This document shows positions 1 through 51,005 of a DNA stretch of 51,005 nucleotides, in pieces (the first letter of the stretch is position 1; each line of letters begins with the position of its first letter). A program made the position numbers and the translations under genes. Location: IMG/VR virus record IMGVR_UViG_3300044827_000006, positions 1-51,005 of that record. The stretch is one strand, 5' to 3'. This DNA comes from a virus. The notes beneath the pieces are model-generated. The model did not search any database. It worked only from the letters and a program-made list of their open reading frames with translations, and was not told the origin of the DNA.

Positions 1-361
1 TCACATCCTCCCAATCCTGTACGGCGTCATCCGATAGGCTGAAGGATTCGATGAGCGTGGCGACTAGGCGTTTCGTCGTTCGGTCGAAGAGGAAGAGACC
101 GAGACGCGCGCCGGGGTCATCCTGTGCAGTTAGCGTCGGCTTGACGTTTACGAAATCATCTAAGGTCAGGAGTCCTGACGTATTAGTGACATACGCGCTC
201 CAGTAGAATTGACCATTATCGAAGGGACTACTTTCAGGTATTTTCGTGCCGTCACTTGCAAGATAGCCCGAGAGCGGATAGATGCGGCCTTCCAAGTCCG
301 TTGACCAGCCGTGATACTCAAATGTTCCGGCGTTATCTGTAATAGTTATATTGTCTGCCAT
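1..361 (-). CDS. Unknown tail-region protein, 3' end cut by the window
   Basis: This is an open frame of 120 codons starting with ATG at 361 (MADNITITDNAG) and running off the left edge without a stop. A good ribosome site (AAGGACGAG) lies just before the start, 5 to 12 bases after the tail-tip gene stop, so it is co-transcribed with that gene. The sequence is polar and beta-rich with no motif I recognise. Its place directly after the large tail-tip protein suggests a tail or adsorption component, which is an inference from position only. Confidence 0.75.
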   Translation of the reverse strand, partial: MADNITITDNAGTFEYHGWSTDLEGRIYPLSGYLASDGTKIPESSPFDNGQFYWSAYVTNTSGLLTLDDFVNVKPTLTAQDDPGARLGLFLFDRTTKRLVATLIESFSLSDDAVQDWEDV

Positions 362-373
362 TTTACTCGTCCT

Positions 374-3300
374 TTATGGGGCAATCAGCCCGTGCGTCTC
401 CATGCGCGTCAGCGTCGTATTCTGCGCTGTCTTCGTTGCATCCAAAGCCGTCTTCATCGTATTAACCTGCGCTACTAAATCGTTGATGACGGTCTGAGTA
501 GCCGCGTCATATGTAGCCGCCGCGGAGCCTGAGACGACTGCGCCGGTACTGGCGGTGACATGGGGAACCGCGGCTTCGCGCGGGCCTACTACTTGGTCTC
601 CCCCAACCATCACGCTTGCGCCAACTTCAATCGTCCCGCTCGTCGTCGTCGTGATACTCACGGCGCTTGTAGCCGTACCTATCAACACTCCGTTCTCAGG
701 CTGAATCTTGACTTCATGTGTACCAGGCGGAAGGCCCGGCAAGTCGAACGTGCCGTTATTGTCTGAATCGGGAGAGACTATTCCGGCATCCGAGAAGACT
801 GATTCACCGTCTCGCTTTAGTAGAATCCGCCCGGTCTGCCTTCCCTTATAAATCGCAAAAGCAAACACTCCATGAAGCGTTGAAGAGGTAGCGGTAATGG
901 AGTGCTCTGATAGTGTGAGACCCGTCGGCGTGCCGGGGGCCACGTCGGGGAGATTAAAGACCGTAGGGAGCGGAACGCTTCTGGCCGGGGCGTCATCCGA
1001 GTACATCGAAGAGAGATAACGACGCCCGGTGAAGGCTGCGGATAAGTCAGATTTAAGAGTCAGGTCTTCGATACGAATTATTAAATTAACGAAGCCGCCC
1101 GATTTGGCTGTGACTGCTATCACCGAGCCTTCTGAGAGCGTTAAAGCTTCACCGTCGGAAGCTAAGGATGAGAAGAAATCCCCGTCACGAAGTTCAGACA
1201 GAAACCCATTAGCCACCCGGACGGCCTGATGGTAATTGTCTATCGCGCTGCCACTTATCTCTTTACTATTAACCGTTCCTTTTATTTCAGAACGCTTCGG
1301 TATTCTCAGTTCTGTTAATTTGAAATCCTGACTCGAATCCCGATATTTAAGGATGACCTGATTGACGGTCGATTGTCTGGAGCCGAGAGGCCATTTAAAT
1401 GAGCCGTCGATAATGTTCGCCCTCTCACAATCGGCCTGAGTGTTAGCGTGATCTGACAAGGACATCGCCACCCGAATTACTTCTTCGGCTTCCGTGTGGT
1501 CGTATTCAAGCTGCTTTTCAAGCTGAAGAAATCCGACTTTAGCCATAAGTGAAACAACTAGAGGTGTCGTAGGATTCCATGTCGCTTTGACATATTCGTT
1601 TAAGGTCGGATTGGCGTTGACGGCGGCGGCCAGCATGGCCCCGACGGTGTTGACTGTATCGCCTGACGCCGGGGCGTAGGAGATCGAAACCCCGTCTATG
1701 GCTATCGTCTTTGTGCCTGAGAGGCTTGTGACGGTGATTTGGGCGGTTGCCGGAGTGCTTGCCCCGTCTCCCCCTGCAAAAGTTCCACCAGAGGCCGTCA
1801 GGCCGCCTGTAGCAGTTAAGGTGATCGAGTTTCCGACTGTGGAATATCTCGTCCCTGTCACCGTTCTACATTCCGAGGTGACGAGCTGCGCGCCGATGAC
1901 AACCTTGCCCGATAGATCGTCAAGCCACGCCATGACGGACTGAACAGGGATTTCAGTATCACCGGGTGAGGCCGTCCCACGTAGTAAGGTGTTATCGACG
2001 GGCCTCTTATGCCTTATCTGAATCTTTCCATTTGAGCCTTGAACCAGATACAGACGGGCTGCCGGGAAGATGACATCATTTAGGAAATCAACGGCCTTCT
2101 GTGAATCGGTAATCGGGACGTTGACCGTGTATCTTCGTCGATAGGTCGTAACAATCGTCGGCGTGCCCTGGGTGGTCGGGTCGAGCGGGTCAAAGAAGGT
2201 CGGGTCAGCTTCCAGAAGATTCGGGTTGACCGTGCCGTCATTCAAGAAATTGCGACGGAAATATTCAGGAGATAGCCTTGAGCCTGAATTGTAAAGGTGA
2301 TAAAGATTGCCGACGCGTGATATTTCCGTACCGGGCAACATCACCGTATCCGCATGAGATTCATCCTCTAAGAATTGATCGTCATATAGGGACTCTTTAA
2401 AGTTCACGCCGTCATCCATGAACTCTTCCGCGATGTTGCAAAGATGAGGGTCGGTAATTAACCAGCGTGAGACGTGAACCGGGTTATCCGTCCAGCCTAT
2501 TTTTCGGACTCGTGTATCTGTGGCAGTCGCATAGGCGGTGTGCTCTAAAACTAAAGTTGAGGTTCCGCCACCCGAGAGGACTTTCGTCAACAGGTCTAAT
2601 CTATGCGTCCCGTCTGCGTCAGTTATTAAATCTCCGGCTTTTTCAATCCACAGCTCATCACCGTTTCGATAATTAAGTGACGCGCCGGTCAGGTGGTCTG
2701 AAGCCGCATTGATTGATGCTCGGGTCGGAAGGTAATTACCGGAGGCATCAGGTAAGGGAACGCGACAGCCCAAGAGGACGGCGGAAATCTCAGCCGCAGG
2801 ATCATCCTGTTCAGGAGTAGAGCCGTTCGTATCTAAAGCGAGCCACGCTGTTCTTGAATAGAATCCGTCACCGGGATAAGCGTCATGGCCTGACTCTGTA
2901 ACGCCGGTCGGTTGCTGCTTACGACTCCCTTCGCCTTCTTTGGCTCTGTATCCGAAGCGCTTATAAATACCCGTGGGCTGGCCTAATCCGAGAGTGTTGT
3001 TTCGGATATTGGCATAGTCTTCAATTCCATAACTGACGCCATCTCCGAACGAGTAGAGGGCCGCGACGTTGAACGACTTATCTACTGACGCGATGGGCTT
3101 ACCCAACATCTGCACTCTGCCGATGGGGATTGGAATTGCCTCTTCCGCGTTTAAATCAGAGTGGGTAGAAAATTGGCGAGTGCGGGTGACGGATTTGGTC
3201 TTTAGACCGATAAGCGAGGCCCAGACTCCACGTGCCACTTTTTCTTTGAATTGAACTGTGAATGTAGTCGGAGCGTATCTGAACGCTTCGGATAAGGGGC

Positions 3301-3853
3301 TGACCGAATCATGTTCGGGATCGTCGGCTGTATATCTTCGCGGGGGAAGTTCTTCATCTACCGAGCCAACGTGCTGCTTGGCGCTTAGCTGAAAATCGTC
3401 GTCCCCAACCTCGATAGCCTTTTCACACTTACCGACAAAGCCTGGATAGGTATCGTTTAATTCGTAAGACTGTGAGCGTGAGACGAGCCTGACGACGAGT
3501 TGACAGTTCTCTAAACTATTCTCTGGTCGTTCAAGCGCGAGCTTCGCCATGTAGCGGCCCGTTGAACTTGAATTGTCGAAGGTGACTGAGTTTGAATTGA
3601 ACTTCGGGCCGCTTGACCTTTGAATGTCTGACCACTTGGTAATAAGTCTTCGGTATTGACGCCCGCGAAATTCCCATCCCGCATAATCGGTAAAACAATC
3701 AATCGCATTAACGGGGTCGAATCCGTCAACGCCGGGCACTGCATCGGACGGGTAGAGTTCGCACACTAAGGATATGTCGCGGCGCACGGCCTCATCTTCC
3801 GCCGTTCGATTCCACGTTCTCAGTGCTCGCAGAAATCTTTCGCTCAGTGGCAT
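374..3853 (-). CDS. Large tail tip / host-specificity-type protein
   Basis: A protein of 1159 residues from an ATG at 3853 whose A is shared with the upstream stop (TGATG). The frame opens upstream with a GTG at 3898, but the overlapping ATG fits the coupling seen across this operon better. The N-terminal half is rich in aromatic and beta-strand segments, the middle carries Gly/Thr-rich stretches, a fibronectin-III-like region follows (around residues 940-1060), and the C-terminus is a predicted coiled coil ending in METHGLIAP. Length, domain order and place downstream of the tape measure and tail genes fit a tail-tip or central-fibre protein. I see no catalytic motif. Role is inferred. Confidence 0.7.
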   Translation of the reverse strand: MPLSERFLRALRTWNRTAEDEAVRRDISLVCELYPSDAVPGVDGFDPVNAIDCFTDYAGWEFRGRQYRRLITKWSDIQRSSGPKFNSNSVTFDNSSSTGRYMAKLALERPENSLENCQLVVRLVSRSQSYELNDTYPGFVGKCEKAIEVGDDDFQLSAKQHVGSVDEELPPRRYTADDPEHDSVSPLSEAFRYAPTTFTVQFKEKVARGVWASLIGLKTKSVTRTRQFSTHSDLNAEEAIPIPIGRVQMLGKPIASVDKSFNVAALYSFGDGVSYGIEDYANIRNNTLGLGQPTGIYKRFGYRAKEGEGSRKQQPTGVTESGHDAYPGDGFYSRTAWLALDTNGSTPEQDDPAAEISAVLLGCRVPLPDASGNYLPTRASINAASDHLTGASLNYRNGDELWIEKAGDLITDADGTHRLDLLTKVLSGGGTSTLVLEHTAYATATDTRVRKIGWTDNPVHVSRWLITDPHLCNIAEEFMDDGVNFKESLYDDQFLEDESHADTVMLPGTEISRVGNLYHLYNSGSRLSPEYFRRNFLNDGTVNPNLLEADPTFFDPLDPTTQGTPTIVTTYRRRYTVNVPITDSQKAVDFLNDVIFPAARLYLVQGSNGKIQIRHKRPVDNTLLRGTASPGDTEIPVQSVMAWLDDLSGKVVIGAQLVTSECRTVTGTRYSTVGNSITLTATGGLTASGGTFAGGDGASTPATAQITVTSLSGTKTIAIDGVSISYAPASGDTVNTVGAMLAAAVNANPTLNEYVKATWNPTTPLVVSLMAKVGFLQLEKQLEYDHTEAEEVIRVAMSLSDHANTQADCERANIIDGSFKWPLGSRQSTVNQVILKYRDSSQDFKLTELRIPKRSEIKGTVNSKEISGSAIDNYHQAVRVANGFLSELRDGDFFSSLASDGEALTLSEGSVIAVTAKSGGFVNLIIRIEDLTLKSDLSAAFTGRRYLSSMYSDDAPARSVPLPTVFNLPDVAPGTPTGLTLSEHSITATSSTLHGVFAFAIYKGRQTGRILLKRDGESVFSDAGIVSPDSDNNGTFDLPGLPPGTHEVKIQPENGVLIGTATSAVSITTTTSGTIEVGASVMVGGDQVVGPREAAVPHVTASTGAVVSGSAAATYDAATQTVINDLVAQVNTMKTALDATKTAQNTTLTRMETHGLIAP

Positions 3854-4599
3854 CAGCTTGGATATTTCACAAGGCCAATTCGCGCCCTTTGAATCCACGT
3901 CTTGTCATGGTCTAGCTCAAATGATTCATACCTGACGCCGATCCGGAGTTGGCCGTCCGGGTCTCTATAATCGAACTCCAGTTCGTCATGCCTTGCCGCC
4001 GTGTAGTGATCTAAAAGAACCTGTGCTTCAGTCTCGTCTAACAGGCTGTCGCTGTAGTCCTCTTCCCAGCGAAGAGGTGGCACATCCCCTGTCGTGTTGA
4101 TGCTTATCCCTTTGTCCGCATACGTGTGCTTGGTAATGAGAGACTTAAAATCAGGTGGGAGCGTTCTGCGTTTTGATGGGTGCGGGCCACCTAAAGCCTC
4201 TACAGGGAACGGAGGGACGCCGGTTGAAGCTTCGGCGTAGAGCGAAGCAACGCGAGCGGCGAACTCGCTGGATAATTTGAACGCATTAAGTGTTGCCGCT
4301 CGTCCGTTGGCTACTACGTCAGCTTCCCAAAAGGCTTGGCCGGGTGCGTCGGGGGTATGGCCGTAGAACGATAAATATAATCCTTGAACGTATGCACTGT
4401 TCGACGTGGCGAGGGCCAGATATTCGCTTGAAGTGAACAGTCCGCCGACTCTGCTTTTAGCTTCAGTCAGTAAGGGAGCGGGACTGTTGACGAGCGGGTT
4501 TAGTGCCGCAAGCCACGCGGTAAGTTCCAGCGTGGTAGGGCGACGGGAGAGTGCGCCCGTGTAGGCTGTAATAGAAAATCTTTCGGTGGATAGGGGCAT
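3853..4599 (-). CDS. DUF4214-like tail-associated protein
   Basis: A 248-residue protein from ATG 4599 (MPLSTERFSITAYTG). Residues about 5-100 look like a DUF4214 unit, with the LYLSFYGHTPDAPGQAFWE stretch and the following helix. The rest is acidic with a C-terminal beta segment. The frame stays open to a GTG at 4662, but that extension reads through a structured RNA leader, so I place the start after it. No Shine-Dalgarno precedes ATG 4599, which is odd: either start could be used. It overlaps the tail-tip gene by TGATG. Function unknown; DUF4214 is seen in tail and surface proteins. Confidence 0.65.
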   Translation of the reverse strand: MPLSTERFSITAYTGALSRRPTTLELTAWLAALNPLVNSPAPLLTEAKSRVGGLFTSSEYLALATSNSAYVQGLYLSFYGHTPDAPGQAFWEADVVANGRAATLNAFKLSSEFAARVASLYAEASTGVPPFPVEALGGPHPSKRRTLPPDFKSLITKHTYADKGISINTTGDVPPLRWEEDYSDSLLDETEAQVLLDHYTAARHDELEFDYRDPDGQLRIGVRYESFELDHDKTWIQRARIGLVKYPS

Positions 4600-4603
4600 A
4601 AAT

Positions 4604-4670
4604 AAAAAAGGCGCATGTAATAGGCTCTTGGCCTTCTCACATGCACCTCGCCGAGCGGTCACGCTGGTGC
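4604..4670 (-). promoter_or_regulatory. Attenuator-like RNA element, copy A
   Basis: On the minus strand a hairpin (5-bp stem 4666-4670 with 4643-4647; inner 4-bp stem 4662-4665 with 4654-4657, loop of four) is followed by a terminator hairpin (4639-4647 with 4610-4618, 9 bp including one G-U, inner stem 4631-4634 with 4622-4625) and six T. The arm 4643-4647 is used by both structures, so they exclude each other. The 22-nt core at 4646-4667 is identical to 14752-14773. A near-consensus promoter lies upstream. Confidence 0.7.
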
Positions 4671-4708
4671 GTAGATAAGTTGTGTGGCGCTACTGTCGCG
4701 CGGGGAGA

Positions 4709-4737
4709 ATTATACTATAAGAGTGGGTTGGGGTGAA
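4709..4737 (-). promoter_or_regulatory. Promoter upstream of RNA element A
   Basis: Reading the minus strand, TTCACC (4737-4732), a 17-base spacer and a perfect TATAAT (4714-4709). Transcription would start near 4702 and enter the attenuator-like leader before the DUF4214 and tail-tip genes. Confidence 0.6.
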
Positions 4738-4748
4738 GGTGTTTTTCT

Positions 4749-4958
4749 CTAAATGAGTCGAGCAAACGCGGCAACCATCTGGGCCACCGCTAAGTTGCCT
4801 ATGACTTCCGCCGCTTCACGAAATGACGTTGCCAGCTTAATGCTTTCACGGGCCAACTCTTCCGAGGCTTTGACGTACCTATTGAGTGCGCGCATGTGCT
4901 GTGTGTGAAGGTCGGTTGCGCGTCGTTTGCGACGGTGGAATGTGCGGAGTCGGGTCAT
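4749..4958 (-). CDS. Small helical protein of unknown function
   Basis: A 69-residue protein with a basic N-terminus (MTRLRTFHRRKRR) and a long amphipathic helical remainder. Its ATG overlaps the stop of the upstream HTH gene (ATGA at 4955-4958), so the two form a pair. The basic start and helical body could bind nucleic acid or dimerise, but no family is recognisable. It ends just before the promoter that drives the tail-tip genes. Confidence 0.6.
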   Translation of the reverse strand: MTRLRTFHRRKRRATDLHTQHMRALNRYVKASEELARESIKLATSFREAAEVIGNLAVAQMVAAFARLI

Positions 4959-5185
4959 CTCTTGCCTTTCTTAGTTGTCTTGGGTCTGCCCTGTTTTGGA
5001 GGCTGGAAGTTCGCCAATGTGTCGGCGGGTATCTTCCAGACGGGGCCGCGCGGCGTAGCCTCAGACTTAGCGCCGGGGAAAAGCCCCTTACGCACCCATC
5101 GGACGAGAGTTTGGTAAGGGGCGTCTATTCCTCGTCCTTTCAATATGCCTTGAGCCTCAGTAGTAGTTACCATTCTCTTCGCCAT
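4955..5185 (-). CDS. MerR/excisionase-like helix-turn-helix protein
   Basis: A 76-residue protein. TTTEAQGILKGRGIDAPYQT followed by LVRWVRKGLFP and VWKIPADTLANF follows the MerR/Xis-type pattern: an HTH that recognises DNA, a wing with the W-K-I-P strand, and a basic tail. Such proteins are usually small DNA-binding regulators or excision factors. It is divergent from the plus-strand gene at 5346, and the shared intergenic region holds repeated GCTATCA motifs that could be its operators. The regulatory role is inferred from fold and place. Confidence 0.7.
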   Translation of the reverse strand: MAKRMVTTTEAQGILKGRGIDAPYQTLVRWVRKGLFPGAKSEATPRGPVWKIPADTLANFQPPKQGRPKTTKKGKR

Positions 5186-5263
5186 ACCTCCCTATATATC
5201 ACAACTATCTGAAATGGCGCTATCAGATTAGCACAGGTCGAATCCTAATACAATAAAAGATGT

Positions 5264-5313
5264 TAGGATGCTATCACTTTTCCCTTGCGCTTAACTTGCT
5301 AGGATGCTATCAT
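5264..5313 (+). promoter_or_regulatory. Promoter with two direct-repeat operators
   Basis: TTGCGC (5285-5290), a 17-base spacer and TATCAT (5308-5313) form a plus-strand promoter for the gene at 5346. The 13-bp sequence TAGGATGCTATCA occurs at 5264-5276 and 5300-5312, 36 bp apart, the second overlapping the -10 box; the GCTATCA core appears a third time at about 5218-5224. The arrangement suggests repression, possibly by the divergent HTH protein. Confidence 0.55.
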
Positions 5314-5345
5314 CTTTTCTGTCAGTCGGAAGGGAGACACCACGC

Positions 5346-5552
5346 ATGTTGAGAATAACCGAGATAGCCGAGAACGAAATAGTCATCACCGAGCACTACG
5401 CCGTCGAATATCAGCGGACTGGTCGTGGGGTATTCGCCGAAGTCAAAGACGCCGGTTCACGCTACAACGGGCTGTACGGGTTCGGTAGTACCAAAGAAGG
5501 CGCTCTTGCCTGTCTCGCCGCAAAGATTAGTCAGATGCCGTCTGACGAATAG
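5346..5552 (+). CDS. Small protein of unknown function
   Basis: A 68-residue protein from ATG 5346 (MLRITEIAENEIVITEHYAV), chosen because GGGAG lies ten bases upstream; an in-frame ATG at 5304 falls inside the promoter -10 region. The sequence alternates short beta strands with one helix (GSTKEGALACLAAKISQM), much like a small double-psi or HicB-like fold, but I cannot name a family. First gene of the plus-strand cassette that includes a PAS protein. Confidence 0.6.
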   Translation: MLRITEIAENEIVITEHYAVEYQRTGRGVFAEVKDAGSRYNGLYGFGSTKEGALACLAAKISQMPSDE

Positions 5553-5627
5553 CAGAAGGGCTTAGGAAAGCGCGAACTCTCCTAAGCCCCGTTCAACTTT
5601 CCACCCCTGCAAAGAAGGGAAAAGTCT

Positions 5628-6137
5628 ATGCCGAAGTCTAACACGAAGAGGAATGTATTTGATAGGCCCGCCGAGGTCGTCAACTTCGCCATGTACCGCG
5701 GTCTGCGCTTAACGAGTCACGACCCTTCACTCGCTATGGAGATCGTGCGGAATTGTCCGAACTTACACGCGGGGGCCGATGCGAAATTGTCCGAGACGAT
5801 AAGCAGGAGACGGGCTGAAAAAGGCAGGAAAGGGTCGAAAGGAGAGTTAGTTAAGTTCCCCGCACGCATGGCCTTTCCGGGCGGCATCTACGAACTAGAC
5901 CGCCGGGGCGTCGTCACGCACTTCAACCCGGCCCATCCTCCGGCCCCGGCACTCGTCGGGCTGGACTTCTTCGACGCGATAGCGCCGGGCCTGCGTAACT
6001 TGCGCGGCGACTACATCAGGTTTCTTTTGAGCGACGCAACCGACTACGAGACGGCGGCGAGCGGGCGAGTGTTCATCTTCGTCAAGGTCTTAGACTGCGC
6101 GGTCGTCACGGTGAACAGGGAAGGCGGCGCGGGATGA
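5628..6137 (+). CDS. PAS-domain protein, photoactive-yellow-protein type without the cysteine
   Basis: A 169-residue protein. The C-terminal part (about residues 86-162) follows the fold order of photoactive yellow protein: GGIYELDRRGVVTHFN, then GLDFFDAIAP, then a beta region FIFVKVLDCAVVTV. Where photoactive yellow protein and the second PAS protein of this phage (43575-43994) have A-P-C-T, this one has A-P-G-L (Gly121), so it cannot attach the p-coumaroyl chromophore in the known way. The first 80 residues are basic and unrecognised. A clean ribosome site precedes the ATG; it overlaps the next gene by ATGA. Assignment rests on motif similarity to the paralogue. Confidence 0.6.
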   Translation: MPKSNTKRNVFDRPAEVVNFAMYRGLRLTSHDPSLAMEIVRNCPNLHAGADAKLSETISRRRAEKGRKGSKGELVKFPARMAFPGGIYELDRRGVVTHFNPAHPPAPALVGLDFFDAIAPGLRNLRGDYIRFLLSDATDYETAASGRVFIFVKVLDCAVVTVNREGGAG

Positions 6138-6388
6138 AAAGGCGATTCAAGACAGGCGACCGCGTGATGTTCAAGATGCCGTTTCAAGGCAGGGGCATGA
6201 TACGCCCGGAGCCGCGTCCCTACCTCGTGACGAAAGTAGACGGTGGTCTCATCTACTTGGAAGGGTACGGATTACCCGTGCCCGACATCGCGCTCGCCCT
6301 CCCTCGCCGGGTTGAAAAGAATCCGTGGAAGGAACTACGCGACGAGTGGCAACGGTTTCTCGCCAAAGTGGAAAGAGGTACGGCATGA
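6134..6388 (+). CDS. Small basic protein of unknown function
   Basis: An 84-residue protein whose ATG overlaps the stop of the PAS gene (ATGA), so they are translationally coupled and probably work together. The sequence RFKTGDRVMFKMPFQGRG followed by YLVTKVDGGLIYLEGYGLPVP looks like a small SH3-like beta barrel, and the C-terminus (WKELRDEWQRFLAKVE) is an amphipathic helix. No family is certain. Last gene of its operon, followed by a terminator at 6418-6451. Confidence 0.6.
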   Translation: MKRRFKTGDRVMFKMPFQGRGMIRPEPRPYLVTKVDGGLIYLEGYGLPVPDIALALPRRVEKNPWKELRDEWQRFLAKVERGTA

Positions 6389-6417
6389 GACGCCTACTCT
6401 CGCTGGATAGATCGAAG

Positions 6418-6451
6418 GGGGCGGCTCTACATGGGGCCGCCTCTCTTCTTT
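6418..6451 (+). terminator. Terminator between convergent operons
   Basis: GGCGGC (6420-6425) pairs with GCCGCC (6436-6441), extendable by a G-U and a G-C pair, followed by a pyrimidine-rich run with TCTTCTTTT. It separates the PAS operon from the convergent minus-strand gene that ends at 6452. Confidence 0.6.
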
Positions 6452-6970
6452 TCATGCTGCTGGGCCTTCGGAGCCGTCTGGCTCGCCTAGTCTGTAACTC
6501 GCCTTGCGCCCTCGACCCGTGCTGACTATTCCGCGCCTGTCGGCTTCTTTCGCGCTCACGCCGAAAGCGGCCTGAAAGAATCTATCGCGCAATCGCTCGC
6601 CGCGCCTTTCATCAAACGTCTCGGGACGCTTCCGTTCTCTCCGAGGCGATGGCTCTTTGAAGGCACGCTTGCGACTCTGCCCGAGCATCATCATTCCCAT
6701 AGAAGCAGCGCACCGCTGGCAATGCTCACCGCCTTTGACTTCGCGCCATTCGCTGGTATCAGTTTCGACGCTTGGGCCGTCAAAGGGACGGAAGTCAAGA
6801 AAGCGCCCGCAGTCAGTTTCCAGGTATGCCCCCTCAACCCCACGCAGCGTGACGTGATACCACACGGCGCGGTGCGACTTCTGGCCTTTGCCTGCCGCCA
6901 CAGTCAGGCGTGAACCTAGTAGTTCGCGCGCCGCTTTGCCCCGATCTGGAAATTGAATGGCGCTAGTCAT
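6452..6970 (-). CDS. Conserved-looking protein of unknown function with a possible zinc site
   Basis: A 172-residue protein, basic in its second half (KRAFKEPSPRRERKRPETF). Two short cysteine clusters (DCGRF near residue 54, HCQRCAA near 84-88) could hold a zinc ion. The start overlaps the stop of the RHH gene (ATGA at 6967-6970), giving a two-gene unit in which the RHH protein probably controls expression. No family recognised; DNA binding is plausible from charge only. Confidence 0.55.
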   Translation of the reverse strand: MTSAIQFPDRGKAARELLGSRLTVAAGKGQKSHRAVWYHVTLRGVEGAYLETDCGRFLDFRPFDGPSVETDTSEWREVKGGEHCQRCAASMGMMMLGQSRKRAFKEPSPRRERKRPETFDERRGERLRDRFFQAAFGVSAKEADRRGIVSTGRGRKASYRLGEPDGSEGPAA

Positions 6971-7200
6971 GCTGTTTTTCTTTTCTTCGACATCTCGCGT
7001 ATCTCAAACGCCTCTGGCTCACGGGTCTTCTCTTCACGTATCAGTTGCGTGATCTGCTGTCGGATAAATCCTGACATGCTGACACCGCGCAATGTGCAAG
7101 CCGTAGCGAAGTCCGCAGCCGTTTGAGGTTCAAACGCCACGTTGATGAACTTCGTCTTCTTTTTCTCTTTAGGTAGTTTTGGCCGTCCCACATCAAGCAT
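6967..7200 (-). CDS. Ribbon-helix-helix (CopG-type) regulator
   Basis: A 77-residue protein. FINVAFEPQTAADFATACTL followed by RGVSMSGFIRQQITQLI gives the beta strand, first helix and S-x-S-x-x-x-R second helix of the RHH fold; a basic N-terminal tail (KLPKEKKKTK) is usual for DNA contact. A strong ribosome site (GGAGGTG) precedes the ATG. It is divergent from the ParB-like gene, so it may repress both directions from the intervening 140 bp. First gene of a pair with the protein at 6452-6970. Confidence 0.7.
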   Translation of the reverse strand: MLDVGRPKLPKEKKKTKFINVAFEPQTAADFATACTLRGVSMSGFIRQQITQLIREEKTREPEAFEIREMSKKRKTA

Positions 7201-7270
7201 CTTTACAGCACCTCCGATTATTTTTCAAACTAAATCGTAATTTCTTTGTTTTCTTCTACAACTTTAATGC

Positions 7271-7276
7271 TATACT
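7271..7276 (+). promoter_or_regulatory. -10 box of the ParB-like gene promoter
   Basis: TATACT in the AT-rich divergent region between the RHH and ParB-like genes. The -35 box is poor (TTGTTT with a 19-base spacer), which fits a promoter that needs activation or is tightly controlled. Confidence 0.4.
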
Positions 7277-7341
7277 AGCAGAAAGTTTGGATGGGTAAAA
7301 GGAAATAAAGTTTTACCCCGATACAAGCCGTGAGGAGAGCA

Positions 7342-8241
7342 ATGGAATATCACGAAGCCGCAGACATCTACCCCCAGTTGGAGGGCAAAGAGTTCGATGC
7401 TTTGGTTGAAGACATTCGCAAAAACGGGCTACGCGTACCAATCCTGACGTGCAAAGGAAAGATACTGGACGGCAGAAACCGCGACCGCGCCTGCGATGCC
7501 GCTGGAGTTAAAAAGCGATATGAGGAATGGGACGGCGTTGGCTCTCCTGTTGATGCAGTTGTTTCCTATAACGATGCGCGCCGTCATATGGAGTCAGGTC
7601 AGCGAGCGGTTTCTGCCCTTATGGCAGAAAAGCTTTTAGCGAAAGAGGCGAAAGAGAAGGAAGCAAAGCGCAAATCTAAAAAAGAGGGGGTGACTTTTCC
7701 AAATTTGGAAAAGTCACCCCCTCTTCACTCGGCAAAGCAGGCTGCTAAAAAGTTCAAGGTGAGTCACCAGTATGTAAGCGATGCAAAGAAGATTGACCGG
7801 CAGGCTCCCGCACTCATTAAGGATGTACACGAAGGCAGGCTACCGATTCAAGACGCGAAAAAGGTAGCAACCTTGCCAGAGGGAGTTCGCGACCAGGCTG
7901 TGCAGGGAATTGTCAGAGCAAAGACTCCCGAACAGAAACGTTTCATCGCACGCGAAGCCGTGAGGGCCGCCAACCAAAAGCCAGAACGCCCCCTTTATGA
8001 ACAGTTGTATACGGGGGCCATCAAAGCGGACAAGTTAATTCACGACCTTAATCAGATCGGCGGCGTGTGCGTAATCGCTGAGATGGAGGATTGGGAGCCA
8101 GGGCAACGGCAGGTAGTCATAGACGCCGTGAGGCGCACCGCAGAGGCATTCAACGGCCTCTACAACGAACTGACAGAACTAAATCAGGAGATAAACTACG
8201 ATGGCGAAGACACAACGCAGGGCGTTCAGTATTCCAACTGA
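7342..8241 (+). CDS. ParB/Srx-domain protein with central HTH
   Basis: A 299-residue protein from ATG 7342, which has AGGAG five bases upstream; a GTG at 7330 is less likely. Residues 1-65 are a ParB/sulfiredoxin-like domain (YPQLEGKEFDALVEDI and the nucleotide-binding ILDGRNRDRAC). After a lysine-rich linker comes an HTH (SAKQAAKKFKVSHQYVSDA) and a mostly helical C-terminus. ParB relatives on phages act in partition, DNA nicking or regulation. The linker is encoded by a 44-bp perfect palindrome (7682-7725), which is remarkable and might be a binding site. The gene overlaps the next by 41 bases. Confidence 0.75.
   Translation: MEYHEAADIYPQLEGKEFDALVEDIRKNGLRVPILTCKGKILDGRNRDRACDAAGVKKRYEEWDGVGSPVDAVVSYNDARRHMESGQRAVSALMAEKLLAKEAKEKEAKRKSKKEGVTFPNLEKSPPLHSAKQAAKKFKVSHQYVSDAKKIDRQAPALIKDVHEGRLPIQDAKKVATLPEGVRDQAVQGIVRAKTPEQKRFIAREAVRAANQKPERPLYEQLYTGAIKADKLIHDLNQIGGVCVIAEMEDWEPGQRQVVIDAVRRTAEAFNGLYNELTELNQEINYDGEDTTQGVQYSN
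7682..7725. repeat. 44-bp perfect palindrome inside the ParB-like gene
   Basis: Left arm 7682-7703 and right arm 7704-7725 are exact reverse complements with no spacer; the centre is CCAAATTTGG and the ends are AAGAGGGGGTGAC and its complement. It encodes the linker between the ParB domain and the HTH. Such a perfect palindrome is very unlikely by chance and would form a cruciform or a long mRNA hairpin. Confidence 0.95.
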
Positions 8242-8719
8242 AGAGTTGGCAAAGATTCTTCTGACGGATGAGCACATTCCAACGTGGATGCGGGTCGAAA
8301 GACTTGATGCCATTGGTGCGTGGAATCAAGATTATCTCGACAACGCAGAAGAGAAGGCCAAAACCGACGCGGTACGCGCGTGGTACGGAGACTATCACGC
8401 ATCACAGGCAAGGCGGCGCGACACTGTAAACGTGCCGCGAAAGCTTCCCGGCGGTGAGGTTGTGAGGGCTTACAAGCTAAAGGAAAAAGCGAGCCTTCCC
8501 GACTTGCAGGCAGCGGAGGCCGAAAGCTGGCAGAGGGCCAATACTAGCTGGCGAGAAGCGATGGAGCTGCGCTCACTGGCCGAAGTGAAATTCGGCGCGC
8601 AGATCGGCTTGCCGTTTGAGTTCGAGGCCCGCGCTCCTCAGATGAATCGGCCAAGAGCGACACGCGCACAGCGTCAGCCTAAGACCCCGATGCGTCGTCA
8701 TCCCGAAAAGAGCAAGTGA
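8201..8719 (+). CDS. Unknown protein downstream of the ParB-like gene
   Basis: A 172-residue protein, helical and charged, rich in Ala, Arg and Glu with a very basic C-terminal tail (RATRAQRQPKTPMRRHPEK). It starts with AGGAG eight to nine bases before ATG, inside the last 41 bases of the ParB-like gene, so the two are coupled. No domain recognised. The basic tail suggests contact with nucleic acid; a partner of the ParB-like protein is a reasonable guess only. Confidence 0.6.
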   Translation: MAKTQRRAFSIPTEELAKILLTDEHIPTWMRVERLDAIGAWNQDYLDNAEEKAKTDAVRAWYGDYHASQARRRDTVNVPRKLPGGEVVRAYKLKEKASLPDLQAAEAESWQRANTSWREAMELRSLAEVKFGAQIGLPFEFEARAPQMNRPRATRAQRQPKTPMRRHPEKSK

Positions 8720-8892
8720 ACAAGCGCAAAACAAAACGTATCATCGTCTCACTCAAGCCCGAGCACGTCACCCTTATCAAAGAGGCGTTACGAGTGCTCG
8801 GGCGAGACGGTGAACTACGTTTTGCGGAAGAGGATAAGACTCGCCTGCGGGAAGAGGTCTTGAAGGCGCTGGAAGGTCGGGCAGTTCTGTAG
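8716..8892 (+). CDS. Small basic protein of unknown function
   Basis: A 58-residue frame starting with GTG whose last base overlaps the preceding stop (GTGA at 8716-8719). The sequence MNKRKTKRIIVSLKPEHVTL then two helices (LIKEALRVLG, TRLREEVLKALEG) resembles a tiny beta-helix-helix regulator. It ends just before a terminator at 8916-8945, so it is the last gene of the ParB operon. Tiling with the upstream gene is the main support. Confidence 0.6.
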   Translation: MNKRKTKRIIVSLKPEHVTLIKEALRVLGRDGELRFAEEDKTRLREEVLKALEGRAVL

Positions 8893-8915
8893 ACTTGCTC
8901 ACAAGAGGTAAAGAG

Positions 8916-8945
8916 GGGCGGGGCTTTCGTGGCCTTGCCCTTTTT
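8916..8945 (+). terminator. Terminator of the ParB-like operon
   Basis: A nine-bp stem (8916-8924 with 8932-8940, two G-U pairs) with a seven-base loop, followed by TTTTT. Confidence 0.65.
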
Positions 8946-8970
8946 GCTTGAGGGGGCGTATGATTTTTGC

Positions 8971-9222
8971 ATGAGCGAAGACTCCACTAAAGACCTTGAG
9001 CAGAAGTACGACACCAAGCCGACACTTGAAACCGTCGTTCAGATGCTCGGTGAGTTCAGAGCTTCGATGGAAAGCCGTTTCGATGCGGTAGATACCAGAC
9101 TCGATAAGATTGAAGAGCGTGTTGACCGCATGGAGGGACAACTAGACCGCGCGACTTCCGTCGTACATGAAACCCGTGCCGAGTTGCGAGAACTGAAGGG
9201 GCATTTCAAGGAACCTGCATAG
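8971..9222 (+). CDS. Small coiled-coil protein
   Basis: An 83-residue protein from ATG 8971 (MSEDSTKDLEQKYDTKPTLE). Most of it is a heptad coiled coil (SRFDAVDTRLDKIEERVDRM and onward). Its own promoter is likely: TTGCCC, 18 bases, TATGAT just upstream, after the terminator. Coiled coils of this kind are common small phage proteins of unknown role; I cannot assign one here. Confidence 0.65.
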   Translation: MSEDSTKDLEQKYDTKPTLETVVQMLGEFRASMESRFDAVDTRLDKIEERVDRMEGQLDRATSVVHETRAELRELKGHFKEPA

Positions 9223-9265
9223 ACCTTTATCTGCACAAGCCTCATCTGTGATAGCATCCCGCGGC

Positions 9266-10420
9266 ATGAAAAGCGTCACTATTTTTTGCCTCATTGCGCT
9301 CACACTGTCATTAACTTCTTTTGCCCAAGTCATAGGCCCGCTTCAAAAGCAAGCACGCCAAGCCAATGCTGAATATAAGAAAAGCCTTGAAGAGCAAGAG
9401 TTGAATAGGCAGCAGGAAAGACTAATGGGGTTAAAAGCACTGACCTCTATCAACGAAACCACCGAGCGGGAGATTGAGCAAGCAAAGTCGGATGTTCTTA
9501 AAACGCAAAGTAAGATAGCAGACACAAAAAGGCGAATTGAAGAAGTTGATGGATTAGTAGCCGCCGCCGCTACTCCACATCAGGAAACGTCTGAAGAGGG
9601 AGAGGCGATCAGGAAAATCATTGAACGGGCAGAAGATCACTATAAGACTGGAATAGCCCTCATCATTGCACATAGACCTCAAGAGGCTACAAAGGCATTC
9701 AACGCGGCGGTGGATGTAATTCTTGAGTCGGGTTATGAAGTTAAAAAATATAAGTACCTAGATCAATACTACATAGCCTTAGTTGAAAAGATTTACAGTG
9801 CGGAAACACGCGCGACGCAAGACTTCATACCCAATACGTCGCCTGTCATTCCAAGTGTGACAGAGGACACAACCGAGTCGGGATGTAAGCTTGAAAATAA
9901 GGAAAAAATTAACCTCAGAGGCTTTCGTTTAGGTGAGACGATGGTTGATGTTAAGAGACGCATTCCACGCTTCACTGTACCGTCAGCAAATAAATACGGC
10001 TTCGCAAGAAATTTAGTTAAGCCTGCGATGGTAGTGCGCGACGCCAACTTTAAAGATGTTCGCGTTTTCGGCTTTGAGTTCGTTGACAATAAGGTTACTG
10101 CCCTTCGAGTTCTGTATAGCAATACAACTGATTGGCCGAGCGCGGCTGAATTTGTCAATCAAGTTGCTGAGTCACTTGGCATTCATGGTGCATGGGAACC
10201 ATATGCAACAGATGATTACCGCTATGTTGACAAGTTATGGCGCATAACCTGTGGTGATTCAAAGTTCATGGCAGGTTTTGCCGACATCAACGGTAAGCAG
10301 TACCTCTATCTTACATGGGAGGATATAGCTGCTGACAAATTAATCTATCAACGTGTCGTCACTGAGGCTGAAAGAAAAAGGAAAGAAGCCGAAATGCGAC
10401 GTAGAACGTTTAGACCCTAA
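9266..10420 (+). CDS. Exported protein of unknown function, likely cargo gene
   Basis: A 384-residue protein from ATG 9266. Residues 1-20 are a clear signal peptide (MKSVTIFCLIALTLSLTSFA, cut after A). A coiled coil follows (about 25-90), then a helical repeat-like part and, from about residue 210, a beta-rich domain with LRGFRLGETMVDVKRRIP, a pattern I associate with exported proteins of acidobacteria. It has no phage structural or replication features, so it is probably a lysogenic-conversion gene acting in the periplasm. Codon and base use look lower in GC than the flanking structural genes, which fits recent gain. Confidence 0.7.
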   Translation: MKSVTIFCLIALTLSLTSFAQVIGPLQKQARQANAEYKKSLEEQELNRQQERLMGLKALTSINETTEREIEQAKSDVLKTQSKIADTKRRIEEVDGLVAAAATPHQETSEEGEAIRKIIERAEDHYKTGIALIIAHRPQEATKAFNAAVDVILESGYEVKKYKYLDQYYIALVEKIYSAETRATQDFIPNTSPVIPSVTEDTTESGCKLENKEKINLRGFRLGETMVDVKRRIPRFTVPSANKYGFARNLVKPAMVVRDANFKDVRVFGFEFVDNKVTALRVLYSNTTDWPSAAEFVNQVAESLGIHGAWEPYATDDYRYVDKLWRITCGDSKFMAGFADINGKQYLYLTWEDIAADKLIYQRVVTEAERKRKEAEMRRRTFRP

Positions 10421-10436
10421 ATGGAGATAGATAGTC

Positions 10437-10949
10437 GTGAGAACAAGAATCTTACTCGTCACGCTGCTTAGTTTATTTACTCTCTCTGGCGTCTTTGCTC
10501 AAGAGGTGGTCGCACCTGAAACTGGCTCAATGGACACCATAAAGAACCTGCACAAAGTCTACGTGATCTGTGAAGATGATGACGAACGCAAAACTATTGC
10601 CGGAATGCTTGACGGGTATGTTGGATTAGAGATTGTCGCCAGCCCAAAGGACGCCGAGTTTTATCTTGAGATAAAAGACCTGACACGCGACGTAGCAGCA
10701 ACACGTTCGGGCGGAGCAATAGCGCAGAAATCACAGATGCGCGCGTTCATAGTGAAGCCTGAAGATAAGACCCGCGTCATTGCTTGGATAGAAACGGAGA
10801 CTTACGAACAAAGTGGCGGCTTTATTCTTGGCGCACCGAATGAGATCAACCTTACGCACCATTTCATCAACGCTCTACAGGTTGCGCGCGGAGAGAAGAA
10901 ATCCTCAATGCGTGACTTATTCAAACACTCCAAGCGTGCGAAGCAGTAG
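10437..10949 (+). CDS. Second exported cargo protein
   Basis: A 170-residue protein starting at GTG 10437, with GGAGAT nine bases upstream. It begins with a signal peptide (residues 1-21, ending SGVFAQ) and continues with alternating strands and helices (KVYVICEDDDERKTIAGML, AEFYLEIKDLTRD) and a basic tail. It follows the other exported gene by 16 bases, so they form one operon. I do not recognise a family. Probably periplasmic and host-derived; effect on the lysogen unknown. Confidence 0.65.
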   Translation: MRTRILLVTLLSLFTLSGVFAQEVVAPETGSMDTIKNLHKVYVICEDDDERKTIAGMLDGYVGLEIVASPKDAEFYLEIKDLTRDVAATRSGGAIAQKSQMRAFIVKPEDKTRVIAWIETETYEQSGGFILGAPNEINLTHHFINALQVARGEKKSSMRDLFKHSKRAKQ

Positions 10950-10982
10950 ACTTTCCCTCTCAGTGCGCATCTCTTCTCTTGC

Positions 10983-13934
10983 TCATCTCAATGAACCGCC
11001 TTGCAAGACCTCTAATAGATGGGGGTTATCTAAACTGTACTCACGGTGAAAGACTCTCACTAAAGCCTCGCCATGTCCCTTGATTGCAGTCCCTACCATC
11101 TCAACAAACGTGCCGGGGTCGCTCTTAGTGTTCATCGTAACCTCGACTTGCACCGGCTCTTGATGAATGATGATAGGTCGCGGGGTGAACAGGTTACGGC
11201 TTTGCTCTATTGTGCCGCTGCCCTGCGCTGGCGAACCGAAGGCGCTACCCGTTGATGCTCCGCCCGCTGCACTGACAGCACCGGAAGAATTAAAAGCATT
11301 ACCTGCGACGGCACGTCCAAGTAGTCCAGTTCCTAAAGCCACCGCACCCATAAGAGCCGCCGCCTCAAACCACTGCGTAGCGGGGCCGTAGATAGCCGCA
11401 CCCCACGGCGTCAGCGCCGCTATCCCATAAGCCGTAAACATCAACGCTTGTGTCGCCGCCTGCATAGCGACGTTTGATAGAACTGTAGCCGTTAGCTTTC
11501 TTAGTGCGTGCTCGCCTAAACTTCCTGTTAGCACCCATTGCTGTATCATCTGTCCGAAGCCTTGCGCCATCGCATGAAAGCTATTTAAGGCCACGTCTTT
11601 CAGTCCGGCAATTGCGCCCTTCCACGGGTCGAAATTCGGAGGCGGAGGCGCACCCAAAGCAGCAATATCCCCCGGACTGACAACCGGCCCGTTCGTCTGT
11701 CCAACCCCCTGCGGCACTCTACCGAGATTAACTCCCGGCAAGCCGTCCCTGCTCTCTATCATCCTATCGAGCGCCGCGTTTACGTCACCAATGTCTTTCT
11801 CAAGACGCTCTAAATCTTGAATGGTCGCACTGGTCGCCGCCCCTCCGGCTTCACGCTTAAACGCTTCTGCTTTCTCTGTGAGCACCGACAGTTGGTGAAT
11901 ATAATCGGCAACAGCATCGGCGTTACCTATGGCGGCTTTCTTCTCTTCTTCTAAAAACTCGCGCCGCTGATTCAATCCACTTGCCTGCTCTGCCGTAATC
12001 CTCTTCTGCGCTTCGGCAAATGAAATCTCGCCCGCCTGCGCCATTTGCTTCTGCTTGTCGATAAACTCCGTGGCCTGCAAATCCCAGATTTCGAGTTTTT
12101 CGCGATGCTCTTTTTGCAGAGTAGCGAGGCTCTTTGTTGTCAGTTCCTCGTTGAGCTTCTCCATGCGGAGATTGAAGTCGGCCTGCTCCGCTATCAGTTG
12201 GTTGTTCTTAACCTTAACCTCAGCCACGCGGAGCGCCGCTTCCTGCGCTGTCTCCTCTTTCGTCGTACCGAGACCGGTAGCAGGGTCGTTGATATCTTTA
12301 TTGCGCGATACTATCGCTAGTCGCTCATCCTGAAGTTGTGTCTTGCGCGCAGCCCACCTATCGCGCTCTGCCGTCTTCATTCTTTCAACGAAGGCAACGT
12401 AATCACCGGTTATTTTGTAGAGACGTTCGGCCTCATCAACGGCCTGCTTAAATGCCGCCTGGGCTGCGCTCGCGTCGGCGGTCTGCAAGGTGTTGCGCGC
12501 CCTCTCCGCCAGTTCTTTAGCTTTCTCCTGCTCCTTCTCCCACGCATCAACCGCACTCTTGAGGCCCGCGGTCTCCCCCTTCCCCTTAGTGCCCGTGGCG
12601 CGCTGGCCGCTCTCGTCAACCCGTATAATCCCGCCTTCGCCCTCTCCGCCCGGACTCGCAAATTCTCCGCTCGCGCTCGCAAATCTTCCTTTCTCCGCAG
12701 GCTTCGTGTTAGCGGCCTTTAGTAAGAGAGAGAGGTTTTTTTCAAATGCCTCACTAAACGATGTGTCAGCCATCGCCGCGTAGTAAGCTCCTATCGCAGC
12801 GGTCGCCACTAAAATGATGTCAACGAACTGATGTGTCCTTTGGGCCAGATCGTCAAACACCACGCTGAACAAATCGCCTTCGATCTGTCCATCATGAAAG
12901 GCTCTGGCGAGTCGATTGATTTCCGGTATCAGCGCATTACCGACACGAAACTCGAAGCGTTCAGCCGCCAGAGAGACAGCCTCGATATGGTCTCTTAGCT
13001 CATCCGCCCCACGCACAGCCTCACCCGACATGACGAGGCCCGCTGCACGGGCCTTCGCTATGATTCCGTCAATGTCTCCGTTCGTGTTGTTGATGAAAAG
13101 TGAAAGCTGTCTATAACCCCTCCCCATCACCTGCGCGCCGAGTTCATTGCGCGTGGCGAGGTCTGGAATCTTGGCAAGACCCGCAACAAGTTGCCTGAAG
13201 GCGACTTCCGGCCCGGCGGTTATATCGACACCTAAGCGCTTGAACGCTGCGGCCATTGACCCGCCCGTGTCTTTCGCCTTACCCATGTTCCTTTCCAAGA
13301 AGAACATGCTGTTTGCAAGGGTCTCAAGTGAGGCGCGATTCTGCTTTAGGGTAAGTTCAAGGCCGGAGAGAGTCGCTACGCTGAGGCCGGTTTGCGCGCT
13401 GAGGTCGGCAAACTTATTGCCTACCTGTTCAGCCTTAGCAACAACAGCGACTGCCGCAGCCCCTACCGCGGCTAATGCAACCCCAACGGGTAGTGCTACC
13501 GTGGCAATGGCTGAAAGCTGACTGGTAAATCCTGCGGCTTCTTGCTCTGCCGTGGCAAGTCTTCCGCCCACTCTTTCTATCGACAGGGCGGCGGTGGCGG
13601 CGGAACGTTCGGCTTGTGCTATCGCTAGCTGCGAGTCGGCAATAAGCTTATCGGTGAGACCTGTGGTCTGATTTGCCAGCGTGGCGCTTCGGCCTAAGTC
13701 GCCCTCCATCGCTCTCATACTTGAAAGAATGGCAGAACTACGCTGTCGCTGAAGAGAGTCAACGGCCTTTATCTGTTCCGCGACGCTAAGATAGGCCCCC
13801 GCGCTGGTCTTCTGAATAGCCGCCTCGGTAGCAGTTACATCATCCCTGACAGCTTTCGTGAAACGCCCCAACTCATCGCGGGCTTGAGTAGTGCCGTCAA
13901 TCTTAAGCTTAAATGTCAGGTCGGTATCAGCCAT
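10983..13934 (-). CDS. Tail tape measure protein
   Basis: A 983-residue protein. The N-terminus (LTFKLKIDGTTQARDELGRF) and first 130 residues are coiled-coil, followed by a hydrophobic segment at about 140-175, a tape-measure core (FADLSAQTGLSVATLSGLEL), long helices around 470-690 and a second hydrophobic region near 830-890. This is the usual plan of siphovirus tape measures, which set tail length and pass through the tube into the host envelope. It lies immediately after the two tail chaperone frames, as expected. A protein of this size would predict a tail near 150 nm, by the usual 1.5 angstrom per residue rule. Confidence 0.9.
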   Translation of the reverse strand: MADTDLTFKLKIDGTTQARDELGRFTKAVRDDVTATEAAIQKTSAGAYLSVAEQIKAVDSLQRQRSSAILSSMRAMEGDLGRSATLANQTTGLTDKLIADSQLAIAQAERSAATAALSIERVGGRLATAEQEAAGFTSQLSAIATVALPVGVALAAVGAAAVAVVAKAEQVGNKFADLSAQTGLSVATLSGLELTLKQNRASLETLANSMFFLERNMGKAKDTGGSMAAAFKRLGVDITAGPEVAFRQLVAGLAKIPDLATRNELGAQVMGRGYRQLSLFINNTNGDIDGIIAKARAAGLVMSGEAVRGADELRDHIEAVSLAAERFEFRVGNALIPEINRLARAFHDGQIEGDLFSVVFDDLAQRTHQFVDIILVATAAIGAYYAAMADTSFSEAFEKNLSLLLKAANTKPAEKGRFASASGEFASPGGEGEGGIIRVDESGQRATGTKGKGETAGLKSAVDAWEKEQEKAKELAERARNTLQTADASAAQAAFKQAVDEAERLYKITGDYVAFVERMKTAERDRWAARKTQLQDERLAIVSRNKDINDPATGLGTTKEETAQEAALRVAEVKVKNNQLIAEQADFNLRMEKLNEELTTKSLATLQKEHREKLEIWDLQATEFIDKQKQMAQAGEISFAEAQKRITAEQASGLNQRREFLEEEKKAAIGNADAVADYIHQLSVLTEKAEAFKREAGGAATSATIQDLERLEKDIGDVNAALDRMIESRDGLPGVNLGRVPQGVGQTNGPVVSPGDIAALGAPPPPNFDPWKGAIAGLKDVALNSFHAMAQGFGQMIQQWVLTGSLGEHALRKLTATVLSNVAMQAATQALMFTAYGIAALTPWGAAIYGPATQWFEAAALMGAVALGTGLLGRAVAGNAFNSSGAVSAAGGASTGSAFGSPAQGSGTIEQSRNLFTPRPIIIHQEPVQVEVTMNTKSDPGTFVEMVGTAIKGHGEALVRVFHREYSLDNPHLLEVLQGGSLR

Positions 13935-14215
13935 TAGTTACCCGTCGCTCCGCAGTCCTTGCACTTTAATTCTCCGCTCGCCTGCTTCTCAAATCGTTCA
14001 TGCGAACAACTCGTGCCCTTACTCTTGCCTTTCTCTTCACCTCCGAACCCCCAACCTATCGCCACCTTCAATCTATTCAACTCTCTTTCGTCTTCCCATT
14101 CGCGGTAGTAGATTGCGAGACATCTATCGAACTCATCGGCGAGTCCTCTGTCACGCAGCCTCATCCACCGCGACGGCCTCACTCCGAACGTCTGACACGC
14201 TATCGCTAGTTCCAA
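13934..14215 (-). CDS. Tail assembly chaperone, T-like downstream frame
   Basis: A 93-residue frame that overlaps the upstream chaperone frame by 65 bases and stops at the tape measure start. It has no good ATG; the listed start is TTG at 14215. In the +1 frame it is open back to about 14241, so it is likely reached by ribosomal frameshifting from the G-like gene, as is usual for tail chaperones. The sequence ELAIACQTFGVRPSRWMRL is typical of the T domain. The tail end has Cys/His pairs (SCSHERF and CKDCG) that could bind zinc. Confidence 0.7.
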   Translation of the reverse strand: MELAIACQTFGVRPSRWMRLRDRGLADEFDRCLAIYYREWEDERELNRLKVAIGWGFGGEEKGKSKGTSCSHERFEKQASGELKCKDCGATGN

Positions 14216-14690
14216 CGCTTGCGGTTTGTTCAGAAGGAAAGCGGTTTACGTCAGCGGATGTCACCTCGCTTTCATCCGGCACGGGAGCCTTGCAACCATC
14301 GTGATACCACTTATAGACAAAGTAGAAATCGGCTTCGTCAATATCATCGACGCCCAACTGTCCGGGCTTTGGGTTCAGATAAAGCTTTGGCTTCTTAACG
14401 CAAGCCACGACAGTAATGCGCGTGATTTGCAGGCTCAATTCTTTCTGCTCATCGGTCATCTTCTCTAGTGCATCAAGCGCGGCCTCCTCTATCTCTTTGT
14501 CAGTCATCCTTTCCGGGTCTGGCTCTTTAATTCCAGAGGCCACACGTAAGGCCCTCAAACGCCGGTTCAGAGAGGTGGTCATTAAGGCCAGTTCGGGGCC
14601 CGGCTTCTGAACGATACACCTTGAGCCGCTTGGGCAATTAAGAACGATTTCTTCGCGCGGCTTCCATGTATTAACTAACTCTTCACTCAT
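14151..14690 (-). CDS. Tail assembly chaperone, G-like
   Basis: A 179-residue protein with AAGGAGAG seven bases before ATG 14690. It lies between the major tail protein and the tape measure, overlaps the next frame, and has the helical, acidic C-terminus usual for G-type chaperones, which coat the tape measure during tail assembly. The shift site would be in the last 30 codons, near GTAAACCGCTTTCCTTCTG at about 14225-14245, where a TTTC could allow a +1 slip. Family is inferred from synteny and overlap rather than a strong motif. Confidence 0.7.
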   Translation of the reverse strand: MSEELVNTWKPREEIVLNCPSGSRCIVQKPGPELALMTTSLNRRLRALRVASGIKEPDPERMTDKEIEEAALDALEKMTDEQKELSLQITRITVVACVKKPKLYLNPKPGQLGVDDIDEADFYFVYKWYHDGCKAPVPDESEVTSADVNRFPSEQTASVGTSDSVSDVRSEAVAVDEAA

Positions 14691-14708
14691 AAACTCTCCT
14701 TCAAATCG

Positions 14709-14776
14709 AAAAGAGGCACATGTAAGGGCCTCTCAAGCCTCAATACATGTGCCTCGCCGAGCGGTCACGCTGGCAC
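14709..14776 (-). promoter_or_regulatory. Attenuator-like RNA element, copy B
   Basis: On the minus strand: hairpin with stem 14772-14776 / 14749-14753 and inner stem 14768-14771 / 14760-14763, then a perfect 12-bp terminator stem 14744-14755 / 14713-14724 followed by TTTT. The arm 14749-14753 is shared, so hairpin and terminator compete. Core 14752-14773 equals copy A. The outer stem differs from copy A at two positions on each side, with pairing kept. It lies between the tail tube gene and the tail chaperone genes. A short frame from GTG (14768) encodes MTARRGTCIEA and stops inside the element. Confidence 0.75.
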
Positions 14777-14797
14777 GTCCTAAATTGTCGGTGCGTA

Positions 14798-15406
14798 CTA
14801 ACTCTGAATAAAGATAACCCCCATTTGCTTTCCGCGGGCGCGCGACGCGACAGACAAACCAACGAACTTGAACGGGCTTGACGCCTCATCCTCTAGGTTA
14901 TTCGTCAATGTCACTCCCTCGGTGTTGTAGCCCGAGAAAATCATAAAGACGACAGCCTTCGTGGAGTCATCCGCACGGGGGGCGACGACGGCGATACACT
15001 GCGCTGTGGGTGTGGGTTTGCCGCCGAACTCGACGATATTTCCACCCGTCACGGTCGCCTTTGTGCCGCCGACGCTGATAGTCTCCAAAAGGACAGGGTC
15101 TAGTATCTGCTTGAACGCGCCCTCAATCGTCATCTCTTCAGCGACAATTCTGGTTAGATGAGGCGCGGTGTGCTCGTTGTCCGTAGCATCCTTTTTCGTC
15201 CAACTGTACTTACAGACCGTGCCCTTCTCTGTGTAGCCAATGTGAACGGCGGACGGGTTGGCAGTCGCGTCAAGCGCGAGCGTGCCATCGGCAAGCGTGG
15301 CGATAGTGGGCGCAGCACCGGCGGCTGGGATAGCTGCTCCGGTATACACCTTACCCATCTCCCACATCACTTTTGTCTTGTCGAAGTTATCGGCTATGCC
15401 TGCCAT
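14798..15406 (-). CDS. Major tail (tube) protein
   Basis: A 202-residue protein with the beta-rich, Ala/Gly/Thr-rich composition of tail tube subunits (MAGIADNFDKTKVMWEMGKV; HIGYTEKGTVCKYSWTKKD; VFMIFSGYNTEGVTLTNNLE). It lies between the connector genes and the chaperones, the standard place for the tube protein, and is followed by attenuator element B. Many copies are needed, which fits a regulated terminator right after it. No single diagnostic motif, but size, composition and position agree. Confidence 0.75.
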   Translation of the reverse strand: MAGIADNFDKTKVMWEMGKVYTGAAIPAAGAAPTIATLADGTLALDATANPSAVHIGYTEKGTVCKYSWTKKDATDNEHTAPHLTRIVAEEMTIEGAFKQILDPVLLETISVGGTKATVTGGNIVEFGGKPTPTAQCIAVVAPRADDSTKAVVFMIFSGYNTEGVTLTNNLEDEASSPFKFVGLSVASRARGKQMGVIFIQS

Positions 15407-15412
15407 TGGTAT

Positions 15413-15691
15413 TTACTCCTTCGCGGCTTTCGCCGATGCGAACACAGATTCAACGGCCTTAAGTGGTTCGCCTTTGAGGCCCGAGAGGTCGAGCGCAGGC
15501 GAGTAGTCGTGCGAGACCGAGCGCATATCACCAAAGCCGCCCTGTATGGCGATTTCGTGGTAGAGCCTTTCGCCTTCCGTCTTTCCATAATCCTTCTGCA
15601 AGGATTCCAGTGTGACGGCCACGGGAAGGCCCGTTTTAGTCGTCGGCACTTCTTCCACCTGGCTCGTTTGATTGTCCTGTTTGCCTGCCAT
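15413..15691 (-). CDS. Small tail-module protein
   Basis: A 92-residue acidic protein (MAGKQDNQTSQVEEVPTTKT) with GGAGG ten bases upstream of the ATG. It sits between the tail terminator-like gene and the tail tube gene. The middle (TLESLQKDYGKTEGERLYHE) is helical. Function unknown; a tail assembly or minor structural role is inferred from place. Confidence 0.6.
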   Translation of the reverse strand: MAGKQDNQTSQVEEVPTTKTGLPVAVTLESLQKDYGKTEGERLYHEIAIQGGFGDMRSVSHDYSPALDLSGLKGEPLKAVESVFASAKAAKE

Positions 15692-15713
15692 CTACGGCCC
15701 CTCCATAAAGTCA

Positions 15714-16235
15714 TCAACCGAACTGGCCGATGATGAATTGAAATACCGCTAACTGTTCCACGTTGAACATTGAGCGCGTCTCGCTCACAGCTACTTCGAG
15801 CGGGTCGTTAGTTGTCACCTGCCTGTAATCCCCGCGCCTACCCGGCACATCCGCATAAAGAGTCGTAGCAGGTATGTTCAAGATCATGGATTCGAGCGCT
15901 AGACTATGCGAGTCCGAGTCGTACTGGAGTTGCGCTAACGCTTCTGTGCGCCCGTCCTTCGTATGCTCTGCCGCAACTTCGGTTTCAAAGGTCAACTCAA
16001 CCCGAACGTGATACCCGTCGTTTTTGCTGTCACTCGTCACCCTGCGCCGCACGATTCCTGTGTGCGGGAAGTCCGTCTTGATTCTTGACTCTGCCGTCTG
16101 GTAGAGCGTCCATTCGTCCGAGGTATCCAGTCCGGCCCACGCTCTGGCTTCATTCTTCCGGTCGTTACAAAAGCCCACGAGATTCGGGACTATCTTGCGA
16201 ACGTCAACGGCGGCAAGTTTCGGCTCCCATGTCAA
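15714..16235 (-). CDS. Probable tail terminator / tail completion protein
   Basis: A 173-residue protein with an alpha-beta pattern (IKTDFPHTGIVRRRVTSDSK; YHVRVELTFETEVAAEHTKD) that resembles minor tail U-type or tail-completion proteins in size and layout. It overlaps the preceding gene by ATGA and is immediately upstream of the tail tube region, where terminators are usually encoded. Assigned by synteny; no diagnostic motif seen. Confidence 0.55.
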   Translation of the reverse strand: MTWEPKLAAVDVRKIVPNLVGFCNDRKNEARAWAGLDTSDEWTLYQTAESRIKTDFPHTGIVRRRVTSDSKNDGYHVRVELTFETEVAAEHTKDGRTEALAQLQYDSDSHSLALESMILNIPATTLYADVPGRRGDYRQVTTNDPLEVAVSETRSMFNVEQLAVFQFIIGQFG

Positions 16236-16741
16236 AACGCAAACTCTCCCGCGTCAACAAAATCAAAGAAGTGGTTTACGTCTTTCACTATTCCGCGATT
16301 GATAATGCTCAAGATGCGTCGTATGTCACCCTCGGTTAAATCGTATTGCAGTTGTCCGCGCTTCTCCTGCTGGATGCGTCCGTAAAAAAGGTCTGTACCT
16401 CGCGCCATTCGGTCGTCTTCGGTGACGGAAACGCTGTGCGGGCCGCCTCTCGTTACCTCCGATTTAAACAATGCGTCCGTTCGCCGCATCGGCTCGTTGA
16501 GGACGCTATACCCTCGTCGATTCATTGCCGTGTAACGGTCAATCGTAGATTGTTTGCGCGTCCACTCCCTACCGTGCGGCCCACGCGTGCCGCGGGATGC
16601 GTACTGAGCACGCACAGCCGAGAAAACGACCTCTTCGACCTGGCCGGCAACGGGCCTAATGGGTGCGTGAAAATTCCGCTGGAGCACGACCGCATCACGC
16701 TCCAGCCTTTCGACGCCTTCAACCTCAATGGAGAAATTCAT
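16232..16741 (-). CDS. HK97 gp10 / virion-morphogenesis-like protein
   Basis: A 169-residue protein starting MNFSIEVEGVERLERDAVVL, the strand-helix opening common in gp10-like and Mu G-like neck or tail-completion proteins, with a basic middle (YASRGTRGPHGREWTRKQ) and a folded C-terminus. It overlaps both neighbours by four bases. These proteins join head and tail. The assignment rests on the N-terminal pattern, size and synteny. Confidence 0.65.
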   Translation of the reverse strand: MNFSIEVEGVERLERDAVVLQRNFHAPIRPVAGQVEEVVFSAVRAQYASRGTRGPHGREWTRKQSTIDRYTAMNRRGYSVLNEPMRRTDALFKSEVTRGGPHSVSVTEDDRMARGTDLFYGRIQQEKRGQLQYDLTEGDIRRILSIINRGIVKDVNHFFDFVDAGEFAF

Positions 16742-17235
16742 GCGATGCCTACCGGCCTGTACTTGTCACGCTCGCGCACAAGGTTGAGATAAAGAAAACT
16801 GCTCGCCTGCCCCCTTGAGTCCTGAAGATACTGGTCTTTGTTGACCGACCTTTGGACTTTAAGATCAAGGGCCGCGTAAATCGCTTTTCTCACGTCGTAC
16901 ACACTCCCCACGAAATACCCATCCTCAACCAACGTGGCCCCACCTGATACTACCGACCCATAATCATAACCAGGCCACGACGGCTCCGTGCTCCCTAAAG
17001 CGCCCGCTACGCTTACTCTGTATCGCCTGCCGTTCCCCACTGTCGGGATAAGCACATCACCGTACTGAACGGAAGCACCTGACTCCCAAAGAGCAGCCTT
17101 CACGCTTGCCAGAATGATCGCGTCTAAGTCTGAGTCCGGGTCTGGCACTTGCCCGTCTCCGTAACTCAGGCGCGGGTCAATGTCGGGCTGGACGGCCCGC
17201 TTGACTTCAGAGAAGGCGTCGGAGTAGTCAGACAT
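16738..17235 (-). CDS. Probable head-tail connector protein
   Basis: A 165-residue protein. It is mostly beta with acidic N-terminal part (SDLDAIILASVKAALWESG) and a C-terminal helix (SSFLYLNLVRERDKY). It lies between the capsid-associated genes and the gp10-like gene, where siphophages encode head completion or connector proteins. The segment GYDYGSVVSGGATLVEDGYF looks like a small carbohydrate-binding-type fold seen in some virion proteins. Function by position. Confidence 0.55.
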   Translation of the reverse strand: MSDYSDAFSEVKRAVQPDIDPRLSYGDGQVPDPDSDLDAIILASVKAALWESGASVQYGDVLIPTVGNGRRYRVSVAGALGSTEPSWPGYDYGSVVSGGATLVEDGYFVGSVYDVRKAIYAALDLKVQRSVNKDQYLQDSRGQASSFLYLNLVRERDKYRPVGIA

Positions 17236-17637
17236 CTACTTTGCGGACTTCTTGCTCGCCCCTGCCTTCACGGCCTTACCTTTTCCGTCTCCTTCATCCG
17301 TTGAGAAGGTACGACCAGCGGCGGGACTTTCGTCACCGTCAAGCTCAGAGGCCGTCGCCGCATCGCCGTCTTCAGTTCGATTGAAGGCCGGTGTGCCCTC
17401 ACCCTCTTTTATGGGTGTGGCCTCTACCCGTCCACCTGCATGACCTAACCCCGGCGTGACGGTGATGTGCGGCGTCTGCTCCGTGGGCGTCTCGTCTGCC
17501 AACTCAAGGCCGTGCTTTTTAGCGTCAGCGTCAGAGATGTGGCCGCCTTCCCCGACTAGCAGCTTGACTCCAGCTGCGGGGTCTTTCGTGGCCTTCCCTT
17601 GCTCATCCAGATAGACGCGGTGTTTGCTCTTGGGCAT
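17236..17637 (-). CDS. Acidic, low-complexity head-region protein
   Basis: A 133-residue protein with a small ordered N-terminus (KHRVYLDEQGKATKDPAAGV) and a long disordered part rich in Gly, Glu, Asp, Thr and Lys, ending KAVKAGASKKSAK. It lies between the decoration-like protein and the connector. Disordered, charged head proteins are often assembly or decoration factors. I do not recognise a family. Confidence 0.55.
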   Translation of the reverse strand: MPKSKHRVYLDEQGKATKDPAAGVKLLVGEGGHISDADAKKHGLELADETPTEQTPHITVTPGLGHAGGRVEATPIKEGEGTPAFNRTEDGDAATASELDGDESPAAGRTFSTDEGDGKGKAVKAGASKKSAK

Positions 17638-17647
17638 CTTCCTCTCC

Positions 17648-18214
17648 TTACTGTAGAAAATCGACCGACACCGGAGTGCCGTTTAAGGTGGATGTCAACG
17701 CGACGTAATTTCCGTAGATGTTCGTCGCGTCAAAGGCCATGTCAGCCTGCGAGTCTTTCACGCCGTTTAGGTAGACGTTCGAGATGGAGTTGCGCGAGAG
17801 CTTTACCCCAAGACCCAAGCGCGAACCCTTGCCGATGGAGACCGTGTCGGTTCCCGCGTGTGTCTCCGCCGGAAGGGCAATCGACGTGACGGTCTTGAAG
17901 ACCTTTAGCCCGGCGACCTCTGTCGCTCCGTTAAGAGCTATCGTCTCGGTGATGGTGTTTCCAGCCTCATCCGTACCTGTGATGACGACGTTTCCGGTGT
18001 TGCCCGAAGCGTTGCCTTTGGCGGTGACGTTTCTCGGCGTCGTGGGGCTTGTGATACCGGTCGTCACGGCGGCTTGTGGGCTGGACGTTAAAGCAATGGC
18101 CGCGTGAACTCCGGTGGCCGACGGCGCGCCGGGCGAGCCGAGCACCCTGTAGCGAGGTGTTGGTGCTTCACCCGATGCGCCTAAGATTGAATTGATTGCT
18201 GTGATGACTGCCAT
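17648..18214 (-). CDS. Head decoration / virion beta protein
   Basis: A 188-residue protein directly after the capsid gene. It is rich in Thr, Ala, Gly and short strands (NVVITGTDEAGNTITETIAL; ISNVYLNGVKDSQADMAFDA), fitting a beta-sandwich virion protein such as a decoration protein. No catalytic motif. Position two genes from the protease and capsid supports a structural role; the exact role is inferred. Confidence 0.6.
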   Translation of the reverse strand: MAVITAINSILGASGEAPTPRYRVLGSPGAPSATGVHAAIALTSSPQAAVTTGITSPTTPRNVTAKGNASGNTGNVVITGTDEAGNTITETIALNGATEVAGLKVFKTVTSIALPAETHAGTDTVSIGKGSRLGLGVKLSRNSISNVYLNGVKDSQADMAFDATNIYGNYVALTSTLNGTPVSVDFLQ

Positions 18215-18253
18215 CTCTTCTCCTTCAGAGGTGGGGGCCGAAGCCCCCTACCT

Positions 18254-19570
18254 TTAGAACCCACTATGGGCACAAAATGCAGCAGCGCGATAAATCAACA
18301 GAGCTTCCCGAAGTTCCGCGCGGATTGTCTGCTGATTCTTGATGAAGTCATCGTTGACCAGCCCGACCTCGACACGGATGCCCATGCGGCGGGCGATCTG
18401 GCTGTAGAGACGGTAATCCCCCGAAAGCGGAGAGCCGAGCGTAGCTGCTACGGTCTGAACCACAGGCACGCCCCAGATGCGTTCCGGCCCGGCGGTCGAT
18501 GGATCGCCCCACAGGTAGGAGCCAATCGTCGTCTGGAGAAGGCGAATGTTCATCCAGTCGGTCGGGTGGAAGATCACACCTGAAGGCTCCGCGAAGCCCA
18601 CAGTGCGAATCTTGTTGAAGCCCTTCATGACCGCTGCGGGTGCGTTGTCGGCCCCAAGCGCCTGCGTGTTGATGCCCGACTTGTTGTAGAAGCCCAACAG
18701 GTTCGGTGAACTACCGTCGCCGGTCAGGAGCGCCGACTCTTCGGCGAGCTGAAGCATGAAAGTCAGACGATCATCAATGAGTGACCTGACCTGCGGCACG
18801 TCCTCCAACTGCTGGTTGGTGACGTTGATGTAGTGGGCGATGACCTCAACGGCGGTCGTCCTGCGCGTCAGGCCGAGACCGGAGGCGGGCTTCGCAACAC
18901 CCTCTGCAACCCCGGCGGCGTTATTGGTGAAGGTCGTCTCCTCGACGTAATGGATGGCTGAATACTGCGTGTCGAACGACGGAATCAGGTCAGGCACCAT
19001 CGGACGGCGAGCCGCATACGGCACCAGACGAGTGTCGGGCGCATACGCGGGCGGAAAGCCGGTGGCATTCGTCAGGGGGGCCTTGATGGCATCTAAGACG
19101 CTCTTAAGCGTCACCTTCTCCACGTCCGCGCCAGTCTGAGCGGTCGGTGAAACGGTGCCGTCCGCACGCTTCAGCGCCTTGAACTCTGCGGTCTCCGTGA
19201 AGAGTTCGCCGAGCGATTTGGTGAGAGGCTGGGCGAAGAGTCCGTCACCGCCTTGCGGATGCGGGAGGCCATTGACGGGCGTGTTCTGCTCAATAAGCAT
19301 CTCCCTGTGCATCTTGAGCGTCTGCTCTGCGATGCCGCTCTCTTTAAGTGCCTTGTCGAGATTATCTTTGGCGGCGCTCATCTCGTCCCAAGTCTTCGTG
19401 AACTTCTCCCGTAGAGGCTCGTCCATGTCGAGACGGCCATCGGATTGGGTACGCTCCTGAATGAACTTCACCATCTGGCCGGTCTTCGCGGTCATCCATT
19501 CGTGCTTCTCTTTGACCGGAAGATTCTCGTAACCGGTGATCTCCGGCAGGGTTTCTTTGTACTGAGGCAT
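18254..19570 (-). CDS. Major capsid protein, HK97 fold
   Basis: A 438-residue protein. Residues 1-110 are a charged coiled-coil delta domain (KEHEWMTAKTGQMVKFIQER onward), which normally acts as internal scaffold and is removed by the prohead protease. The rest follows HK97-type capsids: LIPSFDTQYSAIHYVEETTF, LEDVPQVRSLIDDRLTFML, GVIFHPTDWMNIRLLQTT and WGVPVVQTVAATLGSPL with the C-terminal RAELREALLIYRAAAF strand. It follows the protease gene, as expected. Confidence 0.92.
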   Translation of the reverse strand: MPQYKETLPEITGYENLPVKEKHEWMTAKTGQMVKFIQERTQSDGRLDMDEPLREKFTKTWDEMSAAKDNLDKALKESGIAEQTLKMHREMLIEQNTPVNGLPHPQGGDGLFAQPLTKSLGELFTETAEFKALKRADGTVSPTAQTGADVEKVTLKSVLDAIKAPLTNATGFPPAYAPDTRLVPYAARRPMVPDLIPSFDTQYSAIHYVEETTFTNNAAGVAEGVAKPASGLGLTRRTTAVEVIAHYINVTNQQLEDVPQVRSLIDDRLTFMLQLAEESALLTGDGSSPNLLGFYNKSGINTQALGADNAPAAVMKGFNKIRTVGFAEPSGVIFHPTDWMNIRLLQTTIGSYLWGDPSTAGPERIWGVPVVQTVAATLGSPLSGDYRLYSQIARRMGIRVEVGLVNDDFIKNQQTIRAELREALLIYRAAAFCAHSGF

Positions 19571-19581
19571 CGCTTTTTCTC

Positions 19582-20703
19582 CTAAGCAGTCGCTACGTCC
19601 ATTCTCAGGATTTCCGCTAAATATTCGGGGCCGCTCTTCATGTGTTCATCCGTCTGTGGGTCGGCCTGTCCAATCAAGTGTTGGAGTCCATCCTCTAAAA
19701 CAGACACGGACTCTTTGACCTTATGAACATGCGTGTGCATCTCGACTAACCGCTCTTTGTTGGCGGCAGAGATGACGGCCCCTCTTTTTATGCGGAGTTC
19801 CTGAATTGACTTGAAACGCCCTGACCAGTCAGAGATGATCTCGGTCAGGACTGTTGATTTGCGTGTGAACGCCTCAACAGCAGCAAGCGCCGTCTCGGAG
19901 TGTTTGGCGAAGGGCAACCCGGCAGGCAGGTTAGCCAGTGACTTCAAAGGGGCTTCGCCCGCCCCGGTATCTTCTTCTGCGTCCTCATCCATCAGGCTCG
20001 CTTTGGCGCGGGCCGCGAACTCGGCAAAGATGGTGTCTAACGTGGCGTTAAAGTCGAACGCGACACCGGCGTCTTCCGCCATCTCGTCCATCATCTGAGC
20101 ACGCCACAAAGCGCATTGCAGCTCATCCGTTAAGTTGTAGATGGACTCTGAGCGTTCGGTATGAACATCCTCAAAGAGACCCTTTGTCGGCTTCGGCGTC
20201 TTCGTCTCACCCGATAGCATCTCGGCGTAAGACTTGAGGCTCATCACCTTATTTTTTGGCTCTGCCGGGGTTGGGGTGAAGGAGAACTCGGACGCCAACC
20301 AACGCTTGATCTCGCCGTCTTTGGCTTTGATTACCGCATGGGCCGGAGCGCCCGAAGACCACGCCAGCTTGCCTGCGGTAACAAGTTCGTAGACGTTTTT
20401 CTCGTACTCGTTCGAGAGGTCGAGGACAGTTTCGACGAAGACTCCGATGTCGTCTCGCGTAGCTTTGACCGCCGCGAAGATATGGTCTGTCAAATCCTTC
20501 GCTACACCCTTCATCGGCTGCATATGGTGCATGAGGCAATCGACACCATCACAGTCTCTTGCGCCCAAGTAGGTCTTAGCCGTGAAGTATTCGCCGTCTA
20601 AGTCTTTGCGCTCGGCATCGGTAAAACGAATGCCGTAGCCCCCGACCCGACCGTTGTCGTCGAGCGCCTTGAGACCGCCGCCGATGTAGACGAGTTCCGG
20701 CAT
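19582..20703 (-). CDS. Prohead protease (S78-type fold) with C-terminal extension
   Basis: A 373-residue protein. The first 150 residues fit a caudovirus prohead serine protease: GGYGIRFTDAERKDLDGEYF, a His in LMHHMQPM (59-60) and a Ser in AWSSGAPAH (116-117), the His and Ser of the expected catalytic pair. The longer C-terminal part is helical and acidic (QCALWRAQMMDEMAEDAGV), possibly scaffold-like. It lies between the portal module and the capsid gene. The enzyme should remove the capsid delta domain during head maturation. Confidence 0.75.
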   Translation of the reverse strand: MPELVYIGGGLKALDDNGRVGGYGIRFTDAERKDLDGEYFTAKTYLGARDCDGVDCLMHHMQPMKGVAKDLTDHIFAAVKATRDDIGVFVETVLDLSNEYEKNVYELVTAGKLAWSSGAPAHAVIKAKDGEIKRWLASEFSFTPTPAEPKNKVMSLKSYAEMLSGETKTPKPTKGLFEDVHTERSESIYNLTDELQCALWRAQMMDEMAEDAGVAFDFNATLDTIFAEFAARAKASLMDEDAEEDTGAGEAPLKSLANLPAGLPFAKHSETALAAVEAFTRKSTVLTEIISDWSGRFKSIQELRIKRGAVISAANKERLVEMHTHVHKVKESVSVLEDGLQHLIGQADPQTDEHMKSGPEYLAEILRMDVATA

Positions 20704-20705
20704 GT

Positions 20706-21050
20706 TTATCCCTTCGTCGAGAGTGTCCGAAGGCGCGCGTTCTCTTCCCGAAGCTTCTCCACTTCAGTCCGCTGGTCTTTGTACTTCTCGGGATTCAAGA
20801 AGAGGTCGGCTTCACGCGCCCCTATCTCTTTCGCCTCCGACTCCTTCAGTCCACTCGCCAGCCGAGCGTAGATACCGACCTGTTGGGTCTTATCGCCGTC
20901 GCGCTTCTCGATAATATCGACACGCTTGAAGGACTTGGCCTGTCGGTCGAGCGAGTTCTGCGGAGGGGCGTAGTCGATAAAAGAGTTGAGCTGGTCGGTA
21001 CGAATGGAGATGGGTTCCGCGCCGCGTTCAATCAGAATGGCTGTCTGCAT
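20706..21050 (-). CDS. Small head-module protein with C-terminal coiled coil
   Basis: A 114-residue protein from ATG 21050 (MQTAILIERGAEPISIRTDQ), chosen because GAGGAAA lies upstream; the frame extends to 21095 but that part is the terminator hairpin. The N-terminal half is mixed beta, the last 30 residues a coiled coil (RTEVEKLREENARLRTL). It lies just before the protease. Could be a scaffold or head-assembly factor; no family recognised. Confidence 0.6.
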   Translation of the reverse strand: MQTAILIERGAEPISIRTDQLNSFIDYAPPQNSLDRQAKSFKRVDIIEKRDGDKTQQVGIYARLASGLKESEAKEIGAREADLFLNPEKYKDQRTEVEKLREENARLRTLSTKG

Positions 21051-21076
21051 GTGCTGTTTTTCCTCGTGGGCAAACG

Positions 21077-21180
21077 AAAAAACGCCCACCGGCATACAAG
21101 ATGCACAGTGAGCGTTTCCACTCGCGTTAGATTTTAAGAGGCGCGGCCTACACCCAACTCAAGGCGGGGTTCGGTCACGC
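21077..21180 (-). promoter_or_regulatory. Terminator with partial attenuator-like leader, copy C
   Basis: On the minus strand GCGTGACCG (21180-21172) matches the centre of the A/B core, followed about 60 bases later by an 11-bp hairpin (21106-21116 with 21081-21091, two G-U pairs, inner 4-bp stem 21101-21104 / 21092-21095) and six T. The terminator is convincing; homology to A and B is only the GTGACC core. A 14-codon frame begins at GTG 21178. Confidence 0.5.
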
Positions 21181-21184
21181 GGGA

Positions 21185-21382
21185 TTATGATACTACAGAT
21201 TCTTTCGTTGCGTGCAACAATTTCTCAAGATATTTTAAATCAATCCGAACCGTATGTCGCTCACCGCTATGCTTAACGGTGTAAACGAGAGCGCCGTCAA
21301 TAATGCGTCCAGCGTGCCCACCGCACTTCTTACATGCGACAGTCAACTCAGGACGCTCTACCTGTCTAGAATCGACACTCAT
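21185..21382 (-). CDS. Small zinc-ribbon-like protein
   Basis: A 65-residue protein with one CKKCGG motif (residues 17-21) and a beta-helix remainder (GALVYTVKHSGERHTVRI). With only one C-x-x-C it may bind zinc as a dimer or with His residues. It overlaps the preceding small zinc protein by ATGA. Such small zinc proteins cluster here between portal and head genes; role unknown. Confidence 0.6.
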   Translation of the reverse strand: MSVDSRQVERPELTVACKKCGGHAGRIIDGALVYTVKHSGERHTVRIDLKYLEKLLHATKESVVS

Positions 21383-21483
21383 TTATCTTTCCGCTTCGGG
21401 TCTATCACCTTCTCGCACACCGGACACTTGTTAGCCTTGCGGTCGATGTCTTCCAGTTTGAATCCACAGCGAGAACATTTCAT
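21379..21483 (-). CDS. Tiny rubredoxin-like zinc-ribbon protein
   Basis: A 34-residue frame with C-x-x-C twice (MKCSRCGFK and NKCPVCEKV), the full ligand set of a minimal zinc ribbon. Its ATG is shared with the upstream stop (TTATGA) and its stop overlaps the next start (ATGA), so it is tiled tightly between two real genes. That tiling and the complete motif support it despite its size. Function unknown. Confidence 0.75.
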   Translation of the reverse strand: MKCSRCGFKLEDIDRKANKCPVCEKVIDPKRKDK

Positions 21484-21686
21484 AACACCTCCGCTAAAGT
21501 AACCATCCCGTTCAAGATTTGACGCGCACCGCAAGGCTTGCACATGACCTGTTCAGCCGCACTGGCTTCTTTAAGTAGCAAGGCCACCTCCGGCCCGCAC
21601 TCACAGGGTAAATCCGCCGCATCTACCACGGCCCTGTAATCCTCGCGCGTCGGCTCACTAATAAGCGGTATCGCTGGCTCCCTCAT
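21480..21686 (-). CDS. Small Cys-containing protein
   Basis: A 68-residue protein with PCECGPE (residues 27-31) and MCKPCGARQ (48-53), four ligands of a probable zinc site, ending in a short helix. It sits between the portal gene and the tiny zinc ribbon and overlaps the latter. No known family. Confidence 0.65.
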   Translation of the reverse strand: MREPAIPLISEPTREDYRAVVDAADLPCECGPEVALLLKEASAAEQVMCKPCGARQILNGMVTLAEVL

Positions 21687-21692
21687 TCCTTC

Positions 21693-23090
21693 TCACGTCC
21701 TTCCGTGGCCGTTGCTTGCGAACTCTGTTGACTTGGCAGGCTCCGGCTGCTGCCCGCTCCCTGTTGTATTCAGGGGGTCTTCGCCGGGCTGAAGTAGTGA
21801 CCCTCCGCGTGGGTCAAAGAACACATCGTCAGTTCCATCCGTCGCTACTGGCAATCCAACGGCAGACCGTGCCTCTGACCTCTTCGCAATGCCGAAGCTG
21901 TAAAGTTTCGCAAACCTCTCCGCGCGCTTATTCGCGTCTTCCTGTAGGGCCTGAACGCCCGAAAGGTCATGCGCCACATACCGACTCTCGTTCTTCTCGA
22001 AGTCGGGTAGTAACTGTTTCGTCAGGTCGCGTTCAATATCTTTCCACAGTGGAGTTAGAAAGCTCTGATAGGCCATCTCCGCTGCCTGTTGATAATTGGA
22101 ATAGGTTGAGCGCTCAAGATGCGCCCCAAAGCCCAAGACCATGCCGGGAATGCCTAAGACAGAGGCCACGCGCTCCTCCGGTAATCTCCTGAGAGACTTT
22201 AAATCCATCTTGCGCGGTTCAAACCCGAGTTCCTTGATTTCGAGCGAGCCGGTTAGAAATAAAGGCTTGCCCCTCTCGTCACCGGATGAGCGTCTGACGA
22301 GTTCGGCCTTGACCTGCTCCCGCGTGGGATCGTCAATCACTACGCCCTCTTTAGGAACGATAACGTAAGGGGGAACGCCCGAGTTCTTCATCAATAGAGC
22401 CGAGTAGTTTGAAGTCTCGTTGTCGGCGTAGATTTCACGAAGTAGTGAGCCGACAGGCGAGAGTCCGCGCCTGACGTTATAAGGGTCTGTGCCATTACGA
22501 AAATGGACGATGTCTTCGGGTGCAACCTGAAACAGTTCTCCGTCTACTCGGTATTCGTAATAGGAGACATAAATGGTCTTATCGTTGAGAGGATGTCTCG
22601 GTATCAACATCCAGTGAGGAATATAGACAAGGCCGATTACCTGATTGAATTTGTTTCTCAGTTTGTAGAAGTAAACATTCCCATCAACGATCCACGATAG
22701 AGAGAAAGCTTTCCACAATGTAGAGCTGCCGTAATAAGAATTTGGGTTGTTCAGGAGTTTGACTAATGGATGATTGGTGACAACGGATGAATCGCCTTTC
22801 TCCTTCGACTCCTTGACCTCAAGCATCGGCTCCGTAATAGCATTACCCGTCCAGCGGACAGCGGCCATGATGAGCGACGAAGATGTGAGGTCGCCTACCT
22901 CAGAGGCATAGTCAACCTTCGTATTCTTAAAGTACGGCCCTGAGCCAATCCAGCCCGGCCAGCCCGATAGACCTCCGCCCCCATAGCCGTAGCTCTGGCT
23001 GGACGAGAAACTAAAGTCGCCCTTGAGGGTCTTCCATGCCGCAGAAAGGCGGTCGGCCAATCCGGGCCTGATTTCCAGTTCGGTGCTCAT
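21693..23090 (-). CDS. Portal protein
   Basis: A 465-residue protein from ATG 23090, which overlaps the upstream stop (ATGA). It follows the HK97-type portal pattern: SSLIMAAVRWTGNAITEPML, HPLVKLLNNPNSYYGSSTLW, LSWIVDGNVYFYKLRN, the EDIVHFRNGTDPYNVRRGLS motif, the LRRLPEERVASVLGIPG helix and a Pro/Gly-rich C-terminal tail. It forms the dodecameric ring at the head vertex through which DNA is packaged. It lies two small genes after the large terminase. Confidence 0.92.
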   Translation of the reverse strand: MSTELEIRPGLADRLSAAWKTLKGDFSFSSSQSYGYGGGGLSGWPGWIGSGPYFKNTKVDYASEVGDLTSSSLIMAAVRWTGNAITEPMLEVKESKEKGDSSVVTNHPLVKLLNNPNSYYGSSTLWKAFSLSWIVDGNVYFYKLRNKFNQVIGLVYIPHWMLIPRHPLNDKTIYVSYYEYRVDGELFQVAPEDIVHFRNGTDPYNVRRGLSPVGSLLREIYADNETSNYSALLMKNSGVPPYVIVPKEGVVIDDPTREQVKAELVRRSSGDERGKPLFLTGSLEIKELGFEPRKMDLKSLRRLPEERVASVLGIPGMVLGFGAHLERSTYSNYQQAAEMAYQSFLTPLWKDIERDLTKQLLPDFEKNESRYVAHDLSGVQALQEDANKRAERFAKLYSFGIAKRSEARSAVGLPVATDGTDDVFFDPRGGSLLQPGEDPLNTTGSGQQPEPAKSTEFASNGHGRT

Positions 23091-23311
23091 TGTGTCTCCG
23101 TACTCTCCGCAAGAGATGCGCGCAGTTGCATCACAGACTCCAATGTAGCGCGAGCGCACTCAAGTGCGCGAATGCGTTGAAACAGATGCTTCTCGTAGTC
23201 AGATTGCTTTGCTATAAAGTCAATCTGAAGACGCGACACCTTCTCCATCTCACCCTCGGCGTCAACGATAGCCTCCGACACGGCTTGCAACTGTCGTTCA
23301 ATCGGTAGCAT
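23087..23311 (-). CDS. Small coiled-coil protein before the portal
   Basis: A 74-residue, almost entirely helical protein (RQLQAVSEAIVDAEGEMEKV and IRALECARATLESVMQLRAS). It overlaps the portal start by four bases and follows the gene at 23321 closely. Likely an assembly cofactor or structural adaptor; no family recognised. Confidence 0.6.
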   Translation of the reverse strand: MLPIERQLQAVSEAIVDAEGEMEKVSRLQIDFIAKQSDYEKHLFQRIRALECARATLESVMQLRASLAESTETQ

Positions 23312-23320
23312 CTTCTCTCC

Positions 23321-23575
23321 TCAACCGAGCATCAACTTCGACACTCCCTGCACTTCGATAATACGAACGCTCCCCCATCCCGCTTCTTTGTAGCGACGGA
23401 CGAGTTCATTGCGGACGTTCTCGTTCTCAAGCTTCCCGCTCAAGCTGTATTGAACGCCCCTCAACTGCTCCCGAGAGAGCCTTGACAGATACTCATCGAT
23501 CTCTTTTTCCAGAGATACGACTTTCTTCTCTTCGTCTTCAGTGAGTCCGCCTAATTCGTTTGGGCTGAGTGCCAT
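23321..23575 (-). CDS. Small charged protein after the terminase
   Basis: An 84-residue protein, acidic and helical at the start (LTEDEEKKVVSLEKEIDEYL), with a short strand-rich end (WGSVRIIEVQGVSKLMLG). Its start overlaps the stop of the large terminase by one base. Position suggests packaging or head-assembly; no family recognised. Confidence 0.6.
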   Translation of the reverse strand: MALSPNELGGLTEDEEKKVVSLEKEIDEYLSRLSREQLRGVQYSLSGKLENENVRNELVRRYKEAGWGSVRIIEVQGVSKLMLG

Positions 23576-25062
23576 TAGTAGATTACCTCCATAACCTGTT
23601 GTTTGGATAAAATCAATGCTGTCTGGGCGAGTGCCATCACCACCGCATCTCCATCGTCGGTAGAGCGCCCGAGCCTTTTGCGTATCTCGTCTTTCGACTC
23701 AACCTGAATCTTTCCACCCGACATCACCCTCCAATGCGGAGCAGTCAAGTCTCCGGTTAATAGATCGTCGGGAGGTAACCCAATATCGTGCCCATTTCCG
23801 GGGTCAAGCATCTCTCGCACATTCCACCATCCAGCAGAACGCTTGTTGACGAACCCCATCTCACCGGAACTATCTTTAACGTCGGTTCCTTCCGAGGCAT
23901 TAAAGGGCCGCACGTCTAGTTTCATCTCCCGTAGACGATCAACCACTCCAGCCCCGATGCCGATCACGTCAACGACCGCATAGCCTCTTTTCGCGTTGAG
24001 TAACCCGGCCACCCGTCCGGTCGTCTCCATCGTATCCTCTTTGGAGTGACGGCGAAGCTCAGTAACCACCTTGCCATGCTTGAGAGCATAAATGGTCTTG
24101 TCGGCACCAGAGCGGGCCACGTCAACGCCTGCACACGTAAAGGGCAACTCCATTCCTGATTCTTTCCACTCTTCCCATCTCCGGTTCGCAGCCTCAACCC
24201 AGGAGAGTGGAATCACCCCATCCTCATCTGAGGCGCAGAACTCACCTAAAACTCTGTTTTGATAGATAGCCGATGATTCGCCCCACTGCTTTTTTCTCTG
24301 CTCGGCCCACTCAGCAGAAATACGCCCGGCCTTAATCGTCTCTTCCAGCGTGACGTGACGAACCCACCAATCTTCAAAGCCAGGCTTTCGTTTGTGGATG
24401 TCATAGAACCGGCCCATCGGCTCACCCGGCGTCGAAATGGATAGCGCAAAGGCTTCATTCGGGGTATCCGTCCCGGCATTTGAGAACGCACCTTCGGCGG
24501 CATCGAACGTCTCATTTGGAATCGCCTTCGACTCGTCAAACAAGTAGAGAAGCGAATCGGCGTGTGCACCTTCAATGTATTCTGGAGTGTCTGAGGCGAC
24601 AGCGAACGCTTCACCCGTCGTAAGCTTGAGAGACAAAGTTTGCAATTCACGGCGGGCATCAAAAGGTGCACGTCCGATTCGCGCCCAGTTGAGTCTCCGT
24701 GACCACTTATGAACTTCCGGCCAAAGGTACTTTGTCAGTTGCCTCCAAGCGGAAGCCGTCGTCGGGCACTTCCAATCTTCACCATCCCGCGTGAGCGCGA
24801 ACCAAAGGATCACCCACGAGGCAAAAGCCGTCTTGCCCAGTCCGTGCGGCCCCCTAAGCGCAACGCGTTTACGTACCGGCAACTCCTCTAAGACTTCAAT
24901 CTGGTACGGCGTCGGGCCTTCGCTGCCCTTCCAATTGATGCAATCACGGACGAACGCCACCGGAGCGTTGCGGTATGTACGCACAAAGTTAGAGACGGGA
25001 CGTGCGGCACGCTGGGCGTGTACGCCTTCCAACCGCTCGATTCTTCGCTCTGCCGTGCTCAC
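23575..25062 (-). CDS. Terminase large subunit
   Basis: A 495-residue protein with the two-domain plan of large terminases. ATPase: Walker A GPHGLGKT (71-78), Walker B LLYLFDE (171-177), motif III-like ALSISTP (206-212). RNase-H-fold nuclease: GVDVARSGADKT with Asp314, VVDVIGIG with Asp365, and STDDGDAVVMAL with Asp472 as metal ligands. It cuts and pumps DNA into the prohead through the portal. Start overlaps the small subunit stop (ATGA). Confidence 0.95.
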   Translation of the reverse strand: MSTAERRIERLEGVHAQRAARPVSNFVRTYRNAPVAFVRDCINWKGSEGPTPYQIEVLEELPVRKRVALRGPHGLGKTAFASWVILWFALTRDGEDWKCPTTASAWRQLTKYLWPEVHKWSRRLNWARIGRAPFDARRELQTLSLKLTTGEAFAVASDTPEYIEGAHADSLLYLFDESKAIPNETFDAAEGAFSNAGTDTPNEAFALSISTPGEPMGRFYDIHKRKPGFEDWWVRHVTLEETIKAGRISAEWAEQRKKQWGESSAIYQNRVLGEFCASDEDGVIPLSWVEAANRRWEEWKESGMELPFTCAGVDVARSGADKTIYALKHGKVVTELRRHSKEDTMETTGRVAGLLNAKRGYAVVDVIGIGAGVVDRLREMKLDVRPFNASEGTDVKDSSGEMGFVNKRSAGWWNVREMLDPGNGHDIGLPPDDLLTGDLTAPHWRVMSGGKIQVESKDEIRKRLGRSTDDGDAVVMALAQTALILSKQQVMEVIY

Positions 25063-25442
25063 TCGTCCCCCTGCGTCTGCTTTTCAAGTCGTTCGATACG
25101 CTCCAGCAAATCGGTCACTGCCACCGCCGCGACTGAGTGCTCAAGGATAGTGCGGGCAGCCGTCACCCTTGCCGCAGCCGATGCCCCCACGTCCTCGGCG
25201 ATCTTTCGCAACACCGTTCGTGCGACCTGCGCGTCCGCCTGAAGGCCAGAGATGGCTACGTCCACAAGCTCACGCCGGCCAGCGCGGTAGGCTGTTTTGA
25301 AGACCTCATCTTTGAGCCAGCGGTGAAGCGTGACCTCAGCCACGCCCGCATCCTCAGCTGCGGCTTTGATCTCGCCAAAGCGCAAGAGGGCGACAAGCGT
25401 CTTTTCCTGCTTTGGGGTTAATTTGTCCCTATCGGCTTTCAT
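25059..25442 (-). CDS. Terminase small subunit
   Basis: A 127-residue protein. TPKQEKTLVALLRFGEIKAA then AEDAGVAEVTLHRWLKDEVF is an HTH of the type found in small terminases, followed by helices for oligomerisation and a C-terminal coiled coil (TDLLERIERLEKQ). It recognises the phage DNA for packaging and hands it to the large subunit, whose gene overlaps its stop. Confidence 0.85.
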   Translation of the reverse strand: MKADRDKLTPKQEKTLVALLRFGEIKAAAEDAGVAEVTLHRWLKDEVFKTAYRAGRRELVDVAISGLQADAQVARTVLRKIAEDVGASAAARVTAARTILEHSVAAVAVTDLLERIERLEKQTQGDE

Positions 25443-25490
25443 TGACTAACATTAACTACCATTTCCCCGCCCCTTTTCTGACTACCTTCT

Positions 25491-25826
25491 TCACTTCCGT
25501 TCAATCCTCTCAAAACTCAACTTCCCCTCTTTCAACACCGCCCGAAAATCATCTGGACTCAATTTCAGGGTCGCCATGACCTTAAACACAATGGCCTGTA
25601 TTCGAGCCTGTGCAGCCTCTAGACGGGCTTGTGCGGCGTCAGCCTGTGTCTGTGCCGTCTGTGCTATTTGGACGGCCTCTGTGAAGGCTTGTTGCTGGTC
25701 TGGGGTGACAACAGATGGAGTTTCCGCCTGCACCTGCTTGGTTTGGGCGTCTGCGCTGTCACAGGCTGACAAACAGGAGAGGCAGAGTAGGACGATGATG
25801 AAGAATTTGCGTGTTCGTGTTTTCAT
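25491..25826 (-). CDS. Lipoprotein with coiled coil
   Basis: A 111-residue protein with a lipoprotein signal peptide: basic start, hydrophobic core and lipobox LSAC (Cys22 by my count). After it lies an Ala/Gln-rich coiled coil (QTQADAAQARLEAAQARIQA) and a basic end. It could be an outer-membrane spanin subunit, given the nearby membrane proteins, or a superinfection-exclusion lipoprotein. It lies between the terminase and fibre genes. Family not recognised. Confidence 0.65.
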   Translation of the reverse strand: MKTRTRKFFIIVLLCLSCLSACDSADAQTKQVQAETPSVVTPDQQQAFTEAVQIAQTAQTQADAAQARLEAAQARIQAIVFKVMATLKLSPDDFRAVLKEGKLSFERIERK

Positions 25827-25876
25827 TGCTTTAGTCTTCTCTGTTAGAATCTACGGCCTCACGAAAGGATTTCAAG

Positions 25877-26101
25877 ATGCAAGTACAAGAACTCATTAAG
25901 CGCTTACAGCAACTTCCACCCTATGCCGACGTGGTAACGGTCGTGAATAGTGCCGGGGGTATCCATTACAGCCCCGTAACCGAACCTATTGTTACGAAAG
26001 CGCACCCCATAACCGGGCAGCCCGATCTTGAGGGCTGCTACTTCCCGCCCGAGGCTTCCGGGAAACCCGAGATTGAAGCCCACACAGTTGTCATCATCTA
26101 A
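25877..26101 (+). CDS. Small plus-strand protein of unknown function
   Basis: A 74-residue protein with AAAGGA eight bases before ATG and a possible promoter (TAGAAT at 25845-25850). It opens with a helix (MQVQELIKRLQQLPPYADVV) and continues with strands; this looks like the small cytosolic VQELIxxLQ type protein found in many phages. It is the only plus-strand gene in a long minus-strand block, so it has its own control, perhaps a cargo gene. Confidence 0.65.
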   Translation: MQVQELIKRLQQLPPYADVVTVVNSAGGIHYSPVTEPIVTKAHPITGQPDLEGCYFPPEASGKPEIEAHTVVII

Positions 26102-26103
26102 CC

Positions 26104-28452
26104 TCAATTAAACACAACGAAGGTTATAGCAACCTCCGCAGTTGCGGCGGCCCCGAGAGTGACGACGAAAGACCCCGCCGAAGGCACGACGTTCTTGACG
26201 TAAGCGGTAGCGTCGTTCGTTACCACAACCGCCACCACGAACGATGTGGCACTCACCCGCGAGTCGGTGACGGTAACCGAAGAATTTCCGGCGGCTATAT
26301 TGACCCTGCCCGCCATTTTGTTAATGGTTTGGTTGCCGGTCGTGCCCGGCGTGGTGATGGTGTTGGCAAGGAAGACCTGCTTGACCCCACTCGCCGCCGC
26401 CCCAAGATTGCTTGTGTCATCACTCGACGGTTGAAGGTTTTTATTGTTATCCCAATACCATGCACTCGACCCGGCAATGGTAATTCCAACGAATGACGAG
26501 CCGGGAAAGTAGATGCCGCTGTTTGAGCCATTGTTCAAAGCAGGAGACCCGGCTGTGCCGTTCCCGGTAGTCAAACTCGTCGCCGCTGCGACTCCAAGTG
26601 TCGGGGTCACAAAGATGGGCGAGGTGACTCTGGCGAAATTCCCCGTACCGGACGTTGAAGTAAAAGTGGGAACGCCTGACGCGAAGAGGGGTACACCGGA
26701 AGAGGCCGACACGTCCGCCCCGAACCCGCCACGGGCAGCCGCTAGTAAGCCCGTCGTCAGCTTCGCCGTATCAAGCGAAGGGATGTCTGCCGCGACAAGC
26801 GCGCGACACGAAGGTGCAGCGGCTACCCCAGACGACGGCCCCGCAAAAACGCAGTTGGCGCTCTGGTTAATCAGGTTGAGCGCAAGCGTACCTGAGTTTG
26901 TAACGGGTGAGCCGGTGACGGAGTAGAAGACGCCCGGAGTAGAAAGGCCGACGCTTGTCACCGTTCCCCCTGAATTCGTATCAGGCGGCACAACCCAAGT
27001 TCCATCCTCGCGCAAGTATTTAGTCGTGCCCGCGACCGGGCCGGGGTCAGGTGCGATACCGGCTGCGTGAGAAGCTCCGGAGCCGACCATCACCGGCAAA
27101 CGTGCGACGTTGAAGATGCCGGAGATGACATCACTTGCCGCGTGAGTGTGCGACACGTTTGCGGGCGTGAAGCCAAGAGCCGCGAGGACTGCCGAGTTCG
27201 TGATTCGAGCATCCGCCCTCGCGTTGGTGAAATAGAGGTTCGTGCCTTCCGCAACGTTCGTTGTGCTAAGGGTCTGCCACGTCTTATCGCCCCGCCAGTA
27301 TTGCGAGGTCGTCCCGGCGGTGATTGAAGGTTCTTTCGCGGCAAGGGCTGCGACAAGGCCCGTTACGTCGCCCTGAGCGTGTGTGTGCGAGAGAGGGGCT
27401 TTACCGGCTAGTGCAGTCAGGACGTTCGTGCCGTTGACCAGGAACCCGCCAGTAGCGGTTACGCTAACCTGCTGCAATGAATCTGTGATGGAGACGCTCG
27501 TGCCATTTCCCTCGGAGTTTATATCTCCGAGCAAAACTATCGGAGATTGCAAGCCGATCTGGTTGCCGCTTATCGCTACGTGACTGTTTCCAGCCAGAAG
27601 TAAAAAGTCGCCATCACTCGGAGCGATGAATGCTATTTCGCTGCCCGGTACGGCGGACACGTCGCCCGTGATTCCGCCAGTAGCGTCATCTACAATCCTC
27701 GACGGAACAAACTTCGTCCCATCCCACTTCGGCAGGCCGTTCGTGGTGAGCGTGGAAGTTTTAAGCGCGATGCGTGCATCAGCCGCCGTACTGAAATCCG
27801 AGATGGTTGATGCGGGTTGACTGCCTGTGTGATTCCCTCTCGCCCTGTCAGCCGTTGAAGCGGTAGCAATCGCAGATGCCCGTGCCGCGGCTTCCGTCGC
27901 GTCTCCTGTGTCTGAGTGAGAGTTGGCGGAGGCCAGAGTCGAAGCGTCACCCGCTACACGGGCCGATGCTTCATTCGTGAAGTTGGTCTGTAAAGTCGTA
28001 TCTGCGTTGGCTCGGGTTGCAGCTTCAGAGGTGTCCGCTGTCGTTCGGTTAGTTATCTCTGTATTAAGTGCAGACTGTGAAGCACCCGGCAAAGTAACAC
28101 TCGTCGCCGGAATTAAAGCTTCGAGAGTAGCGGTAGCAGTATCAGGGATGGTCAACGCCACTCCAGTACCGGGACGGGTATTTAATCCGACTGCGGGAGC
28201 GTCGATATAGACGACTGAATTGCGAAGAATGTTGAACGAGACGACACCTGAAGCATCCGACCTTGCATCCACGGGCTTTGTGCTAACGACCACTCCGCCT
28301 TTAACCACTTTGACGATTGTCAGTCGAGCGTTGGCGACGGGAACACCCGAGCCGTCATAGATCGTTCCTGTGACGTGCGTCGTCGCCACCTGGGCAGATG
28401 CCAGTGAGTGAATTGATAAAATCAGTGTGATTATAAAAAAGAGTTTTCTCAT
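26104..28452 (-). CDS. Tail-fibre-like protein with an N-terminal signal peptide
   Basis: A 782-residue protein. Residues 1-20 (MRKLFFIITLILSIHSLASA) are a textbook signal peptide, unusual for a virion protein. Next is a carboxypeptidase-regulatory-like beta domain (VTGTIYDGSGVPVANARL). Then come fibre features: helical repeats (TRTADTSEAATRAN-like), SHTHAQGDVTGL and SHTHAASDVISG motifs, TNLYFTNARADARI, and a beta C-terminus. Either it is a fibre made by fusion with an exported host protein, or a surface protein displayed by the lysogen. It is co-oriented with the receiver gene upstream. Confidence 0.7.
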   Translation of the reverse strand: MRKLFFIITLILSIHSLASAQVATTHVTGTIYDGSGVPVANARLTIVKVVKGGVVVSTKPVDARSDASGVVSFNILRNSVVYIDAPAVGLNTRPGTGVALTIPDTATATLEALIPATSVTLPGASQSALNTEITNRTTADTSEAATRANADTTLQTNFTNEASARVAGDASTLASANSHSDTGDATEAAARASAIATASTADRARGNHTGSQPASTISDFSTAADARIALKTSTLTTNGLPKWDGTKFVPSRIVDDATGGITGDVSAVPGSEIAFIAPSDGDFLLLAGNSHVAISGNQIGLQSPIVLLGDINSEGNGTSVSITDSLQQVSVTATGGFLVNGTNVLTALAGKAPLSHTHAQGDVTGLVAALAAKEPSITAGTTSQYWRGDKTWQTLSTTNVAEGTNLYFTNARADARITNSAVLAALGFTPANVSHTHAASDVISGIFNVARLPVMVGSGASHAAGIAPDPGPVAGTTKYLREDGTWVVPPDTNSGGTVTSVGLSTPGVFYSVTGSPVTNSGTLALNLINQSANCVFAGPSSGVAAAPSCRALVAADIPSLDTAKLTTGLLAAARGGFGADVSASSGVPLFASGVPTFTSTSGTGNFARVTSPIFVTPTLGVAAATSLTTGNGTAGSPALNNGSNSGIYFPGSSFVGITIAGSSAWYWDNNKNLQPSSDDTSNLGAAASGVKQVFLANTITTPGTTGNQTINKMAGRVNIAAGNSSVTVTDSRVSATSFVVAVVVTNDATAYVKNVVPSAGSFVVTLGAAATAEVAITFVVFN

Positions 28453-28473
28453 TTTGCCTCTTCCCCGTCCGAG

Positions 28474-28830
28474 CTACTCCAGATACTTCGCTAAGGGTAA
28501 GAACTCCGGCTTGTAGACAACCTCTGCTCCCCACTTTTTGGCGTCCGGCTCTACCTTGTATGGCTCAAGCGCCGTGTGAAAAACTACCGGCGTTTCCCAA
28601 TCCCCGCTCTCGCGTATCTCCTCCAAGACGGTCGTTCCCGTTTTCCACGGCATCGCTATGTCAAGAATCAGAAGGTCGTAAGGCTTGCCCGCTAACTTCG
28701 CCGTGTTGTAAAGCATCAAGGCTTCAGAGCCGGTCGAAGCCAGGTCGATTTTTGACGTTTGCCCCTCAAGCCACAGCTTCATCATCTGGCGATTCGTCGG
28801 GTTATCATCTGCGAGTAAAACGCTTTTCAT
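28474..28830 (-). CDS. Stand-alone response regulator receiver domain
   Basis: A 118-residue CheY-like protein with no output domain. All active-site residues are present: Asp8 and Asp9 (LLADDNPTN), the phospho-acceptor Asp57 (LLILDIAMP), Thr86 (VVFHTAL) and Lys107 (VVYKPEF). It should be phosphorylated by a histidine kinase and act by protein-protein contact. Its start overlaps the stop of the XhlA-like gene. A receiver domain between lysis and fibre genes is unusual in phages; no kinase gene is seen in the window, so a host kinase would have to act on it. Confidence 0.88.
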   Translation of the reverse strand: MKSVLLADDNPTNRQMMKLWLEGQTSKIDLASTGSEALMLYNTAKLAGKPYDLLILDIAMPWKTGTTVLEEIRESGDWETPVVFHTALEPYKVEPDAKKWGAEVVYKPEFLPLAKYLE

Positions 28831-29072
28831 TTTTTGATGAATTCAATCAGCATGTAGAGGAGCACGACTAAGGCGGCTCCGGCTGCTCCCCACACCGAAG
28901 ACTTGTATTTGAGCAGAGCGATTTCCGTTTTAATCTCGGCAATCTCTTTCGTCTTCAGGTCGGTTAGTGCGCTCATTACGTTCTCCAGAGATCGGCGCTG
29001 CGCTTCCATCTCCAATAGGACATGTCTACGCCAGGCCCCCCACCCATCCCCGTCAGTTGTCTCATCTGCCAT
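28827..29072 (-). CDS. XhlA-like membrane protein
   Basis: An 81-residue protein: soluble helical part with a coiled coil (MSALTDLKTKEIAEIKTEIA) followed by one C-terminal membrane segment (VWGAAGAALVVLLYMLIEF) and lysines. This is the plan of hemolysin XhlA-type accessory lysis proteins. It overlaps the receiver gene by four bases. Together with the holin-like proteins at 30002 and 30426 it suggests a lysis module, although no endolysin is recognised nearby. Confidence 0.7.
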   Translation of the reverse strand: MADETTDGDGWGAWRRHVLLEMEAQRRSLENVMSALTDLKTKEIAEIKTEIALLKYKSSVWGAAGAALVVLLYMLIEFIKK

Positions 29073-29145
29073 GCTCTTCTATTCCCGCTGGGGCGTTTCT
29101 GCCTTCGCGGGTGAGGTGCGCCCGCGTTTCGTTTCTCAGCTTGTT

Positions 29146-29487
29146 TCAGTCGTCCTGCTTTTCACTTCCGCACAAATCGCAGAACTCGAAATACTCTTCA
29201 GGCCCGTCGGGCGTGCCGGGATTTCTATGTCCCGTCCAGACGTGTTCGCATGAGTCGTAGAAAAGCACATCGGAGCGTCTATCAAGCATCTCCGCGCAGC
29301 GCATCAACTGCCCTTTTGAGCGTTCGGCTACGTCAGGTAAGCAGCCGTTAAGAAAACGGAAGTTGCGCGCCATGCGCCTGAGTTCTTCCGCCGCAAATTC
29401 GATTGCCTCGTAAGGCAGAGTTTTCAAATCTGTCGGCGCAGTACGTCCGATGCTTGAATAGTCGTCGCTTGGATTCTCGTTTCCCAT
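29146..29487 (-). CDS. Unknown protein with a C-terminal zinc motif
   Basis: A 113-residue protein. The first half is helical (LPYEAIEFAAEELRRMARNF); the C-terminal part contains CEHVWTGHRNP and FEFCDLCGSEK, a C-x-H plus C-x-x-C set typical of the small zinc fingers found in many phage proteins. Role unknown. It lies between XhlA-like and DUF2188-like genes. Confidence 0.6.
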   Translation of the reverse strand: MGNENPSDDYSSIGRTAPTDLKTLPYEAIEFAAEELRRMARNFRFLNGCLPDVAERSKGQLMRCAEMLDRRSDVLFYDSCEHVWTGHRNPGTPDGPEEYFEFCDLCGSEKQDD

Positions 29488-29519
29488 CCTCTTCTCTCCC
29501 TACACCGTCAAAGCCGCGC

Positions 29520-29747
29520 CTACGCCTTCGGTGGAAACTGTGAATCAAGATAAGTAATCGCTTCCATCAGTGCCCCGGCAGAATCAGAGCGGTGAAAGAG
29601 CGAAGCCAGCGCAACGAGTGCCAACAGGTACTGGCGAATCTTCGTCTGATACTTCACGCCAAACGCGGCCTTACCCGTCGAGGTAGTGGGCGCAGTCGTC
29701 ACCGCGGCCAACGCCTGAAAACTCTCTTCGTGTTTATCGTTCATCAT
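29520..29747 (-). CDS. Small unknown protein
   Basis: A 75-residue protein with AAGGAAA just before the two adjacent ATG codons. A disordered Thr/Ala start is followed by one helical stretch (YQTKIRQYLLALVALASLFH) that is not long or hydrophobic enough to be a sure membrane segment. Position in the lysis region. No family. Confidence 0.5.
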   Translation of the reverse strand: MMNDKHEESFQALAAVTTAPTTSTGKAAFGVKYQTKIRQYLLALVALASLFHRSDSAGALMEAITYLDSQFPPKA

Positions 29748-29773
29748 TTTCCTTCCATGTCACCTCTCAACGC

Positions 29774-29998
29774 TCAGTTGTACTCAAGCGTCTTCTCAAC
29801 TTCGCTTGTACCCTTAACGTGGATGATGACCACGCTCGGGCTTGGTAGGTTTTTCTTGGCTTCTGCTTTGGCGAAGCTAAGGGCTGCGCGCTTGTCCCAG
29901 GCTGGATAGCCGATTTCTTTAAGCGCGTAATGCACTTCCCATCTTTTGCGCCCCAGGTGGAACAAGACGTGATACTCGAACGGCTTTACTGTTGCCAT
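29774..29998 (-). CDS. DUF2188-like small protein
   Basis: A 74-residue protein. The pattern FEYHVLFHLGRKRWEVHYAL, a helix with AALSFAKAEAKKN, and VVIIHVKGTSEVE follows the strand-helix-strand plan of DUF2188 proteins (aromatic W-x-V, then AxxxA helix, then a terminal strand with H-x-K-G). Function of that family is unknown. Spaced three bases from the holin-like gene. Confidence 0.6.
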   Translation of the reverse strand: MATVKPFEYHVLFHLGRKRWEVHYALKEIGYPAWDKRAALSFAKAEAKKNLPSPSVVIIHVKGTSEVEKTLEYN

Positions 29999-30001
29999 AA
30001 A

Positions 30002-30250
30002 CTACCTTCCTTCGGTTTGACTTTTTGCTACTCCCAAAGCCTTCGCCTCTTCAACCGGGATAGAGACGTGATTAGGATTCAAAGACTGTGAGAACGCAGA
30101 GACGATCACGCCCGCGACGACGACGACCACCGGCAACCATTTAGCGATAGTTGGCGGCAACACGTCAGAGAGCGGAACGAGCTTGGCCGCGATGGAAGCG
30201 ATCACCGTAGCAGCCGTGGCAATGGCGGTTGTGATCTGTGATGTAGTCAT
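30002..30250 (-). CDS. Holin-like membrane protein
   Basis: An 82-residue protein with two hydrophobic segments (TAIATAATVIASIAAKLVPL and WLPVVVVVAGVIVSAF) and a charged C-terminal tail. Size and topology match class II holins, which time lysis by forming membrane lesions. It is next to other small membrane proteins (30426-30596, 28827-29072). No endolysin gene is recognised in the window. Confidence 0.65.
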   Translation of the reverse strand: MTTSQITTAIATAATVIASIAAKLVPLSDVLPPTIAKWLPVVVVVAGVIVSAFSQSLNPNHVSIPVEEAKALGVAKSQTEGR

Positions 30251-30425
30251 TTGTTTGATTCCAAGAGCGAGGAGCAGCTAAAGGCGATGGGCATGTTCCC
30301 TCGCTCGTGTTCCGGGTCGCTGATACTCGACCCAAAAACGCAAATAGCCCGCCGCAGGAATCCTTTGACTCCCGACAGCGAGCTGGCTCCGAAGAGCGGA
30401 CACTCGTTATTAATTGAGAAAGACT
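30251..30425. other. Intergenic stretch without a convincing gene
   Basis: A plus-strand frame of 64 codons from TTG (30251-30445) and a minus-strand frame ending in a short MPIAFSCSSLLESNK peptide are open here. Neither has a ribosome site that stands out. I leave it unassigned; see the findings. Confidence 0.4.
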
Positions 30426-30596
30426 CTAGCGCCTCGCGCGCATAACTTCACGAATCATGCGAACAGACTTATTGTTTAGTCGAATACCTGCCAGCACCAT
30501 CAACACCGTCAGAGCGCCGCAAAGCCAGACCGTCAAGTCATGCCCTAACGTAGCCTCTATCGAATCCAGCAAGTGTTTGATTGGCTCCCACGGCAT
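30426..30596 (-). CDS. Small single-span membrane protein
   Basis: A 56-residue frame (MPWEPIKHLLDSIEATLGHD) with one membrane segment, LTVWLCGALTVLMVLAGIRL, and a basic cytosolic tail. The stop of the preceding gene is four bases upstream, so it is probably coupled. The topology fits a small holin or spanin-type lysis protein. It would be missed by annotation with a 60-codon limit. Confidence 0.65.
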   Translation of the reverse strand: MPWEPIKHLLDSIEATLGHDLTVWLCGALTVLMVLAGIRLNNKSVRMIREVMRARR

Positions 30597-30599
30597 AAT

Positions 30600-30869
30600 T
30601 TAACTTTTCAACCCGTACTGATTCTTAATCTCGTCTATGATGCGCTGGCTCTTCAAGATTATCTGTTGGTGCTGGCCTATCAGAGAACGTGCGAACTTTT
30701 CGTCAGGGGAGAGTATATCACTGTTCTTTCCGCCAAGAACATAGTTTTCGCACGCGCAGCTTTCAATCATACACCCCTCTGCCACGGTGCAGGCTTTCCC
30801 TGAGCGTGACAGGCGTGTGCCGTGTGTGTGCTGGCGGTGGCCGCAGCGGCATGTGTCCGGCTTGCTCAC
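30600..30869 (-). CDS. Cys/His-rich zinc-binding protein
   Basis: An 89-residue protein with a dense N-terminal ligand set: CRCGHRQHTH, then KACTVAEGC and ESCACENY, enough for two zinc ions, followed by a helix (EKFARSLIGQHQQIILKSQR). Overlaps the next gene upstream by ATGA. One of a series of small zinc proteins in this operon; role unknown. Confidence 0.65.
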   Translation of the reverse strand: MSKPDTCRCGHRQHTHGTRLSRSGKACTVAEGCMIESCACENYVLGGKNSDILSPDEKFARSLIGQHQQIILKSQRIIDEIKNQYGLKS

Positions 30870-31081
30870 GCTTCACCTTTCAGGCTGCGCGAGTAGCCGC
30901 AGTCAACGCACTTTAAAACTCTGACCATCTTGGCGGGGCCGGTAAATGAAAATGTCTGTCCCGCTAAATCCGTTGCCCCAGGAAAGTCGGGTATTCCGGT
31001 AGAGATGGTATTTTGAAGGGCTTGGCCTTCGCGCATCTCACCATTGCATCTCTGGCATCGTTCCTGTTCTTTGTCGCTCAC
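30866..31081 (-). CDS. Zinc-ribbon protein
   Basis: A 71-residue protein with CQRCNGEMREGQ at the start and LKCVDCGYSRS at the end, a complete two-knuckle zinc ribbon of the kind annotated as a nucleic-acid-binding zinc-ribbon protein. It overlaps both neighbours by four bases. Function not known. Confidence 0.65.
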   Translation of the reverse strand: MSDKEQERCQRCNGEMREGQALQNTISTGIPDFPGATDLAGQTFSFTGPAKMVRVLKCVDCGYSRSLKGEA

Positions 31082-31524
31082 CCTTCACCACCTTTCAGGG
31101 CGTCTGCAAGAGCGGTGGAACATCTCTCAAAGTTCTTGTTAGCCCGCTCCCACGCCTCAAAAGCGCGAAACGCCTTGCCATCATCCGACTTGGATTTTGC
31201 TAACTTCTCCCGAGTCGCAATCAGCTTCGCCCGAGCCTTCCCCCACGCTCTTGCGGCAGAGATGGCGGCACGCTGGCTTTCCAGTCTAGTTTCCAGTTCG
31301 GCATAGGAAGGCCAACCGCCGCCCTCGCATCGACGCTCAATAAAACGGGCGCAATTAACAAGCATGGCCTCTTTACTGCCCACGCGTCGGTCGCATTTGA
31401 TGCCGTCTCCAAGCACGGCGTACAACTCGTCGTCATCTTCAATGCAACGATCATCGGCCCTTCGTGAGCGGTGTTTAATGATTGCCGCACGAAGTCTCTC
31501 AACCTCTGACATCTCGTCGCTCAT
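31078..31524 (-). CDS. Unknown helical protein
   Basis: A 148-residue protein with a long helical C-terminal half (LETRLESQRAAISAARAWGK and beyond) and several Cys residues in the first half (DRCIEDDDE, IKCDRR, VNCARF, RRCEGG). Overlaps both neighbours (ATGA). Might be a coiled-coil assembly factor; no family recognised. Confidence 0.55.
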   Translation of the reverse strand: MSDEMSEVERLRAAIIKHRSRRADDRCIEDDDELYAVLGDGIKCDRRVGSKEAMLVNCARFIERRCEGGGWPSYAELETRLESQRAAISAARAWGKARAKLIATREKLAKSKSDDGKAFRAFEAWERANKNFERCSTALADALKGGEG

Positions 31525-31841
31525 CCTTCCCCCTTTGAGCGTGCTTGGATAAAAGCACTCGCCACACCATCAATGCCTTCCAACCGCGAACTGGCGCGCG
31601 GGTCAACGACACTAACGTAACCTGCTAAGCCTCTAATCTTTTGCATCACCTTAAGCGCCGCTTGCTGCTCTCTTTGTGCGCCTCTCTCTTCTGCCGAACG
31701 AAGGGCAGCTATCAGTCGCTCGGCCACGCTTTGCCAGCACGCCGCAACCGCGTCTACGTTGCCCGCATCGGCCATCATCCTGAACTCATCCCACATCACC
31801 TCTAGCAGAGTGCGGGCTTGCTCGTCAGTTGGGTCAGCCAT
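31521..31841 (-). CDS. Unknown helical protein
   Basis: A 106-residue protein from ATG 31841 (MADPTDEQARTLLEVMWDEF), chosen since AAAGGTG lies seven bases upstream; a GTG at 31850 is possible. It is helical throughout. The ATG lies inside the stop region of the nuclease gene, so translation is coupled. No family recognised. Confidence 0.55.
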   Translation of the reverse strand: MADPTDEQARTLLEVMWDEFRMMADAGNVDAVAACWQSVAERLIAALRSAEERGAQREQQAALKVMQKIRGLAGYVSVVDPRASSRLEGIDGVASAFIQARSKGEG

Positions 31842-32133
31842 TCGATTCACCTTTCAGTCCAACGGCCTTGAGCGCCTGTTCTATCGATTCCACCACGACA
31901 CACGGCCCCGGCCAGCGGGCATGGAAGACTTGTTGCTCAGGGGTGAGCTTGCGCTGTGAAGGTCGCTTGCTCCCATCCTTAATTTCGAGCAAAGTGTTCA
32001 CTCCAGCACGGGCAACTAAGAGGTCGGGGCATCCATGTGCAATAGCGGCCAGCGATACAACCTCGCACCCTGCGCGACGTAACGCCTCGACAATCTCGGC
32101 ATGATTTCGGTCTGTGCGAGGTCGTAGCTTCAT
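31834..32133 (-). CDS. VRR-NUC / Holliday-junction-resolvase-like nuclease
   Basis: A 99-residue protein with a minimal PD-(D/E)XK core: a first helix (DRNHAEIVEALRRAG), then GCPDLLV with Asp37, LLEIKDG with Glu50 and Lys52, and TPEQQVFHARWPG followed by VVVES. This pattern matches the small VRR-NUC-type nucleases common in phage replication modules, which cut branched DNA. Adjacent to the methyltransferase and small zinc gene. Confidence 0.8.
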   Translation of the reverse strand: MKLRPRTDRNHAEIVEALRRAGCEVVSLAAIAHGCPDLLVARAGVNTLLEIKDGSKRPSQRKLTPEQQVFHARWPGPCVVVESIEQALKAVGLKGESNG

Positions 32134-32327
32134 CGTTCTTTTTCCACCGGCACATCCCGAAGCCGGAACGTGACGAATCCCATCGACTTCATATTGCGAA
32201 TATGATTTGAGCAGTAAGGCTTGCTCTTCGATAAAGAGACGGCTTCATGCGTGGCCGTTTGGCCGCACGCTCCACCTTCAAAATATAGCCACGAACATTT
32301 CGCGGTTTGAAGTGTCTTAGCTTCCAT
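32130..32327 (-). CDS. Small Cys-containing protein
   Basis: A 65-residue protein with KCSWLYFEGGACGQ and KPYCSNH, four probable zinc ligands (C-x(10)-C, C-x-x-H). It overlaps the nuclease gene by ATGA. Zinc binding is inferred; role unknown. Confidence 0.55.
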   Translation of the reverse strand: MEAKTLQTAKCSWLYFEGGACGQTATHEAVSLSKSKPYCSNHIRNMKSMGFVTFRLRDVPVEKER

Positions 32328-32369
32328 TGCAACGTTTCCCTCTTCTTCATCGTTTCCTCTGGGGCGAGT

Positions 32370-33068
32370 TCAAAGCGCGTTGAAGAGGGGGGTGTCTATC
32401 TGCTTTCGGTTGAACTTCGGTATCTCAGCCCACTCACCAGATGCCCGTTTGATTCTGGCCTCTGCTATTTGAAAGTAATGCTCGTCACGCTCTATACCGA
32501 AGAAGTTGTGCCCCTCAAGTAGTGCAGCAATGCCGGTTGAACCACTGCCCATATACGGGTCAAGGATGGTCGAGCCTTGCGGCAGATTAAGTCGCCCAAT
32601 GCACCATCGCATCAACGCGACGGGCTTCTGTGTCGGGTGGTAATGCTCTTGAGGTTCGGACGCTCGCGCGAATCCAGACCAACAGTGCGCGAAGATATAG
32701 ACACCGTGCCCACGCGAGTACCACGCAACTTCGGCGTCCGACAAAATAGTGCTACCTACCGTGGTACGCTTATCCCAGATGAACCAACTTCCGCACGGCA
32801 GTCGGTCGCTATAACAATTCGCGCCAAAGAGAACCACGCGCGGGAAAGCAAGCCACGGCGCAGGGTCAAATGCTTTGGAGTCGCCCTGAATGGCTTCATG
32901 TTGATTACGGAGGTGTTCGTAGCCTTTACCTCCAGAGAAGCGACGGTAATTTGTATCGTGTGCGACACCGTATGGCGGGTCAGTTATGACGGCATCCACA
33001 ACAACGCCTCTCGCCGCCAGCTTCGGCAGTTCGATGAGACAGTCACCGTGGATTAGTTCATACGTCAT
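32370..33068 (-). CDS. Adenine/cytosine-N4 DNA methyltransferase, beta class
   Basis: A 232-residue protein. Motif IV DPPY (30-33) precedes motif I LDPYMGSGST (169-178), the order of beta-class enzymes, and HPTQKPVALMRW is the usual motif X region. It should methylate phage DNA at N6 of adenine or N4 of cytosine, most likely to evade restriction, since no partner restriction gene is seen. Its start overlaps the stop of a small gene (TTATGA). Confidence 0.9.
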   Translation of the reverse strand: MTYELIHGDCLIELPKLAARGVVVDAVITDPPYGVAHDTNYRRFSGGKGYEHLRNQHEAIQGDSKAFDPAPWLAFPRVVLFGANCYSDRLPCGSWFIWDKRTTVGSTILSDAEVAWYSRGHGVYIFAHCWSGFARASEPQEHYHPTQKPVALMRWCIGRLNLPQGSTILDPYMGSGSTGIAALLEGHNFFGIERDEHYFQIAEARIKRASGEWAEIPKFNRKQIDTPLFNAL

Positions 33069-33205
33069 AACTTCGTACCAGCGCGGGACGCGGGGCTATC
33101 GGTTTCACAAGACTGTGCGTCTCTCTTTATCTCCCTAACCCCTCCCTCCCCAACTCCCTCTTTCTTACTAGCCCTCTGAGGTGGCCTAGAAGAATTGAAA
33201 TCCAT
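33065..33205 (-). CDS. Possible small basic protein between loader and methyltransferase
   Basis: A 46-residue frame from ATG 33205, overlapping the helicase-loader 3' end and with a stop that overlaps the methyltransferase ATG. The sequence is Lys/Arg/Gly-rich (RASKKEGVGEGGVREIKRDA) and ends with CETDSPASRAGTKL. Support is the tiling only; no ribosome site is obvious and no family recognised. Confidence 0.4.
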   Translation of the reverse strand: MDFNSSRPPQRASKKEGVGEGGVREIKRDAQSCETDSPASRAGTKL

Positions 33206-33968
33206 TATTGCCGTCGTGAACAATGCGACGAACTATCGCTGCCCCATACCTTTCATCGGCGCGGCTGAAGTGCGTCTCCAGAGAGTCCGGGTCAAGATTC
33301 GTCGTCACCACGATCTGATGGTTGTTGTTGTAGGCAGCATCAAACAAAGCGTGAACCTGCTCGGCTACGTACTCGGAAATCTTCGGCTTGTCGATGTCGT
33401 CAAAGAAGACCGAGTACCGGAGAGAACTCATCAAATCGTTTGGCCTGACCATCACTTCGGGGGCTGGCTCGTTCGGGTCTGTCCGGGGTCTGAAAGCTTC
33501 GCGGTATTGGTTGATGAGTTGCAGCATTGAACACGCGACTAAAGGACGATCTAGGTTCTGGGCGGCTCGTTCGTAGAGCGCCCAGAACAGGTGAGTCTTG
33601 CCAGTGCCGGGACGCCCGCAGAAGACGTATGAAGCGTCCGGGTTTGCTTTGACGTACTCGACCGTCGCCGCCTGTCCGGGGTGCAGATCGGTTCTGGCGG
33701 CGAGGCCGTCAAGTGTCACTCCGGCGTAGCGGGGCGGTATCTTTTCGAGTCGAGCCGCGACAATCGCAGGTCTTCGACATTCACACCGCCTCGCGCCCTT
33801 CCCTTCGACGACTTCCCGGCCAGAGCCGAAACATCGGGGGCAGACATCAACCCCCGGCGCTGTTTTTAAATCGCCACTGGCTATCAGGTTTCGTATCCGG
33901 TCGAGGACTGCGCTGTGGGGCGTCATGGCGTCCGCTGGTCTGTTTCGCTCTTCTGTTGCCGTTGTCAT
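33186..33968 (-). CDS. Helicase loader / DnaC-like AAA+ ATPase
   Basis: A 260-residue protein. A zinc knuckle CPRCFGSG...CEC (Cys43, 46, 62, 64) precedes the AAA+ core: Walker A GRPGTGKT (118-125), Walker B SVFFDDID (186-193), sensor I VTTN (221-224) and an arginine-finger region VRRI (246-249). This fits phage P/DnaC-type loaders that place the host DnaB helicase at the origin. Ribosome site GAGG lies eight bases before the ATG, inside the upstream O-like gene; the overlap is about 120 bases. Confidence 0.88.
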   Translation of the reverse strand: MTTATEERNRPADAMTPHSAVLDRIRNLIASGDLKTAPGVDVCPRCFGSGREVVEGKGARRCECRRPAIVAARLEKIPPRYAGVTLDGLAARTDLHPGQAATVEYVKANPDASYVFCGRPGTGKTHLFWALYERAAQNLDRPLVACSMLQLINQYREAFRPRTDPNEPAPEVMVRPNDLMSSLRYSVFFDDIDKPKISEYVAEQVHALFDAAYNNNHQIVVTTNLDPDSLETHFSRADERYGAAIVRRIVHDGNNGFQFF

Positions 33969-34680
33969 GTTCAGCCTCTTTCAGTTCGTAAAACCCTTGC
34001 CATCCGTGTTCGATTGCCTGCTCGATGACTCTCTCCGGCGGCATCCCACGCGCTCGGAAGGCGTCGAGTTTTTTGATCTGCTTTTTCGCGGTTGAAGCGG
34101 TGAGCGGTTTGCGTCTTTCGCGGAGGTAGGTCTGCCACTCAACCCACGCTTCGGCGGGAAGCCAATCGGGGAGCGGGAAGATTTCGGGTTTGACACTCGC
34201 GCGCGGAGAGGGAGCTTTAGCTCCCGTTATATTTAAAAGTTCTTTAGCCAAAGAAGGCGCAATCGGCGTGCCGGACTCACCCCCGCTATTCTGGAGGGGG
34301 TCTGATAAGCTAACTCCTTTAAAATGTACTCCTTCATTTTGGATGCCCTCTCTTATTGGAGGGGGTATCACTTCGGTAGGGGGTTCATTTCGGAGGGGGA
34401 GCTTATCGGACTCACCCCCGCTATTCTGGAGGGGGTCAAGGGTTGTTAGACTCGCTGGCAGATGTAAACCCTTCTCTGTGATCTCGGTCGAGCGTTGGAG
34501 GAAGCCTAATCCCTCCATCCGGCGCGAGTGGCGGATGAGTGCCGCGATACCCATACCTATCGCTTCGGCAACTTCCGCGCACGTCGCGCCGGGATTGGAG
34601 TTGACATAGACGTAGATGGCGATGCCCTCGGGCTTCATCTGCCTACCGTACTCTTTAACGATTTTGCCGAGGTTCGCCAT
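33847..34680 (-). CDS. O-like replication initiator
   Basis: A 277-residue protein. The N-terminus has a winged helix-turn-helix (YVNSNPGATCAEVAEAIGMG then RHSRRMEGLGFLQRST). The middle is low complexity with DPLQNSGGES twice. The C-terminus (LPAEAWVEWQTYLRERRKPL and HGWQGFYELKEAE) resembles the end of phage initiators that contact the loader or helicase. It overlaps the loader gene, as O does P in lambda. The repeats encoding the middle part (34270-34440) are probable origin iterons. Confidence 0.7.
   Translation of the reverse strand: MANLGKIVKEYGRQMKPEGIAIYVYVNSNPGATCAEVAEAIGMGIAALIRHSRRMEGLGFLQRSTEITEKGLHLPASLTTLDPLQNSGGESDKLPLRNEPPTEVIPPPIREGIQNEGVHFKGVSLSDPLQNSGGESGTPIAPSLAKELLNITGAKAPSPRASVKPEIFPLPDWLPAEAWVEWQTYLRERRKPLTASTAKKQIKKLDAFRARGMPPERVIEQAIEHGWQGFYELKEAEHDNGNRRAKQTSGRHDAPQRSPRPDTKPDSQWRFKNSAGG
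34274..34440. repeat. Iteron-like repeats inside the initiator gene (candidate origin)
   Basis: GGAGGGGG or a one-base variant occurs at 34293, 34358, 34376, 34392 and 34428 on the plus strand; the last four are spaced 18, 16 and 36 bases. A longer direct repeat (starting GACTCACCCCCGC) occurs at about 34275-34302 and 34409-34437, with hairpin potential. An AT-richer stretch at 34306-34342 lies between. This matches the lambda plan of iterons inside the O gene. Confidence 0.6.
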
Positions 34681-34691
34681 AACGGTTGACG

Positions 34692-35462
34692 CTAGTTCAC
34701 CTTAAGCAGAGACGGCCTTTCGGGTACGGCGTCCATGCCGACGTGCTGCTCGATGATTGATTCCAGCCGAGCAATGTGTGCAAGCGCCGACGTTCGCCAC
34801 GGGTCAAGTCTCTGCTCGACGACGATCTGGCGCGTGACGACGGGTGCCATCTGCTCTGCTGGCGGGGTCTCTACAAGCTCGGCGTGCGTCACGGTGCGGA
34901 TTCCGTGCGCGACGGGCGGCGGGGCGATGTTGGAGACCACCTTGAAGCCGCGCGGCTTGACGTAGGTGACGTTGACGTAACAGTTGATTGCTTCGCGGAA
35001 GCGGGTCTTGTCGAAGCCGCCGTTGGTGCGACCGTATTCCGCGAAGATGGCCGCGTAGTCGCGCTTGCGGAGTTCCGAGTCGGCCTGCGCGCCGTTGACC
35101 GTGCGGGTCAGTTCGTGGAGCAACTCCTCGCCGAGCGCCAGAATGGTCTCTTTGCTGAAGAGTTCGACGTAAGTACACCATCTGTCCAACGTCTTGTTAA
35201 TGGGCAGGTCGAACTTCGTCAGCAACTCTTCAACCGACTCGCAGCCGTACCGCCGCCAGTAGTCGCTGCCCTTCTTTTCGAGTTGGTTAAAGATGAAGAC
35301 CATGTTGTATTTGCCCTCAAGGCTCCGCTCGCGCTCGCGCAGCGCCAGTTCGACTAAAGCGGTCGCCTCCGTGGGCAGTTTCATCCCGGCGAGTTCGGCT
35401 GAGAATCTTTGCGTTCTGAGGCCGAGGTTAAGCGTCTGTATCTTTTCTTGCGGTAGCGCCAT
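34692..35462 (-). CDS. Unknown replication-operon protein
   Basis: A 256-residue protein from ATG 35462, with AAGGAGAC eight bases upstream; an in-frame extension to 35579 is shadow of the upstream gene. It is helical in the middle (ATALVELALRERERSLEGKY; SVEELLTKFDLPINKTLDRW) with a short C-terminal helix. It lies directly before the O-like gene, so it probably serves DNA replication or its control. I do not recognise a family. Confidence 0.6.
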   Translation of the reverse strand: MALPQEKIQTLNLGLRTQRFSAELAGMKLPTEATALVELALRERERSLEGKYNMVFIFNQLEKKGSDYWRRYGCESVEELLTKFDLPINKTLDRWCTYVELFSKETILALGEELLHELTRTVNGAQADSELRKRDYAAIFAEYGRTNGGFDKTRFREAINCYVNVTYVKPRGFKVVSNIAPPPVAHGIRTVTHAELVETPPAEQMAPVVTRQIVVEQRLDPWRTSALAHIARLESIIEQHVGMDAVPERPSLLKVN

Positions 35463-35988
35463 GATTCTGTCTCCTTCGTTTTCTGTTATTGGTGAGCACC
35501 GAAAGCAACCGAGAGCGATGCGTAATGCACAGATGCCAATGCGTGCGCGTCGTGTCGGCGTCAAACATTTGCGGTTCATCGCAGAGAGGGAAAGCGCAAT
35601 TCTCGCCCTCCCATCCGAGAAAGCGGCGCAGCATCGACGGCGTATAAAAAGACCTGCACCCCCTCACCTTGAGAAGTTGACTACGTTGAGTGTCGGCTTG
35701 TTCGCGCCGCACCCATTGGCTGCGCGCACGTTCGATCTGCTCAACGATTGCGAGTTGGCGAGTTAAGGGCAGTTCAGGGTGGATATTGAGGGTGACTGCC
35801 TGAGTTAAAGAAACCTCTGAAGGCGCTGAGGCATCTTCAGGCTTCGCGCGAGGTGTTCCGTAGCGGCAGTGGCAATAAACAAACTCACCGTTGCCGAATA
35901 ATTCCTCAAAACCTTCTACTAGAGCGTTGACATCAATCGGACTGTCGTCAGACTCTAGCAGTTGGTTTAATCTTGCCAACCTGTTCAT
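35428..35988 (-). CDS. Unknown Cys/His-containing protein
   Basis: A 186-residue protein with GGAGGG upstream and an ATG overlapping the preceding stop (ATGA). VYCHCRYGTPRAKP and ENCAFPLCDEPQ give four to five probable zinc ligands, and LCITHRSRLL another His. The rest is helical (TRQLAIVEQIERARSQWVRR). Probably a DNA-binding factor in the replication operon; no family recognised. Confidence 0.55.
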   Translation of the reverse strand: MNRLARLNQLLESDDSPIDVNALVEGFEELFGNGEFVYCHCRYGTPRAKPEDASAPSEVSLTQAVTLNIHPELPLTRQLAIVEQIERARSQWVRREQADTQRSQLLKVRGCRSFYTPSMLRRFLGWEGENCAFPLCDEPQMFDADTTRTHWHLCITHRSRLLSVLTNNRKRRRQNHGATARKDTDA

Positions 35989-36233
35989 AGCGCCCTCCTC
36001 TCCACGCGCTTAACGTGGCTCGGAGGGACGCCGATGGAAGGCGTCACCCACAGAAGAAGCTTGCCGTCTTCAATCTCGACGGAATCAATAGGCGACACGA
36101 ACTCAATGCCGTCGAGGTAGTACGTGATTACGTCGCCTTGACGGTAGGGCGAGAGAGCGCCCGAGATAACTTGTAGGTAGGGTTTAGGTGCAGAGGTAGG
36201 CTTACGCTTGCGGCTGGCATTGCTAGTGCCCAT
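35985..36233 (-). CDS. Small basic protein controlled by a structured leader
   Basis: An 82-residue protein from ATG 36233 with a strong ribosome site, AAGGAG, nine bases upstream. The frame runs open to 36551 but that is leader RNA. The N-terminus is basic (SNASRKRKPTSAPKPY), the rest beta-rich (SPYRQGDVITYYLDGIEFVS). First gene after a promoter and a long structured leader; the ribosome site is paired in the leader model, so its translation is probably controlled. Function unknown. Confidence 0.65.
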   Translation of the reverse strand: MGTSNASRKRKPTSAPKPYLQVISGALSPYRQGDVITYYLDGIEFVSPIDSVEIEDGKLLLWVTPSIGVPPSHVKRVERRAL

Positions 36234-36423
36234 AGCTTCGTGTCTCCTTGCGGATGTGATATGCCGGGCGTTAGCAACCGCCGCAAGACGGCCCGTACCT
36301 TTCCCCCGAAGGGTCTTGTATGGGTACGGACACCCGACAGAAATCGGAGACACAAAAAAGCCACGATACTTTCGGGCGTGGTGTCCGCTTGCGGAAGGGG
36401 TTGCTAGCCCCGTCAACACCCGC
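36234..36423 (-). promoter_or_regulatory. Structured 5' leader with sequestered ribosome site and pseudoknot
   Basis: Minus-strand transcript from the promoter at 36424-36451. It contains a hairpin (36408-36411 / 36397-36400), another (about 36385-36395), a terminator-like stem (36377-36381 / 36361-36365, six T), then an 8-bp perfect stem between 36346-36353 and 36240-36247 that covers the Shine-Dalgarno bases. Enclosed are two crossing stems, 36323-36329 / 36293-36299 (7 bp) and 36313-36318 / 36284-36289 (6 bp), an H-type pseudoknot. Confidence 0.6.
36354..36381 (-). terminator. Terminator-like hairpin in the leader
   Basis: CCACG (36381-36377) pairs with CGTGG (36365-36361) around an 11-base loop, followed by TTTTTT. 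The stem is only five pairs, so it may act as an attenuator rather than a full stop. Confidence 0.5.
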
Positions 36424-36451
36424 ATTATACGCCGATTTAGGTTGATTGCAA
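36424..36451 (-). promoter_or_regulatory. Promoter of the replication operon leader
   Basis: TTGCAA (36451-36446), a 16-base spacer, and a perfect TATAAT (36429-36424) on the minus strand. Starts the transcript that carries the structured leader and the replication genes. Confidence 0.65.
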
Positions 36452-36567
36452 GCATCAATAATTCACCATCCGGGGCGGCTCGCCGCAAGCTGTAACGACT
36501 CCCGTGTTGTGTACCACCGGAGACGGGCCGGCGCGTGCCGACACAGGACAAGCCGCCCCGAAACCCT
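36452..36567. other. Non-coding stretch upstream of the replication promoter
   Basis: Between the zf-GRF gene stop and the promoter. It holds GC-rich inverted sequences (GGGGCGGCTTG at about 36561 and GAGCCGCCCC near 36478, minus strand) that could fold as a long hairpin, possibly a terminator for the upstream operon, but without a T run. Nothing coding seen. Confidence 0.45.
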
Positions 36568-36873
36568 TCAATCTATCCACTTGCGAAAGCCACAGTTCTT
36601 AGGGTCGTTCTTCGGACGGGCGCAGAAGTAGGCGGCCCACTGTTTGGGGTTCTGTGGCGCACTCTTCTTGAACTCGGCTGGTAGACCACAATTACATTTT
36701 GGTGGTTCGTCACCGTTCGGCTGCTTCACTCGCGGCGGTTCGTTCAGACGTGAATGGTCGTACTCAACGTGCGTGGGGGCGGCTTTGTCGCGCTCCTGCT
36801 CTAAACTTCTTTTCAGCCGTTCAAGGCTGGCGATCAGAACGCTTAGTTCTGAAATGTAATAGTTGTAATCCAT
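36568..36873 (-). CDS. zf-GRF-type zinc finger protein
   Basis: A 101-residue protein from ATG 36873, which has GGAG seven bases upstream; a GTG at 36879 is possible. A coiled-coil N-terminus (ELSVLIASLERLKRSLEQER) is followed by a GRF finger: CNCGLPAEF, YFCARPK and NCGFRKW, giving Cys-x-Cys, Cys and Cys with the CGF..W signature. GRF fingers bind single-stranded nucleic acid and occur in DNA repair and topoisomerase proteins. Confidence 0.7.
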   Translation of the reverse strand: MDYNYYISELSVLIASLERLKRSLEQERDKAAPTHVEYDHSRLNEPPRVKQPNGDEPPKCNCGLPAEFKKSAPQNPKQWAAYFCARPKNDPKNCGFRKWID

Positions 36874-36897
36874 CTTCACTCTCCGCTACACCGCGCC

Positions 36898-37053
36898 TCA
36901 ACGCACAAGGTAGATAATTGCCGCAGCACATGAAACGGCGACTATGGCTCCCCATATGGCAGCAGTCGTATGGCGTCGCTTGTTCTCGTCACGCTGTAAC
37001 GCTCTTTTGTAGTCAGTCCATTTGTAGATGGGGTGATAGCGTTCTGGGGTCAT
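36898..37053 (-). CDS. Small membrane protein
   Basis: A 51-residue protein from ATG 37053 (MTPERYHPIYKWTDYKRALQ) with GGAGGG seven bases upstream; the longer frame start at 37086 lacks a ribosome site. A charged cytosolic part is followed by one membrane segment (IWGAIVAVSCAAAIIYL). Early-operon membrane proteins of this type may affect superinfection or host takeover; role unknown. Confidence 0.6.
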   Translation of the reverse strand: MTPERYHPIYKWTDYKRALQRDENKRRHTTAAIWGAIVAVSCAAAIIYLVR

Positions 37054-37119
37054 ACTGCCCTCCGAAAAGATAAGACAAAAACCCACGGGTTCGACTCGAC
37101 TGGATAGCCTCGCTTGGCG

Positions 37120-37656
37120 TCATTTAACATGCTTCCAATGCTTTCCTTTTACGATGTCACGAATTGTTGACTCGCCTCGGTTGAACTCGCGGGCGATCTC
37201 TGCAATTGGAATTGCGCATTCGTACATGTGCCGAATGTCTCGCACGTTATCCACTGTCAATTTGGCGCGTCCGTGAGTTTCGCCAATCGTATGAGCACCG
37301 CACCGCACACGATCCTCGGCGTTTTCTTTTGCCGTTCCGTAGGTAAGATTTTCTAAGTTATTGTTTAGATGATTTCCATCAAGATGCCGCACTTCCATGC
37401 CTTCGGGCCTCGGGCCCGTGAAGGCGTCCATTAGTAGAGTGTGTAGAGGTACGGATCGGTGCTTCCCCTCTTTGGTTATCACGGCAAAGTATGGGTACCC
37501 ACCATGACCGGGGCTTGAGAAGATTTCTTTCTGATAGGCGTCATCAATAACCACGCCGCCGCCTTTGCCCTTACCTAATCCGAATCTGCGACGATGGGTA
37601 AACACTCGACCGCTCTCTGTTACTGAATAGCCATCATAACTGTGGCATCGTTTCAT
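37120..37656 (-). CDS. HNH endonuclease with C-terminal HTH
   Basis: A 178-residue protein. The beta-beta-alpha-Me core EVRHLDGNHLNNNLENLTYG (His91, Asn95, His96, Asn100) is that of HNH_3 homing endonucleases; an N-terminal NUMOD4-like segment (YDGYSVTESGRVF) and a C-terminal HTH (IPIAEIAREFNRGESTI) complete the plan. Its ATG overlaps the ASCH stop. It is a selfish mobile gene that cuts specific sites. Confidence 0.85.
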   Translation of the reverse strand: MKRCHSYDGYSVTESGRVFTHRRRFGLGKGKGGGVVIDDAYQKEIFSSPGHGGYPYFAVITKEGKHRSVPLHTLLMDAFTGPRPEGMEVRHLDGNHLNNNLENLTYGTAKENAEDRVRCGAHTIGETHGRAKLTVDNVRDIRHMYECAIPIAEIAREFNRGESTIRDIVKGKHWKHVK

Positions 37657-38279
37657 TGCTCAACCCTCCTAAAAGAAAGAACCCACACCCAAGGATTGTG
37701 TGCCCACGGATACTTTTTTCCATTCAGTTCATCCCATATTTGAAAGTAATGTGCGCGGGCACTCTGAGCGAAAGTGTCAGTTGAAGTCGCCCGGCATCCT
37801 TCGGCTATCGCATCCTCTTCTGTAATATCCTGCAAGCGTTCTACTCGCACCTCTGTCAGTTCAAGGGTGATGCGAGATGCCCAGCGAGGCATGTGGATGG
37901 ACGGACGCCAGTGGTAAGCCTCGTTCACGGCGGCGGCTTGGAACTGCTCCCATGCGTCTTCGGGGTCTGCGAAGTCGGTGAACTTGCGGTGCGTGCCGTC
38001 CGCGCGATACTCAAAGCCACCTTCCACCATGCCCGGCTCACGGATGCGCCCGTACCAGCGCCAGCCTTCGCGGACTATGAGGCGGTCGCCGGGCTTGCCG
38101 TAGAGGCAGCGCCACCCCGGCGAGTGGTAAGAAGGCGAAAACCAGTAGCCCGCATCACCCTTGCCGGGTTCAAGTTGGCGAGAGGGCTGCGGCTTCACGA
38201 CGCGGCGAGTCTGAGACTTCGAGCCGTTCAAGATTGCGCGCACAGACTCAGCTGAAAATATTATTGGCCTTTCACGCAT
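37653..38279 (-). CDS. ASCH/PUA-like phage protein
   Basis: A 208-residue protein from ATG 38279, with GGAGG seven bases upstream inside the HNH gene end; an earlier ATG at 38285 is too close to that site. The opening RERPIIFSAESVRAILNGSK, QTRRVVKPQP and the later MPRWASRITLELTEVRVERL and WDELNGKKYPWAHNPWVW are the pattern of the large family of ASCH-like phage morphogenetic-type proteins, likely RNA- or nucleotide-binding. Its 5' end is duplicated upstream of the HNH gene (see 38895-38945). Confidence 0.8.
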   Translation of the reverse strand: MRERPIIFSAESVRAILNGSKSQTRRVVKPQPSRQLEPGKGDAGYWFSPSYHSPGWRCLYGKPGDRLIVREGWRWYGRIREPGMVEGGFEYRADGTHRKFTDFADPEDAWEQFQAAAVNEAYHWRPSIHMPRWASRITLELTEVRVERLQDITEEDAIAEGCRATSTDTFAQSARAHYFQIWDELNGKKYPWAHNPWVWVLSFRRVEQ

Positions 38280-38889
38280 CCACATGCCTCCAAGAACGCC
38301 GCTGAATGATTGCCTGAATGGTGTTTTTGCCGACGCCGTAGCGTGCCGCTAAGTCACGATATGAAATGCCACCTTCGGCATACCGCCTTCTGATTTCAAC
38401 AATCTGCTCGGCTGCGAGACGCGCCCTGCCAGACTCCTCACCTTGCGCCTTGCCGATGCGGCGCCCCTTATCGCCCATGTCTTTCATGTTCTCGGCGTGT
38501 GTGCCGAGAAATAGGTGGTCGGGGTTGACGCACGGCGGGTTGTCGCACTTGTGGCAAACCTCCGTGCCATCGGACATAGCTCCGAAGGCGATTTCGTACG
38601 AGTAGCGGTGCGCCCGAACGCGGGCCCAGTTGACAGTGAATAGCCCGTAACCGTTCTGATTCTTGTTACCCGTCCACAGCCAGCACGAGTCGGTTTTCTG
38701 AACCTTATTCCAAAACCTTCTAGGGTCGGCTCTACGGAGGGCTTGGTAGCATCGTTGGCCGCACGCCACTTGGACGCGCCATTTCTCGTCGCCCCTATTA
38801 CGGGGCCGGTCGAAGCGGTTAGCGCACGCCGGACATATCTTGAAAGCTGGCAATGCCCCTTCCTCTGTGACGGTGATTTTGATTCCCAT
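38272..38889 (-). CDS. HNH endonuclease with N-terminal zinc ribbon and C-terminal HTH
   Basis: A 205-residue protein. N-terminal ribbon ICPACANRF and CGQRCYQA, central HNH (CWLWTGNKNQNGYG, EVCHKCDNPPCVNPDHLFLG with His113, Asn122, His125) and a C-terminal HTH (ISYRDLAARYGVGKNTIQAI). It has the same overall C-terminal plan as the HNH at 37120. It seems to be inserted at the start of the ASCH gene. A selfish homing-type nuclease. Confidence 0.85.
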   Translation of the reverse strand: MGIKITVTEEGALPAFKICPACANRFDRPRNRGDEKWRVQVACGQRCYQALRRADPRRFWNKVQKTDSCWLWTGNKNQNGYGLFTVNWARVRAHRYSYEIAFGAMSDGTEVCHKCDNPPCVNPDHLFLGTHAENMKDMGDKGRRIGKAQGEESGRARLAAEQIVEIRRRYAEGGISYRDLAARYGVGKNTIQAIIQRRSWRHVDA

Positions 38890-38894
38890 AGCTT

Positions 38895-38945
38895 TTAGAT
38901 GATAGGCCGTTCCTTAACTTGTAGTTTTGCTTCTGCTGTTGCCAT
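38895..38945 (-). pseudogene. Severed 5' fragment of the ASCH gene
   Basis: A 16-codon frame, MATAEAKLQVKERPII then stop, tiled on the preceding gene (its ATG follows the TAG directly). Its last codons, ERPII, are repeated at the beginning of the intact ASCH gene (RERPIIFSA), with the HNH gene lying exactly between. This is best read as the original start of the ASCH gene, cut off by HNH insertion. Confidence 0.65.
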
Positions 38946-39098
38946 CTACGCCTCCACTACAACTACCGTTGAAATCTCAATCTCTAAATCTGCCGTTTCC
39001 AAATCCCTTAATCCTTCTTCTACCGTGGCCTTGATAGACTCATCGGGAAGGTTAGCGGGAACGGTGAATTGAAGTTTGACTTCTTTGGTTTTCTTCAT
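38946..39098 (-). CDS. Small acidic protein of unknown function
   Basis: A 50-residue protein from ATG 39098 (MKKTKEVKLQFTVPANLPDE), preferred over the frame start at 39155 since GAGGTG lies upstream. Strand-helix-strand pattern (QFTVPANLPDE, IKATVEEGLRDLE, EIEISTVVVVEA), probably a small dimeric fold. No family. Confidence 0.55.
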   Translation of the reverse strand: MKKTKEVKLQFTVPANLPDESIKATVEEGLRDLETADLEIEISTVVVVEA

Positions 39099-39106
39099 GG
39101 CACACC

Positions 39107-39529
39107 TCACGCTGCTATCAGGTTCGGCTCTACTTTCAAGATGCAGGAGCGACAACGGATAAGCGTGCCGAGCAGTTGAGAGTCGCGCACATCTGAACCT
39201 GCTACATTGTCGCTACCACATACCGCACATGAAGCCTCGCCGTCTCGCGGATATACACTCGTCAACCAATCTTCGATAGCCGCATCCATCTCCGCGCCCT
39301 CTTGATAGGAACGCTCACAACGAATATGACCTGGACGTAGAACGCGCCCTTCCCGTTCGACCATTTCAACCCATGTAAAAAAGCTGGTCTGTTCGTTTGA
39401 GCAGAGCGTATGCCAGCCCGTAGGCTTGCCGTCTTCCGTTTCCCATTCGTAAACGTCAAGCTCAAGCAACCCATCACAGTCAGGGCACGTCGCTATATGC
39501 TCGGGCACGGCTATGTTTGTATTGAGCAT
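39107..39529 (-). CDS. Double zinc-ribbon protein
   Basis: A 140-residue protein with TCPDCDGLLELDVYEWE and, later, ASCAVCGSDN plus IRCRSCILK, i.e. three C-x-x-C knuckles. The middle is acidic and contains WHTLCSNEQTSFF. Zinc proteins of this type are common in phage early operons; function unknown. Its stop is one base past the next gene start region. Confidence 0.6.
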   Translation of the reverse strand: MLNTNIAVPEHIATCPDCDGLLELDVYEWETEDGKPTGWHTLCSNEQTSFFTWVEMVEREGRVLRPGHIRCERSYQEGAEMDAAIEDWLTSVYPRDGEASCAVCGSDNVAGSDVRDSQLLGTLIRCRSCILKVEPNLIAA

Positions 39530-39817
39530 CTACGCTGCTTCCTCAAACCACATCTTGACGGGTCTTTCCATCTCAACCCGTCGCTTCAAGAAGTATTCGA
39601 CCAAACAGAAGGCGCATCGGTCAGCTATCCTTGCCCGCCGACACGCGGCAAGGATGCGTGGGTGAATCCATTCGTGACATGTACAGGTGACTCTTTCCAT
39701 GTTTTGAACCGAGCGAGACGCCCCCTTAGCTGTTCCCCCCGAAACAAGGGACGCCTCGCCCGCTCCTTCCACGCCCCCGACCAAGCCATTGTTCGGAAGA
39801 CGTGATGTGGATGTCAT
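39530..39817 (-). CDS. Small Cys/His protein
   Basis: A 95-residue frame whose first 39 residues are low complexity (Gly/Ala/Ser) and may be untranslated; an internal ATG gives MERVTCTCHEWIHPRILAAC. TCTCHEW, AACRRAR and RCAFCLVEYF provide Cys/His ligands for a zinc site. Overlaps the upstream gene by ATGA at 39814-39817. No family recognised. Confidence 0.5.
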   Translation of the reverse strand: MTSTSRLPNNGLVGGVEGAGEASLVSGGTAKGASRSVQNMERVTCTCHEWIHPRILAACRRARIADRCAFCLVEYFLKRRVEMERPVKMWFEEAA

Positions 39818-40095
39818 CGCCTTGCCTTACTCCCAAACCCGGCATCAAAGAATGATCGCGCCGTCTTAACCTCGCCCGGCTCGAAGATGTTGATGCCGTG
39901 CCTCTCGCGTAGCCCCGCGATGAATTGGATAAGTCCCATCCTTAATTCTTCCGTACAGTTCTTGTGGTGATGCTCGGTGCAATGCGAGCACAGATCACAT
40001 TGCGGGCCTCGGTCGCACCCGCAGCGGTAGCCGATGACACATCCACCAGTTTGGAATTCGGCATCGCAGCACGGACAGTTAGACATTCCTCTCAT
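39814..40095 (-). CDS. Cys/His-rich zinc protein
   Basis: A 93-residue protein from ATG 40095 (MRGMSNCPCCDAEFQTGGCV), start chosen for the purine-rich GAGGGCGAGG upstream. CPCCD, CVIGYRCGCD, QCDLCSHCTEHHHKNC give at least nine Cys and several His in 50 residues, enough for two or three zinc ions. The C-terminal half is helical. Function unknown. Confidence 0.6.
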   Translation of the reverse strand: MRGMSNCPCCDAEFQTGGCVIGYRCGCDRGPQCDLCSHCTEHHHKNCTEELRMGLIQFIAGLRERHGINIFEPGEVKTARSFFDAGFGSKARR

Positions 40096-40216
40096 CGCCT
40101 CGCCCTCCGATAACAAATGAATCCCAACACGCACAGTAGAAGGACAGCGAACACGCGGCTTCAGCGCCGCAGCCGAACAGGTCTCCTCCGGTGAATAGTG
40201 TCGCGTAGTCCCTCAC
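40079..40216 (-). CDS. Possible small Cys-rich protein
   Basis: A 45-codon frame from GTG 40216, overlapping the TPR gene stop (GTGA) with GGAGGGG upstream, ending inside the next gene. The peptide is Cys-rich (LFGCGAEAACSLSFYCACWD). In another frame a 20-codon hydrophobic peptide (MFAVLLLCVLGFICYRR) ends on the next start codon. One of the two may be real; I cannot decide. Confidence 0.3.
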   Translation of the reverse strand: MRDYATLFTGGDLFGCGAEAACSLSFYCACWDSFVIGGRGDERNV

Positions 40217-41061
40217 CTCACCCCTCCATCTATCGCTCTCTCTACCCTGTCTCTCGTCTCACGTGCGCCGGTCAAAGCTAAAGATTGACCTTCACAGAAT
40301 GAAAGAGTCTCGATAGCACGATTGGCAAACTCTAACGCGAGGGCAAATCGTTCTTCGGCTAGATAGGCTTGTGCCCTTATGTCATCAGCTTCAGCGCAGC
40401 GATATGAGAGTCCGAGTCTTTCCCATGCCGTGTGTGCGTTCTCAGCGAAGACATAGGACAGTTCGGGTTTACCCATGCGAATCATCAAGAGCGCTGTGTT
40501 GTTGTCGGTCAGAGCGAGCTGCTCGGGCATTTCCGCGTAACACTCTCTTGACCGCTCGAACTTCTGATAGGCCGAAAGGAATTGACCTAGCTCCATCAAT
40601 GTCTTCGCGAGGCCGTGGTGGTGGTCGCCCTTAATCTTTCCCGATGTGACTTTGCTTAAAAGTGGACGTGCCGAGAGGTGTGTAAAGTAGGCGCTGCGGA
40701 ATCTGCTTAGGTCACGCGCGACCATTGCACGCGCATTCCATTGCCGAAGATGTGATTCGTAGTCGTCAGGCTCAATAACTTCTAAGAGTGCATCACAAAC
40801 GGCGAGCGCATCTAAGGCTTTGTTCTGGCAGCGAAGCTCCCAGAAGCGTACGAAGAGGGACTGAGGGTCTGAGGTGTTTAGTGTTATGCTCTGCTGTTCG
40901 TTTAGCTTAAAGAAAGGAGAAGCATCAATGAAAAGATTGCTCGCAGTGTTCACGCTGGCGTGTCTACTGGCAGCGCCAGTTCTGGCCGACGGCGGCTCGG
41001 AATCGCCGCCTCTGCCGTCTGCGCCGACCAGTTCGAGTTCAGTGCTCCAGACTGTGCTCAT
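40213..41061 (-). CDS. TPR protein, possible peptide receptor
   Basis: A frame of 282 codons. From about residue 65 on it is a helical repeat protein: FVRFWELRCQNKALDALAVC, RQWNARAMVARDLSRFRSAY, LAKTLMELGQFLSAYQKFER, NNTALLMIRMGKPELSYVFA, AQAYLAEERFALALEFANRA fit TPR units of 34-40 residues. No DNA-binding domain is seen. The first 45 codons are antisense to a small exported-peptide gene, so the true start is uncertain (ATG 41061 or GTG 40953). TPR proteins beside exported peptides recall Rap/AimR-type receptors. Confidence 0.65.
   Translation of the reverse strand: MSTVWSTELELVGADGRGGDSEPPSARTGAASRHASVNTASNLFIDASPFFKLNEQQSITLNTSDPQSLFVRFWELRCQNKALDALAVCDALLEVIEPDDYESHLRQWNARAMVARDLSRFRSAYFTHLSARPLLSKVTSGKIKGDHHHGLAKTLMELGQFLSAYQKFERSRECYAEMPEQLALTDNNTALLMIRMGKPELSYVFAENAHTAWERLGLSYRCAEADDIRAQAYLAEERFALALEFANRAIETLSFCEGQSLALTGARETRDRVERAIDGGVR
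40882..40890 (+). promoter_or_regulatory. Extended -10 promoter of the exported-peptide gene
   Basis: TGTTATGCT, an extended -10 box with no clear -35, 38 bases before the ATG at 40928. It lies inside the TPR reading frame on the opposite strand. A similar TGCTATGCTCTG occurs at 45064-45075 on the minus strand. Confidence 0.4.
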
Positions 41062-41080
41062 CTTCGTTCTTACTCATTAA
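40928..41080 (+). CDS. Small exported protein (possible signal peptide precursor)
   Basis: A 50-residue protein with AAGGAG nine bases before ATG, one of the best ribosome sites in the window. Residues 1-20 are a signal peptide (MKRLLAVFTLACLLAAPVLA, cut before DGGSES), followed by a Ser/Pro linker and a hydrophobic C-terminus (SSVLQTVLIFVLTH). It is antisense to the 5' end of the TPR gene. Small exported proteins of this style occur, as I recall, in acidobacteria; here the pairing with a TPR protein suggests a communication peptide. Inference only. Confidence 0.65.
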   Translation: MKRLLAVFTLACLLAAPVLADGGSESPPLPSAPTSSSSVLQTVLIFVLTH

Positions 41081-41150
41081 CCTTCAGCGGATGGGCGGGC
41101 GTCTCTAGTCAATCAAACGTCACCACCCCGTTACCCACCCGCCAAAGGAA

Positions 41151-41600
41151 TCAAACTCTTTGCTCGTGCATTCCTACCCGGTGGCCGTTCCCTTTTCCTT
41201 CTGAGTTAAGAATCGTCGCCGTCAACTGTCTTAATGCCTCTTGCGCCTCCGCGATCTTCCGCAGCTTCTCGTCATTCGACTGACATTCAAAATGTGCCCT
41301 CATCACGGCGTTGATGCCTTCCGAGACTGAGGCCAGAGCTTTCGGTTCGGTTGTCACGACAACCTTCTGCGGGGCCTTCGCGATCCTGCGAGCTTCAAAG
41401 TCTCGGAAGAGAATGTCGGCCTGTGAGAAATCAAGATCGGCCACGATGTACCAGATGGAAAGCAGGCGGGTGTATAAGTCCTTCTCGGGGTCTTCACCCA
41501 TCGCGTAGATGCCTGAAGGGTGTTTGCCGAGTCTGGTCGCTATATCATCGACCAGACCCTTTAAGACCGCGTTCATTACGAGATGTGGCGATGTCGTCAT
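41151..41600 (-). CDS. Possible phage regulatory protein
   Basis: A 149-residue protein. LVDDIATRLGKHPSGIYAMG followed by EDPEKDLYTRLLSIWYIV resembles the HTH and dimer helix of phage CII-type regulatory proteins, where a lowered HTH is followed by a Leu-rich helix. The C-terminus is helical. It is the first gene after the left boxA-like site, and would be made early in the leftward operon. Assignment tentative. Confidence 0.45.
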   Translation of the reverse strand: MTTSPHLVMNAVLKGLVDDIATRLGKHPSGIYAMGEDPEKDLYTRLLSIWYIVADLDFSQADILFRDFEARRIAKAPQKVVVTTEPKALASVSEGINAVMRAHFECQSNDEKLRKIAEAQEALRQLTATILNSEGKGNGHRVGMHEQRV

Positions 41601-41744
41601 TGATAGAAAACCTGAAAAAGTTCTACTTCTAATTGCTCTCGGTTACCTGTACTCTCCCTCTTGCGTTAGGCGGAAGCGGCCAAGTTGAATTCATCCTGTG
41701 TCCACGGGTTTCTTTCCTTCGGCTGTGCCCGGTTAGAGGGATTT
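41601..41744. other. Leader between the left nut-like site and the next gene
   Basis: About 145 bases with no gene longer than 21 codons. Minus-strand sequence is purine-rich (AAGGAAAGAAACC, GCAAGAGGGAGAG). Nothing structured stands out. Confidence 0.4.
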
Positions 41745-41792
41745 GGTTAATGTCGGCAAAAAGCATCTACTGATTGTTAAGGGCTATGTCCC
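41745..41792 (-). promoter_or_regulatory. Left nut-like (boxA-like) site
   Basis: A 48-bp sequence whose reverse complement recurs at 46225-46272. The first 20 bases (GGGACATAGCCCTTAACAAT) and the last 16 (TTTGCCGACATTAACC) are identical; the middle 12 differ. The arm contains GCCCTTAACAAT, close to the bacterial rrn boxA TGCTCTTTAACA. It lies downstream of the first leftward early genes, as nutL does. Confidence 0.6.
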
Positions 41793-42103
41793 ACGCTTCC
41801 CGCGCCCGTATGTTTGCAGTAATGGTCGCAAGTAAATCCCCGATGCCCCGAGACGAAGCAGGGGCCGCAAAGAGTGCCGTCTTCGTGGCTTCCCTTGAAA
41901 GGCTGATTGCAGTGGGCGCACAGGCAGTTAAATGCCTGATAGGCAGTTGGCGAGAGGATGACATCGACGGCATAGCGCACGCGCTTCAATCGCTCCCGCT
42001 CATCTTTGGAAAGGGCGAAGTAGAGCCGCCGCAACCCTTCAAGGTCATCGGGAAGAGTGCAGGCGTGACAGAAGAACTCGCCTAGCCCTGAAATGTCACT
42101 CAT
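41777..42103 (-). CDS. Small zinc protein of the early left operon
   Basis: A 108-residue protein with a Leu/Arg helical middle and a C-terminal zinc-type set: FNCLCAHCNQPFKGSHEDGT, LCGPCFVSGHRG, TCDHYCKH. Its last codons and stop lie inside the left nut-like site. Ribosome site AAAGG precedes the ATG. Function unknown. Confidence 0.6.
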   Translation of the reverse strand: MSDISGLGEFFCHACTLPDDLEGLRRLYFALSKDERERLKRVRYAVDVILSPTAYQAFNCLCAHCNQPFKGSHEDGTLCGPCFVSGHRGFTCDHYCKHTGAGSVGHSP

Positions 42104-42235
42104 CGTAAGAACCTTTCATGCGCGGGACTCGGGTTTCGGTTTCACAAAGCCGTGCGTTTGGCTCGGCATCAAACTGAAATCTCTTTCGCTCCCCCAACTC
42201 GTTCGTGTCCGTCGCTCCGGTGTCCCGGTCAGCGA

Positions 42236-42499
42236 TTACGCAGCGACGGATTGCGCTTGGAGTCTGCGAAATGTTTTCCAGAACTCCGAAATATCTAAGC
42301 TTTGCACCGACCTTCTCAGGTCATGCAGGGAGTACATCGCAAAGCCGTAATTCTTGCCGTCCATTGGTTTGTCGCTTAAGACGAGTGATGGACAGCCGAA
42401 CTCTTTAATGGCGGCTTCGTACAGAGGTAAATCCTCCGGCTCGAAGTTGGTTATCCCTGAGCCGCCTTGTGTCCAGTGTGGGCTGATGATTGATTTCAT
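42236..42499 (-). CDS. Unknown early protein
   Basis: An 87-residue protein with a good ribosome site (GGCGGAGCG). The start (MKSIISPHWTQGGSGITNFE) and the stretch LVLSDKPMDGKNYGFAMYSL suggest a small mixed alpha-beta fold. Second gene after the PL promoter. No family recognised. Confidence 0.55.
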   Translation of the reverse strand: MKSIISPHWTQGGSGITNFEPEDLPLYEAAIKEFGCPSLVLSDKPMDGKNYGFAMYSLHDLRRSVQSLDISEFWKTFRRLQAQSVAA

Positions 42500-42588
42500 C
42501 GTTTCGCTCCGCCGTGCTGGCCTTCGGCGCTTATGTGGTCGGACTAGGCGGCAGCTTCCGCTGTCTCTTCAACGACTTTGCGCGGCCT

Positions 42589-42789
42589 TCACGTTGCCTG
42601 TACCGCTTCTTTTAATTCGGGTTTCTTGCGCAGAAACACGGGTATGCCTAACGTGATAATTTCGTCGGCAACTTCACTACGTGTCAGACCGGTTAGTGCG
42701 ACAATCCGATTGATTGCGTCTTCGTTGGCCGGTCGAGGTCTAAACGAAACCGGACTAGCTGCACGCTCATATCTGGGTGTTCTTGCCAT
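42589..42789 (-). CDS. Ribbon-helix-helix regulator (Cro-like position)
   Basis: A 66-residue protein. PVSFRPRPANEDAINRIVAL then TGLTRSEVADEIITLGI gives strand, helix and T-x-S-E-x-x second helix of the RHH fold. It is the first gene of the leftward transcript, seven or fewer bases from the predicted start point, so its mRNA would be nearly leaderless. Like plasmid omega repressor, RHH dimers can bind unspaced heptads; four lie immediately upstream. Probably the lytic counter-regulator of the repressor. Confidence 0.7.
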   Translation of the reverse strand: MARTPRYERAASPVSFRPRPANEDAINRIVALTGLTRSEVADEIITLGIPVFLRKKPELKEAVQAT

Positions 42790-42792
42790 GAC

Positions 42793-42829
42793 GGTATAAC
42801 GTATACAGCATACCGTATACCGCTGTCAA
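42793..42829 (-). promoter_or_regulatory. PL promoter with four tandem 7-bp operators
   Basis: Minus strand: TTGACA (42829-42824), 18-base spacer, TATACG (42805-42800). Four contiguous heptads run from 42820 to 42793: GTATACG, GTATGCT, GTATACG, TTATACC. They overlap the spacer, the -10 box and the probable start point, so a bound repressor would block the promoter. Confidence 0.75.
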
Positions 42830-42847
42830 TAGCCTATCGAGATTTAT

Positions 42848-42890
42848 TTGAAGGTAAGGGGAAGATAGTGTATACAGAATACTGACATAC
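42848..42890 (+). promoter_or_regulatory. Repressor promoter with three tandem 7-bp operators
   Basis: TTGAAG (42848-42853), 17-base spacer, TATACA (42871-42876). Three heptads, GTATACA, GAATACT, GACATAC, span 42870-42890 and cover the -10 box, so the repressor can regulate itself. Confidence 0.7.
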
Positions 42891-42915
42891 CTCATTCTCG
42901 GTACGGTAGGGAATT

Positions 42916-43578
42916 ATGACTAAACCAAAACGGCACGAATACGTTATCAACCTCTCATATAGGCTTGGGGACGATGAGGCGCGACGATGGGAGGAAATGC
43001 AGGAGAGGGCGCGAAAAATAGACAAAAACGCCAATCGGACAGATGTTACCAGAGCACTGTTGCGGCTTCCGCCCGACAGGCCCGACAAGCCGGAACTACT
43101 AACAGAGGAAGACCGCATCTACTTTTTAGGTGACGCCGCGCCGAGACCGTCCGTGACTTACATAAAACTGGTCGGGCGCGTCTCGGCAGGCAGTATCATT
43201 GAACCTATCGAAGACGCTGAGTCGATTCCGGTTCTCAGTACGGATATAGAGGGCGTGCACAACGCACGCGCCTTAAAGGTAATCGGAGATAGCATGGTAG
43301 ATGCCAATGTGATAGATGGGGACATTATTCTTACTGGGGACTGTCCCGATCCGCGCAATCGGATTGTCGTGGCGTACGTTCTGGAGAATGGCGCGATGGT
43401 AGGAGCGACGCTTAAATGGTGGCGGCAAAAAGGCAATAATGTCACTTTAGAACCAGCTAATCCGAAATACAAAGCAGTAACTTATCCCGCCAAAAAGTTA
43501 AGGCTGTTTGGCGCACTCATTAAAGTTCTACGCACACTCCCCAAGCCGGAAGTGAACGAACAAGAGGCAGCCGCATGA
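42916..43578 (+). CDS. Repressor: RHH DNA-binding domain fused to LexA/S24 peptidase
   Basis: A 220-residue protein. Residues 7-51 (HEYVINLSYRLGDDEARRWE then ANRTDVTRALLRL) look like a ribbon-helix-helix unit, not the HTH usual in CI and LexA. Residues 80-210 are a complete S24 peptidase: cleavage site VSAG (Ala91-Gly92), Ser126 in GDSM, Lys167 in TLKWW. RecA-stimulated self-cleavage after DNA damage would relieve repression. It is divergent from PL, carries its own heptad operators, and overlaps the PAS gene by ATGA, so both are expressed in the lysogen. Confidence 0.85.
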   Translation: MTKPKRHEYVINLSYRLGDDEARRWEEMQERARKIDKNANRTDVTRALLRLPPDRPDKPELLTEEDRIYFLGDAAPRPSVTYIKLVGRVSAGSIIEPIEDAESIPVLSTDIEGVHNARALKVIGDSMVDANVIDGDIILTGDCPDPRNRIVVAYVLENGAMVGATLKWWRQKGNNVTLEPANPKYKAVTYPAKKLRLFGALIKVLRTLPKPEVNEQEAAA

Positions 43579-43994
43579 ATAAATGTCCGTGGTGTGGCGA
43601 GAGCGTAGACCAACAAAGAAAGCTTTGCCCCGCCTGTTATCGACAAGCGGTAAACGTCGCCGCCGTTCCACCCGAAGAGTTCGATAGCCTACCCTACGGC
43701 ATTATTGAACTTGACGAGACGGGCAAAATTATAGCCTTTAACAAGGTCGAAGAAGACAGATCGCCATGCCTCGCTGGCGATGTAATAGGTCTGAATTTTT
43801 TCAGAGAAGTCGCTCCCTGCACACAGGTGGTGGAATACGAAGGTCGATTCAGGGAGTTGGCAAATTCCGATAGGCCATCTGAAGAGTTCAGTTTTATTTA
43901 TCCTTTCCCGCAAGGCCCGGTGCGCGTTCATATCGTTATGGTGCGAACGCAGGAGAGTTGGATACTGATAGTCAGTAAAGAGATGATAGCCTGA
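43575..43994 (+). CDS. Zinc-ribbon plus PAS protein like photoactive yellow protein
   Basis: A 139-residue protein. Residues 4-21 form a zinc ribbon (CPWC and CPAC). Residues 37-137 follow photoactive yellow protein: LPYGIIELDETGKIIAFN, DVIGLNFFREVAPCT, RVHIVMV. Cys82 in VAPCT lines up with the chromophore-bearing Cys69, Glu59 with Glu46 and Ser63 with Thr50; Tyr42 is Phe55 and Arg52 is Cys65. It is translationally coupled to the repressor. It might sense light or redox state through Cys82. No biosynthetic gene for p-coumarate is seen here. Confidence 0.75.
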   Translation: MNKCPWCGESVDQQRKLCPACYRQAVNVAAVPPEEFDSLPYGIIELDETGKIIAFNKVEEDRSPCLAGDVIGLNFFREVAPCTQVVEYEGRFRELANSDRPSEEFSFIYPFPQGPVRVHIVMVRTQESWILIVSKEMIA

Positions 43995-44019
43995 CGTTTG
44001 ATTGCGTAAAGGAGAATCT

Positions 44020-44139
44020 ATGCGCCTCACCGAGGTACATCCTCAATCTTCACTTCAAATTTCCCGTTGCAGTTGGTCACGGACAATCGCATCGAATAGC
44101 TGGATTTATATATTCTCTGTGGCGCGTGCTCACAACTAA
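44020..44139 (+). CDS. Small frame with a strong ribosome site, possible gene relic
   Basis: ATG 44020 is preceded by AAAGGAGAATCT, an excellent ribosome site placed 25 bases after the PAS stop. The frame gives 39 residues (MRLTEVHPQSSLQISRCSWS and on) that look random. It may be the old start of the following exported hydrolase, whose own start is poor, disrupted by an insertion or frameshift. Alternatively a true small gene. Confidence 0.35.
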   Translation: MRLTEVHPQSSLQISRCSWSRTIASNSWIYIFSVARAHN

Positions 44140-45043
44140 TATCCCAAACGCCGAAAGCGCAGTCACCCGATATGTCCATCGCAGTATGGAATACGACCTT
44201 CCAGCCGTCTCGCTCAAACTCCTTTGGCCCAACCGCCAGAAAGCGTCTCAACACCTCCTGATAAGACGGCGGCTCTACGTCCTCTTGCTTCTGTTTATCT
44301 TTCCCGCGCCCGTCGTGAGTACGACCATCATCGCGCGCATCACCAAACAAGAGATCGTCGTCGCGGCTGACAGTCGGATTGTGAGCGGATACGCCCAAGC
44401 CGATGCTGGTACGTTTTGCAAGATAAGGAAAGTTGGAAGTTATTACGTTGCCGTTGCCGGATTGGTGTCCGACTACGGAAGCGGCTTCTCTATTCTCAAA
44501 TCCGTCGAGCGCATCTGGGATGTGAAGAAAGATTTTACCGAAAATATTAAACAGGTCAGAAGCGACCTCAGTTTTTCCGTTGGGAGTGAGTTGGACAGAA
44601 TCAGGGGCCTTAACCCCGCAGCCTTCGATGCCATACAACGAGACAATGATGTGGTACAGCTTCTCTTTTTCGGGTTCGATGGTAAGACGCCGATAGCCGC
44701 CTCCCTCAGATTCGTTCCAGAGAAGAATGATATTTTGCCCTTCTGGCTTGTCTCTCACGGAATTCTCTGCCCCGGCGACGGATGCCCACACGGGACGGGA
44801 ACCTTCATGCTTGGCCTTCACGACGCCGCCGACAGATTTCTTGCTCAGCATCCGCGCCACTGGAAAGGCGACACGGTTGCTGCCGTTCGCGTACTGGTTG
44901 AGATTGAGATTGCAGATAAGCCGAGCATAGTCGGCCCGCCTATCGACATTCTGCGCCTTGACCGCAAAGGCGAACACTGGATTCAGCGCAAGCCAGAGTG
45001 CGGCAACCCATAAGCAGACTCTTAACCTCTCTAATCCTTCCAT
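44027..45043 (-). CDS. Antisense frame with strong ribosome site, doubtful
   Basis: A 338-codon frame opposite the exported hydrolase. ATG 45043 is preceded by GGAGG five bases away, and a signal-peptide-like start follows (LWVAALWLALNPVFAFAVKA). An extended -10 (TGCTATGCT at 45075-45067) is upstream. Most of the frame reads like the complement of the plus-strand protein, but the last 80 residues (FLAVGPKEFERDGWKVVFHT and on) fall outside its conserved part and could be genuine. Both cannot be full-length functional without unusual constraint. Confidence 0.3.
   Translation of the reverse strand: MEGLERLRVCLWVAALWLALNPVFAFAVKAQNVDRRADYARLICNLNLNQYANGSNRVAFPVARMLSKKSVGGVVKAKHEGSRPVWASVAGAENSVRDKPEGQNIILLWNESEGGGYRRLTIEPEKEKLYHIIVSLYGIEGCGVKAPDSVQLTPNGKTEVASDLFNIFGKIFLHIPDALDGFENREAASVVGHQSGNGNVITSNFPYLAKRTSIGLGVSAHNPTVSRDDDLLFGDARDDGRTHDGRGKDKQKQEDVEPPSYQEVLRRFLAVGPKEFERDGWKVVFHTAMDISGDCAFGVWDISCEHAPQRIYKSSYSMRLSVTNCNGKFEVKIEDVPR
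44126..45013 (+). CDS. Exported Ntn-hydrolase, proteasome-beta/HslV-like
   Basis: The conserved part starts with a signal peptide (LYVLLLLFIFPAPVVS) followed at once by T-T, so signal cleavage would expose a catalytic N-terminal Thr. Counting from that Thr, VVAADSR places Asp at 17, Ser at 18 and Arg at 19, exactly as in proteasome beta subunits; CKI supplies a Lys at 34 and YVAVAGL a Gly at 47. The end, GPPIDILRLDRKGEHWIQRK, I recall from an acidobacterial family. Start codon unclear: the frame opens with 45-60 extra residues and lacks a ribosome site. Probably a cargo gene acting outside the cytoplasm. Confidence 0.75.
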   Translation: MLTTNIPNAESAVTRYVHRSMEYDLPAVSLKLLWPNRQKASQHLLIRRRLYVLLLLFIFPAPVVSTTIIARITKQEIVVAADSRIVSGYAQADAGTFCKIRKVGSYYVAVAGLVSDYGSGFSILKSVERIWDVKKDFTENIKQVRSDLSFSVGSELDRIRGLNPAAFDAIQRDNDVVQLLFFGFDGKTPIAASLRFVPEKNDILPFWLVSHGILCPGDGCPHGTGTFMLGLHDAADRFLAQHPRHWKGDTVAAVRVLVEIEIADKPSIVGPPIDILRLDRKGEHWIQRKPECGNP

Positions 45044-45086
45044 AACCACCTCCAAATTATTTTCAGAGCATAGCATGATTATCCTC

Positions 45087-45120
45087 TTGACAGTATACGG
45101 CATACGGTATACAGTATACC
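45087..45120 (+). promoter_or_regulatory. PR promoter with four tandem 7-bp operators
   Basis: TTGACA (45087-45092) is followed directly by four heptads, GTATACG, GCATACG, GTATACA, GTATACC (45093-45120). A -10 box must lie within them, TATACA (15-base spacer) or TACAGT (17-base spacer). The promoter drives the rightward early operon and mirrors PL. Confidence 0.75.
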
Positions 45121-45155
45121 CAGTTCAAAGGCGAGCGAGAAACGGAGAGCCAAAC

Positions 45156-45416
45156 ATGCACCGCACCCAAACCAAAGCCACCTACTTCAAAACCCGCCAC
45201 GACCTACCGCAAGGCCGCGAATGGCTCGTCACGACCGAGAACGAACATTCATACGTCGTCACGGTTTGGGTTGAAGAGGAACTTGGGCGGCTCGCGTCAT
45301 GCCGATGTAAAGCGTTCTCGTTCGGTCAGCCCTGTCGGCACATTCGATTTGTTGCCTATGCAGACAGCTTTTTAACGCGCGCTCCCTTGCGCGAGATACA
45401 GAGGGTGGCGGCGTAA
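45156..45416 (+). CDS. SWIM zinc-finger protein
   Basis: An 86-residue protein from ATG 45156, with GGAGAGCCAAAC before it. Residues 33-64 follow the SWIM pattern: strands YVVTVWVEEE then ASCRCKAFSFGQPCRHIRF, i.e. Cys49, Cys51, Cys60, His62. SWIM domains bind nucleic acid or protein. First gene of the rightward operon; stop and next start overlap as TAATG. Confidence 0.75.
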   Translation: MHRTQTKATYFKTRHDLPQGREWLVTTENEHSYVVTVWVEEELGRLASCRCKAFSFGQPCRHIRFVAYADSFLTRAPLREIQRVAA

Positions 45417-45871
45417 TGGCTTCGTGGATGAATAGAAAAGCGGGGCTGTCTCGCGGTGTCAAGATGTTGCGCCGTTCCGGCTTGCGCCCGCGCCGTCACT
45501 CTATCGAGACGCGCAGTGGCCTGATTCAAGAGTTAGACCGTGTGACGAGTTTGATAGTCCGCAAGCGCGATGAGTATTGCGTTACCTGTGGCGAGGCTCG
45601 CCCTGAACTTTTAACAGCTTCACACTTTTACTCTCGTCGCTGGCTTAACGTGAGATTTGACCTTCGCAATGTGAATTGCCAGTGCCTTCGATGTAATTGC
45701 ATCGTTCATGTATCGAACGTCTGGCCGTACACATCATGGTTTGTCAATCACTACGGAACCGATGTGATGCACGAACTTTTCACGCTTAGGAATAGACGCG
45801 AGACGCCCTCGACGGATGAACTTAAATTTATGCTGTCGGAATATCGGCAGGCACTAAGGGAGATGACGTGA
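45416..45871 (+). CDS. NinG-like recombination protein
   Basis: A 151-residue protein. LIQELDRVTSLIVRKRDEYC, VTCGEARPELLTASHFYSRR, VRFDLRNVNCQCLRCN match the lambda NinG family, with zinc ligands in C-x-x-C, His70 and C-x-C-x-x-C. NinG resembles HNH/zinc nucleases of recombination in lambdoid early operons. Overlaps both neighbours. A second copy is at 48400-48861. Confidence 0.85.
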   Translation: MASWMNRKAGLSRGVKMLRRSGLRPRRHSIETRSGLIQELDRVTSLIVRKRDEYCVTCGEARPELLTASHFYSRRWLNVRFDLRNVNCQCLRCNCIVHVSNVWPYTSWFVNHYGTDVMHELFTLRNRRETPSTDELKFMLSEYRQALREMT

Positions 45872-46200
45872 TGAGCTTAAGACTCGAAACCGAAACCTTC
45901 ACTCGCTGTGGCGCTTGCCGTAAGCGCATACAGGTAATTTCGCCTCGGACTAAGAAGCAGTACGAATCCGGGCTGATAAAGATAGACGGTGGGACAGTAT
46001 TACTACCTGAACGCGTCGCCCTTGCGAACAGCAAGCCGGGACACTGCCAGTCACATGCCTCCGACCTTTCCGGCTACTACTGCAACCATGAATGCCTCTC
46101 GCGACGAATCCGAGAGTTACTGCATTTGATTGGTGCGACAGTGGAAGGCCCACATGCCATAGCCAGCGCGTCAGCGCACCCAACCGACTCGCACACATAG
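45871..46200 (+). CDS. Cys/His-rich early protein
   Basis: A 109-residue protein from ATG 45871 (TGATG overlap; GTG 45868 possible). CGACRKRIQVISPRTKKQYE, HCQSH and YYCNHECLSRRI give six to eight zinc ligands, resembling a FYVE-like or treble-clef fold. The right nut-like site follows 25 bases after its stop. Function unknown. Confidence 0.55.
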   Translation: MSLRLETETFTRCGACRKRIQVISPRTKKQYESGLIKIDGGTVLLPERVALANSKPGHCQSHASDLSGYYCNHECLSRRIRELLHLIGATVEGPHAIASASAHPTDSHT

Positions 46201-46224
46201 AAGTCAACACCCAAGCGAACACAA

Positions 46225-46272
46225 GGGACATAGCCCTTAACAATTAGTGAACGTACTTTGCCGACATTAACC
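46225..46272 (+). promoter_or_regulatory. Right nut-like (boxA-like) site
   Basis: 48 bp matching the reverse complement of 41745-41792 over 40 positions, with identical 20-base and 16-base ends. Contains GCCCTTAACAAT. It lies after the third rightward early gene and before 46310, in the sense orientation. Confidence 0.6.
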
Positions 46273-46309
46273 CGAACGGTCAGTTCATCAGGAACACGGA
46301 GAGCCAAAC

Positions 46310-46552
46310 ATGACAACCAAAGCAGCACGATTCTACGAAGACAAATACATCGGCCACCTGACAGACGAGCAGAAGCGCCAACGTCAAGCCCGCTGCCTTG
46401 TGCATAACCCACAGGATTTCGCTGACGTAGTGATTCGACACGCTCACCGCCTTGTGCGTGACGGTCGGGGCGAATATCAGTTCGCTAGAGTTGAATCCGA
46501 GGGCGTGACGTTGTGGGTGCTTGAAGAGTCCACGGCCACCTATCGAGATTAG
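46310..46552 (+). CDS. Unknown early protein
   Basis: An 80-residue protein with the shared ribosome-site cassette GGAGAGCCAAAC. Helical start (AARFYEDKYIGHLTDEQKRQ), then a beta end (YQFARVESEGVTLWVLEES). No family recognised. Confidence 0.6.
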   Translation: MTTKAARFYEDKYIGHLTDEQKRQRQARCLVHNPQDFADVVIRHAHRLVRDGRGEYQFARVESEGVTLWVLEESTATYRD

Positions 46553-46567
46553 GGGGAGAGCCAAACA

Positions 46568-46954
46568 ATGAGCGACACGACACTCACCCAAGAGACAACC
46601 GAGACGCAGCACACGCCGACACCGTGGGCCATACCGGGAGCAAACGTGTTCCGCGTCATCGCGCCGCATGACCCCCGCAAAGACCGTTACGGCTACTGGC
46701 GCATCGTGGCCGACTTCATTCCTGAAGCTTACGCGGACGAAGAAGGGATAGGGCCGGAGGCAGCCGCCAACGCGCGACTCGTGGTGCGGGCAGTGAACAG
46801 TCACGCAGAACTTCTTGACGCGCTGAAACACCTGTTAAGCCGAGTCGCAGAGTTGGGCGCAGCAGGGCACGCCGTCCCACTCTGGAACGCCCTATGTATT
46901 GAGTACGCGATGGAGAAGGCTCGCAACGCAATCGCCGCCGCCACAGCCAAGTAG
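46568..46954 (+). CDS. Conserved phage hypothetical protein (HTPTPW type)
   Basis: A 128-residue protein of a type very common in phages: QHTPTPWAIPGANVF, a beta stretch ending in IVADF, and EAAANARLVVRAVNSHAELL DALK. Those features recur in unannotated proteins of many tailed phages; function unknown. Uses the shared ribosome-site cassette. Confidence 0.75.
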   Translation: MSDTTLTQETTETQHTPTPWAIPGANVFRVIAPHDPRKDRYGYWRIVADFIPEAYADEEGIGPEAAANARLVVRAVNSHAELLDALKHLLSRVAELGAAGHAVPLWNALCIEYAMEKARNAIAAATAK

Positions 46955-46967
46955 GGAGAGCCACACA

Positions 46968-47153
46968 ATGGAAGAGACAAGACAAGACCTTGAAACACTG
47001 TTTCGGATGCTCGCCGCCCGCACGAAGGTTATTGAAGCGTTAGAGCGTCGGGTTGCGGCACTGGAGGAGCGATTGGACGAGAGACGGCCTGAACTCTCCC
47101 GTCCCATGCTTCGGGTAGTCGAGACGCCGGAGGTTGAGGGAGTAGCAGTCTGA
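46968..47153 (+). CDS. Small coiled-coil protein
   Basis: A 61-residue protein with GGGAGAGCCACACA before the ATG. Leucine-rich coiled coil (LFRMLAARTKVIEALERRVA) then a short tail. Stop overlaps the next start (TGATG). Role unknown. Confidence 0.6.
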   Translation: MEETRQDLETLFRMLAARTKVIEALERRVAALEERLDERRPELSRPMLRVVETPEVEGVAV

Positions 47154-47425
47154 TGGGAACGACTAGAGCAGAGATTTCAAGATGGTTTGATGACGGCGTG
47201 CGTGACGGCAAGCTCTACATGATCGTCGTCTGCGACACCTTCGACTATGAAGACTATCCCGTGTATGTCAGCGAAGAGGAAAGCTTCGACGCGGTATACG
47301 CCAAGCACAACGGCGAGAACATGCAGAAGATCATGGAGGTCTACGACCTGAGCGCCGACAAGGGCGAGCAACTGGCAGAGCGCCGCGCCTTCCACTATCC
47401 GAGCGACAGCAAGTTTGCAGCATAG
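47153..47425 (+). CDS. Conserved small phage protein
   Basis: A 90-residue acidic protein. TRAEISRWFDDGVRDGKLYM, VVCDTFDYEDYPVYV and ESFDAVYAKHNGENMQKIME are a recurring pattern in phage hypothetical proteins. Probably a small alpha-beta protein; function unknown. Confidence 0.7.
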   Translation: MGTTRAEISRWFDDGVRDGKLYMIVVCDTFDYEDYPVYVSEEESFDAVYAKHNGENMQKIMEVYDLSADKGEQLAERRAFHYPSDSKFAA

Positions 47426-47434
47426 GATTAAGTC

Positions 47435-47617
47435 ATGAACCTCCTAACTACTGAATACACCGAAGCGGAAGCCCTTGCCTATCTCGAAGGCCAACAGGCG
47501 AGACGAGACGGCTTGTGCTACTTCGACTCACCGCACATGAAGGCACGGCCTCGCGATCTGTATCTGATATGTGCATGGGGCGAGGGTTGGCTGAGCGAAG
47601 ACGCAATTCAAATCTGA
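47435..47617 (+). CDS. Small unknown protein
   Basis: A 60-residue protein (LLTTEYTEAEALAYLEGQQA; YLICAWGEGWLSEDA). The YLEGQQARRDG and W-G-E-G-W motifs resemble the small ribosome-modulation-factor-like phage proteins, which have a compact helical fold. I regard that as a weak hint. Confidence 0.55.
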   Translation: MNLLTTEYTEAEALAYLEGQQARRDGLCYFDSPHMKARPRDLYLICAWGEGWLSEDAIQI

Positions 47618-47631
47618 GGAGAAAACCGGAC

Positions 47632-47829
47632 ATGTGGATGACAGCATACATTAAAGAGATTCAACGTCAGTTTGTTGAAGTCTACAACTTCACCCCGCGC
47701 TCTGACGCCCCGCTTATTCCGAGGAATGTCCCTGACGGTGAATATCCGATGGCGATTGAGGGCAAGGTAGATCGGGTGCGAGTTGAGAACGGATTTATCA
47801 GTTGTTGTAACTTTGAAGAGTCTGCCTGA
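47632..47829 (+). CDS. Small unknown protein
   Basis: A 65-residue protein from ATG 47632 with GAGGAGAAAA upstream. Short helix (IKEIQRQFVEVYNF), then strands (YPMAIEGKVDRVRVENGFIS). Typical early phage protein; no known function. Confidence 0.6.
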   Translation: MWMTAYIKEIQRQFVEVYNFTPRSDAPLIPRNVPDGEYPMAIEGKVDRVRVENGFISCCNFEESA

Positions 47830-47869
47830 CTGCCACACCCATCCGAGAAACTAGAAAGGCTGAATGCCT

Positions 47870-47959
47870 ATGCAGCAAATCCGCTTCATCATCAAGCTGG
47901 CCGTCATCGCTTTCTGTGTAGTCACGCTCATCCTCTTTTTCTGTGCGCTCGAAGGATAG
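47870..47959 (+). CDS. Tiny membrane protein
   Basis: A 29-residue frame, MQQIRFIIKLAVIAFCVVTL and on, almost all of it a single membrane helix. It fills the gap between neighbours exactly (3 bases to the next ATG) and has AGAAAGG upstream. Small membrane peptides are common early phage products. Confidence 0.5.
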   Translation: MQQIRFIIKLAVIAFCVVTLILFFCALEG

Positions 47960-47962
47960 CCG

Positions 47963-48400
47963 ATGCTTAACCTTCAACCCATCTCCTTTGAAGAGGCATG
48001 TGAGTTTGTGGGAACGCATCACAGGCATCATAAGCCGCCGCAAGGCTGGAAATTCGGCATTGCTGTCAACGATGGGGAGCGGGTGGTCGGAGTCGCCATG
48101 ATCGGTCGTCCCGTCTCCCGGCACAGGGACGACGGATGGACGCTCGAAGTTATCCGGCTCACGACAGACGGCACTCCGCATGTTGCCAGCAAGCTTTACG
48201 CGGCAGCTCGTCGGGCAACCTTCGCGCTCGGTTACAGGAGATTGGGTACGTACATTCTTTCAAGTGAAAGCGGAGTGAGTCTGAAGGCTGCCGGATGGAA
48301 AGAGATCGGGAGAGCGGGTGGTGGTTCGTGGAATAGGCCCGGTAGGCCACGGGTAGATAAAGCGCCTACGGAACAAAAGAGTCTGTGGGAGGCTGCGTGA
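47963..48400 (+). CDS. XF1762-type N-acetyltransferase
   Basis: A 145-residue GNAT-fold protein. THHRHHKPPQGWKFGIAVND, RVVGVAMIGRPVSRHRDDG, TLEVIRLTTDG, KLYAAARRATFALGYRR and SLKAAGWKEIG follow the XF1762 family closely. The family is related to Mom, which modifies phage DNA bases to escape restriction; modification of bases here would be an inference. Stop overlaps the next start. Confidence 0.85.
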   Translation: MLNLQPISFEEACEFVGTHHRHHKPPQGWKFGIAVNDGERVVGVAMIGRPVSRHRDDGWTLEVIRLTTDGTPHVASKLYAAARRATFALGYRRLGTYILSSESGVSLKAAGWKEIGRAGGGSWNRPGRPRVDKAPTEQKSLWEAA

Positions 48401-48861
48401 TGTTCACCAACTCTCGCAAACCTCTGGCGCGTGGCACATCACCGATGCGTCGAGGGAACCTGAGAGGTGGTCAATACTCGAAACGTCTGGGAACAGCCAG
48501 ACCGAAGCCCGGCTCAAGAAGATTTCTGATTGCAGAACTTGACAGAGTGACAAGCCTGATAGTCCGCAAGCGTGACAATTTCCGATGCGTCCTCTGCGGA
48601 AGCACCTATGAGCCACAGGCCGGGCACATCTTCAAACGCGGACTACTGGCCGTCAGATGGAGTCTCGAAAATATTTGGACTCAGTGCTCGGGCTGTAATG
48701 TCCGCCACAATGTCAGACCTGAAATCTACATGACATGGGCAATCAAAAAGCTTGGGTGTGAAGTCTTCGCCGCGCTTCGAGATCGTGCCTTTTCCGAAAA
48801 GAGGTTTGAGGTGTGGGAATTGGAAGTGAAGCTGGATGAGCTTAAAGAGATGCTGAAATAA
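48400..48861 (+). CDS. Second NinG/HNH-like protein
   Basis: A 153-residue protein from ATG 48400 (TGATG). FLIAELDRVTSLIVRKRDNF is nearly identical to the NinG protein at 45416, followed by RCVLCGSTYEPQAGHIFKRG, WTQCSGCNVRH. So the phage has two paralogues of the family. The second has a cleaner treble-clef (C-x-x-C, H, C-x-x-C, H). Could be a structure-specific nuclease. Confidence 0.8.
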   Translation: MFTNSRKPLARGTSPMRRGNLRGGQYSKRLGTARPKPGSRRFLIAELDRVTSLIVRKRDNFRCVLCGSTYEPQAGHIFKRGLLAVRWSLENIWTQCSGCNVRHNVRPEIYMTWAIKKLGCEVFAALRDRAFSEKRFEVWELEVKLDELKEMLK

Positions 48862-48865
48862 ACCG

Positions 48866-49552
48866 ATGCACGTCTACCTCGCAAGTCCGAATACCCAACA
48901 GCAGGCCGAGCATTGCGACGGTCTGCTGGTCTTGCTCTCTTTCGCCTCCTTCAGTCCGTGGCTCTGGCAGTACCAACCAACTTTTCGACGGGTGCTGATA
49001 GATTCGGGCGCGTTCTCCGACTTGAACAAACTTCAGAAGGGGAAGGCGCGGAAAATTGATCTTGGGGCGTATCGCGCATGGTCAGAGTTGTGGCGCGGAC
49101 ACGCCGAAGCAATCGCCGGGCTTGACGACATACTTGGAGATTTCAAACTAAGCCTCGCTAACTATCAAGCGATTGAATGGAGTTTCCCGACTTGGCACGA
49201 AACCGACCCGCTGGAGTTGATAGATGATCTGTCAGAGATGGCCTTAGAACGTAAAACGTGGCTTGGTATCGGGCTACTTCCGCCCCGACACGGCAAGGAG
49301 CCGATTATCAGAAAAGCATTAGAGCGCGTGCCCGAAGGTCTACATGTTCACGGTTGGGCGCTCAGGGCTTATACGCATATTCGCCGCCTCAATTCGGTGG
49401 ACTCCACAAATTGGTGGCGAGACGCGATGAAACTTCGGCAGCAACTTCCGTGGCTCACATACGGAGAATGTCTCGACCTGATTATTAAACGCTATCAGCG
49501 ATGGACGCGCACGATTAGAGAGCCAAACGAGAGCGCATCTCTGTTTAACTGA
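48866..49552 (+). CDS. TGT/DpdA-like protein (phage deazaguanine-type fold)
   Basis: A 228-residue protein. VLIDSGAFS (Asp46), IAGLDDILG (Asp87, Asp88), WSFPTWHETDPLEL, TWLGIGLLPPR, LHVHGWAL and LNSVDSTNW (Asp179) fit the TIM-barrel plan of queuine tRNA-ribosyltransferases and phage DpdA, which exchange guanine for a deazaguanine in tRNA or DNA. No preQ0 biosynthesis gene is seen in the window, so the substrate would come from the host. It could also be a relative with another role. Small for the family. Confidence 0.7.
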   Translation: MHVYLASPNTQQQAEHCDGLLVLLSFASFSPWLWQYQPTFRRVLIDSGAFSDLNKLQKGKARKIDLGAYRAWSELWRGHAEAIAGLDDILGDFKLSLANYQAIEWSFPTWHETDPLELIDDLSEMALERKTWLGIGLLPPRHGKEPIIRKALERVPEGLHVHGWALRAYTHIRRLNSVDSTNWWRDAMKLRQQLPWLTYGECLDLIIKRYQRWTRTIREPNESASLFN

Positions 49553-49596
49553 TGTTTCTTCTATTTTACGATCACTACACGGAAGAGGGTAAACCT

Positions 49597-49851
49597 ATGC
49601 GCGTGACGCACACACTGCAAATTACCGCGATCTGTCCCGTTGACGATAAGCCCGATGTTTACGAATGTGTTGTCACGGCTAAAAGAGTGATTCCCGTCGA
49701 AGACATTTTAGCGGCAGCAAATGAAGTTAAAGATATGAAGGCATATCAAGAGGACATCTGTCAGGAGTTGCATCGCAAATTGGCATGTGAAGTGAAATTG
49801 ACGGGCTATCACTCGGGCGTGTTGACGGAAGTTATTTGCGGCTTATCCTAA
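49597..49851 (+). CDS. Unknown early protein
   Basis: An 84-residue protein from ATG 49597 (MRVTHTLQITAICPVDDKPD), chosen for AGAGGG upstream; ATG 49552 overlapping the previous stop is an alternative giving 99 residues. Beta start, then a helix (EVKDMKAYQEDICQELHRKL) and a beta end. No family. Confidence 0.55.
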   Translation: MRVTHTLQITAICPVDDKPDVYECVVTAKRVIPVEDILAAANEVKDMKAYQEDICQELHRKLACEVKLTGYHSGVLTEVICGLS

Positions 49852-49906
49852 ACGCCAAACCGAACGACCCTTCGCCAGAACGGAGAAGGCCACGGAAGGA
49901 GAAACG

Positions 49907-50059
49907 GTGAAGAAACAGAAAGAATGTTGCATTTGCGGCAAACATAAGAACGAAGACGGTAGCGAGCCGATAGGCCACTGTCGAAGGTGCGGGCGTCCGG
50001 TGTGCGACTTCTGCGAGCATCTCCGGGTGTGCTGCGACATGGACGATGACGAGGAATAG
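49907..50059 (+). CDS. Small Cys-rich zinc protein
   Basis: A 50-residue frame starting with GTG 49907, with GGAAGGAG eight bases upstream. CCICGKHKN, HCRRCGRPVCDFC and RVCCDMD give nine Cys and two His, a dense zinc fold. Acidic end. Missed by annotation with a 60-codon limit. Confidence 0.65.
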   Translation: MKKQKECCICGKHKNEDGSEPIGHCRRCGRPVCDFCEHLRVCCDMDDDEE

Positions 50060-50143
50060 CCGATCAGCCCTCGCACACGAAGGGGACGGCGCACCGCTCG
50101 CGTGCATGGCGTTGTTAGATTGCGGATTGAAAGGAACGGTTCG

Positions 50144-50413
50144 ATGAGTAATCTTTGTGGCTTCACTTTTTCTAATGGTAGGCGCGGCCCTTGCCTACTT
50201 TCCAAAGGCCATTCTGGTTTTCACGATGACCAGGCGGATAGAAAGGGGCGATGGTGGGGCAAAGAGTATTGCCCGCATCCCGGTCAGGACTGCATAGACG
50301 GTTGTTACTATTGCGGTCGAAAAGTAGGCAATGCCACGGGCGACCACAATCACACGAAGACTTCCAGGCAAGGTGATACGCCTGAATATAGTTGCGTGTG
50401 CGAGACCTGTTAG
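50144..50413 (+). CDS. Cys/His-rich protein of unknown function
   Basis: An 89-residue protein from ATG 50144 (AAAGGA upstream). LCGFTFSNGRRGPCLLSKGH, SGFHDD, YCPHPGQDCIDGCYYCGRKV and SCVCETC offer several metal sites. The first half resembles the C-x(n)-C-x-L-x-x-x-H-x-G-x-H pattern found in many phage and actinobacterial proteins. Confidence 0.6.
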   Translation: MSNLCGFTFSNGRRGPCLLSKGHSGFHDDQADRKGRWWGKEYCPHPGQDCIDGCYYCGRKVGNATGDHNHTKTSRQGDTPEYSCVCETC

Positions 50414-50493
50414 CCGTCTAACGCACAGTAGACGTACTACCGTCCCGCCCAAACAGGCGTGTAAGCGAGAGAAAGGAACGATAAGGAGAAACA

Positions 50494-50763
50494 ATGCTAG
50501 GAGTACCCCTACAGATGGCAAATCACAAAAGGCTGCTGGCGGTCATCGACTACATCGTCAAGACGGCCTTAGACCCCAGAGCGTCTTTCGATTTCGATGT
50601 GAGCGATGACACCGACGGCTGCGGCAACCGCAAAGTGGAAATCAGCATTAAGTCGCGCGTCCCTGCGGGAGCGGCAGTCGAGATACTCAAAGGCCGGGTC
50701 GAAGGCAATGCCCTGCACGGCTTCGGAGCGGTCAAAACGGAGCCTCGGCAGAAAACAGGCTAA
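50494..50763 (+). CDS. Unknown early protein
   Basis: An 89-residue protein with AAGGAG six bases before ATG. Helix (NHKRLLAVIDYIVKTALD), then strands (FDFDVSDDTDGCGNRKVEIS). No family. An 80-base gap precedes it with no other gene. Confidence 0.6.
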   Translation: MLGVPLQMANHKRLLAVIDYIVKTALDPRASFDFDVSDDTDGCGNRKVEISIKSRVPAGAAVEILKGRVEGNALHGFGAVKTEPRQKTG

Positions 50764-50875
50764 GGCTCCACTTCTCTCCGAGACTGCGTGCCATCAAACT
50801 TTTTGAACGGATTATGACGCTTCTAACTGGCAGTTGTGGAAAAGTATGGAACGTGCATAAACACTGGAGGAAAGC

Positions 50876-51005
50876 ATGAATATTGACGATGGCGACGGAA
50901 GGTACACTATACAGATTGCGCCATTCGCGGCAGAGCCAGAGCGCTTTCTTGTGGAGATATTTCGTCCACATTGGGAATATCGAGAAAGTCACGTTCCCGC
51001 CAAAG
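50876..51005 (+). CDS. Unknown protein, 3' end cut by the window
   Basis: ATG 50876 with GGAGGAAA upstream opens a frame of 43 codons to the window edge (MNIDDGDGRYTIQIAPFAAE). Alternating strand pattern; nothing recognised. The 110 bases before it contain no clear promoter. Confidence 0.6.
   Translation, partial: MNIDDGDGRYTIQIAPFAAEPERFLVEIFRPHWEYRESHVPAK

Follow-up and report, generated by a model that had tools for sequence, protein, structure and literature searches.

Two related leader elements with a constant core and predicted terminators in front of tail genes of a siphovirus-like phage

Two paralogous minus-strand elements, copies A and B, stand in front of tail genes in the late region of a siphovirus-like virus (Table 1), and the most probable reading of them is duplication of an attenuator, or of a leaky terminator, acting on those genes. 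The DNA analysed, here called the window, is the whole 51,005-nt stretch of an IMG/VR virus record; its siphovirus-like late region lies on the minus strand, where family models recognise terminase, portal, major capsid and tape measure. We favour, at a probability of roughly 45%, the reading that A and B are regulated transcription attenuators, duplicated and OFF by default, that tune tail-gene expression. Transcription would normally stop at the two terminators, leaving the downstream genes expressed at a fraction of the level upstream: after B these are the low-copy tail chaperone and tape measure, after A the DUF4214/tail-tip region. Conditions that favour the outer-stem fold would give more read-through, the trigger most likely being a phage or host protein, or a modified RNA polymerase, that acts as a putative binder of the constant loop.

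Table 1. Positions in the window of elements A and B, their parts and the genes next to them
Feature	Position	Strand	Remarks
Element A, whole	about 4684-4602	(-)	
Copy A promoter-like site, sigma70-type	4709..4737	(-)	TTCACC-17-TATAAT, 10/12; consensus match only
Copy A identical 22-nt core	4646..4667	(-)	CCAGCGTGACCGCTCGGCGAGG, exact match
Copy A outer stem (alternative, antiterminator-type)	4643..4670	(-)	GCACC 4670-4666 with GGTGC 4647-4643
Copy A intrinsic terminator	4602..4649	(-)	stem 4649-4608, then U-run; 5' arm overlaps outer-stem 3' strand
DUF4214 protein gene, directly after copy A	3853..4599	(-)	248 aa; no Shine-Dalgarno
Element B, whole	about 14789-14709	(-)	
Copy B identical 22-nt core	14752..14773	(-)	CCAGCGTGACCGCTCGGCGAGG, exact match
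Copy B outer stem	14749..14776	(-)	GTGCC 14776-14772 with GGCAC 14753-14749
Copy B intrinsic terminator	14709..14755	(-)	perfect 12-bp stem 14755-14713, then TTTT
Tail-tube-like protein gene, before copy B	14798..15406	(-)	30% identity to its positional counterpart in L003; lies between head genes and tape measure
Likely tail assembly chaperone gene, after copy B	14151..14690	(-)	position; weak DUF7391 match; weak similarity to L003 counterpart

The alignment of the two elements runs from ACAAyTTA to the U-run, about 86 columns in all, of which 62 are identical. An earlier note on this DNA had claimed a common 22-nt core, and in the alignment identity is indeed complete there (22/22), set against 40 of 64 columns (~62%) elsewhere. 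The core consists of an inner hairpin, AGCG/CGCT with the loop TGAC, followed by CGGCGA. No further site is found in the window with up to three mismatches allowed, and none of 100 shuffles contains the core. A run of 22 identical columns arises in 512 of 100,000 column shuffles (~0.005). The unbroken identical core is more than chance, as seen in two sequences from one genome. A kink-turn reading of the core, judged by eye, was dropped, the non-canonical stem being too short, and GCGTGACCG at 21180-21172, in another leader, was rejected as a third copy, such 9-mers occurring at chance number with one mismatch allowed.

The core also holds a GTG from which ribosomes could translate a short peptide (MTARRG...) and disrupt the terminator, as had been suggested earlier. 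The frame reads alike in A and B, and in A it continues without a stop across the terminator and into the next gene. However, no Shine-Dalgarno precedes the GTG in A and at most a weak AGGA does so in B, the frame in B stops after 11 codons, and an identical peptide is the trivial outcome of identical DNA. Leader-peptide attenuation is therefore highly improbable, and the suggestion a weak one.

The core is partly enclosed in an outer stem that reads GCACC/GGTGC in A and GTGCC/GGCAC in B, so that two of the five pairs are changed on both sides while the stem stays paired, as first proposed; no other register pairs well. When the upstream columns are shuffled, a stem of 5 bp or more with two or more double changes appears in 18 of 20,000 trials (0.09%) if only Watson-Crick pairs count and in 171 of 20,000 (0.9%) with G-U allowed, a frequency of ~0.001-0.01. 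The outer stem is more than chance, and its support is real, if modest, coming as it does from two sequences. Its middle strand, GGTGC or GGCAC, has two possible partners: the upstream strand, in a pairing that encloses the constant 18-nt loop AGCGUGACCGCUCGGCGA, or the terminator 3' arm. The claim that the terminator arm reuses outer-stem bases thus holds, and so does the layout of an attenuator, with two exclusive pairings of the middle strand and a U-run terminator just before a gene. One base change, at column 41, is matched in the 5' stem, the middle arm and the terminator 3' arm, and is the one double-sided change between A and B in the 12-bp terminator stem. For conserved, mutually exclusive pairing of the kind expected of an attenuator there are two compensatory pairs in n = 2 sequences, and the energy analysis lends it no support.

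The predicted terminators themselves are strong, with z-scores of -7.0 (A) and -5.7 (B); a permissive terminator scan was also run, of which the strongest sites alone were used. At both places a predicted intrinsic terminator precedes a same-orientation gene, the generic arrangement of an attenuator. Over the full element the alternative fold is ~12 kcal/mol less stable than the terminator, and upstream RNA gives the terminator 5' arm no extra cover, relative to shuffled flanks, before the 3' arm is made. The core hairpin and the terminator had been described as mutually exclusive; this is true of the outer stem, but the inner hairpin is compatible with the terminator, and the two occur together in the minimum-energy fold of copy B. 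Since the terminator is so much the stronger and sequestration stays at shuffle level, termination should be the default, and antitermination, if it occurs, would depend on a binder or on kinetic help.

Could A and B then be plain terminators? Phages commonly use attenuating terminators behind their abundant structural genes, and a copied cassette of constitutive, leaky terminators could lower tail-gene expression without a regulated fold, its core aiding termination or merely kept. The far greater stability of the terminator, the coexistence of the two hairpins in copy B and the shuffle-level sequestration of the terminator arm all fit this explanation, which we regard as a serious possibility. 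It leaves the perfectly constant 22-nt core unaccounted for, however, and a terminator has no need of the compensatory change seen in the 5' strand. If it is right, A and B are ordinary.

The surroundings of the two copies differ. The promoter-like site of copy A, called near-perfect in the earlier note, matches at 10 of 12 positions, and such sites are no commoner in the 20-kb stretch with copy A than in shuffles. It lies ~40 nt upstream of the core; the terminator falls ~95 nt past the predicted start, and the ATG of the DUF4214 gene a few nt past the U-run. Upstream of copy B no promoter-like site was found. The likely chaperone gene after B is overlapped by a frame at 13934-14215. L003, the nearest relative and the sole close one in the structural genes (its capsid protein is 71% identical to that of the window), has no element at the position of B, its tail-tube stop and the next start overlapping (TAATG), so that B was either gained in the lineage of the window or lost in that of L003. 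The large-terminase relatives (L235-L251) have almost no structural module in common with the window, the exceptions being weak portal matches and distant head-gene matches in L250. Control of tail genes by both elements, as the earlier note had it, is plausible for B, which has the tail-tube-like gene upstream and the chaperone and tape-measure genes downstream; for A it depends on the DUF4214 gene and on a 1174-aa protein with no more than a sub-threshold Phage-tail_3 match. The spacing of promoter-like site and terminator at A would also suit a free-standing small RNA of ~95 nt acting elsewhere, but B has no promoter-like site, both elements lie directly before gene starts, and the cores are identical rather than complementary, which makes this very unlikely.

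Further leaders resemble copy A in layout. At 21195-21050 (-) a leader with the -10-like TAGTATCATAAT precedes a head gene at 21050, and its hairpin GAGUG-GAAA-CGCUC competes with the terminator CGCUCAC...GUGGGCG-UUUUUU (21118-21079). Another promoter-leader-terminator unit lies at 36451-36354 (-). In L003 a highly structured leader of ~215 nt (3063-3277 (+); 12-bp closing stem, fold z = -5.5), which has no Rfam gathering match, follows a promoter-like site TTGCGC...TATACT and ends in a very strong terminator (3238-3277) before the homologous head gene. Together with copy A, these units make promoter-leader-terminator a recurrent layout, one that resembles the late antitermination control of other phages.

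Several other features were seen along the window. At 36254-36339 (-) a match to RF02221 (sRNA-Xcc1) above the gathering score (59.9 bits, cut-off 53) lies in a phage leader, downstream of a TTGCAA-16-TATAAT promoter-like site and of the terminator CCACG...CGTGG-TTTTTT (36381-36354), and directly before an AGGAG-preceded ATG at 36233. A strong terminator-like hairpin (-28.7 kcal/mol, then TTTTT) occupies 30391-30339 (-), ~90 nt ahead of a gene start at 30250, and a near-perfect 20-bp palindrome, GAAGAGGGGGTGACTTTTCCAAATTTGGAAAAGTCACCCCCTC, at 7726-7681, has a minus-strand U-run and lies inside the plus-strand frame 7330-8241. The phage has two NinG-like proteins, at 45416-45871 (+) and 48385-48861 (+), the latter adjoining a Mom-like DNA-modification gene (47963-48400) and a queuine tRNA-ribosyltransferase-like gene (48866-49552).

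Processive antitermination of the lambda Q, HK022 put or Xp10 p7 type would mean read-through late in infection by a modified RNA polymerase, with the core as a possible RNA or DNA loading site. The units at A, 21195-21079 and 36451-36354 point in this direction, as does the structured L003 leader, an arrangement that recalls the lambda late promoter with its terminator. Against it, B has no promoter-like site, the core is absent from the other leaders, no Q-, N- or p7-like protein was recognised among the genes scanned, and there is no meaningful similarity to any INPHARED record; we consider it unlikely for A and B. Even with constitutive terminators at A and B, the recurrence of such units in this poorly sampled lineage points to a late programme in the style of antitermination, beyond the model phages.

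The search for relatives of A and B returned little. Rfam 15 covariance models gave no gathering-level match at either copy; at E up to 10 there was none for A, and for B only chance-level matches far below cut-off. The exact 22-nt core was found in this genome only, IMG/VR and the GTDB genomes giving no other. The 18-nt inner core has one match, inside coding sequence and judged chance. The looser pattern CCNNNNTGACNNNNCGGCGAGG occurs at no fewer than 119 loci, and among the matches listed none has both stems and a terminator, the best of them (L139) lying within a coding frame. By blastn, the INPHARED phage collection held nothing meaningfully similar. The covariance search for homologues with compensatory changes that had been proposed as a check found none: in related loci, model R1 matched its two source copies and otherwise gave weak chance matches, and it came back empty from 490 genomes (480 from two candidate host phyla and 10 with related capsid genes), which is weak evidence given a two-sequence model, stricter filters and a host that is not identified. 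Absence of further homologues with compensatory changes was the first half of what the earlier note named as refuting its reading, and within these collections it is what was seen; the outcome would be no different, however, for a lone lineage that is poorly sampled. No aptamer conserved across genomes, as in a riboswitch, emerged from the collections searched.

Taken together, the invariant core amid 62%-identical flanks, the compensatory changes, the strong U-run terminators, the position of both copies directly before same-orientation genes and the similar layout of other leaders argue for attenuators. What weakens a regulated switch is that there are two copies in one genome, that the terminator is favoured, that independent covariation is lacking and that L003 is without B. 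The earlier interpretation accordingly stands in its layout and compensatory outer stem, and is tempered by n = 2, an alternative fold weaker by ~12 kcal/mol and no homologue. Because of the weak alternative fold, the shuffle-level sequestration and the lack of homologues, a ligand-sensing riboswitch class is not claimable. It is doubtful, too, that the copies define a novel class of cis-regulatory phage RNA, in which the loop in its switchable stem would sense a phage protein or metabolite, release the terminator and tune the ratio of tail tube to chaperone and tape measure during virion assembly. Should A and B switch, the phage would set structural-protein ratios by conditional termination inside the tail operon, with a compact regulatory element copied to two places.

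Known systems offer partial parallels. Like terminator-antiterminator riboswitches and protein-sensing leaders, A and B have one strand that pairs either upstream, enclosing a constant core, or with the U-tailed terminator 3' arm before a gene; unlike them, they come without Rfam match, homologues, ligand or binder, and their alternative fold is much weaker. The lambda-type late leader, with its promoter, short RNA, intrinsic terminator and Q-dependent late genes, is matched by the layout of copy A and of the further leaders. Copy B, in contrast, lies inside an operon, and no Q gene or Q-binding element was identified; among the genes scanned no antiterminator family was matched, NinG-like proteins are present and many genes have no family. 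The put RNAs of HK022 are ~70 nt long, with two stem-loops, and lie near a promoter (PMC9378689). They are found downstream of early promoters and act at a distance, whereas B has no upstream promoter-like site and the second hairpin of A and B is itself a U-tailed terminator; blastn in the phage collection gave no meaningful match that would place the copies among them. What A and B do have in common with put is a short two-hairpin RNA, present as two related copies in one phage.
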